The notes beneath the pieces are model-generated. The model saw nothing but the letters and a program-made list of their open reading frames with translations. It made no database searches and was not told the origin of the DNA. From Fibrobacter sp. (GTDB taxonomy: Bacteria > Fibrobacterota > Chitinivibrionia > Chitinivibrionales > Chitinispirillaceae), in the NCBI GenBank assembly GCA_012728995.1, contig JAAYEB010000478.1, forward strand, positions 1 through 36,933: 36,933 nt of DNA, in the 5' to 3' direction. Of this stretch, positions 1 through 36,933 are shown one piece after another (the first letter of the stretch is position 1; each line of letters opens with the position of its first letter). Position numbers and translations under genes: made by a program.

Positions 1-119
1 CAGCAATTAAAACAGAAGAAAAAGAAATTGCAAAATTTATACCAAGAATATACCAAAGAATAAGGAAAAATGGGACGGACTATCTTTTTCCCTCTTTAAA
101 TAAAAGATTAAAAAAATAG
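1..119 (+). pseudogene. C-terminal fragment of an unidentified protein, possibly a transposase
   Basis: An open frame enters from the left edge (first full codon at base 3) and ends at TAG 117-119. The visible tail is basic and ends with residues LFPSLNKRLKK. Its last codons run through a perfect 13-bp inverted repeat (71-83 and 116-128), and the stop codon lies in the right arm. A short terminal palindrome overlapping the 3' end of a gene is a layout known from IS200/IS605-like elements and REP-associated tyrosine transposases, so a transposase is my inference. No catalytic motif is in the window. It could equally be the intact end of an ordinary gene whose start lies outside the window, with the repeat acting as a terminator. 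Confidence 0.4.
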
Positions 120-128
120 TCCGTCCCA
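71..128. repeat. Perfect 13-bp inverted repeat, putative mobile-element end
   Basis: The left arm 71-83 (TGGGACGGACTAT) and right arm 116-128 are exact reverse complements with 32 bases between them. The arms are GC-richer than everything around them. They can fold as a hairpin over the stop codon of the preceding reading frame. An element terminus is one reading and a transcription terminator the other; there is no clear T-run after the right arm. Confidence 0.6.
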
Positions 129-331
129 AAGTGCTAAACTTGAATAACAGTATAAAGAAATGGTATTTTATCTAATCATGAACAATGAAATAAACTATTG
201 AAAACCTATTTTACTTTCAAAAAATCTCAATACCACTAATATTCATATTGAATATTGTTTTTTGAAGTGATTAGAGATTAGTTTTAAATATAATAATATC
301 ATAACCTTATAACGATGTTTCAACATAATAC
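129..331 (+). other. AT-rich leader of the polymer operon
   Basis: No reading frame of interest was seen in these 203 bases. They hold a perfect 8+3+8 inverted repeat (238-256) and a TATAAT at 289-294. A distant pair of 7-base arms (161-167 and 229-235) is probably chance. No JUMPstart/ops-like element was recognised. Confidence 0.5.
238..294 (+). promoter_or_regulatory. Candidate promoter region with upstream palindrome
   Basis: TATAAT at 289-294 matches the sigma70 -10 consensus and lies about 38 bases before the first operon start codon at 332. No good -35 box sits at the usual spacing. Just upstream, AATATTCA / TGAATATT form a perfect inverted repeat around TAT (238-256), which could be an operator. 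In DNA this AT-rich such motifs arise by chance, so this is tentative. Confidence 0.25.
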
Positions 332-1336
332 ATGAATACAACAGAATCACAGCAATCCCAATTAGATAAAAAAGGACAGGGGTATGTATATCCTCCACCT
401 TATCTATATCCACAAGACAATTCAGATGAAATTAATCTACTTGAATACATTTATGTATTAGTTAAAAATAAGTGGTGGATTATTGGGGCGACTATCTTGG
501 GGTTGGTGTTGGGTTATGTAGCTGCTATTATAAAAGGACCAACTTGGATTTCCGAAGCGGTAATTGCAGCAAAAGAGAGTGATACTCAAAAAACACCCAA
601 TCTGTCAGGGTTAGGTGCTTTTGGCGGAATGGTTGCCAGTCAGCTTAATATTGCAGGAAGTCCTGGTTTGGATAAAATAGATCTTATTCTTGATAGCAGA
701 AAGTTTAATGCAGAGGTTATTGAAAAGTATAACCTTCTTTCACTTATATATAAAGTTTCTTGGCCAAAATTTTACAAGGAATTTTTTGATACGGTGAAAA
801 ATGAATGGGCTTCAGATTTTGTAAAGCCAAACTTGTTGAGAGTTGGAGGGTATGTTAAAAAAGAGTATCTTAAAAAAGAGACGAGTAAAAACAACACTAT
901 GACAATACAGTTTGAAAGTAGGGATTCTCTTTTTTCGGATTCTCTACTTGGGCTTTATCTCATTTATTTAAACGACTATATAAAAACTTCAGTGCAAACC
1001 GATGCAAATGAGAACGTTAAATACCTTGAATACCAGCTAATTACAGCTTCGGATCCTCTGTTACGTGAAAAATTACAAGGGATGATTGCAAATGAAATGG
1101 AAAAATCTATGTTGGTTAGTAAAGAAGCGTTTAAGATCGTGGATCCGAAACTGACTTTGAAAAAATTTAAAGAAAAAAAAATTATCCCTATTCTGTTTGG
1201 AAGTATCTTATTTGTTACTGCAATTTTGTTATTAATAATTGCACATGTTTTTTCTTTCACTGCGAAATCAACCGAAAATAGTCAATTAATACAGAAGATA
1301 TTTAAAGAATTACGATTATTTCCTAAAAGATCATGA
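332..1336 (+). CDS. Wzz-like polysaccharide chain-length determinant
   Basis: This 334-residue inner-membrane protein has the polysaccharide co-polymerase plan: a cytoplasmic N-terminus with a Tyr/Pro-rich stretch (residues 18-27), TM1 at about 48-67, a periplasmic part of about 215 residues, and a second TM near 287-308. In this family the protein sets polymer chain length together with Wzy. No Walker kinase domain follows, so it is a plain Wzz rather than a fused BY-kinase. The end of the periplasmic part (DPKLTLKKFKEKK) resembles the family's pre-TM2 segment, though it has fewer prolines than usual. The start codon at 332 has no clear ribosome binding site. It is the first gene of the + strand operon; Wzx follows 31 bases later. 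Confidence 0.8.
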   Translation: MNTTESQQSQLDKKGQGYVYPPPYLYPQDNSDEINLLEYIYVLVKNKWWIIGATILGLVLGYVAAIIKGPTWISEAVIAAKESDTQKTPNLSGLGAFGGMVASQLNIAGSPGLDKIDLILDSRKFNAEVIEKYNLLSLIYKVSWPKFYKEFFDTVKNEWASDFVKPNLLRVGGYVKKEYLKKETSKNNTMTIQFESRDSLFSDSLLGLYLIYLNDYIKTSVQTDANENVKYLEYQLITASDPLLREKLQGMIANEMEKSMLVSKEAFKIVDPKLTLKKFKEKKIIPILFGSILFVTAILLLIIAHVFSFTAKSTENSQLIQKIFKELRLFPKRS

Positions 1337-1367
1337 TTTTAAGGAATTCAATAAGGTTTTAACATTT

Positions 1368-2747
1368 ATGTTATCTTTATATGGTGATAATAAAATCATA
1401 AATTTTTTCACCAAAGGTGGTCCTATTAGAAAATTGTTTAATACCTCATTTACTTTAAGTATAGTTAAATTGGGATCAGGCAGGATAATCGCTCAATTAA
1501 TTGCTTTTTTAATGACTCCTATATTATCAAGGTTATTCTTACCTAAAGAATATGGGTTATTGGGAATAGTTACTTCAATAAATGCAATAACGGTTGTGTT
1601 CTCAACATTAACTTATGATAAAGCAATTGTACTTCCCAAAGAGGATATCAAGGCGCAAGCGCTTACAAAAATCATTACTATACAGAGTATAATTATTTCA
1701 GTCATTTTCCTTTTTGGTTCAAATGCCGTTATTAGTTTTTTTCCAAAAACAATAAATGTTTCTGGGATCAATGAAATCCTCTTAATTTTACCAATGTTTA
1801 TTCTATTTAACGTCCAAAACATTGTGGGTAAAAATTGGGCTATCAGAAAGAAAATGTTTGGTTTAATTGCCCAAACATCAGTGGTTATTTCTTTTACAGT
1901 TTCTTTTGTTAAATTAATTTCCGGTTTATTAGGATTAACAAAGTATGGTCTGGTTATAGGAACATTGTTTGGTGAGTTCGCAGGTTTTTTCATATTCTTT
2001 TTTAGGATTTCTCCTTTTCGTTCTGCATTAATAAGTAAACAGCAGAATAATATAAAACAAATAGGGGCTGAATATATAGAATTCCCCAAATTTGGTTTTC
2101 CACAGAATGCATTGAATATTTTTAGTAGACGTTCGCCTGCATTGCTTCTTGGAATTTTCTTTACACCAGAAATCGTAGGGTATTTTTATTTTGGATATCG
2201 AATGATTATGCTTCCAATGGAACTATTGAATGAATCGATTCGAAGTGTATGTCTAAAAGAAATCGCTGATCGTATAAATAATAAAAAACCTCTTAAAAAA
2301 TTATTTCAAAGAAGTACAGGGTACATTCTTATAATTGGAATTGTACCTATTTTAATGCTAATAATTCTTGCGCCGCAACTATTCACTTTATTTTTTGGAG
2401 CAGCATGGGTTAAAGCTGGGATATATTCTCGCTGGTTAAGTATATGGGTTTTAATATTGTTCGTTAATATACCAGCAGTACAGGTGTTAATTGCATTGAA
2501 AAAACAAAAAAATTATTTACAAATAGCTATTTTCACGTTTATTAGTCGAATAGTTGGATTGTTTATAGGCGGTATATTGAAATCAGACGTATTAGCAATA
2601 GCTTTATTCTCGATTGCGGGAGCTTTGAATAATATTATAATTATTTTTGTAGCTTTTAAATGTGTTTGTAAATTCGATGAAAAAATTAATAAAATAGACC
2701 TCAGAAAACTAGTTATTAATTCGTCATATGATTTATCGAAAGGTTAA
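1368..2747 (+). CDS. Wzx-like polysaccharide flippase
   Basis: The 459-residue protein is almost entirely hydrophobic, with about a dozen predicted membrane segments. Its N-terminal pattern GSGRIIAQLIAFLMTPILSR followed by a short polar loop and PKEYGLLG is typical of the polysaccharide-export branch of the MOP/MVF superfamily. Such proteins flip undecaprenyl-diphosphate-linked repeat units across the inner membrane. Length matches the family. Only 3 bases separate its stop from tagD. A weak AAGG lies about 13 bases before the ATG, so a slightly later start is possible. Substrate cannot be read from sequence; the neighbours suggest a glycerol-phosphate-containing unit. Confidence 0.88.
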   Translation: MLSLYGDNKIINFFTKGGPIRKLFNTSFTLSIVKLGSGRIIAQLIAFLMTPILSRLFLPKEYGLLGIVTSINAITVVFSTLTYDKAIVLPKEDIKAQALTKIITIQSIIISVIFLFGSNAVISFFPKTINVSGINEILLILPMFILFNVQNIVGKNWAIRKKMFGLIAQTSVVISFTVSFVKLISGLLGLTKYGLVIGTLFGEFAGFFIFFFRISPFRSALISKQQNNIKQIGAEYIEFPKFGFPQNALNIFSRRSPALLLGIFFTPEIVGYFYFGYRMIMLPMELLNESIRSVCLKEIADRINNKKPLKKLFQRSTGYILIIGIVPILMLIILAPQLFTLFFGAAWVKAGIYSRWLSIWVLILFVNIPAVQVLIALKKQKNYLQIAIFTFISRIVGLFIGGILKSDVLAIALFSIAGALNNIIIIFVAFKCVCKFDEKINKIDLRKLVINSSYDLSKG

Positions 2748-2750
2748 AAT

Positions 2751-3164
2751 ATGGTAATCGGTTACACAACAGGTGTTTTCGATTTGTTTCATATTGGTCA
2801 TCTAAATATGTTAAGAAACGCAAAAGGATTATGTGATAAACTTATTGTTGGTGTAACAATTGATAAGCTGGTTTATTACAAAAATAAACAGCCCATTATT
2901 CCGTTTTCTGAACGAATTGATATCGTTCGTTCTTGCAAATTTGTAGATATCGCAATACCACAAGTAACTATGGATAAATATGAAGCATGGAAAAAACTTA
3001 AATTTGATATACTTTTTGTTGGAGATGATTGGTATAATACATCAAAATGGAATGACTTTGAGAATGAACTTAAGCAAGTTGATGTTAAAATTATATATTT
3101 CCCATATAGCAAAGATACAAATTCTACTCTTTTAGCAAATACACTAAAAAATTCAGTAAGGTAA
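2751..3164 (+). CDS. tagD: Glycerol-3-phosphate cytidylyltransferase (TagD-like)
   Basis: The enzyme makes CDP-glycerol from CTP and sn-glycerol-3-phosphate. The 137-residue protein has the nucleotidyltransferase signature GVFDLFHIGH (residues 8-17, HIGH at 14-17), the ERIDIVR segment at 54-60 and GDDW at 91-94. The C-terminal stretch YSKDTNSTLL (119-128) stands where TagD has its RTEGISTT-type signature and is clearly altered. Length matches TagD. It lies in an operon with a GpsA-like enzyme that can supply glycerol-3-phosphate and two TagF-like polymerases that can use CDP-glycerol, so the assignment is coherent. Other CDP-alditol or CDP-ethanolamine-type cytidylyltransferases share the fold, and the altered signature leaves some doubt about substrate. 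Confidence 0.85.
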   Translation: MVIGYTTGVFDLFHIGHLNMLRNAKGLCDKLIVGVTIDKLVYYKNKQPIIPFSERIDIVRSCKFVDIAIPQVTMDKYEAWKKLKFDILFVGDDWYNTSKWNDFENELKQVDVKIIYFPYSKDTNSTLLANTLKNSVR

Positions 3165-3172
3165 TTATATTG

Positions 3173-3850
3173 ATGAATATTTTTGATAGGATAGGTTTTC
3201 ATATACAAAATAATAACCGTAATATTAATACATTCCACAAATGTATTTCAGCAATCTTTGCTTTAATGCGAAACCAGTCATTAACGGGTAAAACATTACA
3301 GAAAACTTTAATATTATTAAAAGAAATAAGTAGTGACTTTAATGAATCTGGAGTAGATTATTGGATGGAGGGGGGAACTTTACTAGGTATTATAAGAGAA
3401 AATCGGCTTCTTCCATGGGACCATGATATCGATTTTTCTGTGAATATTGATCATGTAGACCTTGTCTTGTCATGTCTTCAAAATCTTAGAAAAAAGGGAT
3501 ATCGTATTGAGTATTTTCGTTACGATTTTGATATAGGGCCCTTTAAAAAAGGAATGCCTAGAATTATCAAAATACGAAACACCGTTTTGAAATATATAGG
3601 TGGAGATGCTTCTGCTGATATCTTTTTTAAAAAAAATGTTAATGGGAAATATTTCTGGACTACCGATTATACAATTCTTAAATCAACCCCTAGCATTTTT
3701 TGTAAAAATACCATAGGTTATACTTTTAATAAGCATAAAATTAAAATTCCTGCCAAATATGAAGACTATTTAGCTTGTCGTTATGGCTGTGATTGGCGTA
3801 TTCCAAAAAAAGATTATTGTCGACAAACTGATGATTTGGCAATAGTGTAG
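3173..3850 (+). CDS. LicD-family phosphotransferase
   Basis: The 225-residue protein has the LicD/fukutin-type nucleotidyltransferase-fold core: GGTLLG (residues 67-72) followed by PWDHDIDF (81-88), the acidic DHDID cluster being the metal-binding part. LicD proteins move phosphocholine, glycerol-phosphate or ribitol-phosphate from a CDP carrier to a glycan. It probably adds such a group to the polymer built by this operon. I placed the start at the ATG at 3173, with AAGG about 12 bases upstream; a TTG immediately before it would add one residue. It sits just before a LicC-like nucleotidyltransferase, but no choline kinase or choline permease is visible, so phosphocholine should not be assumed. 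Confidence 0.82.
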   Translation: MNIFDRIGFHIQNNNRNINTFHKCISAIFALMRNQSLTGKTLQKTLILLKEISSDFNESGVDYWMEGGTLLGIIRENRLLPWDHDIDFSVNIDHVDLVLSCLQNLRKKGYRIEYFRYDFDIGPFKKGMPRIIKIRNTVLKYIGGDASADIFFKKNVNGKYFWTTDYTILKSTPSIFCKNTIGYTFNKHKIKIPAKYEDYLACRYGCDWRIPKKDYCRQTDDLAIV

Positions 3851-3885
3851 ATTCTTATTTTAACTTAACTATAGGGAGTTATGAA

Positions 3886-4566
3886 ATGAACGTAATAAAT
3901 TCTGCCATTATATTAGCTGCAGGTATTGGAAGTCGATTTAATAGTAATTATCCAAAATGCCTTCATCGTCTCCCTAATGGGAATACAATTTTGGGCAATC
4001 AGATTTTACATCTTAAGCGCAATGGTGTAAAACAGATTATTGTTGTTGTTGGCTTTAAAAAAGAGATGATAATGGAAGCTTACCCAGATATTTTTTTTCA
4101 TTACAATCCTGAATTTAGATCAACCAACACCTCAAAAAGTCTCATGCGGGCATTTAAAAATTTATTACCTGGAAACTATATATGGATAAACGGGGATGTA
4201 TACCTTGATGATAATGTTATAAGAAAAATTATTATGGCCAAAGGTAATACGGTATGTGTTAACAACTCTATTTGTGGTGATGAGGAAGTAAAATACTGCT
4301 GTAATTCTGATGGTTTCATTACTGAAATTTCAAAAGATGTTAAGAATGGAGAAGGTGAAGCTGTTGGCGTAAATAAAATTTGTTATGAAGATTTTGAGAG
4401 ATTTGTTTTAGCACTAGAAGAGTGCGAACAAAATGATTATTTCGAAAAAGCTATTGAGATATCTATCGATGCTGGTCTTTTATTTACCTCCGTTAATGTC
4501 TCTGATTGCAGTTGTATTGAAGTAGATTTTAAAAGTGATATGGAGAGGGTTAATGAGCTCTTTTAA
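3886..4566 (+). CDS. LicC-like sugar/alcohol-phosphate nucleotidyltransferase
   Basis: The 226-residue protein begins IILAAGIGSRF (residues 8-18), the NTP-transferase loop, followed by the conserved Lys in YPKCL (residue 24). The NGD at 101-103 gives the metal-binding Asp, and an Asp near the C-terminus (VDFKSD) could be the second. The segment RSTNTSKSL (77-85) is typical of the LicC-like group that makes CDP-choline or related CDP-activated phospho-alcohols. It may supply the donor for the LicD-like protein encoded just upstream. An AGGGAG lies 7 bases before the ATG at 3886. The gene overlaps gpsA by 14 bases. The activated group is unknown. Confidence 0.8.
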   Translation: MNVINSAIILAAGIGSRFNSNYPKCLHRLPNGNTILGNQILHLKRNGVKQIIVVVGFKKEMIMEAYPDIFFHYNPEFRSTNTSKSLMRAFKNLLPGNYIWINGDVYLDDNVIRKIIMAKGNTVCVNNSICGDEEVKYCCNSDGFITEISKDVKNGEGEAVGVNKICYEDFERFVLALEECEQNDYFEKAIEISIDAGLLFTSVNVSDCSCIEVDFKSDMERVNELF

Positions 4567-5542
4567 TAAAATTGGGATTATAGGTGCAGGGGCATTTGGT
4601 ACTGCATTAGCAACTGTCCTTACGAGAAATGATTCTAATTGCGTAATATTATTTTCGATTGAAGCAGATGTTGTAGAGCAGATCAATACAAAGCATATTA
4701 ATGAAAAGTATTTTCCTAATATTATTCTTCCAATGAGGATAGTTGCAACAACAGAAGTTCAAAATATTATTGATTGTGATTATTTATTAATTGCTTTACC
4801 TTCCAGTGTCGTTGTACCATTTGTAAAAAGCATATCATCACAAATACCGGATAAAACTATTCTTATTAATCTTGCGAAAGGGTTTGGTAATAACGGAATT
4901 ATAACCAGTGAATTGGAAAAAATCACAAAAAATACGATCTGTTCTATAAAAGGGCCGACTTTTGCAATAGAACTGATCCGAGGTCTTCCTGCTGGTATAA
5001 CATTAGCTACAAATGAGAATCGAAATGTGGATAAAATTCGAGAATTGTTTTCTGGAAGTCACTTATCTCTCGATTATTCAGATGATATGACAGGTGTGGA
5101 GATGTTGAGTATTTTAAAAAATATTTATGCAATCTTGATTGGATTAGTTGATGCATATTATGATTCTACAAATGTAAGATTCATGGTATTAACAAAAGCA
5201 TTTGAGGAGATTAAATATTTGTGTAATCTATGGGGAGGTGAAGAAGAAACATTATTCAAATATTGCGGAATTGGAGATTTTTGTTTAACTTCCCTTAATG
5301 ATTTAAGTAGAAATAGAACCTTGGGTTTACTGGTTGGTAAAGGATTTTTGGGTAGTGTATGTTATGATGGTGTCATTCTTGAAGGAAAACGTTCGTTAAA
5401 ATTAATATATCAAAACTCATGTACACACGATCCAAACGCTTTACAATATTTACCGCTTTTAACCGAGTTGTACAGAATTTTTTATTCAGGATCTATGCCA
5501 GTAAAATCTATAAAGAATATTGTAAATGTAATTACAATATAA
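4553..5542 (+). CDS. gpsA: GpsA-like NAD(P)-dependent glycerol-3-phosphate dehydrogenase
   Basis: The 329-residue protein has the nucleotide-binding GAGAFGTALA (residues 11-20), NLAKGF with the active-site Lys (109), GPTFAIE (134-140), a second Lys in ILKN (189) and SRNR (252-255), which binds the phosphate in the family. It would reduce dihydroxyacetone phosphate to sn-glycerol-3-phosphate, the precursor TagD needs. The stretch that is normally GDN...TRG is changed here (DSTN at 204-207, LTKAF at 213-217), so it looks like a specialised paralogue. I chose the ATG at 4553 because GGAGAGG lies 4 bases upstream; the GTG at 4535 lacks one. The start overlaps the preceding gene by 14 bases, suggesting coupled translation. 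Confidence 0.83.
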   Translation: MSSFNKIGIIGAGAFGTALATVLTRNDSNCVILFSIEADVVEQINTKHINEKYFPNIILPMRIVATTEVQNIIDCDYLLIALPSSVVVPFVKSISSQIPDKTILINLAKGFGNNGIITSELEKITKNTICSIKGPTFAIELIRGLPAGITLATNENRNVDKIRELFSGSHLSLDYSDDMTGVEMLSILKNIYAILIGLVDAYYDSTNVRFMVLTKAFEEIKYLCNLWGGEEETLFKYCGIGDFCLTSLNDLSRNRTLGLLVGKGFLGSVCYDGVILEGKRSLKLIYQNSCTHDPNALQYLPLLTELYRIFYSGSMPVKSIKNIVNVITI

Positions 5543-5553
5543 GGGATGTTTTT

Positions 5554-6747
5554 GTGGTTAAACATATACTTAATATTATTTATTTATTTATTTATTGGAT
5601 AACATGGATTTTTCCCAAAGACAAAAATTTATTTGTATTCGGGTCAGCAAAAGGAATTCATTTTTCTGATAATAGTAAATATTTGTTCCTTTATCTTATT
5701 AACAAAAAAGATAATATTCGAAAACAATGTTATTGGATTACAAAAAATAAAGAACTCGTTATCTGGTTAAAAAAAAACAAATTACCTTGTCTTTATTACT
5801 ATTCATTTTTTGGATTGTATAAATTTTTACGTGCAAAAACGATTATCATTTCTTACAATTTAAATAATGTTATTAAAATATTAATAGGGGGTAAAAAAGT
5901 AATAAATCTGTGGCATGGTGTTCCACTAAAAAAAATAGGTTACGATGCAGATGATATTAAAAAAAAGAGTATTAACATTCGTTATTGGTTAAAGTGGCTC
6001 TGGGCGCATGTAGCACCATTTCAGTATTATGCATTTTGTCATGAAATAATTTGTACTTCCAAAAACATGCTTCCTTATTACCATAGTGCATTTCGAATTT
6101 CCAAGCCGAAAATAATCATTTCTGGCCAACCTAGAAATGATATTTTAAGCTCAAAATATATTTTTAAAAGTGAATTGTTTCCAGAAATACAATTTTTAAA
6201 GCAAATTAAAACAAAAAACCAAATTATTGTATCTTGGTTACCCACTTACCGAAAAGAAACCCCTATTGAAACTATATATTTCAATTCAAAAACATTTCTG
6301 AATGTTTTATTTGATTTTTTTGCTGAAAACGATATGAAACTTATAATTAAACCTCATCATGCAGAAAGAGGTTTAATTAAAAAAGCAATTTATGGGAAAA
6401 GAAATGTAATAATGTATAAATTTGTTGATCCATACCCATTACTTCGTTATACAGATGTACTTATTACTGATTATTCGAGTATCTTTTTTGATTATCTTCT
6501 TCTTAACCGTCAAATTATATTTAACCCATTTGATTATGATGAGTACAGTAAAACAGTAGGTTTCAATATAGATTATATGCAAAATACTCCAGGCCCAAAA
6601 TGTATGAATTGGGAAGAAGTTACAAATGAATTAAAAAACAGGCAAAATGATTCTTTTAATGAATTTAGACAAAAAATTAAAAAATACGTGTTTAAATATG
6701 ATGATTTTAACAGTTGCAAAAGAATTCAGAAACTATATTTCTCCTGA
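5554..6747 (+). CDS. CDP-glycerol glycerophosphotransferase 1 (TagB/TagF-like)
   Basis: The 397-residue protein carries the landmarks of the CDP-glycerol glycerophosphotransferase family: WHGVPLK (from 120), GQPRND (191-196), LPTYRKE (229-235), KPHH (266-269) and TDYSS (305-309), followed by FDYDEY. The two His motifs and TDYSS match positions linked to catalysis and donor binding in TagF. It would transfer glycerol-phosphate from CDP-glycerol to a membrane-linked acceptor on the cytoplasmic face. Longer frames exist upstream, but the GTG at 5554 is preceded by AAGGGA at a suitable distance and avoids a large overlap with gpsA. A hydrophobic N-terminal stretch (5-20) suits membrane association. 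Whether it primes or polymerises cannot be told. Confidence 0.88.
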   Translation: MVKHILNIIYLFIYWITWIFPKDKNLFVFGSAKGIHFSDNSKYLFLYLINKKDNIRKQCYWITKNKELVIWLKKNKLPCLYYYSFFGLYKFLRAKTIIISYNLNNVIKILIGGKKVINLWHGVPLKKIGYDADDIKKKSINIRYWLKWLWAHVAPFQYYAFCHEIICTSKNMLPYYHSAFRISKPKIIISGQPRNDILSSKYIFKSELFPEIQFLKQIKTKNQIIVSWLPTYRKETPIETIYFNSKTFLNVLFDFFAENDMKLIIKPHHAERGLIKKAIYGKRNVIMYKFVDPYPLLRYTDVLITDYSSIFFDYLLLNRQIIFNPFDYDEYSKTVGFNIDYMQNTPGPKCMNWEEVTNELKNRQNDSFNEFRQKIKKYVFKYDDFNSCKRIQKLYFS

Positions 6748-6750
6748 AAT

Positions 6751-7917
6751 ATGATAAATAATTATTTTACAAGATTATTATTAAAGTTAATACCTTTGAT
6801 AAATAGACTATTCCCTAAAAAGAATAAGGCAATATTTTCTTCTGAGTCGGGGTACACTGATAACGCAAGAGCTATGTATGAATACATTAGCCGAAATAAA
6901 GATGTTGAAGTCGTATGGGTATTTAACAAATTGACAGAAGAGGTGATGGCAAAAAAATATGGTGTTACAGTGAAACGGAATACTTTCCATTTTATTTATC
7001 ATATTTTTACATCTCGTTATATTTTTACAACACACTTCGAATTTATAAATTTAGTAAATGATAAAAAACAGCTTTATATAAACCTATGGCATGGCATGCC
7101 ATTTAAAAACATTGAGTTACTAGATCAAGTTGAACCAAAGAAAAGTCATAATCATTCACTTAAAATACTAAGAAAAATAAGGTCTTATTCATTTGTAAAT
7201 TCTGAATTTTACCGCCTTGTTTTTTCGGCTTCATTTGATTTACAGGTGAATAAGGTTGTTGCGCTAGGTCAACCCAGAATTGATTTTTTCTTCAATGATA
7301 AACCAAAACCAAAATTTATTGAGAAATATAGTAAAGTGCTATTATATTGTCCTACATACAGAAATAGTAGCGGAAAGTATAAAAGGAATGATTCGGGTTG
7401 GAATATAAATAGATTTAAAAAAGCATGCATTACAAAGAAATTCGTCAACTTTCTTGAAAAAGAAAATTATCTTTTTATAATAAAGCTACATCCTTTTGAA
7501 AAAAATACACTAAATGTAAACACTTCTAACGATATTAAAAATATTTTAGAAATTAAAAGTGATTATTTGCTCAAAAACAACACAGACCTATATGAACTAC
7601 TTAAGTATACTGATTTATTAATAACTGATTACTCTTCAATTTTTATTGATTATATGATTTTGAACAGACCAATCATATATCTAATAGAAGATTACGATGA
7701 GTATACTAAATCAAGAACATTTCTTTTAAATAAATTTGAACAATTTTCTCCGGGACATATTATTAAAACCGCCTCTAAATTAATTCCTACGATTAAAGAA
7801 GCATTAATAAATGATCCTTATAAACTAAAACGATCTGAATTAAATAAGTTGATAAATGATAAATTAGGTCAACATAGTATTTGTAAAAAAATAACTGACT
7901 TTTTAAATATCATGTAG
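6751..7917 (+). CDS. CDP-glycerol glycerophosphotransferase 2 (TagB/TagF-like)
   Basis: This is a second member of the same family, 388 residues, starting 3 bases after the first. Landmarks are WHGMPFK (113-119), GQPRID (173-178), CPTYRNS (200-206), KLHPFE (245-250) and TDYSS (292-296). The His motif here is the standard KxHP, while the neighbouring copy has KPHH. The two copies are clearly diverged in sequence and are not a fresh duplication. Two family members side by side recall the TagB (primase) plus TagF (polymerase) pair of wall teichoic acid synthesis, which is my inference. It likely acts at the inner face of the cytoplasmic membrane. Confidence 0.9.
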   Translation: MINNYFTRLLLKLIPLINRLFPKKNKAIFSSESGYTDNARAMYEYISRNKDVEVVWVFNKLTEEVMAKKYGVTVKRNTFHFIYHIFTSRYIFTTHFEFINLVNDKKQLYINLWHGMPFKNIELLDQVEPKKSHNHSLKILRKIRSYSFVNSEFYRLVFSASFDLQVNKVVALGQPRIDFFFNDKPKPKFIEKYSKVLLYCPTYRNSSGKYKRNDSGWNINRFKKACITKKFVNFLEKENYLFIIKLHPFEKNTLNVNTSNDIKNILEIKSDYLLKNNTDLYELLKYTDLLITDYSSIFIDYMILNRPIIYLIEDYDEYTKSRTFLLNKFEQFSPGHIIKTASKLIPTIKEALINDPYKLKRSELNKLINDKLGQHSICKKITDFLNIM

Positions 7918-7927
7918 TTTAATTAAA

Positions 7928-9250
7928 ATGATTAATTGTCACTTTAAACAGGTCATTATTACTTTATTCATAACCATAATCTCATTTCAGAACATACTTA
8001 ATGTTTATTTTTATGGTTTGACAGAATTTGGATTTTTTGCAAATGTATTACCAATTCTAAAAGATTCGATTCTTTTATTTATTACTTTTGTTGCTTTTAT
8101 TCTTTGTCTTCCAAAATGGAAAATCAATAAAAATCTGATTGGTATTTATATTTTTATTTTTTTATTTTTATCAATAAATATGTTTTTAGCAATCGGATCA
8201 TCTGCAGGGAAAGTTAATATAATTTACAATTTACGTCGGATGTTTACTTTGCTAATTGCATTTATAACTTTCTCAATCCTTCCATTAACAAATGAAATTG
8301 TAAAGAGAATAAAGAAAGTTGTTGTGTTAGTAACATATGTAGTATGTTTATTTGGTTTATTTGAATACTTTTTACCTGATTCATTTTGGGATAAAATATT
8401 AAAAATACCATTATTTTGGAAAGGACAATCTATAGATCCTTGGGGTGCATCGAAGATTGCTAACAGCGGAAGATTTTACACATATGACCTATATTTTATC
8501 TTGGGTAGAACTGTCCGAAGAATGGTTTCTTTTTATTGTGAACCAACAACTTTAGGTAGCTTTTTAAGTTTCGTATTACCATTTTATGCATTCGAAGGAA
8601 GATGTAACAAAAAGAAAATAATATTTATCAGTTTAATAGTTGTATCAGGACTACTTGTCATGTCAAAAGCCTTTATTCTTACTATTTTAGTGGTATTATT
8701 TTTTTCAATATTTAGAAAAGCTGATTACAAAAAAGTAGTTTTATTTACTATTTGTTTTTACGTTTTTGCGATGATTCTCACTAACATGGGCTTGACAAAA
8801 GGGCCATTCAGTCATATTTATGGTTTTTATTCAAGTTTCAATATAATTATAACTCAGAAAAAATATTTCGGATATGGGATTGCTAAAGCTGGTAACTATA
8901 AAGATGCCTATGATAAAACCAGTGAAATTATTGGTGGAGGTGAAAGTGGATTTGGAAATATGGTTGCTCAGAGTGGGGTTGTTGCTTTCATTTTTATAAT
9001 AATAATATTTTTAATTTTGAGAATTGCTTCGAAAAATTATCATTACACTCGCAATAATGATTATTATGCAATATTTGTTGCTATGGTTTGTTGGTATTTA
9101 ATTTACCTTTATTCTGCATCAAGCTTAGGTTTTTCAGGTAATATATTCTTTTTTATGTTTTCAGGAATTTTATTAAACAATCAACTTCTATTAAAAAATT
9201 ATGAAAAAAGTTCTTTTTTTAACACCACAATTGCCTTATCCACCGATTAG
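7928..9250 (+). CDS. Wzy/O-antigen-ligase-like membrane protein
   Basis: This is a 440-residue polytopic protein with roughly ten to twelve membrane segments and a longer polar loop around residues 155-200 and another near 295-350. The stretch FYCEPTTLGSFLSFVLP is reminiscent of Wzy/WaaL-type proteins, which often have a conserved acidic residue followed by small residues at a membrane edge. Proteins of this type polymerise flipped repeat units or ligate the polymer to an acceptor in the periplasm. Sequence alone does not separate polymerase from ligase; with Wzx and Wzz in the operon, polymerase is more likely. The last 50 bases overlap the next gene in another frame. Confidence 0.75.
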   Translation: MINCHFKQVIITLFITIISFQNILNVYFYGLTEFGFFANVLPILKDSILLFITFVAFILCLPKWKINKNLIGIYIFIFLFLSINMFLAIGSSAGKVNIIYNLRRMFTLLIAFITFSILPLTNEIVKRIKKVVVLVTYVVCLFGLFEYFLPDSFWDKILKIPLFWKGQSIDPWGASKIANSGRFYTYDLYFILGRTVRRMVSFYCEPTTLGSFLSFVLPFYAFEGRCNKKKIIFISLIVVSGLLVMSKAFILTILVVLFFSIFRKADYKKVVLFTICFYVFAMILTNMGLTKGPFSHIYGFYSSFNIIITQKKYFGYGIAKAGNYKDAYDKTSEIIGGGESGFGNMVAQSGVVAFIFIIIIFLILRIASKNYHYTRNNDYYAIFVAMVCWYLIYLYSASSLGFSGNIFFFMFSGILLNNQLLLKNYEKSSFFNTTIALSTD

Positions 9251-10397
9251 TGGTGGAACAATTAAAAGCTGGAAAATAATAGAATACCTTTCAAAAAAAT
9301 ATAATGTAACACTTTGTTGTTTTTTAAAAGGAAATGATTCCGAATATGTGGAAGAATTTCTCTTAAAAATAAAATTAGATAAATTTTATTCTATACCATA
9401 TGAAAAAAAAAGAAATCTTCTTAATTGGGTGAAAAGTGTAATCTTTAAAATACCATTAAATATTTACCGAAATAGAAATGATAAATTAAGGAAATATGTT
9501 AAATCAATAAAAAAGGAATACGAATGTATATTTGTTGATCATTACCTTATGTTTCAATATGTCGAGAATTTTAAAAAAAGTTATATCATTTTTCATCAAC
9601 ATAATGCCGAATTTGTTATGTGGCAAAGATTAGCTGAACTTAATAAAAATCTATTTATGAAAACCGCCATAAAAATAGAATCAAATCGAATAGCTGCTTA
9701 TGAAAAATGTATTTGTAAAAAAGCACATGTTGTTTTTGCCGCTCCAAATGATATCAAGAGCCTAATCAGTTTGGGATTAGAAAAAACAATATTCCGAACT
9801 ACTTATCATCTTGGAGTTGAAGAATTATTGTATGAAACGGATTTGAACTTTGACCAGACAGAAGAAGCTATCTTATTTGTAGGAAATTTACAATGGGAAG
9901 CAAATATCGATGGGCTTCTTTGGTTCCTTAAAGGTGCTTGGAAAGAAATAAAGAGAAAAAAAAAGAACCTTGTTTTCTATATAGTAGGCAAAAATCCTGA
10001 TAAACGTATAGTCCATGAGTGTAAAAAACATGTAGATGTGATTTTAACGGGTTTTATAGATAATTTATTACCAATATACAACAAATCTCGTGTTTGTGTA
10101 TGTCCATTGAGATTTGGAAGTGGTATTAAAGTTAAAATAATCAATAGTTTATATAGGGGATTACCAGTAGTAACAACTCCAGTGGGAGTAGAAGGGCTAA
10201 GTGTCATTAATGGAAAAGAACTATTCTTTTCTTCTGAACTCAATCAAATATGTAAACATATAGTAGAATTATTATCAAATAGGGATTTGTGGAGCTATAT
10301 TAGTGTGAATGGGAGAAGTATTGCAAAAAAACTATACACATGGGACAATATACTGAAAGATATTGATTCTAGTATAGATAATTGCATATCTGGTTAA
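9201..10397 (+). CDS. GT4-like glycosyltransferase
   Basis: This is a 398-residue GT-B-fold enzyme. The N-terminus KKVLFLTPQLPYPPISGGT has the Gly-rich acceptor-side loop. The C-terminal half begins at ILFVGNLQWEANIDGLLWF and includes FGSGIKVKIINSLYRGLPVV followed by TTPVGVEGL, the donor-binding region of 'Glycosyl transferases group 1' proteins. It would add a sugar to the lipid-linked intermediate; donor and linkage are unknown. It starts inside the preceding gene (50-base overlap) with only an A-rich leader as a possible binding site. It is the only classical sugar transferase in the operon besides the WecG/TagA-type enzyme, so the repeat unit may be sugar-poor. Confidence 0.85.
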   Translation: MKKVLFLTPQLPYPPISGGTIKSWKIIEYLSKKYNVTLCCFLKGNDSEYVEEFLLKIKLDKFYSIPYEKKRNLLNWVKSVIFKIPLNIYRNRNDKLRKYVKSIKKEYECIFVDHYLMFQYVENFKKSYIIFHQHNAEFVMWQRLAELNKNLFMKTAIKIESNRIAAYEKCICKKAHVVFAAPNDIKSLISLGLEKTIFRTTYHLGVEELLYETDLNFDQTEEAILFVGNLQWEANIDGLLWFLKGAWKEIKRKKKNLVFYIVGKNPDKRIVHECKKHVDVILTGFIDNLLPIYNKSRVCVCPLRFGSGIKVKIINSLYRGLPVVTTPVGVEGLSVINGKELFFSSELNQICKHIVELLSNRDLWSYISVNGRSIAKKLYTWDNILKDIDSSIDNCISG

Positions 10398-10410
10398 AAA
10401 CATTTATGTT

Positions 10411-11265
10411 ATGACAAAACAGACAGACTGGCTTTTTAGATTCTGTAATGCAATTAAAAAAGAAGAAATAAAAATGATATCTAATGATCGACTGTTAAAT
10501 ATTCCTGTTACACCTTTTACCAGTTTCCAAAACTGCATTGAGTGTATTCTTAAACTACTCTCTAATTCAGATAAGAATAAATATTCAATTTTTACTCCAA
10601 ATGTGCATCACTTCTATTTGTATAATTCAGATTCGGAAATGAAAAAAGCTTATGATTCCTGTACTTTATCACTTATAGATGGTATGCCGTTAGTATGGAC
10701 TTACAGATTACTTAAAAAGAGAAAGGTTGTTAAAGTATCTGGATCTGATGTTTTTTCTTATTTACTACCTATTTTGGTTAAAAAAAACAAGAAAATATTT
10801 TTATTGGGTGGTGAAGAAGGTGTTGCTAAAAATGCAGTAAACAATTTGTGTAGTGATATAAATCATCGAATTTTTACATATTCACCTCCATTTGGATTTG
10901 AAAAAAAATCAAATCAAAATTATATCATTTTAGATAAAATTAACAAAATAAAACCAGATATTCTCTTTGTTGCATTCGGTGCCCCAAAACAGGAAAAATG
11001 GATATATGCTAATTTAAAAAAAATAAACGCAAAAATAGCAATTGGGGTTGGAGGTTCTTTTGATTTTGCTGCCGGAATTCAAAAACGGGCTCCAGTATGG
11101 ATGCAAAAGTTGTCTTTGGAGTGGTTTTACAGGCTGCTTTGTAACCCTAAAAGATTGTTTAAAAGGTATTTGATAACAAACAGCTTCTTCATTTTGATAT
11201 TGATGTTCGAGGTTTTAAAAATGACAATTTCCAAAATTTGTAGACATAAAATATTTAGACGATAA
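10411..11265 (+). CDS. WecG/TagA/CpsF-family glycosyltransferase
   Basis: This 284-residue GT26-type enzyme has FTPNVHHF (61-68) with the conserved Thr, DGMPLVW (90-96) with the putative catalytic Asp, LLGG (131-134), GAPKQE (190-195), IGVGGSFDF and a C-terminal basic tail WFYRL...NPKRLFKRY. In wall teichoic acid synthesis TagA adds N-acetylmannosamine to undecaprenyl-PP-GlcNAc to form the linkage unit; WecG does a similar step with ManNAcA. Here it could complete the linker onto which glycerol-phosphate is built. An alternative start at the ATG at 10474 gives a more usual length (about 263 residues). The first 21 residues (WLFRFCNAIKK) loosely echo the C-terminal motif, perhaps by chance. 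It is the last gene of the operon. Confidence 0.9.
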   Translation: MTKQTDWLFRFCNAIKKEEIKMISNDRLLNIPVTPFTSFQNCIECILKLLSNSDKNKYSIFTPNVHHFYLYNSDSEMKKAYDSCTLSLIDGMPLVWTYRLLKKRKVVKVSGSDVFSYLLPILVKKNKKIFLLGGEEGVAKNAVNNLCSDINHRIFTYSPPFGFEKKSNQNYIILDKINKIKPDILFVAFGAPKQEKWIYANLKKINAKIAIGVGGSFDFAAGIQKRAPVWMQKLSLEWFYRLLCNPKRLFKRYLITNSFFILILMFEVLKMTISKICRHKIFRR

Positions 11266-11766
11266 TGGTATGTGTGAGAGCAAAGGAAAGAGATGCTTAC
11301 TACGTAGTTAGACTAATTATACATAAGTTTTCGGTAAAACCAATTTATCGAATGTAATCTGGACCAATGTTATATGGGTAAATTATTGTTACTTGGCACC
11401 CATCGATGGAAAAGGAATAATATACTAAAACTGGCTGGTTTAAAGTGCCCTCCAATACTAGGCTTTTCCACTCAACCTGTTAAAAAAATGTAAAAATGGC
11501 AATTAATGGTTATTATAACCAATTAACCATAATAATACAACTACAAATCAATACTATTAGACTTTAGTTCGGGAAAAAATTATAATTTATTGTAATTACA
11601 GGGTTTAAGATTCAGCATTTAATCCGGTACAGGAGCAGATGCCGGGAAAAGATAAATTAATCCCTGTTCCTTAGCATTTTAATTATCTATCTGATCGAAA
11701 TATCAGAAATGTGGCATGTTATAAATTCAATACCTTGACCTTACAACTATATGGTTAGAAAATAGA
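11266..11766 (+). other. Gene-free gap with palindromes and a possible structured RNA
   Basis: I find no convincing coding region in these 501 bases. A 39-codon frame near 11374-11493 has no ribosome binding site. Structures seen are CCATCGATGG (11400-11409), GGTTATTATAACC (11508-11520) next to a further TAACCAT, the long stem 11598-11667, and a 6-base hairpin 11690-11707 (TCTGAT / ATCAGA). The gap divides the very AT-rich polymer operon from genes with a more ordinary composition, so it may be an island edge. It should contain the terminator of the first operon and the promoter of the next, but I could not pin either down. Confidence 0.6.
11598..11667 (+). promoter_or_regulatory. Possible structured leader RNA or decayed inverted repeat
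   Basis: ACAGGGTTTAA (11598-11608) pairs with TTAATCCCTGT (11657-11667) over 11 positions with one T-T mismatch. Inside the loop, CCGG (11624-11627) can pair with CCGG (11642-11645), giving a two-level stem. An alternative internal pairing is GCATTT with AGATGC. It ends about 100 bases before the SpoIIE-type gene. I do not recognise a known riboswitch class in it. Confidence 0.25.
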
Positions 11767-12978
11767 GTGCAAAAAAAGGATTTCGATAAAAGCGGTAACG
11801 GTTCTGAAAAAGATTCAGATCTGGTTATTGCAAGAAAAATTCAGGCAGCAATGATCCCCAGAAGTTTTCCGGCTGTTGAGGGGCTGGAAATTAATTCGGT
11901 ATATCTTCCTTGCGGTGCTGTGGGAGGAGATCTTTTCGATTGTATTCAAATCTCAGATGACATTCTGGCTTTCTTAATTTTTGATGTAACTGGTTTTGGC
12001 ATCTCGTCTGCATTGATTTCTGCAATGGCCAAAGTTTGTTTTATGCACCATATAAATCTTGGTGTTTCACCCCGTGCTGTAATTAGTCGTGTAAATTCTG
12101 AAATAATTGGTAATATTAACGCGGATTTTTATTTAACCGCATTTCTGTGCTATCTTAATCTTCATGATAATAAACTGTCCTTTTGCAATGCAGGACATGC
12201 TTATCCATTTATTTACAGGAAAAAAGAGGGTAAATGCATTTCACTTAAAACTCAAGGAACATTTATTGGTGTTTTCAAGGATACTTTCTTTGATGAGCAA
12301 TATGAATATCTCAATCCTGGTGACACCCTTTTTATGTTTACAGATGGAGTTTATCGGTTGTTTTCTGATGATTACAATAAAGGGCGGAAAATGTTTGAAG
12401 CTGAATTGACTGGACATTTAAGTACACAATCCCCAAAGGAGTTTCAAACTTTCATCGAAGAAAAAAATCAAAAAACCGATTACATGGAAGATGATATTAC
12501 AATCATGAGTGTCGAGGTTCAGACTCAGTCACGAAAAAATCAGATAAAGGAGAAACTCGGTTTTTCTGCAGAAGCGCCGGTATATTTGCAGATTTTCAGC
12601 TACTTTGAAGAAATTGATAAAGCTATCAGCGTAATCCTTGCTTCGATGGATTCGTATGGTTTTCCAGATGAATCAATAAGAAAAATGAAGATAGCTCTTA
12701 CAGAATTACTTGTAAATGCAATCTCACATGGAAACAAGAAAGATTTTTCAAAGAAAGTTGTAATGGGGCATATCATAGACAAAAAACAGATAACAATATC
12801 CATTATGGACGAAGGAAGTGGGTTTAATCCAGACTCTGTACCAGATCCAACTACTCCTGAAAATTTGAGTAAAAATTGTGGCCGTGGATTGTTTATTGTT
12901 AAACATTATGTCGATACGGTGGTGTTTAATGATAAAGGAAACAGGGTAACTGTTACCAGGTATCATTCTGTCAGATAA
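11767..12978 (+). CDS. SpoIIE/RsbU-type PP2C phosphatase fused to an RsbW-like ATPase domain
   Basis: The 403-residue cytoplasmic protein joins two halves of partner-switching control. Residues 15-250 are a SpoIIE phosphatase with GGD (53-55), DVTG (73-76), FCNAGHAYPF (139-148), TDG (192-194) and DD (242-243), the metal-binding acids of the family. Residues 275-400 are a GHKL/HATPase domain with ELLVNAISHGN (313-323), DEGSGF (348-353) and GRGLF (372-376), as in RsbW/SpoIIAB anti-sigma kinases. Known families act on STAS-domain anti-sigma antagonists or sigma factors, but none is encoded nearby and there is no sensor domain. The GTG start at 11767 has no strong binding site. It lies 11 bases ahead of coaE. 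Confidence 0.88.
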   Translation: MQKKDFDKSGNGSEKDSDLVIARKIQAAMIPRSFPAVEGLEINSVYLPCGAVGGDLFDCIQISDDILAFLIFDVTGFGISSALISAMAKVCFMHHINLGVSPRAVISRVNSEIIGNINADFYLTAFLCYLNLHDNKLSFCNAGHAYPFIYRKKEGKCISLKTQGTFIGVFKDTFFDEQYEYLNPGDTLFMFTDGVYRLFSDDYNKGRKMFEAELTGHLSTQSPKEFQTFIEEKNQKTDYMEDDITIMSVEVQTQSRKNQIKEKLGFSAEAPVYLQIFSYFEEIDKAISVILASMDSYGFPDESIRKMKIALTELLVNAISHGNKKDFSKKVVMGHIIDKKQITISIMDEGSGFNPDSVPDPTTPENLSKNCGRGLFIVKHYVDTVVFNDKGNRVTVTRYHSVR

Positions 12979-12989
12979 ATATTTATTTT

Positions 12990-13586
12990 ATGAAGTCATT
13001 TAAAATTGGTTTGGCTGGTTATATGGGAGCAGGGAAAACGACCTGTTCACAAATTTTTGTGGATCATGGTGCTGCTATTATTAACGCCGATCATGTTGCA
13101 AAGTATCTGATGGAGCAAGACCGGTACATAAAAAAAAGGTTAATTGAAGAGTTCGGAAATGGGATTTGCAACAATGAAAAAATATCTTTTGCAAAACTTG
13201 GAAGAATCGTATTTAGTTCAATGGATAAAATCCGCAAACTCAACTCTGTTGTACATCCTCCTCTTCTGGATACTATTCATAAACTCCTGACAGGTAAACA
13301 GGACCAGATTGTGGTACTTGATGCTAGCTTGATTCCATTATGGAATATTGATAACTGGTTTGATATTCGGATATGGGTGTATGCACCATTTGTAACCAGG
13401 CTTGAACGTATATTAAACAAACCAGAATGTAACTTGTCGAGAGATCAGATAAGTAAAAGGATGATTTTACAGCAGAAACTTTTCTCGCCGCCATCTGTTA
13501 AGAATTGGAAATACGTTTTGAATGACGGCAAAATAGAAGCAGTAAAGAATGCAATTGGTGAAATCGTTGAAGTTGAAAGTATATGA
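12990..13586 (+). CDS. coaE: Dephospho-CoA kinase (CoaE), divergent
   Basis: The 198-residue P-loop kinase has GYMGAGKTT (10-18), INADHVAK (about 31-38) where CoaE normally has DAD..AR, VVHP in the usual (L/V)HP position, and a lid-like region with R...Q...R spacing in the last third. CoaE phosphorylates dephospho-CoA in the last step of coenzyme A synthesis. The first Asp of the acidic pair is Asn, and the usual PLL(F/Y)E segment reads SLIPLWNID, lacking the Glu. The overall plan and length still fit CoaE best. Activity on another small substrate cannot be excluded. It follows the phosphatase gene by 11 bases, so the two are probably cotranscribed. Confidence 0.75.
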   Translation: MKSFKIGLAGYMGAGKTTCSQIFVDHGAAIINADHVAKYLMEQDRYIKKRLIEEFGNGICNNEKISFAKLGRIVFSSMDKIRKLNSVVHPPLLDTIHKLLTGKQDQIVVLDASLIPLWNIDNWFDIRIWVYAPFVTRLERILNKPECNLSRDQISKRMILQQKLFSPPSVKNWKYVLNDGKIEAVKNAIGEIVEVESI

Positions 13587-13689
13587 GTTAAAATCCGGGT
13601 ATGACGTGTCATTGGATGAATAAGGCAGAGTGCGGATAATCAGTAACTCCTATCAATTAATAACCTATTTACAGAATAGATGACTGCGT

Positions 13690-14679
13690 ATGATGAAAAA
13701 ACAGTATATATTGGCAATGAGTATTCTGATATGCTTTGTCTGTTTATGTACTAAAAAGAATTCGGATCTTTCTGAATATTACATATTTGGTAATGATACG
13801 CTTACTTCAGCACAGTTTCATGAATTGGATCCGGTTAATGAAACTGATTCACTGAAATTTGAATACATAGTAATCAGAAAAACATTTGCTTCAGAAGATA
13901 CCGAAACGGTTAACAATTCATTGTTACGTAATCTTTCCGGTCAGCTTTCTCTTCAGTCTGAAGTTGAATGGTCAATGGATGCATCATTGCTGCTACTGAA
14001 ATCAACGCAGGTGATAATAAGAAAACTTGATTCAGCTATTAAACCTTCTGTTATCATCGGGTACGCAGATTCTGTGATTAATGAAAAATACGGATCCAAA
14101 TTAACTGAGCGTTTAGATGTAGTTTTGGATACAAACAATAATAAGTCTGAACAAACAATCGAATTGATCAGAAAATTGTTGGGAGTTTCTGAACATATTG
14201 CCCAAACCCTGTATTATTTCGTGAGTGAGCAGGATGATCCGAAATTAGATAAGGAAAAGGTAAACGAAATGGTTAAGGGCTTATTATCTGAAAAAAAAAC
14301 AGAAGCAAAAGATAAACAAATAATTAAATCAAAAAATGAATTGAAACCTGAAAAAAAGAATAATTCACTCTTAGCTCTTAAATATAGAAATCATAAATCC
14401 ATACAGGATTCAATTTCAAGACACATACCTGATTTAAAAATTATGTACAAGCAGTTTTTAAAGAAAGATGCTGCTATGACAGGGAGGGTGATGGTTACTT
14501 TTTATGTAAATACTGAAGGTAAAGTGATAGATTCTCGGGTGAGTCGTACTGACATAAATAATCCTGAATTTTTGGATATGTTGATTTCACATACTAAAGT
14601 TATAAATTTCAGTTCGATTCCGGAAAAAATCGGAAATATGACTTTTGAATTCCCGTTTGAATTTAATACAGAAATGTAA
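13690..14679 (+). CDS. Envelope protein with TonB/AgmX-like C-terminal domain
   Basis: The 329-residue protein starts with a hydrophobic export signal (residues 4-20). A Cys follows VCL at about 20, so lipidation is possible, but the box is not canonical. A low-complexity, Lys/Glu-rich linker spans about 200-230. The final 90 residues (GRVMVTFYVNTEGKVIDSRV and onward) resemble the C-terminal domain of TonB and AgmX/PglI-type proteins, with the typical beta-strand GxVxVxFxV, NTEGKV and a late F.FPFEF strand. It lacks a normal TonB membrane anchor plus Pro-rich span, so energy transduction is not certain. It lies directly upstream of the sugar-phosphate transferase and Wzi genes, suggesting a role in envelope polymer export. 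Confidence 0.6.
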   Translation: MMKKQYILAMSILICFVCLCTKKNSDLSEYYIFGNDTLTSAQFHELDPVNETDSLKFEYIVIRKTFASEDTETVNNSLLRNLSGQLSLQSEVEWSMDASLLLLKSTQVIIRKLDSAIKPSVIIGYADSVINEKYGSKLTERLDVVLDTNNNKSEQTIELIRKLLGVSEHIAQTLYYFVSEQDDPKLDKEKVNEMVKGLLSEKKTEAKDKQIIKSKNELKPEKKNNSLLALKYRNHKSIQDSISRHIPDLKIMYKQFLKKDAAMTGRVMVTFYVNTEGKVIDSRVSRTDINNPEFLDMLISHTKVINFSSIPEKIGNMTFEFPFEFNTEM

Positions 14680-14703
14680 GTTGCTTAATTACGGTAAATC
14701 ATA

Positions 14704-16080
14704 ATGCTAAAGGAACACTCATCTTTCGTTAAACAATCAATTGCCATTCTGGATTGTTTTTTATTGATAGTTGCTTTTTATCTTTCCTACCTGTTTATTG
14801 TTCCTTACAGGAAACTTGATCCGATTCTCAATTACTGGTTAATGATTGTTGGATTTATGGGTTTTTACCTTTACTTTGCCTGGACACGATCTCTTTTCTC
14901 AATAATGCATTTTAACTGGATGCGAGGGCTTTTAAGCCGGATAGTAATGATTTTTATTTCTGCTGCTTTGTTGGGTGCTGCAATTCTTTATCTTTTCCCC
15001 GATGATCGTAACAGCAGATATCTTTATTTGACATTTGCCTATCTGTCATTTGTTTTCATTTCATTAGAAAAAATTATTGTAAAGAGAATCATCGCTCGTG
15101 TACGATTGAAAAATGAGAACAATTCACCTGTTATCATTGTAGGAAGAGGACGAATTGCTGCTCAAATCAGTCAGGAAATTGGATGTAATCCACAATGGGG
15201 GATTCGGGTCATCAGAAAGTTGGATTTAAGTATTGAGCCAAGGGCCTTAGAAGAAGTACTTAAAAACTGCTATGTAGAGGAAGTCTTTTTCTGTGTTCCC
15301 AGAAAATTAACCAGAGATGGTATTACGATTGACCCGCTTCTTCAGATTTGTGAAGAAATGGGAAGGCCTGCACGTGTGTTCCTTAATATTTCGGGAGCGA
15401 CTTATTTTGCCAGGTGGGAATATCATCATTTTATGGAACGCCCTACCTTGATTTCTCATACAGTAGAACTGGATCCGGATCAGCTTTTTCTTAAGCGTTC
15501 ATTTGATGTTTTTGGGGCAATAATAGCTTCCATTTTCCTTGTAATTCTTTATCCATTCCTTGCTATAGCCATAAAGGTGACCTCAAAAGGACCAGTATTT
15601 TTTAAGCAGGTCAGAGTCGGTAAAAATGGAAAGCGATTTGTTATTTATAAATTCAGGTCAATGAAAAATGATGCAGATAAGAAAAAAAAGGAGCTTGAGA
15701 AATTAAATCAATGTGATGGTGCTTTTTTTAAAATAAAAGAGGATCCGCGTGTGACAGCGGTTGGTAAATTGATGAGAAAGTTCAGTATAGACGAAATACC
15801 TCAGGTAATTAATGTATTAAAAGGGGAAATGTCACTTGTAGGTACTCGACCACCCACTCCTGATGAGGTTGCTCAATATCAAAAATGGCACCATAGAAGA
15901 ATTAGTATCAGACCGGGAATTACCGGATTATGGCAGGTTTCGGGACGCAGCAAAATTACTAATTTTGATGAAATCGTGAAACTCGATTTGAATTATATTG
16001 ATAACTGGAGTATCTGGCTTGATATTAAAATCATTCTTAAAACAATACTGGTTATTTTCGAACGTGATACAGCGTATTAA
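14704..16080 (+). CDS. Polyprenyl-phosphate sugar-1-phosphate transferase (WbaP/WcaJ type)
   Basis: This is a 458-residue initiating transferase. Residues 10-140 hold four membrane segments, 140-255 a Rossmann-like domain (VIIVGRGRIAAQIS), and 262-458 the catalytic bacterial sugar transferase domain. That domain shows KRSFDVFGA at its membrane helix, YKFRSMKNDAD, SIDEIPQVINVLKGEMSLVG, TRPPTPDE and RPGITGLWQVSGRS. It moves a sugar-1-phosphate from a nucleotide sugar to undecaprenyl phosphate and thereby starts a lipid-linked glycan. It is the only initiating enzyme in the window and probably serves the upstream polymer operon; this is inference, since 3.4 kb separate them. The sugar (glucose, galactose or an amino sugar) is not readable. 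Confidence 0.93.
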   Translation: MLKEHSSFVKQSIAILDCFLLIVAFYLSYLFIVPYRKLDPILNYWLMIVGFMGFYLYFAWTRSLFSIMHFNWMRGLLSRIVMIFISAALLGAAILYLFPDDRNSRYLYLTFAYLSFVFISLEKIIVKRIIARVRLKNENNSPVIIVGRGRIAAQISQEIGCNPQWGIRVIRKLDLSIEPRALEEVLKNCYVEEVFFCVPRKLTRDGITIDPLLQICEEMGRPARVFLNISGATYFARWEYHHFMERPTLISHTVELDPDQLFLKRSFDVFGAIIASIFLVILYPFLAIAIKVTSKGPVFFKQVRVGKNGKRFVIYKFRSMKNDADKKKKELEKLNQCDGAFFKIKEDPRVTAVGKLMRKFSIDEIPQVINVLKGEMSLVGTRPPTPDEVAQYQKWHHRRISIRPGITGLWQVSGRSKITNFDEIVKLDLNYIDNWSIWLDIKIILKTILVIFERDTAY

Positions 16081-17560
16081 AATAATTTTATTGGCAGTGA
16101 TCATATCGATTGTTTTTACCTCCTTTTCAGCTTATGGTTATCAGTTGAAAAACTGGAGACAGGCTTATTTTACGTTAGCAACACGGTTTGATCTGGCACA
16201 ATCTTTATCGAAAAGCAACATGTTCTGGGATGATCTTCGAAGTGTTTACCTATTCGATTCATCACTATGGAACAAAAATAAAGTAAGTGAAAATGAAAAT
16301 TTCTGGTTTATTGAACCTTCAATAGGTGGAGGACTTTTATATCCTTCCGATAAAAGGAAAAAAAATGGTTACAATAATATCGGACTTTTCAATGAGATCC
16401 GTTACAGAAATATTCTTATAAGGCAAACTGCTGATATTGACAGCAGGTATAAATATGACAAATTCTATCCTGCGCATCGGAACAGGGCAATGCAGGGGAG
16501 AATTGATGAAGCATATTTGCAGTATAACTGGAAATATGGTTTTTTGCGTTTGGGCAGAATGAATCGCAACTGGGGACCATTTACAGATCGAAGTCTTGTC
16601 TTGTCCTCTTATCCATACAGTTATGATGCTTTTGAGTGGGAGATCCATACATCTCTTTTTGAATTCAGACATCTCTTTTCACCTTTTAATTACAAACGTT
16701 CAAATTGGGATACAGACAACAACTCAAAAATAAATCGATACCTGACAGCACACTCACTAAACATATTGATTGGAGAATGGATCACTTTAGGAATCACTGA
16801 AACTGTAGTTTTTACCAGAAAAGAAGGATTGCCAGATTTACAGTATGTAAATCCGATGTCAATTTATACCGTTACGAATACGAATCAGGAAGGTGATGGT
16901 AATCTGATGCTGGGGTTTCAATGGAAGGTATACCCGTTTACAAAACGCCTGATATTCAAAGGGCAGATTGCACTGGATGATTTTCAGGTAGACAATGAGA
17001 AGGTGACAGATCAGGAACCGGCACATTGGGGGTGTGATATTGGATTATTCTGGCTTGATCCTTTTAATATACCTCAAAGAAATCTTTTCAGGGCTGAATA
17101 TAGTAAAAGATCAGAATGGCTCTACACCGTTACTGATGCAAATGGGAAAAAAGGTGAGCGATATACTTATCTGGGTAAAAGTCTGGGACTACCATTAATT
17201 GATGGAGATAAGGTTAGTATAGGGTTTGATATTGTTGGAAATAATTTTTGGGCTTTTTCGTATGACTTTGCATATTGTCGTCAGGGTGCAAATACGGCTT
17301 TAACCAGATGGAAAGATAGTGAACCTGGTAATGAAAAAGGACTCCCGATTGAAACAGATTATCCATATGAAAACCGTATCGAGACGTCAATGCAAGCTCT
17401 TTTTTATTATAAAAACTATGTGGATTTGAAACTTGAAGTATGTGCAGGATGGATTAAAAATAACGACAATATAAAGACCAGATCATTCGAATTTTCACCT
17501 CTTGTTGATGTTACACTTACATTGCATTACAGTAATTTTTCTGTTAAATTACCAAAATGA
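16064..17560 (+). CDS. wzi: Wzi-like capsule assembly outer-membrane protein
   Basis: The 498-residue protein has a clean signal peptide (hydrophobic residues 5-20, cleavage near YGYQ), then many alternating beta strands rich in aromatic residues. The stretch LQYNWKYGFLRLGRMNRNWG, the following PFTDRSLVLSS, and the PMSIYT motif are typical of the Wzi family, an outer-membrane barrel involved in holding or assembling capsule at the surface. The chosen GTG at 16064 overlaps the end of the preceding gene by 17 bases and gives a proper signal peptide; the longer frame from 15998 adds residues that spoil it. No strong binding site precedes the GTG, so it may depend on translational coupling. Confidence 0.82.
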   Translation: MIQRIKIILLAVIISIVFTSFSAYGYQLKNWRQAYFTLATRFDLAQSLSKSNMFWDDLRSVYLFDSSLWNKNKVSENENFWFIEPSIGGGLLYPSDKRKKNGYNNIGLFNEIRYRNILIRQTADIDSRYKYDKFYPAHRNRAMQGRIDEAYLQYNWKYGFLRLGRMNRNWGPFTDRSLVLSSYPYSYDAFEWEIHTSLFEFRHLFSPFNYKRSNWDTDNNSKINRYLTAHSLNILIGEWITLGITETVVFTRKEGLPDLQYVNPMSIYTVTNTNQEGDGNLMLGFQWKVYPFTKRLIFKGQIALDDFQVDNEKVTDQEPAHWGCDIGLFWLDPFNIPQRNLFRAEYSKRSEWLYTVTDANGKKGERYTYLGKSLGLPLIDGDKVSIGFDIVGNNFWAFSYDFAYCRQGANTALTRWKDSEPGNEKGLPIETDYPYENRIETSMQALFYYKNYVDLKLEVCAGWIKNNDNIKTRSFEFSPLVDVTLTLHYSNFSVKLPK

Positions 17561-17573
17561 TATTTATTGAGTT

Positions 17574-18299
17574 ATGGATATAAATGTTCACAATACAGAT
17601 ATACTTCCGTTATCCAAAAAGGCTTCTTTGATATTGTCAGAAATAGCAGAAAAACTCGAAGCTCTTCTGTATGCCGATGAGGTGTCCTGCTTAACAAGGA
17701 ATTTCAGAAAATGTATAGCTGAGATAATGGTAAGGTTCTCGGAGTATCAAAATGAGGTATTACGATATTCAAAGTTAAAAAAATCCTGTAAAAAAGGGTG
17801 CTCATACTGCTGTTGTCACTGGGTTGAAGATGTTAATTCATTTGAAATGGATATAATTGCTGATTATATCAAAACAAATATTCCAGAAAAAATTGAAGAG
17901 ATCATAAGATCTTGTAAAGCAGATATCCAGGAACTTGAACGGGTGGATGAAATTGTTAATATTAAATTGTCTAAATTGTCTGGAAATGAAAAAGTCGGTA
18001 TAGATCAGGTGGATCTTCTGTTATCAGTATTTTACCAATTGGAAAGAAAGTGTCCGTTGTTGGCATCTGATGGTTCCTGTATGATTTATGATATTCGCCC
18101 AATAACCTGCAGAATATATATGAACTTTTCAGATCCATTTTTATGTAAACCAGGTTATATCAATAAAGATAATGTAGTTACCTGTCTTCTGGATCTCAAT
18201 GAAAAATCAAATAACTTGTTAGATCAGCTACACTTTAAGTATTTACGATTCAGAGGTGATACCGGATTAAGGTCATTGTTGGTAAAATATCTTGAATAA
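17574..18299 (+). CDS. YkgJ-family cysteine-cluster protein
   Basis: The 241-residue cytoplasmic protein has a cysteine cluster at CKKGCSYCCCHW (residues 72-83) and a second at CPLL...CMIYDIRPITCRIY (about 168-190). This paired pattern defines the YkgJ / 'putative zinc- or iron-chelating domain' family, whose function is poorly known; some members are thought to carry a metal centre. The N-terminal 70 residues are helical and unrelated to the usual short family members. It starts 13 bases after wzi and probably ends that transcript. There is nothing in the sequence that ties it to polysaccharide work. Confidence 0.85.
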   Translation: MDINVHNTDILPLSKKASLILSEIAEKLEALLYADEVSCLTRNFRKCIAEIMVRFSEYQNEVLRYSKLKKSCKKGCSYCCCHWVEDVNSFEMDIIADYIKTNIPEKIEEIIRSCKADIQELERVDEIVNIKLSKLSGNEKVGIDQVDLLLSVFYQLERKCPLLASDGSCMIYDIRPITCRIYMNFSDPFLCKPGYINKDNVVTCLLDLNEKSNNLLDQLHFKYLRFRGDTGLRSLLVKYLE

Positions 18300-18300
18300 T

Positions 18301-18329
18301 GTACAAAGAATTGTTTGAAATCTTTGTGC
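18301..18329. terminator. Hairpin between convergent genes
   Basis: GTACAAAGA (18301-18309) pairs with TCTTTGTGC (18321-18329) through nine positions including one G-T, with an 11-base loop. It starts 1 base after the stop of the YkgJ gene and 22 bases before the end of the convergent glycosyltransferase. There is no strong T-run on either side. A bidirectional terminator is likely from position. Confidence 0.45.
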
Positions 18330-18350
18330 AATCAATTTGGAAATATATTG

Positions 18351-19481
18351 CTAAAAATCAGTATACAAATTCTGATAATTTTCGGTCATAATAGCTGCGG
18401 TGTATTTATTATGAACCGCGGTAATATTATTATGAATTATGGTTTTTCGTAATGATGGATCTGCAAGAAGGCCCAAAATTGCTTTTGTTAGATCAGCAAC
18501 ATTTCCGGGTTCAACGAGAAGCCCGTTTATTTTGTTTTGAATGATTTCCGGGATACCACCTACATTTGAAGCAATTATCGGGCATTCTGCAGCCATTGCT
18601 TCAAGAAGAATCATAGGCAGCCCTTCTTTAAGCGAGGGTAATACTAAAATGTCAAAGAGTTTTAAGAGCTGGGCAATATCTGATCGTGGGCCAATAAATA
18701 AAACATTTTTTTCTATGCCAAGAGATAAGGTTTGTTTCTTCAGATCATGCTTAAAAGGCCCATCCCCGGCCACTATAAGGCAACTATCTGGGTGACTATT
18801 AATAATAGCCGGCATGGATTTGAATAAATTATCTATTCCCTTTATTGCAATCAATCGTGAAATAATTCCTAATATCGGCCCTTTGGATAATATATCAAAT
18901 TCTTTCTTTTTATTGATTTTATCAATGTTTATTGAATAAAAAGCAGGATCTATTCCATTTAAAATGGTAGTGATTTTGGATCTGGGAATACGTTCATATT
19001 CATGAAGCTCCCTGGATGTGTAATCAGAAACACCTACGATTCTGGAAACAAAATGGGAGATAAACCATTCGGCTATCATATATCTTCTTTTGTCAGGGTA
19101 GATTTTTGCATGATCGGTGTGTATTACTCTTTTTACCCCGGAAAGTAATGCTGCAATACCACCTTCTATTAGTGGTTGAGTATTATGAGTATGAACTACA
19201 TCTGGTTTATTCTGTTTAAAAAATTTGGCAATCTTCAAAAAAGTGAAATAATCTATACCAGCCTGTTTTTGTGGGATAAGGGTTACAGGTATTCCCAATT
19301 GTTCAATTTCTGTACTAAAAGTACCTTTTTTCCTGAGGCATAATACGCTGATATCAAATCTTGATTTGTCTATATTCCGGCAAATATTTACTATTACTTT
19401 CTGGAGACCACCCATTTCCAGATCATGTGTTACTTGTAAAATCTTGAATTTTCGACTTGGCAGAACGTTTATCGTACTCAT
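18351..19481 (-). CDS. GT4 glycosyltransferase
   Basis: This is a 376-residue GT-B enzyme. The N-terminal half has ILQVTHDLEMGGLQKVIVNI, the classic Gly-rich acceptor-side loop of GT4, and DVVHTHNTQPLIEG. The C-terminal half has GIISRLIAIKGID, VAGDGPFK, FIGPRSDI and the donor-binding EGLPMILLEAMAAECPIIAS with the E-x7-E pair. It would transfer a sugar from a nucleotide donor in the cytoplasm. It lies 50 bases downstream of a polysaccharide deacetylase on the same strand and is probably cotranscribed. It runs opposite to the polymer operons but may work on the same envelope glycan; the substrate is unknown. Confidence 0.92.
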   Translation of the reverse strand: MSTINVLPSRKFKILQVTHDLEMGGLQKVIVNICRNIDKSRFDISVLCLRKKGTFSTEIEQLGIPVTLIPQKQAGIDYFTFLKIAKFFKQNKPDVVHTHNTQPLIEGGIAALLSGVKRVIHTDHAKIYPDKRRYMIAEWFISHFVSRIVGVSDYTSRELHEYERIPRSKITTILNGIDPAFYSINIDKINKKKEFDILSKGPILGIISRLIAIKGIDNLFKSMPAIINSHPDSCLIVAGDGPFKHDLKKQTLSLGIEKNVLFIGPRSDIAQLLKLFDILVLPSLKEGLPMILLEAMAAECPIIASNVGGIPEIIQNKINGLLVEPGNVADLTKAILGLLADPSLRKTIIHNNITAVHNKYTAAIMTENYQNLYTDF

Positions 19482-19531
19482 AATAAAAAAATGCTATTGC
19501 AAATTATAAACCATAAGTATTGAAATTATCT

Positions 19532-20575
19532 TTAGTAAAAAAGGCGTTCTTTAATCATACGAACAAAAAGTTTTTCAGGGTTCATTTCCCACACAGATTC
19601 ACGTGAAAGCTTAAATGGATCAGTTGTTAAATCATTAGCTGCCTGGCAGGTTGTAACCGCAGCACTATATCCGTATTTCTTGAGTGTATCGACTGACCTT
19701 TTATCAAAGTCCGATAATCGGCCATTGGGATAGGCGAAGGTTTTAACTGTTTTCCCGATTTGATACTCAATTTCAGATTTCGATTCAAAGATTTCACGGT
19801 CAATCATTTCATCACCAAGGAGTGACAGAATTGGATGAGTGATTGTATGGCTGCCAAATTCGATTCCTGCTTTGTTCATTTCTCTGACTTCATTCCAGTT
19901 GAGCATAAGGCGCTTATTTGGTTTTGAGTTTCTGCAACATTTGGATTCAAAATTTTCAATATATGAATCACGCTCTTGCGGTTTAAACTGTTTGACCCAC
20001 TCAAGCATTTTTTTAGCAGCAATCTTACGTTCCTGAATTGTGTTTACATTCAAGGGCTCTCCGCAAAATTCGGATGGAATTACTGAATTTTTTGTATATT
20101 TTATAATTGATGACAATCTGTCGTGCCATAATTTATTATTGGTTCCAATATAACCTGTTGTCAAAAAAATAGTAGCAGGTACATTGTATCGTTTTAATAT
20201 TGGAAATGCATATTCGAAGTTATCCAGATAACCATCATCGAAAGTAATACATACAGTCCGGGGGGCGATTATCCCTCTGTTGATTGATTCTGATAATTCA
20301 CCCAGTGTAACTAATTTAAAAGAGCGTGACAGCATCGAGATCTGTTTTTCAAAATACCGTACGTTCACAAAATCAATAGCATATGGATCTGTGTATGGAA
20401 GAATACGATGATAAAAAAAGATTTGAAAAGGTGGTCCGATTTTTCTGTTGTAAACCTTGAAAGAGGAAGAGTCAAATTTGATTTGTTCTGATAAGGAGAT
20501 TATCTTTTCTCTTATACATCCAATACGGAATAAATATGAAGTAAAGGTTAACAAAAGATCCTTTATCGGTTTCAT
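19532..20575 (-). CDS. NodB-type polysaccharide deacetylase
   Basis: This 347-residue protein carries a carbohydrate esterase 4 (NodB) domain: TFDDGYLDN (111-119) with the catalytic and metal Asp, SHTITHP (242-248) with the two metal His, and FAYPNG (280-285). An insert of about 90 residues sits between motifs 1 and 2. The family removes acetyl groups from N-acetylglucosamine polymers. The first 50 residues hold no clear signal peptide, so it may be membrane-associated or cytoplasmic. I chose the ATG at 20575 because AAGGAA lies 6 bases upstream; a start at 20617 adds 14 residues without a binding site. It pairs with the downstream GT4 gene. Confidence 0.88.
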   Translation of the reverse strand: MKPIKDLLLTFTSYLFRIGCIREKIISLSEQIKFDSSSFKVYNRKIGPPFQIFFYHRILPYTDPYAIDFVNVRYFEKQISMLSRSFKLVTLGELSESINRGIIAPRTVCITFDDGYLDNFEYAFPILKRYNVPATIFLTTGYIGTNNKLWHDRLSSIIKYTKNSVIPSEFCGEPLNVNTIQERKIAAKKMLEWVKQFKPQERDSYIENFESKCCRNSKPNKRLMLNWNEVREMNKAGIEFGSHTITHPILSLLGDEMIDREIFESKSEIEYQIGKTVKTFAYPNGRLSDFDKRSVDTLKKYGYSAAVTTCQAANDLTTDPFKLSRESVWEMNPEKLFVRMIKERLFY

Positions 20576-20737
20576 TAAAAATTCCTTTAGCAGTATTTTA
20601 TAATGGACTGAATGCAATAATTGTACCTGATACGTTTGGCGTGAAAATTATGAATTAAATCAAACTCTTTAGAATGCGTTATAGCAGAAATTTTGTATCT
20701 TGTCTATGCCCGGCGTTTTAAAGCAGTTTTAATTGGA

Positions 20738-23260
20738 TTAGAAATGTTTTGTAATACTTATACCAAATGAACGCTGGTCAGTTGAATAGTTTTCTCTATG
20801 TTCCAGCCCGAACATGTATGCCGTACGGAAAGTGTTTACAGTATTGCGATCCAGTTTGTCCCAGGTATGACGATCGGTTCCGATGATATTAAGCATGTAA
20901 AGGGATATGTCAAAATCGCCCGGGAAATACAAGTTTAAAGTAGCATTCCATTTCTTGGAAACCGCGGTCATAATATAATCCTTAAAACTCAAGTGTTCTT
21001 TTTCATGATAAAATCCGTAATAATAATAAGTATCGGGTTGTGGGTTGACTTGAGGATCTTTGCATGTAATAACAGATTTTCGCCCAGGGTAACCCCATAT
21101 TAATCTCAGGTTTGTACTGATTGAAAGCCAATCGAAAGGTGAATAAATAGCATACAGTTTTGTGATATTATCAGGGATGTTCAAAAAGGAATTTCCATCA
21201 TAAGTAATTGACTTTTTAACAATATTTAAATTAATTGTGTCAGCCTCAGGGTGAAAGTAGCTTGCCCATAGTGAATCTCCCTGACTGTTCAATCCAATAA
21301 AATAACCCCATTCGCCATCTTCGTTTGTAGTGTTACCATATATTGAGTAATCTTTACCTTCTTCATTGGGGTTGGTATCAAATGGTCTTTGAAAGGTATG
21401 ATTAATTCCGAAACTGAATTTTTTACCAGTGTATTTAACATCTGCATCAAGGTTTATATATTGATATTCACCAACATTGACTACCCTGAAAAGTGTTTGT
21501 TCCCATCCAAAAAGATCTTTTATTAATCCCCATGAAACAGAAGGTTCAAATGTGAGCTTATTTGATATGTTTCCAGCGTATGCGAGTTCTAAAGAATGTA
21601 TTTTTTCCGGTTTCAGGGAATGCATTACGTTAACAGGTGGAGTCGGCTGAATTATATCACGATCAGGTCCGAGAGGTTCTCGCGGTTCTCGGGGGCGTGG
21701 TTCAGTATAAAGATTGCCATTTTCATCAATATGATATCTGTTATACTCATAATTCTCTACACTTCCGTTATTTGATGAAGTCTGATAAATAAGTTTGATT
21801 GAATGATTATCTGAGGGATGAAATACAAGCGCTAATTTTGGGTTGAACATTGTGGCTCTGGTGTGAAAGTCAAATCTGAATCCTGCATGAGCAGCTATAA
21901 GTGATGATATGTTATATAATCCTTCAGAAAAGATCGAGAATGTATTATAAACACAGTCTGTAATTACAAATTGTTTATGATTATAATTTTGTTCATTTTT
22001 ACCTTCCATATCAGGACCAAAATCGTCAAGACGGTATTCAAGTCCGATTGCAGCCTGAAAATCTGGAATCGATTTTAACAGGAACATTGAATTTATTCCG
22101 TATCTGGCTTCTCCAAATGTTTCTACGACCTTACCGTTAAGATTTACCAGACTTGGTTTAAACTTGTCAATGGTAACATTGGTTATTCTGGTGGTATTTT
22201 TATCATAACTGATTTGTGATTTGATACTGTTAATACCTATTGGATGATCATACGAAGCATTTACCATCAAGTTTTCAGAATGATAATTTCTTCTGGATTC
22301 ACCCCAGTTTTCGGTAGTGCTCCAGTAAGGGTCATCTGGTTTGATAGTTTTTCCATCAATAATTCTGTTTGAAGCATTTGAAGGAGGGAGACCACTATAA
22401 TCAGGCCATGGATCCCGAATGAAGAGAGAAACACAATTTTCCAATTGTCTGGTAAGTCTTACAGAAAGGTTGAAATTATCTTTAATCCAATTACCAAAAA
22501 TCCTGTAATTTCCTTCAGTTGATCCAAATCTACCATCTCCAGGTCCACCTTCTTTGAAATTCGGTGATCCTGGCCAACCGGCGTTTCCATATAGTCTGAC
22601 TTTATCGTATGGAAACCCTGTGCTTGCACGAAATCCTGCAGAAAATGAAAGCTGGTCACCTCTTTTAGTTTTGGCAAAAAGGTTTGCATCTATTGCTTTT
22701 GATCCATCATTGGTTGAAATAAATGAGGCACTGCTATTATTATGATCAGGCTTTTTTGTAACTACGTTAATGATACCTGCTATTGCACCAGTACCGTATA
22801 CAAGTCCTGCAGGTCCTCTAAGTATTTCAATTTTATCAATATCTCCCAGTAATCCCAGAACAGTTTCACTCTGGAAACCATCTCTGGCTTGTGTATTCAT
22901 TTTGTGACCATTAATGAGAAAAACAATTTTCGTATTTCTGTCGTTTGCTACTCCCCGCATAGCCCAGATTGTGCCATTCCATTTATTGTAATTGTAAATA
23001 AAGCCAGGGACATAAATATCAAGAATTTCAGATATGTTTCTTGCTCCAGACAATCTAATCATTTCATTAGTAATAATTGTCATGCTGAGTGGTGAGCTTT
23101 TTAAATCAAGATCCAGGAATGATCCAGATGTTAACTGAAGTGATAAGAGGTCTTTAAGCGACAAATCATTGAAAACATCCGATTCATTACCGGAGATCGT
23201 GAAGCATAAAACAAATATAACCAATATTGATTTGCATTTGAAAATAGGGTGATGGTACAT
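20738..23260 (-). CDS. TonB-dependent outer-membrane receptor
   Basis: The 840-residue protein has a signal peptide (to about residue 25), a short SLKDLLSLQLTSG lead-in, a plug domain around 40-160 (SPLSMTIITNEMIRLSGARN, then VPGF, RGVANDRNTKIVFLINGH, and IEILRGPAGLVYGTGAIAGI), and a long beta-barrel ending in Phe (ITKHF), the usual outer-membrane insertion signal. It lacks the carboxypeptidase-like N-terminal domain of SusC proteins. Such receptors import siderophores, vitamins or glycans with TonB/ExbB energy; the ligand is unknown. The ATG at 23260 is preceded by AAGGAG at 6 bases; a longer frame from 23287 is less likely. The substrate-binding protein gene lies 44 bases upstream. Confidence 0.93.
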   Translation of the reverse strand: MYHHPIFKCKSILVIFVLCFTISGNESDVFNDLSLKDLLSLQLTSGSFLDLDLKSSPLSMTIITNEMIRLSGARNISEILDIYVPGFIYNYNKWNGTIWAMRGVANDRNTKIVFLINGHKMNTQARDGFQSETVLGLLGDIDKIEILRGPAGLVYGTGAIAGIINVVTKKPDHNNSSASFISTNDGSKAIDANLFAKTKRGDQLSFSAGFRASTGFPYDKVRLYGNAGWPGSPNFKEGGPGDGRFGSTEGNYRIFGNWIKDNFNLSVRLTRQLENCVSLFIRDPWPDYSGLPPSNASNRIIDGKTIKPDDPYWSTTENWGESRRNYHSENLMVNASYDHPIGINSIKSQISYDKNTTRITNVTIDKFKPSLVNLNGKVVETFGEARYGINSMFLLKSIPDFQAAIGLEYRLDDFGPDMEGKNEQNYNHKQFVITDCVYNTFSIFSEGLYNISSLIAAHAGFRFDFHTRATMFNPKLALVFHPSDNHSIKLIYQTSSNNGSVENYEYNRYHIDENGNLYTEPRPREPREPLGPDRDIIQPTPPVNVMHSLKPEKIHSLELAYAGNISNKLTFEPSVSWGLIKDLFGWEQTLFRVVNVGEYQYINLDADVKYTGKKFSFGINHTFQRPFDTNPNEEGKDYSIYGNTTNEDGEWGYFIGLNSQGDSLWASYFHPEADTINLNIVKKSITYDGNSFLNIPDNITKLYAIYSPFDWLSISTNLRLIWGYPGRKSVITCKDPQVNPQPDTYYYYGFYHEKEHLSFKDYIMTAVSKKWNATLNLYFPGDFDISLYMLNIIGTDRHTWDKLDRNTVNTFRTAYMFGLEHRENYSTDQRSFGISITKHF

Positions 23261-23304
23261 AAGAATCTCCTTAACTAAATAATCCATGAAAATGAATCAA
23301 TTAG

Positions 23305-24339
23305 CTATTTATAGATTTTATCGACCTGATATAATTGTGAATCTTTGACATTAAAATTCTTTTTAACCTGTTTATAATTTATAATCTTATAAACAGCAAC
23401 AGGTGGTTCTACCGGAATCGAGGATGCATTCCACCCGTTGTTCTTTATTCTCAAAATCATTTCGGACGCCTGAATTCCCATAGAAGTGTGATCTGGTAAT
23501 ACTGCAAATGTACCAAAATTTAATTTTGGATCAACAAGTACTTCAACGCCAACAACAACAGGAATTCTGAACTTTTTAACAGTTCTGATCCAGACATTAT
23601 TCAGCAAATCCGGGTTAAGGAGGATATTGTCATTAGGAACCCATAAAGCTTCAATACCTTTATCCTGAATAAGATAGTTAAGTTTTTTTAGAAGAAATTT
23701 TGAGTAATTATTACTATTATTTGGTAGAATGGAATTGATAATATTTATACCCTCTTTTTTACAGAATCTTGTATTATCATTAACAAACTCTGTCATATAT
23801 TTTCTATGGATTACACCAATATATTCCATTTTAATTCCAAGTATGGACCTTAGGTTGACAATACTTGTAACAACCGGTATTTCATATGTTATACCTGATG
23901 CGTTTTTTAGATCCTTAATTGCATTCTTGATCAAGACGCCCATCAATGAAATACTTGGTAAGGGGTTTTCTGGTTTTTCTGTGTCAAGATACATTTTGTA
24001 AAGGTTAATCGATTTGTTGTCCATAAGTACTAACAGATCAGGTGTATTTTTATTAATTACTTTTGTTAGATCTTTAAGTTCTGTTTGTTGTGAAATAACA
24101 AATTCAGTAATACTAAACCCATCATTAAGTTCGTCATTTATTCCTTTAACAACCTGATCGAAATCGTCCCCCGGTTGTCTGACAACAAGAATGTCGTTTC
24201 TATACTCTGCAAAAACTTGATTGCAGATCAATAGCAGGATAAATAAGTTTCGGATTAAATCCCAGACCTTAAACAAATGATTATTACAGATAATGCGGTT
24301 TACGTTATATTCTTCTGGTTTAATCTTACAATTCAACAC
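23305..24339 (-). CDS. ABC-type substrate-binding protein, orphan
   Basis: This roughly 344-residue exported protein resembles the 'ABC transporter substrate binding protein' family (PF04392): a two-lobe periplasmic-binding fold with VLMDNKS near the hinge, SISLMGVLI, LGIKMEYIGVIHRK, EALWVPNDNILLNP, IPVVVGVEVLVD and the late GTFAVLPDHTSMGIQASEMI. No permease or ATPase gene is nearby. The start is uncertain. The GTG at 24339 has GGAG 11 bases upstream and overlaps the preceding frame by 7 bases, but leaves a long region before the hydrophobic segment. A TTG at 24276 would give a tidier signal peptide without a binding site. It precedes the TonB receptor and likely serves the same substrate or acts as its sensor. 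Confidence 0.7.
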   Translation of the reverse strand: MLNCKIKPEEYNVNRIICNNHLFKVWDLIRNLFILLLICNQVFAEYRNDILVVRQPGDDFDQVVKGINDELNDGFSITEFVISQQTELKDLTKVINKNTPDLLVLMDNKSINLYKMYLDTEKPENPLPSISLMGVLIKNAIKDLKNASGITYEIPVVTSIVNLRSILGIKMEYIGVIHRKYMTEFVNDNTRFCKKEGINIINSILPNNSNNYSKFLLKKLNYLIQDKGIEALWVPNDNILLNPDLLNNVWIRTVKKFRIPVVVGVEVLVDPKLNFGTFAVLPDHTSMGIQASEMILRIKNNGWNASSIPVEPPVAVYKIINYKQVKKNFNVKDSQLYQVDKIYK

Positions 24340-24437
24340 CTTGTGATTATCTCCGATCCACAATTAATAACCGTCTGGTCAGTAAGTGCATATGTCGTCA
24401 AATTAATTTCTGGATCACGCTGTAGGATTTTTAAAAG

Positions 24438-24671
24438 TTACAGCACCGATTTGCTTTTTTTCTCAAGTTTGATAACACTATTTAGTCCTTGTGTATCAAA
24501 TGAATCCTCTCTTTGCAGAGTAAATGTATATGCATCAGGATTAAAAAAGGCACTAAATTTCAGATCAGGCTTTCGTTTTTTAAATTTCATTACCAAAATT
24601 GTAGCACTGTATGCTGCAGATAGTGAAATCAAAAAAAAAATCAAAAAAAAACCTTTTTTATCAAAATGCAT
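24438..24671 (-). CDS. Small exported or membrane-anchored protein, possibly cut by a stop codon
   Basis: An ATG at 24671 with GGAG 6 bases upstream opens a 77-residue frame with a hydrophobic segment at residues 8-25 and a basic KFKKRKPDLK region after it. I recognise no family. The frame ends at TAA 24440-24438, but the same frame stays open for 34 more codons and then ends at 24333, overlapping the GTG start of the substrate-binding gene by 7 bases. That layout suggests an original product of about 112 residues, coupled to the next gene, with a nonsense codon in the middle. A run of seven A just before the stop also allows slippage, which would add only about a dozen residues. Confidence 0.5.
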   Translation of the reverse strand: MHFDKKGFFLIFFLISLSAAYSATILVMKFKKRKPDLKFSAFFNPDAYTFTLQREDSFDTQGLNSVIKLEKKSKSVL

Positions 24672-25264
24672 GATGACTCCTGTAAGGAAATTACTAAAAA
24701 GAGACTTATTGTTATTATATTGCAAAAAAAAAGGTTTGTCTATAAAAGAATCCATTGAATGGGATATTATAGGATCGGTTGGTGAAAAACTGTTACAACC
24801 TATTTGTTCGGGAATTTATGAGCAATTCCATAAAATTTGATAATGATCTGCTTTTACAAAAAATTTTGGAATATACACAGTCGGGTAAAGGCATACCATT
24901 TTGTAATACGAATGATTATTCACGTTAGAAAACTGAGCTAAGTGGGAAGTATGTTTCTATTATACTGTATTAATCAATAGTGTTACTCTTGTAAATAGAT
25001 TGTTGATTATTAGACGCTGTAGTTGAATAAAAATATTATAAGTAAGCTCCAAACTCCTTAACTTCAATGCTATACTTACTATCAACAGATTTTTGTTTTC
25101 AGAAAAAATATTGTTTATTATGTGCTTCAATTCCCGGATCATTAATTGGAATAAGATTTGTATTTTATAATAATAAAATGGTTAAGCTGAAAGGAATTCT
25201 GTATCAACGGATTATTTAAAATTATAATTGATATTTTTAATTGAAAAATTGAAAGGATTTGTAT
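24672..25264. other. Gap with possible decayed coding remnants
   Basis: No intact gene is convincing here. On the + strand, an open stretch to 24840 ends with protein-like residues (LSIKESIEWDIIGSVGEKL), and an overlapping 36-codon frame starts at 24818 (MSNSIKFDNDLLLQKILEY). Both look like scraps of a lost gene and have no good ribosome binding site. The remainder is AT-rich with short inverted repeats, such as TAATCAA / TTGATTA and AGTAAG / CTTACT (24970-25085). It must also hold the promoters for the minus-strand receptor unit and for the + strand gene at 25265; a TATAAT at 25223-25228 is a candidate -10 for the latter. Confidence 0.4.
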
Positions 25265-25765
25265 ATGAGAATGTTTATACCGTCTGCCTTTATTATTATA
25301 TTTTGCATCTCTATATGTCGCAGTCAGGACACTTTGTTTGCAACAATAACGGATACTGCGGAAATTCCACTTTTGGAAATAGGTGGAATTCTTGGTCAGC
25401 CAACGGGTTTGGATTTTCAATGGTGGTTTACACAAAGAAGTGCTGTTCATGGAATTCTGGGTTATTCTTTTTATGAGGATGGAAGATTTCATGCAAGTGC
25501 AGACTACCTTTATAATTTCGGTTTTTTTCGGATCACCGGAGGAATGTTGCCAATTCATTTTGGTATTGGAGGTGTTATAAGAATAGGTAGTGGTTTCATT
25601 TTTGGATTCAGAGTTCCAGTAGGTGCAGAGTACATTCTGGATCGGGGAGCATTAAGTCTGTTTGCACAAATTGCACCACAGGTTAATTTGATCGATGATT
25701 TTGGTTATAACTTCAGTGGAGGTGTAGGTGTCAGATTGAATTTTGGAACTGTTGGAAGACGATAA
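25265..25765 (+). CDS. Small exported beta-barrel-like protein, function unknown
   Basis: The 166-residue protein has a signal peptide (MRMFIPSAFIIIFCISICRS, cleavage near SQD). The rest is a run of short amphipathic strands with many Gly and aromatic residues (LDFQWWFTQRS, FHASADYLYNFGFF, FGIGGVIRIGSGFIFGFRVP, LNFGTVGRR), as in small outer-membrane barrels. I do not recognise a named family. The ATG at 25265 follows GAAAGGA by 7 bases. It is a single gene, convergent with the histidine kinase gene. A role as a porin-like or structural outer-membrane protein is only a guess from composition. Confidence 0.7.
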   Translation: MRMFIPSAFIIIFCISICRSQDTLFATITDTAEIPLLEIGGILGQPTGLDFQWWFTQRSAVHGILGYSFYEDGRFHASADYLYNFGFFRITGGMLPIHFGIGGVIRIGSGFIFGFRVPVGAEYILDRGALSLFAQIAPQVNLIDDFGYNFSGGVGVRLNFGTVGRR

Positions 25766-25844
25766 CCAATTTATTAGTACATAAAAACAGGCTTATTTTC
25801 AGGATAAGATAATTATCAATGAATAAGCAAGAAAAGTAAAACTG

Positions 25845-26987
25845 TTAATTTATAGTTTCACCGTGGTTTTGAACGGGAATTGAAAAGAACACGGAAGTTC
25901 CCTTTCCGGGAGTGGATTGTATCCAGAGTTTGCCACCGTGGGTTTCAATTATTTCTTTGGAAATTGGTAGTCCGAGGCCACTACCTCTGGTTTTATCTGT
26001 TGTCCTTCCACGATAGAATTTGTCAAATAAATGTGGTAAATCGGAAGTAGAAATACCAGGACCTTTGTCATGTATGCCTACTACTATAGAATCGGAAGAG
26101 CTTTTTAAAGTAATAAGAATATCGCTGCCATTTTTCCCATATAGATATGCATTGTTCAGAACATTCATTATCACCTGCTTTAAGCGATTCTTATCAGCAT
26201 AAACAGAAGGTAGATTTTCATCTGTTTTGAAATTTACTGGAAAATGATTCGTTTCCTGAAAAATATTTACAGCTTCCTTTATGATTGAAACAGGATCGAA
26301 CCTTTCATATTGTAATGAGATTATACCCAGTTCAATTTTGGAAAGGTCCATCATGTCTGAAATAAGTGTGTTAAGCCGTTTCCCTTCTGATAATATCATT
26401 TTTAAAAATTCAGAATGTTCCTGAGGAGATAATTCGATATCATCCATTAGCAGGGTTTGTGCAAAACCAATAATACTGGTAAGAGGCGTTCTTAATTCGT
26501 GGGCAGCTTTAGAAATAAATTCTGATTTCAGTCTGTTTTTTTCATGAAGTTTCTTGTTGGCGATGTCTAGTTGAATGTTTTTTCGCTGAATCATTCTTTC
26601 AAGATTTTTCCTCTGGGAAATATTGATTATTATGCCTCGCGTATTAATCAGCTCACCTTTATTGTTGAATATACCTGCAGCATTAAGTAAAATATCTATA
26701 GTCTGTCCACTTTTACAAACAAGAGTATACTCCATGTTCTGAACTGTTTTTTTGTTCAAGATATGATTCCAGTGTGCTTCAAATCTTTTCTTTTGTTCGG
26801 GTATAACAATATCAGAAAAACGTTTTTTACCGATCAATTCATCATGGTTGTAACCCAATAAAGATAATTCATATTCATTGATGTAAATGAAAAACCTTTC
26901 AGGATTTAAAAAATGAATTCCTATAAGTGCATTCTGGAAAAAATTATCTAACCTTTCATTATCTATTCGATCTCTAAAATAGTTCAT
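25845..26987 (-). CDS. Soluble PAS-domain sensor histidine kinase
   Basis: The 380-residue protein has one PAS domain (about 10-128, with GYNHDELIGK and a PAC-like end GIIINISQRKNLE), a short coiled linker, a HisKA domain with the phosphorylated His in AAHELRTPLT (His163), and an HATPase domain with NVLNNAYLYG (275-284), DKGPGIS (307-313) and GSGLGL (335-340). There is no membrane segment, so it senses a cytoplasmic signal or a diffusible ligand. All catalytic motifs are intact. No response regulator gene lies nearby, making it an orphan kinase. AAGGA lies 7 bases before the ATG. A palindrome (GTCCTG-TT-CAGGAC, 27044-27057) lies upstream of the start. Confidence 0.93.
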   Translation of the reverse strand: MNYFRDRIDNERLDNFFQNALIGIHFLNPERFFIYINEYELSLLGYNHDELIGKKRFSDIVIPEQKKRFEAHWNHILNKKTVQNMEYTLVCKSGQTIDILLNAAGIFNNKGELINTRGIIINISQRKNLERMIQRKNIQLDIANKKLHEKNRLKSEFISKAAHELRTPLTSIIGFAQTLLMDDIELSPQEHSEFLKMILSEGKRLNTLISDMMDLSKIELGIISLQYERFDPVSIIKEAVNIFQETNHFPVNFKTDENLPSVYADKNRLKQVIMNVLNNAYLYGKNGSDILITLKSSSDSIVVGIHDKGPGISTSDLPHLFDKFYRGRTTDKTRGSGLGLPISKEIIETHGGKLWIQSTPGKGTSVFFSIPVQNHGETIN

Positions 26988-27711
26988 GTTAAATCCTTAA
27001 AAATGATCATGACAAGTGCTGTTAAATTGTCGTAACTTAAGCGGTCCTGTTCAGGACTCATTTAATTACACGGAAATTTCAAGAATTCCCTTTGTCATTC
27101 GGATGAAAGTATCTTTCAACAAAGCTTTTTGGCTACTAATGCATTCTGAATCTCACATAACCGGATTAGTTATTACCAATTCATTTAAAAATATTCGAAT
27201 ATATAATGGCTATATTTGATATTTTTATTATCACAATTCGTTAAATCGCAAAATTATAACTATGTCAAAGATATAAACAGAAATAGCTAGTGATTTGGAT
27301 TTATTTGTTGTATATAAGCTAAAAATGAGTAACACAATTCAGCTTTCAATTCTTATGCTTTGATAAGGAGCTTCGGATCCTGTTTTCCGATTTTATTTTG
27401 AATAAAATTGATAGTAAAAATGATCAGGATAGTTTATATCAAAACAAAAATCGGATGGATCCTTTACGCGAGTCTTTTTTGTGCACATTGTAAGAATCAG
27501 ATCCAGAAAGCTTAATATGCAGTTATACGATTACGATAACGATTGCAGTTTTTTTTTCACAATTCACCATTCATAATTTATAAATCACCATTACCTTATG
27601 ACCTTAACCGCCATAAACACTTTCTGTTCATGATGTTATGCAGTTTATCGCAAAATAATCGTAATAGTTTATGTTAAATACAAATCAAGGATTGTATTTT
27701 AAGGAAAACTG
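26988..27711. other. Long gene-free gap with inverted repeats
   Basis: No supported gene was found in these 724 bases; a 67-codon frame from GTG 27016 lacks a binding site and any recognisable motif. Features seen are the palindrome GTCCTG-TT-CAGGAC (27044-27057), an imperfect inverted repeat 27375-27462, a tight AT-rich hairpin inside it (27390-27408), and a repeated TCACCATT near 27560-27590. The flanking genes are both on the minus strand, so the gap holds the end of the rel operon and the promoter of the histidine kinase. An unannotated small RNA would fit here but there is no direct sign of one. Confidence 0.5.
27375..27462. repeat. Imperfect inverted repeat
   Basis: GGATCC plus TCCGATTTT (27375-27380 and 27386-27394) pairs with AAAATCGGA plus GGATCC (27447-27455 and 27457-27462), the two halves having spacers of 5 and 1 bases. 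Inside the loop, ATTTTATT-TTG-AATAAAAT (27390-27408) forms a smaller hairpin. This could be a small mobile-element relic, a terminator or an RNA structure. Confidence 0.4.
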
Positions 27712-28665
27712 TCATTTTATTAAATCAGAAAATTCCTCAGGTTGGCGGGCAACTATTGTTAATTTATTTTTTTTAACAGGGTGAATAAAAGAGAGTTTGA
27801 ATGCATGAAGATATAAACGATTTGGTGAAAATTTAAGAACCCGATTATCCGCTTCAGAATCCCCATACCGGTTGTCTCCGACAATTGGTGCGCCAATGTG
27901 AGCCATTTGAACACGAATCTGATGTGTTTTACCTGTTTCCAGAAAAACTTCAACCCGTGATATGTCATTTTGATATTGAACTACTCTGTATCTGCTTCTG
28001 GTTTGTTGGCCATCAGATCTAACACGCATTTTCGTACCCTTTTTAAGGTTGTGCGATTTTGAGATACCAAGTATGATTTCATCTTCAAATTTAGGAGGTT
28101 TATGGTGGCATATGGCAATATACTCTTTAATAATATCACGACTCCGGAAAATATCATGCAGATTGCGAAGAATACTTTTATTTTTTGCAATCAGTATTAT
28201 TCCAGAAGTGTCTCTGTCGATTCGGTGGACCAGAGCAGGCTCACTTTCATTGGAAAGCACACCTTTTTCGAAAAGATATCCTGATGCCAGCTCAATCAAT
28301 GTATCACCATTAAGATGACCTGTTCCCGGGTGAACAACCAGACCTGAAGGTTTGTTGCAGGCAAGAAGATAGTTATCTTCATATAAGATTGAAAAATTTC
28401 TCTTGTAAAAATCTGTTTTGACAATATTACGGAGTTTCTGGTCAGGATTGCGTTTTTGTGCGATTTCAGATTGATCTACATATAATGAAATTAAATTGGA
28501 TTCCTGAACACGGAAGTTTTGTTTGACCCGTTTACCGTCTACAAGGATTTTACCTTTGCGAATAAGAGAATAGATTTCAGATAGTGATTTTAAAGGAAGC
28601 CGTTTTCGTAAAATACGGTCAATACGGCAACCAGAATCATCTTTTCCGATACTGATTTGGACCAT
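27712..28665 (-). CDS. RluA/RluD-family 23S rRNA pseudouridine synthase
   Basis: The 317-residue protein has an N-terminal S4 RNA-binding domain (about 14-65, with LIRKGKILVDGKRVK) and a catalytic domain with the family signature ALVHRIDRDTSGIILIAKN, where the Asp of RIDRDTSG is the nucleophile. LETGKTHQIRVQMAHIGAPI is also typical. It isomerises uridines in rRNA; RluD-type enzymes modify helix 69 of 23S rRNA, but the exact target is not readable here. It is the last gene of the rel-prs operon, 33 bases after prs. Confidence 0.93.
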   Translation of the reverse strand: MVQISIGKDDSGCRIDRILRKRLPLKSLSEIYSLIRKGKILVDGKRVKQNFRVQESNLISLYVDQSEIAQKRNPDQKLRNIVKTDFYKRNFSILYEDNYLLACNKPSGLVVHPGTGHLNGDTLIELASGYLFEKGVLSNESEPALVHRIDRDTSGIILIAKNKSILRNLHDIFRSRDIIKEYIAICHHKPPKFEDEIILGISKSHNLKKGTKMRVRSDGQQTRSRYRVVQYQNDISRVEVFLETGKTHQIRVQMAHIGAPIVGDNRYGDSEADNRVLKFSPNRLYLHAFKLSFIHPVKKNKLTIVARQPEEFSDLIK

Positions 28666-28698
28666 AATAATTAAAAACAGGAGCTTGGATTATACATT

Positions 28699-29646
28699 TT
28701 AGATTTTATCATAAAGGCCGCTGATTGACTCACCTTGATTTGTAAACGTGATTGCTTTAGCAAACAGTTCAGCAACAGATAACACCACCAGTTGAGGAAT
28801 CTTCTTTTCTTCTGGAATGTAAACAGTGTCTGTCACAACAAGTTTGGTTAACGGAGAATTTTTCAAACGTTCTGAAGCACGACCGCTTAGAACTGCATGA
28901 ACTGCACATGCCTGAATCTCTTCAACACCCAATGATTCAAGTGCTGTAATTACTTCAATTATTGAACCTCCCGAAGCAATTTCGTCATCAAAAATAATTG
29001 CTTTTTTCCCTTTAACATCACCTATGACATTATGGATAACCGGTTTTTCTGAATCATCACTTCTTCTTTTATCCAGAATAGCCAAAGGCAAACCTAGTCT
29101 GATTGCATAAGCACCAGCTCTTTTCGCGCTACCTGCATCAGGAGCAACAACAACACAGTTATCAGTTTTACAATCATTAAAATAATCAAGCAAAACACGT
29201 CCAGCCAGGAGGTGGTCTACTGGAATCCTGAAAAAACCCTGAATTTGTGGAGAATGGAGATTCATGGTCATGACTCTGTCTGCACCGGCGGTTTGAAGAA
29301 GGTCGGCAATCAGTCTGGCAGAAATTGAAATTCTCGGTTCGTCTTTTTTATCTGAGCGTGCATAAGGAAAATAAGGCACAACGGCAGTAATTCGTCCTGC
29401 GCTTGCATGTTTGATAGCATCAATCATAATCAATAATTCCATTATACCTTCATTTACAGGACTGCATGAAGGTTGAATTATAAAGACATCTTGTCCCCGA
29501 ACACTTTCAACTATTCTCACTTTAATATTTTCATTGCTGAATTTGATAATATTACATTTCCCGAGCTCTACACCTGCAAAATTACAGATAGATTTTGCAA
29601 GCGGGATATTAGCATTTCCCGAAAAAATTTTAAGTTTACCGTTCAC
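28699..29646 (-). CDS. prs: Ribose-phosphate pyrophosphokinase
   Basis: The 315-residue enzyme makes PRPP from ribose-5-phosphate and ATP for nucleotide, His and Trp synthesis. It starts LKIFSGNANIPLAKSIC, has YFPYARSDKKDEPRISISA in the region of the flexible loop, NLHSPQIQGFF with the metal-binding His, VVAPDAGSAKRAGAYA, and the PRPP loop IIFDDEIASGGSI. The usual class I loop reads DDMIDTGGT; the DDEIASGGS form is a variant of it. Length fits the family. It lies 20 bases after the DUF4388 gene and 33 before the pseudouridine synthase, so one transcript is likely. Confidence 0.95.
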   Translation of the reverse strand: MNGKLKIFSGNANIPLAKSICNFAGVELGKCNIIKFSNENIKVRIVESVRGQDVFIIQPSCSPVNEGIMELLIMIDAIKHASAGRITAVVPYFPYARSDKKDEPRISISARLIADLLQTAGADRVMTMNLHSPQIQGFFRIPVDHLLAGRVLLDYFNDCKTDNCVVVAPDAGSAKRAGAYAIRLGLPLAILDKRRSDDSEKPVIHNVIGDVKGKKAIIFDDEIASGGSIIEVITALESLGVEEIQACAVHAVLSGRASERLKNSPLTKLVVTDTVYIPEEKKIPQLVVLSVAELFAKAITFTNQGESISGLYDKI

Positions 29647-29666
29647 CTTTCCTCCGTTGATTCAAA

Positions 29667-30110
29667 TTATTCCTGATAATCGTTTTTACGTGCATCCCAT
29701 TCAAACGCAATATCCATAATTGATTCAGAAATCAGTTTTGGTTGATTAATTGTTTTTGGTTCGAAATAGAAATCCCCTTCTTCAAGTTCCAGCATTTTAA
29801 AGATTGCTTCTCTTCCATTTTCATTACGATAAAAACCATCAACTACCTGTCCTTTGCAGAATGTCAGATATCCTTTCCTGCGGCCAGAATATATATGCAA
29901 AATACCTTCACGTCTACCTATTTCAAGAAATTGAATGGCATCAAGCAAAGTCGTCTGGGCAAGATTTCCGCTAAAAACAAAACTGGTATTGTACTGTCCT
30001 GAAAATTTTTTCTTTGTTTTTTTTCGAAATAACAAGATTAGTATTACAGCACCCAGAATACCAGATCCCAAACCTGCAACAACCACATAAATTAAACCTT
30101 GCCAGTTCAT
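29667..30110 (-). CDS. DUF4388 (PATAN-like) membrane-anchored protein
   Basis: The 147-residue protein has one N-terminal membrane segment (about 5-27), a basic stop-transfer (RKKTKKK), and a cytoplasmic DUF4388 domain: FSGNLAQTTLLDAIQFLEI, then REGILHIYSGRRKGYLTFCK, GQVVDG, and EAIFKMLELEEGDFYF. Such domains are found in signalling and gliding-type proteins and probably mediate protein contacts; no enzyme activity is known. The ATG at 30110 has AGGTGAG very close upstream; a GTG at 30116 adds two residues. It is sandwiched between rel and prs, which is unexpected for this family and may point to a membrane-linked role near nucleotide metabolism. Confidence 0.82.
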   Translation of the reverse strand: MNWQGLIYVVVAGLGSGILGAVILILLFRKKTKKKFSGQYNTSFVFSGNLAQTTLLDAIQFLEIGRREGILHIYSGRRKGYLTFCKGQVVDGFYRNENGREAIFKMLELEEGDFYFEPKTINQPKLISESIMDIAFEWDARKNDYQE

Positions 30111-30128
30111 ACTCACCTATTCTACATT

Positions 30129-32351
30129 CTACTCAGACATATTTTCCTGAGGATAATTAATATAATCTTTTACACGTGAAATGTTCTCAATTCCTTTAAT
30201 TCTTTGTATCCTTCTGAAAATCTGTTTTAACTGGTTTCGATTACTGATTTCAATTTTAAATGTGCTTTTTGCGTTTTGGCTGATAGTTTTTATGGAGCCC
30301 TCAAGTACATTGGCTCCAAATTCAGAAAATACAAGACTGATTTCATGAAGCAAACCGGGGCGATCGGCTGCAAGTATTTCCAGATCTACAGTGTACTTTT
30401 TTTGGTCTCCACTATCCCAGCTAACCTCAATTTTTCTTTCCTCATCTTTGGAAAAAAGTGCCACATTTGGGCAATTCTCTCTATGTACCGAAATTCCTCT
30501 TCCACGTGTAACAAATCCGATAATCGGGTCACCTGGAATCGGATTACAGCATTTTGCGAATCGAACCATAAGGTCATCATTTCCTCCAACAAGTATACCC
30601 TGACTTCCACGCCCGGTAAAAGTATCAACTATTCGGGATACTACATTGGAAGACATCGATTTTTTAATCTTTCGTGCCTGAAAATACTGCATGACACGGC
30701 TGATAGGCATCTCTCCGCTACCAACCAGTTCATAAAGGCGATCAAGGTGGCCTATTCCAAGAAAAGGGAGCAGATCAGGTACATGATCATTGAAAGGAGT
30801 TGATGAACGGAGTCGTTTATATGAAGCCTGGATAATCTTTTTCCCAAGATCAATGCTTTCCTGGCGACCAGTGTTTTTAAGCCATCTCCGTATTGCACTT
30901 CGTGCTTTAGGCGTTTTTACTTCACGTAGCCAGTCGATAGAAGGCTTTTTGGATTTAAGATGCAGAATTTCAACTGTTTGTCCGCTTCTGAGAATACGGT
31001 TAATTGGTTCAATTTTGCCGTCTACCTTTGCACCTATACAGTGTATTCCAAGATCCGTATGAACTGAAAATGCAAAATCAAGTACAGTGGCACCCTTTGG
31101 AAGAGATATCAGATCTCCTTTTGGGGTAAAAACAAAAATCTCTGCATGGAATAGATCGATTTTGAAAAATTCAAAGAATTCGGTGGAATCTGTAAGATCC
31201 TTTTGCCATTCAATTACGTTTTTTAGCCAGACCAGAGCTCTATCATCCTTTGTCATCTCTTTTTCGCCGCTTTTATATAACCAGTGGGCAGCAATACCAT
31301 CTTCAGCAATTTGATTCATTTCCCATGTGCGGATCTGCATCTCTACAATATTTCCTTTTTCGCCAAAAACGGTTGTATGGATCGACTGGTATCCATTTGA
31401 TTTGGGAGTACTGATATAATCTTTAAATCTGTCCTGAATTGGCGTCCACATGGAATGAATTATGCCAAGTACATGATAACAATCCTGTACACTATTTACA
31501 ATCACTCTGATGGCAAGAAGATCGAATACTTCCTCAAAAGATTTATTCCTTTCCATCATTTTACGGTATATGCTAAAAAAGTGTTTTGGTCTACCAACTA
31601 TCGTGGTTTGAATAGTTTCTTCTTCCAGCCGCTGCCGAAGCGGAATGACAAAGCTGTCAATAATCGCTTCCCGTTCGCTTCGTGTAGCTACAACTTTTGC
31701 AACGATCTCTTTATACTCTTCCCAGTGAAGATGTTTGAAAGCAAGATCTTCAAGTTCCCATTTTATTCTGGCCATACCAAGACGATGAGCCAGAGGGGCA
31801 TAAATATCAATTGTCTCTGTTGCAATTGCTTTAATTCTGTCTGGGGAAAGATATTTTAGCGTACGGAGATTATGAAGTCTATCTGCAAATTTGATAATAA
31901 TCACCCTGAGATCTTTTGCCATGGAAAGAAGCATTTTGCGATATGTTTCTGCCTGCCTGTCCTGATTTGATTTTACCTGAAATACTCCGATTTTAGTAAC
32001 ACCGTCAACTAAAATCGCGATTTCTTTACCAAACTGTACCTCAAGATCAGCCATACTGACTGAAGTGTCTTCAATTACATCATGAAGAAGTCCTGCGGCA
32101 ATAGTAACAGGATCAAGGCGTTGTTCTGCCAATATCAGAGCTACAGCAACAGGATGAGCCAAAAACGGTTCACCAGATTTGCGGACCTGATCTTTATGTG
32201 CATCCCAGGAAAAACGAAAAGCTTTTTCTATCAGGTCAAATCCGATTTTTGGATTAACATCAAAAATCTTGTTAATAAAAACTTTAGCAGCTTCATCAAC
32301 TGATGCTGTTGGTAAAAAAAGTGCAGGATCCATAACTTGAAAATAAACCAT
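30129..32351 (-). CDS. rel: Bifunctional (p)ppGpp synthetase/hydrolase (Rel/SpoT)
   Basis: The 740-residue stringent-response enzyme has all the long-RSH domains. The HD hydrolase (about 45-200) has AHP (65-67), LLHDVIEDT with HD at 90-91, and IIKFADRLHNLRTL. The synthetase domain has RPKHFFSIYRKM, DRFKDYISTPKSNGYQSIHT and EMQIRTWEMNQIAEDGIAAH. Then come a TGS domain (IFVFTPKGDLISLPKGAT), a helical/zinc-finger-like region with RFAKCCNPIPGD, and a C-terminal ACT domain. Hydrolase residues are present and the RFKD motif is the bifunctional type, so it should both make and degrade (p)ppGpp. The start at 32351 fits an AGG 6 bases upstream, which can be hidden in a hairpin. Confidence 0.96.
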   Translation of the reverse strand: MVYFQVMDPALFLPTASVDEAAKVFINKIFDVNPKIGFDLIEKAFRFSWDAHKDQVRKSGEPFLAHPVAVALILAEQRLDPVTIAAGLLHDVIEDTSVSMADLEVQFGKEIAILVDGVTKIGVFQVKSNQDRQAETYRKMLLSMAKDLRVIIIKFADRLHNLRTLKYLSPDRIKAIATETIDIYAPLAHRLGMARIKWELEDLAFKHLHWEEYKEIVAKVVATRSEREAIIDSFVIPLRQRLEEETIQTTIVGRPKHFFSIYRKMMERNKSFEEVFDLLAIRVIVNSVQDCYHVLGIIHSMWTPIQDRFKDYISTPKSNGYQSIHTTVFGEKGNIVEMQIRTWEMNQIAEDGIAAHWLYKSGEKEMTKDDRALVWLKNVIEWQKDLTDSTEFFEFFKIDLFHAEIFVFTPKGDLISLPKGATVLDFAFSVHTDLGIHCIGAKVDGKIEPINRILRSGQTVEILHLKSKKPSIDWLREVKTPKARSAIRRWLKNTGRQESIDLGKKIIQASYKRLRSSTPFNDHVPDLLPFLGIGHLDRLYELVGSGEMPISRVMQYFQARKIKKSMSSNVVSRIVDTFTGRGSQGILVGGNDDLMVRFAKCCNPIPGDPIIGFVTRGRGISVHRENCPNVALFSKDEERKIEVSWDSGDQKKYTVDLEILAADRPGLLHEISLVFSEFGANVLEGSIKTISQNAKSTFKIEISNRNQLKQIFRRIQRIKGIENISRVKDYINYPQENMSE

Positions 32352-32356
32352 GCATA

Positions 32357-32390
32357 ACCTGAATTTCAGGTAATTTTTAACCTGATTACC
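32357..32390 (-). promoter_or_regulatory. rel leader with alternative hairpins over the ribosome binding site
   Basis: Read on the minus strand, ACCTGA (32371-32366) can pair with TCAGGT (32362-32357) in a 6-bp hairpin that buries the AGG ribosome binding site. The upstream GGTAAT (32390-32385) can instead pair with ATTACC (32374-32369), taking part of the same segment and freeing the binding site. CAGGT also occurs at 32384-32380. The repeated ACCTGA/TCAGGT units could alternatively be a protein operator. Confidence 0.35.
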
Positions 32391-32520
32391 TCAAATTACT
32401 ACGTTAGCTGGATGAATACAGAAATTATTCTAACTTGTTCCAACGATTAAAAGAGTATCTATAATTTTACGAAAAAAATGCAAAAGTATTGCGGCCACTT
32501 AATTGCAAAGAAAAGCTATT

Positions 32521-33399
32521 ATGATTCGATTAGGGTATGTCGGTATAAATACAGAACTCCCAACCAGTGGAAAAACATTTCGTCTGGCTAATTATTCAAA
32601 AGAAAAAATGATCGAAACAGCTCGACTAAATATTGATGCACTTAATCAGATACTTTTATGGAATAAAAAACATGACATAGAAATATTTCGAATAACTTCT
32701 GCACTTATTCCATTCGGCTCTCATTTAATCAATAAAGGAGAGTGGAAAAATGAACTAAAAGAAAAATTTATTGAAACTGGAGATTTCATAATCAAAAATG
32801 ATATGCGGGTATCAATGCATCCAGGACAGTATACAGTAATTAATTCACCTAATGAACAATTTTACAAAAATTCTCTTCGTGATATTGAATACCATAACAC
32901 AGTTATGGATCTGATGGGTCTGGATGAGACACATAAAATTATTATTCATGGTGGCGGTATATACAATAATAAAGAAAAATCGATGAATTTTCTTATAAAA
33001 AGGTTGAATGATTTGCCACAAATTCTCCAAAGAAGAATAGTTCTTGAAAATGATGAACGTTGTTTTTCGGCATATGAGATCTATACTGTATGTATGAAAA
33101 CCGGTTTGCCAGGGGTTTTTGACGTTTTCCATCACGAAGTATATCCATCATTTGATAATTTAACGGAAAGAGAAATTATTTTAGAATTTAAAAAATTATG
33201 GGGTAATGTTCGTCCCAAAATTCATTATTCCAATCAGGCTGCAGGGAAAAACAGGGGAGCTCATTCTGATCATGTTAATGTGACAGAGTTTCTGAAGTTT
33301 TATCGAAAAATAGAAGATCTGGAACTTGATATTATGTTGGAAGTAAAAGATAAACAGAAATCAGTGCTTGAAATCAAGAAAATGATTGTACAATTATAA
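32521..33399 (+). CDS. uvsE: UV DNA damage endonuclease (UvsE/UVDE)
   Basis: The 292-residue TIM-barrel endonuclease cuts DNA 5' of UV photoproducts. It starts MIRLGYVGINTELP, and has RITSALIPFGSH, MRVSMHPGQYTVINSP, KIIIHGGGIYNNKE, RIVLENDERCFSA, GVFDVFHHEVYP and KIHYSNQAAG. The His, Glu and Asp residues in these motifs are the metal ligands of the family. I chose the ATG at 32521, which gives the usual N-terminus; an upstream TTG adds six residues. It is divergent from rel with about 170 bases between the starts, and is probably a single-gene unit. Confidence 0.95.
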   Translation: MIRLGYVGINTELPTSGKTFRLANYSKEKMIETARLNIDALNQILLWNKKHDIEIFRITSALIPFGSHLINKGEWKNELKEKFIETGDFIIKNDMRVSMHPGQYTVINSPNEQFYKNSLRDIEYHNTVMDLMGLDETHKIIIHGGGIYNNKEKSMNFLIKRLNDLPQILQRRIVLENDERCFSAYEIYTVCMKTGLPGVFDVFHHEVYPSFDNLTEREIILEFKKLWGNVRPKIHYSNQAAGKNRGAHSDHVNVTEFLKFYRKIEDLELDIMLEVKDKQKSVLEIKKMIVQL

Positions 33400-33421
33400 T
33401 AACCTTTCTGTGCCGAAAAAC

Positions 33422-33444
33422 AACGTATTCCAAGAGAATACGTT
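33422..33444 (+). terminator. Perfect 9-bp hairpin after uvsE
   Basis: AACGTATTC (33422-33430) and GAATACGTT (33436-33444) are exact reverse complements around the 5-base loop CAAGA. It lies 22 bases after the uvsE stop codon. The only T-run nearby (GTTTTTG) comes about 11 bases later, so it is not a textbook intrinsic terminator, but position and stem quality support that role. Confidence 0.5.
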
Positions 33445-33552
33445 AAGTTCAACATGTTTTTGATCAATAAAACCTGAAAAATTCCATTAGTTATTTTAAT
33501 CTGAATAGAGACTTATATTTTTGAACACAAATAACACAAACTCCGGTTGTCT

Positions 33553-36156
33553 ATGCTTAAAAGTTTCAAGGCGAATATAATCTTCTGTTTTTTTCTGGTA
33601 GAGTTTCAGGTTTTCTCTCAAGAGATAATGCTTAACGAGATAATGTCTTCAAATAGTAAAACCATATCGGATGAAGACGGAGAATTTTGTGACTGGATAG
33701 AAATCTTAAATCAAGGAGATTTAGAAGTAAATCTCAGGGGTTATGGTTTATCTGATTCAAAAAAGGATCCCTTAAAATGGGTGTTTCCTGATGTTACCTT
33801 GCTATCAGGACAGTATATGATTGTATGGGCGTCAGGTAAAAATAGAAAAGATACAGACAATCCGCTGCATACAAATTTCAAGATTGATGCTTCCGGAGAA
33901 CAGGTAACACTTGCCCTTCCGTTTGGAACTGTAATCGATTTCTTTCCCGAAAAACCTTTACCCGTCGATATCTCCTGCGGTAGAAAACCGAATGATAAGA
34001 AGGGGTGGTATTTATTTTCGGAACCGACACCAGGAGAAAAAAACGATACTGAAGAAAAAACCGGGATACTCGAACCACCTTGTTTTTCTGCTGCTCCGGG
34101 TATTTACAGTAGGCCAGTAGTACTTCATCGGCCTGAATATGATGATGATAATATAATAGTTCGCTTTACTATGGATGGGTCGGAACCATCGGATATTTCA
34201 CCAATTTTTCAAGATAGTCTGATAATAACAGACAGATCAGATCTGGATAATGATATCTCGGATATTCCCACCGTTATTGAAGGTCTTCGTGACCATGAGT
34301 GGACCAAGCCCCCCAGGGTAGCTAAAGGAACCGTTGTAAGAATGGCTGCTTTTTCGGAAAATTTTATTCCAAGTAAAACTGTTACCGGTTCTTTTTTTGT
34401 TTTTGACAAGGGTGCCCGAAGGTATTCGATGCCGGTTGCTTCTGTTGTATCAGATAAAGATAACTTTTTTAACAATGAGACTGGTATTTACATCCCCGGA
34501 AATTACCATCTTAAAGGTAAAGAATGGGAGAGAGATGGAAACATTGAATTTTTTAGTACGGATGGTTCCCGGATTCTTTCACATGAGGTTGATTATAGAA
34601 TTCATGGTCACGGATCGGTTAATTTTCCTCAGAAATCATTAAGAATTTTTGCAAGAGGCCAATCTGGTGATGAAACTTTTAGATACCCTTTTTTCAGGAA
34701 TAAACCATTTGACAGTTACAGATGTCTGTTATTAAGAAATTCCGGTAATGATTTTTCAAGCACAATGTTTCGTGATGGTATAGCTCAGTTAATGGTTGAC
34801 CACCTGGATTTTGACACACAGGGATTTGTTCCACATATTGTTTTTATCAATGGAGAATACTGGGGAATTCAAAACTTAAGAGAACGCTATGATAAATATT
34901 ATTTGCAAAGAGTATATGGTGCAGATCCGGAAAATATTGATTACGTGTCATACCTGTCCCTGATGGGGAACAATGGAGTAGAAGTTTCTGAAGGTGATAC
35001 TGCGTATTATAATGAAATGATGAGATTTATGCAAAACAATGACATTACTGAGGATGATAATTATGAAAAGATTAACACCTATGTGGATTTGAATAACTTT
35101 CTTGATTATATATCTACCAACATATACTTACAAAATACCGACTGGCTGATCAATAATTTCTCTTTCTGGAGAGTCCGAAAACCATATGATCCAGATGCTC
35201 CCACGGGGCTTGATGGCAGATTCAGGTGGCTGTTGTTTGATACTGATTTTTCGTTTGGGCTTCATAATCAGGATCCTGACATGATATCTTTCATAGAAAG
35301 AATGGATTGTCCACTGCTTACTGGCTTGCTAACAAATGACAAATTCAGAACAGAATTCATAAACCGTCAGGCTGATCTGATAAATTCAGCATTTGTTGAG
35401 CATCGGGTGCTTTTTATGATCGACAGTATTCAGGAAATATTTGAACCGGAAATTGAAGAACATATACAACGATGGGGATATCTTGAAAATAAGGAAGAAT
35501 GGTTAACCAATGTAGAGAATATAAAAAATTCAATACGCACCAGGCCTTCCCAGATGTACCAGCATTTAATGGAACATTATCAGTTACCAGGAATATCAGA
35601 AGTCGTAATCAAAAATGATATCTTAAAAGGAAATGTAAAAATTAATTCTCTTGTTTTAAATAAAGATCTGCCGGGTGTCAACAAAGAAGTCTATCCATGG
35701 ATCGGTACTTATTTTAATGGTAATTCAATACGTTTACAGGTGATATGTAATGATGGATACAGGTTAAAAAAGTGGATTGTGAATGATGTGGAATATACGG
35801 ATAGTATTATTGAAATTGATCCCGGAAAAGGACTGTTAGTGGAAGCAGAGTATGATATCTTATCAATAAAAAATTCTGGCTACAAGAATGCCTTCAAGAC
35901 CCAAATTATCAAAAATCATCCTAATCCGTTTAACAAGACAACAGTAATTAAATTTGCATTATCCCGAAAAAATCATGCGATACTGGAAATATATGACATA
36001 AAAGGCAAAAAAATTGACAGGATCCTTGATAAAGAATTATCACCAGGAACTCATGCTTCAATTTGGGATGGTTCGGGATTTAAATCAGGCATATATTTGT
36101 GTGTTTTAAAAATTGATAATAAAGTGTTTAGACTAAAATTGCAGTTGATTCGTTAA
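33553..36156 (+). CDS. Secreted lamin-tail/CotH protein with T9SS-like C-terminus
   Basis: The 867-residue exported protein has a signal peptide (to about FSQ, residue 23), then a lamin-tail domain (about 25-140; LNEIMSSNS, DWIEILNQG, LRGYGLSDS), and a chitobiase-C-terminal-like fold (about 170-290; FTMDGSEPSDISPIF). The CotH domain follows (about 295-690; VDYRIHGHGSVNFPQKSLRI, LRNSGND, FINGEYWGIQNLRERYDKYY, LLFDTDFSFG). After it come a beta-rich repeat (KKWIVNDVEY) and a C-terminal T9SS/FlgD-like domain (NHPNPFNKTTVIKFALSR, IYDIKGKK, WDGSGFKSGIY). CotH of Bacillus is a protein kinase; the role of secreted FCB homologues is unknown. The ATG at 33553 is used; a TTG at 33547 adds two residues. 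Confidence 0.88.
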   Translation: MLKSFKANIIFCFFLVEFQVFSQEIMLNEIMSSNSKTISDEDGEFCDWIEILNQGDLEVNLRGYGLSDSKKDPLKWVFPDVTLLSGQYMIVWASGKNRKDTDNPLHTNFKIDASGEQVTLALPFGTVIDFFPEKPLPVDISCGRKPNDKKGWYLFSEPTPGEKNDTEEKTGILEPPCFSAAPGIYSRPVVLHRPEYDDDNIIVRFTMDGSEPSDISPIFQDSLIITDRSDLDNDISDIPTVIEGLRDHEWTKPPRVAKGTVVRMAAFSENFIPSKTVTGSFFVFDKGARRYSMPVASVVSDKDNFFNNETGIYIPGNYHLKGKEWERDGNIEFFSTDGSRILSHEVDYRIHGHGSVNFPQKSLRIFARGQSGDETFRYPFFRNKPFDSYRCLLLRNSGNDFSSTMFRDGIAQLMVDHLDFDTQGFVPHIVFINGEYWGIQNLRERYDKYYLQRVYGADPENIDYVSYLSLMGNNGVEVSEGDTAYYNEMMRFMQNNDITEDDNYEKINTYVDLNNFLDYISTNIYLQNTDWLINNFSFWRVRKPYDPDAPTGLDGRFRWLLFDTDFSFGLHNQDPDMISFIERMDCPLLTGLLTNDKFRTEFINRQADLINSAFVEHRVLFMIDSIQEIFEPEIEEHIQRWGYLENKEEWLTNVENIKNSIRTRPSQMYQHLMEHYQLPGISEVVIKNDILKGNVKINSLVLNKDLPGVNKEVYPWIGTYFNGNSIRLQVICNDGYRLKKWIVNDVEYTDSIIEIDPGKGLLVEAEYDILSIKNSGYKNAFKTQIIKNHPNPFNKTTVIKFALSRKNHAILEIYDIKGKKIDRILDKELSPGTHASIWDGSGFKSGIYLCVLKIDNKVFRLKLQLIR

Positions 36157-36264
36157 CTACTACCAGTTTTGCACAATTGTAATAAATGAATGATATATAT
36201 TAATTCCATAACCATTTCCATTTCGGGAAAATTCAAAATGTATTTGAACTTAACTTAATAATAC

Positions 36265-36933
36265 ATGGAAATACAATTGAAAAGAATAATATTATTTCTG
36301 TTTTTATTTCAATCAAGCATCTTTTCTCAGACGGTAATACTTAACGAGATAATGTCTTCAAATAGTAAAACACTATCGGATGAAGACGGAGAATTTAGTG
36401 ACTGGATAGAGATCTACAACCATGGAAAAACAGATATAAATTTAAAGGGGTATGGTTTATCTGACTCAAAAAGTGATCCTTTAAAATGGGTGTTTCCCGA
36501 TGTTACCATATCATCGGGGCAATATATGATTGTATGGGCTTCAGGCAAAAACAGAAAAGATCCAGCAAACCCTTTACATACAAGTTTTAAAATAGATGCT
36601 TCAGGTGAGCAGATAACTATTGCAATTCCTGTTGGAACAATAATTGATTATTTTCCCGAAAAATCTTTACCTGTCGATATTTCCTGCGGCAGAAAACCAG
36701 ATGATGAAAACTGGTATTATTTCTCTGAACCAACACCCGGTAAGATAAACAGTACAAAGTCTGGTACAGGAATTCTTGATCCACCATCTTTTTCTGTTTC
36801 TCCCGGTGTTTACAGTAGCCCGGTAATACTTCATCGGCCTCAGTATGATGAAAATGTAATAATCCGATATACACTGAATGGATCTGAACCTACAGATATT
36901 TCACCGGTTTTTGAAGACAGTCTTGTTATAACA
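36265..36933 (+). CDS. Second lamin-tail/CotH-type protein, cut by the window end
   Basis: The frame runs 223 codons from the ATG at 36265 to the end of the window. It has a signal peptide (IILFLFLFQSSIFSQ) followed by the same lamin-tail domain as the preceding gene (LNEIMSSNSKTLSDEDGEFS, DWIEIYNHG, LKGYGLSDSKSDP) and the start of the chitobiase-like domain (YTLNGSEPTDISPVF). It is a tandem paralogue; protein identity is high over this part, while the signal peptides and leaders differ. The CotH and C-terminal domains are expected beyond the edge but are not visible. It begins 108 bases after its neighbour's stop and no clear ribosome binding site was seen. Confidence 0.85.
   Translation, partial: MEIQLKRIILFLFLFQSSIFSQTVILNEIMSSNSKTLSDEDGEFSDWIEIYNHGKTDINLKGYGLSDSKSDPLKWVFPDVTISSGQYMIVWASGKNRKDPANPLHTSFKIDASGEQITIAIPVGTIIDYFPEKSLPVDISCGRKPDDENWYYFSEPTPGKINSTKSGTGILDPPSFSVSPGVYSSPVILHRPQYDENVIIRYTLNGSEPTDISPVFEDSLVIT

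Follow-up and report, generated by a model that had tools for sequence, protein, structure and literature searches.

A low-GC gene cluster in a Fibrobacter genome that probably builds a Wzx/Wzy-type surface polymer bearing phospho-alcohols

Several bacteria combine phosphopolyol chemistry with Wzx/Wzy-type export. In Streptococcus pneumoniae, teichoic acid repeats carrying phospho-alcohols are translocated by a MOP flippase, and Wzy/Wzz-like proteins polymerise them, in a pathway that includes TacF, TarP/TarQ, LicC and LicD, although the group there is phosphocholine, with LicA/LicB, and the cell has no outer membrane (PMC13385700); pneumococcal capsules also carry gct (PMC12534171). A proposed model for the Enterococcus faecalis EPA decorations places TagA-, TagB- and LicD-type enzymes on a Wzx/Wzy-type route, and differs from the locus described here in its CDP-ribitol from a TarI homologue, its rhamnan backbone and its proposed LCP ligation (PMC7188991). 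In the diderm Hafnia alvei PCM1220, tagD and a putative glycerol phosphate transferase lie in a wzx/wzy O-antigen cluster whose product has a known structure containing glycerol, whereas the tagD there shares 89% identity with an E. coli gene and the available part of that report mentions neither LicD nor a LicC-like protein (PMC4869667). TagF-like group 2 capsule polymerases provide a Gram-negative TagF fold working with glycerol-phosphate, with a GCT in the capsule cluster, but they are multidomain and do not use a Wzx/Wzy repeat-unit route (PMC5974469, PMC8262930). An EPS cluster on a Lactiplantibacillus plantarum plasmid (NZ_CP035115.1) holds a comparable set of a GNVR (Wzz-type) protein, PHPT, glycosyltransferases, EpsG (Wzy-type), a PF04464 protein, a TagD-like protein and a flippase, but its host is Gram-positive, and it has a CpsD kinase and one PF04464 gene, and has no LicD, LicC-like or GpsA gene annotated. 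The combination is already known, and the original prediction's presentation of it as contrary to established knowledge is not supported; what is unusual in the present locus is the pair of activating enzymes.

The window analysed here, a stretch of 36,933 nucleotides, opens one contig of a multi-contig draft assembly of Fibrobacter sp. with a genome completeness of 97.65%. It contains a tight, same-strand cluster (Table 1) with a GC content of 26-31%, against 32-39% in the rest of the window, and the genes that the original prediction named lie where it had placed them. Repeats within the cluster resemble chance AT-rich matches. The predicted set of Wzz, Wzx, TagD-like, GpsA, two PF04464, GT4 and WecG/TagA genes was recovered, but it had overlooked two genes inside the same span, encoding LicD and LicC-like proteins, and with these added the operon encodes three phosphotransferases alongside two activating enzymes. 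The start of the contig, a short distance ahead of wzz, truncates the cluster, so upstream genes may be missing; the window start showed no assembly overlap with contigs that carry Wza-like genes.

Table 1. Genes of the cluster and its flank; family assignments are Pfam matches above cut-off unless noted in the text or table, with NCBIfam used for the TagD-like, GT4 and WecG/TagA proteins.
Feature	Position	Strand	Evidence
Wzz-type chain-length regulator	332..1336	+	PF02706 E=3.3e-12; two terminal membrane spans
Wzx-type MOP flippase	1368..2747	+	PF13440 (Polysacc_synt_3) E=3.1e-25; at least 10 membrane spans
TagD-like cytidylyltransferase, divergent subfamily	2751..3164	+	PF01467 (CTP_transf_like) E=2.2e-20
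LicD-family phosphotransferase	3170..3850	+	PF04991 E=2.5e-13; FKRP catalytic core match E=4.3e-7
LicC-like cytidylyltransferase, NTP_transf_3	3886..4566	+	PF12804 E=1.9e-11
GpsA-type glycerol-3-phosphate dehydrogenase	4553..5542	+	PF01210/PF07479 (N + C domains); 3k96 E=7e-37
TagB/TagF-type CDP-alcohol phosphotransferase 1 (TagF1)	5554..6747	+	PF04464 E=2.3e-58
TagB/TagF-type CDP-alcohol phosphotransferase 2 (TagF2)	6751..7917	+	PF04464 E=3.7e-63
Polytopic membrane protein, Wzy position	7928..9250	+	at least 9 predicted membrane spans
GT4-type glycosyltransferase	9201..10397	+	PF13692 E=5.7e-23; resembles TIGR03087 below cut-off
WecG/TagA/CpsF-family glycosyltransferase	10411..11265	+	PF03808 E=2.3e-55; TIGR00696 above cut-off
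PHPT-type initiating sugar-phosphate transferase, probable starter	14704..16080	+	PF02397 E=5.1e-68
Wzi-like outer-membrane protein (weak)	15998..17560	+	PF14052 E=6.5e-6
Second GT4-type glycosyltransferase	18351-19481		Pfam

We estimate a probability of about 0.7 for a horizontally acquired cluster of the Wzx/Wzy type that makes an O-antigen or capsule from an oligosaccharide repeat carrying phospho-alcohols as substituents or bridges, probably including glycerol-phosphate; perhaps a second phospho-alcohol accompanies it. In both PF04464 proteins the counterparts of TagF His444 and His584 are conserved (codons at 5914 and 6355 in TagF1, and at 7090 and 7489 in TagF2), as is the DYSS motif; CDP-glycerol is their putative donor. 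A fold search with a low-confidence model of TagF1 returned TagF as the best match (E=1.9e-14), alongside TarL with CDP-ribitol and capsule polymerases, and TagF-fold enzymes are known to transfer ribitol-phosphate (TarL) and hexose-phosphate as well (PMC8262930). The start of TagF1 is uncertain, the longest open reading frame beginning at 5419. The genome has two gpsA copies, the one in the cluster and another on a different contig, and the cluster GpsA is probably dedicated to the cluster.

Less certain is which enzyme makes which CDP donor. The original call of a TagD-like protein stands as to the CTP_transf_like family and the HxGH motif, which an alignment shows to be kept together with Lys44, but the protein scores 78.8 bits against the NCBIfam GCT model TIGR01518, below its cut-off of 165.4, and its RTxGISTT signature is degenerate, with PYSKDTNST replacing a PRTEGISTT-type motif and Tyr at the Arg113 site. 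Since this motif with Arg113 was found essential in B. subtilis TagD (PMC8262930), the absence of Arg113 and of the GIS core here means that CDP-glycerol synthesis by this protein is not assured. The neighbouring LicC-like protein carries the nucleotidyltransferase signature GxG(T/S)R-x4-8-PK (GIGSRFNSNYPK; consensus from PMC6697681), and its best PDB match is LicC (1jyk, E=1.4e-7), followed by PntC (6pd1). Its Asn102, invariant in all nine of the aligned subfamily proteins, occupies the site of LicC Asp105 and PntC Glu104, the acid that contacts the amine (PMC6697681). With the Arg113 motif lacking in one activating enzyme and Asn replacing the acid in the other, any assignment of CDP donors to the two enzymes is tentative. 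Relatives of the LicC-like protein lie close to PF04464 genes, LicD genes or both in the neighbourhoods examined. We tentatively suggest, as a possibility that we consider less likely than its converse, that these proteins form an unrecognised subfamily spread over several phyla beside LicD/TagF-type genes, and that their product is CDP-glycerol or a different CDP-polyol, made with a fold that is unrelated to that of TagD; two different phospho-alcohols would then enter one Wzx/Wzy repeat.

These same features bear on the strongest alternative, which we regard as unlikely though worth weighing: that something other than glycerol-phosphate is transferred, with the TagD-like and LicC-like proteins activating different phospho-alcohols (ribitol-, ethanolamine-, aminoethyl- or rarer polyol phosphate) for transfer by the PF04464 and LicD proteins. 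In its favour, the TagD-like protein, besides lacking Arg113, finds matches of similar strength among GCT, HldE-type and ethanolamine-P cytidylyltransferase sequences, and the LicD protein, which has the GGTLLGxxR...PWDxDxD core of its family (PF04991 above cut-off, FKRP core alignment) and for which no plasmid relative was found, resembles in that core FKRP, a ribitol-phosphate transferase. Another PF04464 gene of the genome, with a PntC-like NTP transferase-aminotransferase protein encoded nearby, can be read the same way; a literature search on Fibrobacter aminoethylphosphonate found nothing relevant. Against it stand the GpsA encoded within the operon, the lack of recognised TarI/TarJ-like CDP-ribitol genes in the window, the lack of a choline kinase in the genome, and the closest TagD relative found, the L. 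plantarum plasmid gene (62% identical), which adjoins a gene annotated, at family level only, as CDP-glycerol glycerophosphotransferase. Decoration of the Lic type with phosphocholine or an aminoalcohol, with TagD, GpsA and TagF supplying a second group, is suggested by the adjacent LicC-like and LicD genes and by the NCBI name of the plasmid relatives of LicC-like, 'phosphocholine cytidylyltransferase family', but the missing choline kinase and Asn102 at the amine-contacting site make it highly improbable.

The export and sugar-transfer genes argue for a sugar-containing repeat. The original prediction counted only two sugar transferases and proposed a repeat made mostly of glycerol-phosphate; the window also holds a PHPT and a second GT4, besides any genes lost upstream, and the presence of WecG/TagA, GT4 and PHPT makes it more likely that the repeat contains sugars and that phosphopolyols are attached to it or bridge it. 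An initiating transferase acting on the lipid carrier is available in the PHPT, and three MraY/WecA/TagO-family enzymes are encoded elsewhere in the genome. The putative Wzy is polytopic and occupies the expected place, as predicted, but it has no Pfam family match up to E = 1, no relative in the phylum or in plasmids, and a poor structure model from single-sequence folding, so its candidacy follows from topology and gene position. The proposed outer-membrane Wzi is a weak candidate, scoring 25.8 bits, below the Pfam cut-off of 30.1.

A genuine teichoic-acid pathway operating in a diderm, with a TagA/TagB-type linker and a poly(glycerol-phosphate) chain as its main product, comes close to what was first suggested, and the grouping of TagD-like, TagA-family and two PF04464 genes, as well as the three MraY/WecA/TagO-family enzymes, would fit it. 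We nevertheless reject it as very improbable: no LCP ligase (PF03816) was matched in the genome, although control genomes did match; the search for TagG/TagH and LPS genes that had been proposed as a check found no plausible TagGH-type exporter, an absence to be read against the 97.65% completeness, and did find LpxC, which marks the organism as a diderm. Four ABC-2 permease hits resemble DrrAB, NatAB or YbhFSR, and none adjoins polysaccharide genes; such drug/NatAB-type exporters make a TagGH route unlikely. TagF1 and TagF2, at about 390 residues each, align to approximately residues 354-699 of the 729-residue TagF and lack the N-terminal region of the full-length polymerase, and the Wzz, Wzx, GT4 and PHPT genes indicate a sugar repeat. 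Phospho-polyol chemistry on a Wzx/Wzz route in a diderm, the core of the original prediction, is supported by the LpxC, LCP and TagGH results and by the conserved histidines of TagF1 and TagF2.

For a substituted or bridged Wzx/Wzy-type repeat, gene content suggests a route with presumptive donors, acceptors and order of steps. The PHPT, or a WecA-like enzyme encoded elsewhere, would load the first sugar onto undecaprenyl phosphate, and WecG/TagA and GT4 would add further sugars. GpsA would produce sn-glycerol-3-phosphate, the TagD-like and LicC-like enzymes would make one or two CDP-alcohols, and these would serve as donors from which TagF1, TagF2 and LicD each pass on a phospho-alcohol. Wzx would then flip the repeat unit, the candidate Wzy would polymerise the units, Wzz would set polymer length, and the polymer would end up on the outer surface, by a form of attachment that may be that of either an O-antigen or a capsule.

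The arrangement extends beyond this genome. Among 38 TagF-bearing loci fetched from the same phylum, 27 have a MOP (Wzx-type) flippase; a TagD-like gene occurs in 20 of the 38 and both genes together in 12. Close TagD relatives also lie beside TagF or LicD in polysaccharide clusters of Companilactobacillus and of Parabacteroides, in the latter as a tagD-licD pair. The cluster would add a diderm lineage to the bacteria that place teichoic-type phospho-alcohols on Wzx/Wzy surface polymers, with a pattern that recurs within its phylum. If the LicC-like subfamily does make a CDP-polyol, many genes of unrelated bacteria that are now automatically annotated as phosphocholine cytidylyltransferases would carry the wrong name.

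The cluster lies on one strand, its genes overlapping or spaced by no more than about 36 bases, in the order Wzz, Wzx, TagD-like, LicD, LicC-like NTP transferase, GpsA, PF04464 (TagF-like) proteins 1 and 2, a polytopic membrane protein, GT4 and WecG/TagA. The original prediction, teichoic-type glycerol-phosphate chemistry with Wzy-type export, named its genes correctly but left out LicD and the LicC-like gene, whose addition changes the reading to two activating enzymes, probably both CTP-dependent, and three phosphotransferases. The membrane protein, there called Wzy, matched no family whatsoever and found no relatives in family, phylum and plasmid searches. GC content is 26-31% in the cluster versus 32-39% in the remainder of the window, and low GC is usual in exchanged polysaccharide clusters. 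Since wzz stands almost at the start of contig C460, which is the entire window within an assembly of 4.97 Mb and 486 contigs (97.65% complete), the cluster may be cut. Between it and the PHPT and Wzi-like reading frames, which overlap by 83 bases, the Wzi-like start being uncertain, is encoded a protein that joins a SpoIIE-type phosphatase to a HATPase domain (RsbU/RsbW-like); farther along lies a CotH-domain protein that also carries a lamin-tail domain and, at its C-terminus, a Por-type sorting domain.

Coordinates of the cluster, its genes and other features
Feature	Location	Coordinates	Histidine codons
Polymer cluster	window	332-11265	
TagD-like	window	2751-3164	
LicD	window	3170-3850	
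LicC-like	window	3886-4566	
GpsA	window	4553-5542	
PF04464 protein 1	window	5554-6747	5914, 6355
PF04464 protein 2	window	6751-7917	7090, 7489
Membrane protein	window	7928-9250	
SpoIIE-HATPase	window	11767-12978	
PHPT	window	14704-16080	
Wzi-like	window	15998-17560	
CotH-domain protein	window	33547-36156	
PF04464/PntC-like locus	L106 (G000, C366)	2899-9680	
TagD-oxidoreductase fusion	L115 (G018)	5693-7036	

The prediction's premise that teichoic-type polymers leave by an ABC exporter, not by Wzx/Wzy, is too strict, because four published systems share the cluster's combination: the Hafnia O-antigen, with tagD, wzx, wzy and glycerol in the structure (PMC4869667); the pneumococcal 11F-like capsule, which carries gct (PMC12534171); EPA decorations, proposed to pair teichoic-type chemistry with Wzx/Wzy-type export (PMC7188991); and pneumococcal teichoic acid, for which TacF is the flippase and TarP/TarQ, likened in topology to Wzy/Wzz, carry out polymerisation (PMC13385700). 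The combination is already known and ordinary in principle. It also recurs: among 38 TagF-bearing loci chosen from matches in 168 genomes of the phylum, presumably Fibrobacterota and with many genomes of 2-4 Mb, TagF is accompanied within ~10 kb by a MOP flippase in 27, by a TagD-like protein in 20 and by both in 12, counts that are approximate, as detection used purpose-built iterated HMMs and TagD matches may include other cytidylyltransferase-like proteins. LpxC indicates a diderm cell with lipid A synthesis. The four ABC-2 permease matches in the genome adjoin ATPases of DrrA-, NatA- and YbhF-like kinds, an HlyD-type protein accompanying one of the sets, with no polysaccharide genes beside them by eye. 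PF03816 (LCP) had no match in the genome, and for several Wza-type genes elsewhere in it we found no link to the window contig.

Because a second GpsA is encoded on contig C235, the copy in the operon probably serves the cluster alone, and as such it is the best evidence for glycerol-phosphate. The TagD-like protein belongs to a divergent subfamily: it keeps HxGH and Lys44, carries PYSKDTNST in place of the PRTEGISTT-like sequence whose Arg113 B. subtilis TagD cannot do without (PMC8262930), and reaches 78.8 bits with the GCT model, below the cut-off of 165.4. Its best plasmid match, 62% identical, is from L. plantarum and overlaps a PF04464-type gene; the cluster around them also holds genes for GNVR (Wzz-type), PHPT, EpsG and a flippase. 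In Companilactobacillus the pair occurs again, together with a flippase gene and one of the O-antigen-ligase family, and Parabacteroides shows the source cluster's tagD-like-licD adjacency. Elsewhere (L115), a TagD-like domain forms a fusion with a GFO/IDH/MocA oxidoreductase; its gene adjoins those for a short-chain dehydrogenase and a PF04464 protein, and its product may be an unusual CDP-polyol. One locus of the phylum, combining TagF with IspD/TarI- and alcohol-dehydrogenase-like genes by eye, suggests CDP-ribitol.

The LicC-like protein matched LicC best in the PDB (E=1.4e-7), then PntC. Its relatives at 40-50% identity (Deltaproteobacteria, Bacteroidota, Actinomycetota, Desulfurella, Solidesulfovibrio and one same-family genome) all have LicD and/or PF04464 genes nearby wherever the neighbourhood is readable. 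In both pairwise alignments Asn102, invariant across nine aligned LicC-like proteins, replaces the acidic residue facing the substrate amine, D105 in LicC and E104 in PntC (PMC6697681; the LicC chain numbering is offset from that paper's, and the DAD motif was taken as D105-A-D107). This one residue, with no choline kinase in the source genome, makes a neutral polyol a likelier substrate than choline or aminoethyl compounds.

Neither PF04464 protein has lost the CDP-glycerol site, a loss that would have refuted the prediction: aligned to S. epidermidis TagF (3l7i), both keep ITDYSS and the equivalents of His444 and His584, two histidines described as important for catalysis in the TagF-like enzymes of Gram-negative bacteria (PMC5974469); PDB entries 3l7j and 8va1, with Asn at the first position, are H444N and H300N variants. 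The AlphaFold model of protein 1, of low confidence (mean pLDDT 51.6), found its best structural matches in TagF (E=1.9e-14), in TarL with CDP-ribitol and in capsule polymerases. The N-terminal region of polymerase TagF is missing from both proteins, so they more likely transfer single units than build a long poly(glycerol-phosphate) chain. The fold is compatible with more than one donor: TagF-like folds transfer glycerol- or hexose-phosphate (PMC8262930), and TarL uses CDP-ribitol. A further PF04464 gene of the source genome (L106) has in its neighbourhood a PntC-like fusion of nucleotidyltransferase and aminotransferase, a membrane protein with a sulfatase domain and a member of the YidC family. 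The locus may serve phosphonate (aminoethyl) transfer; if so, the PF04464 enzymes of this genome would use more than one donor.
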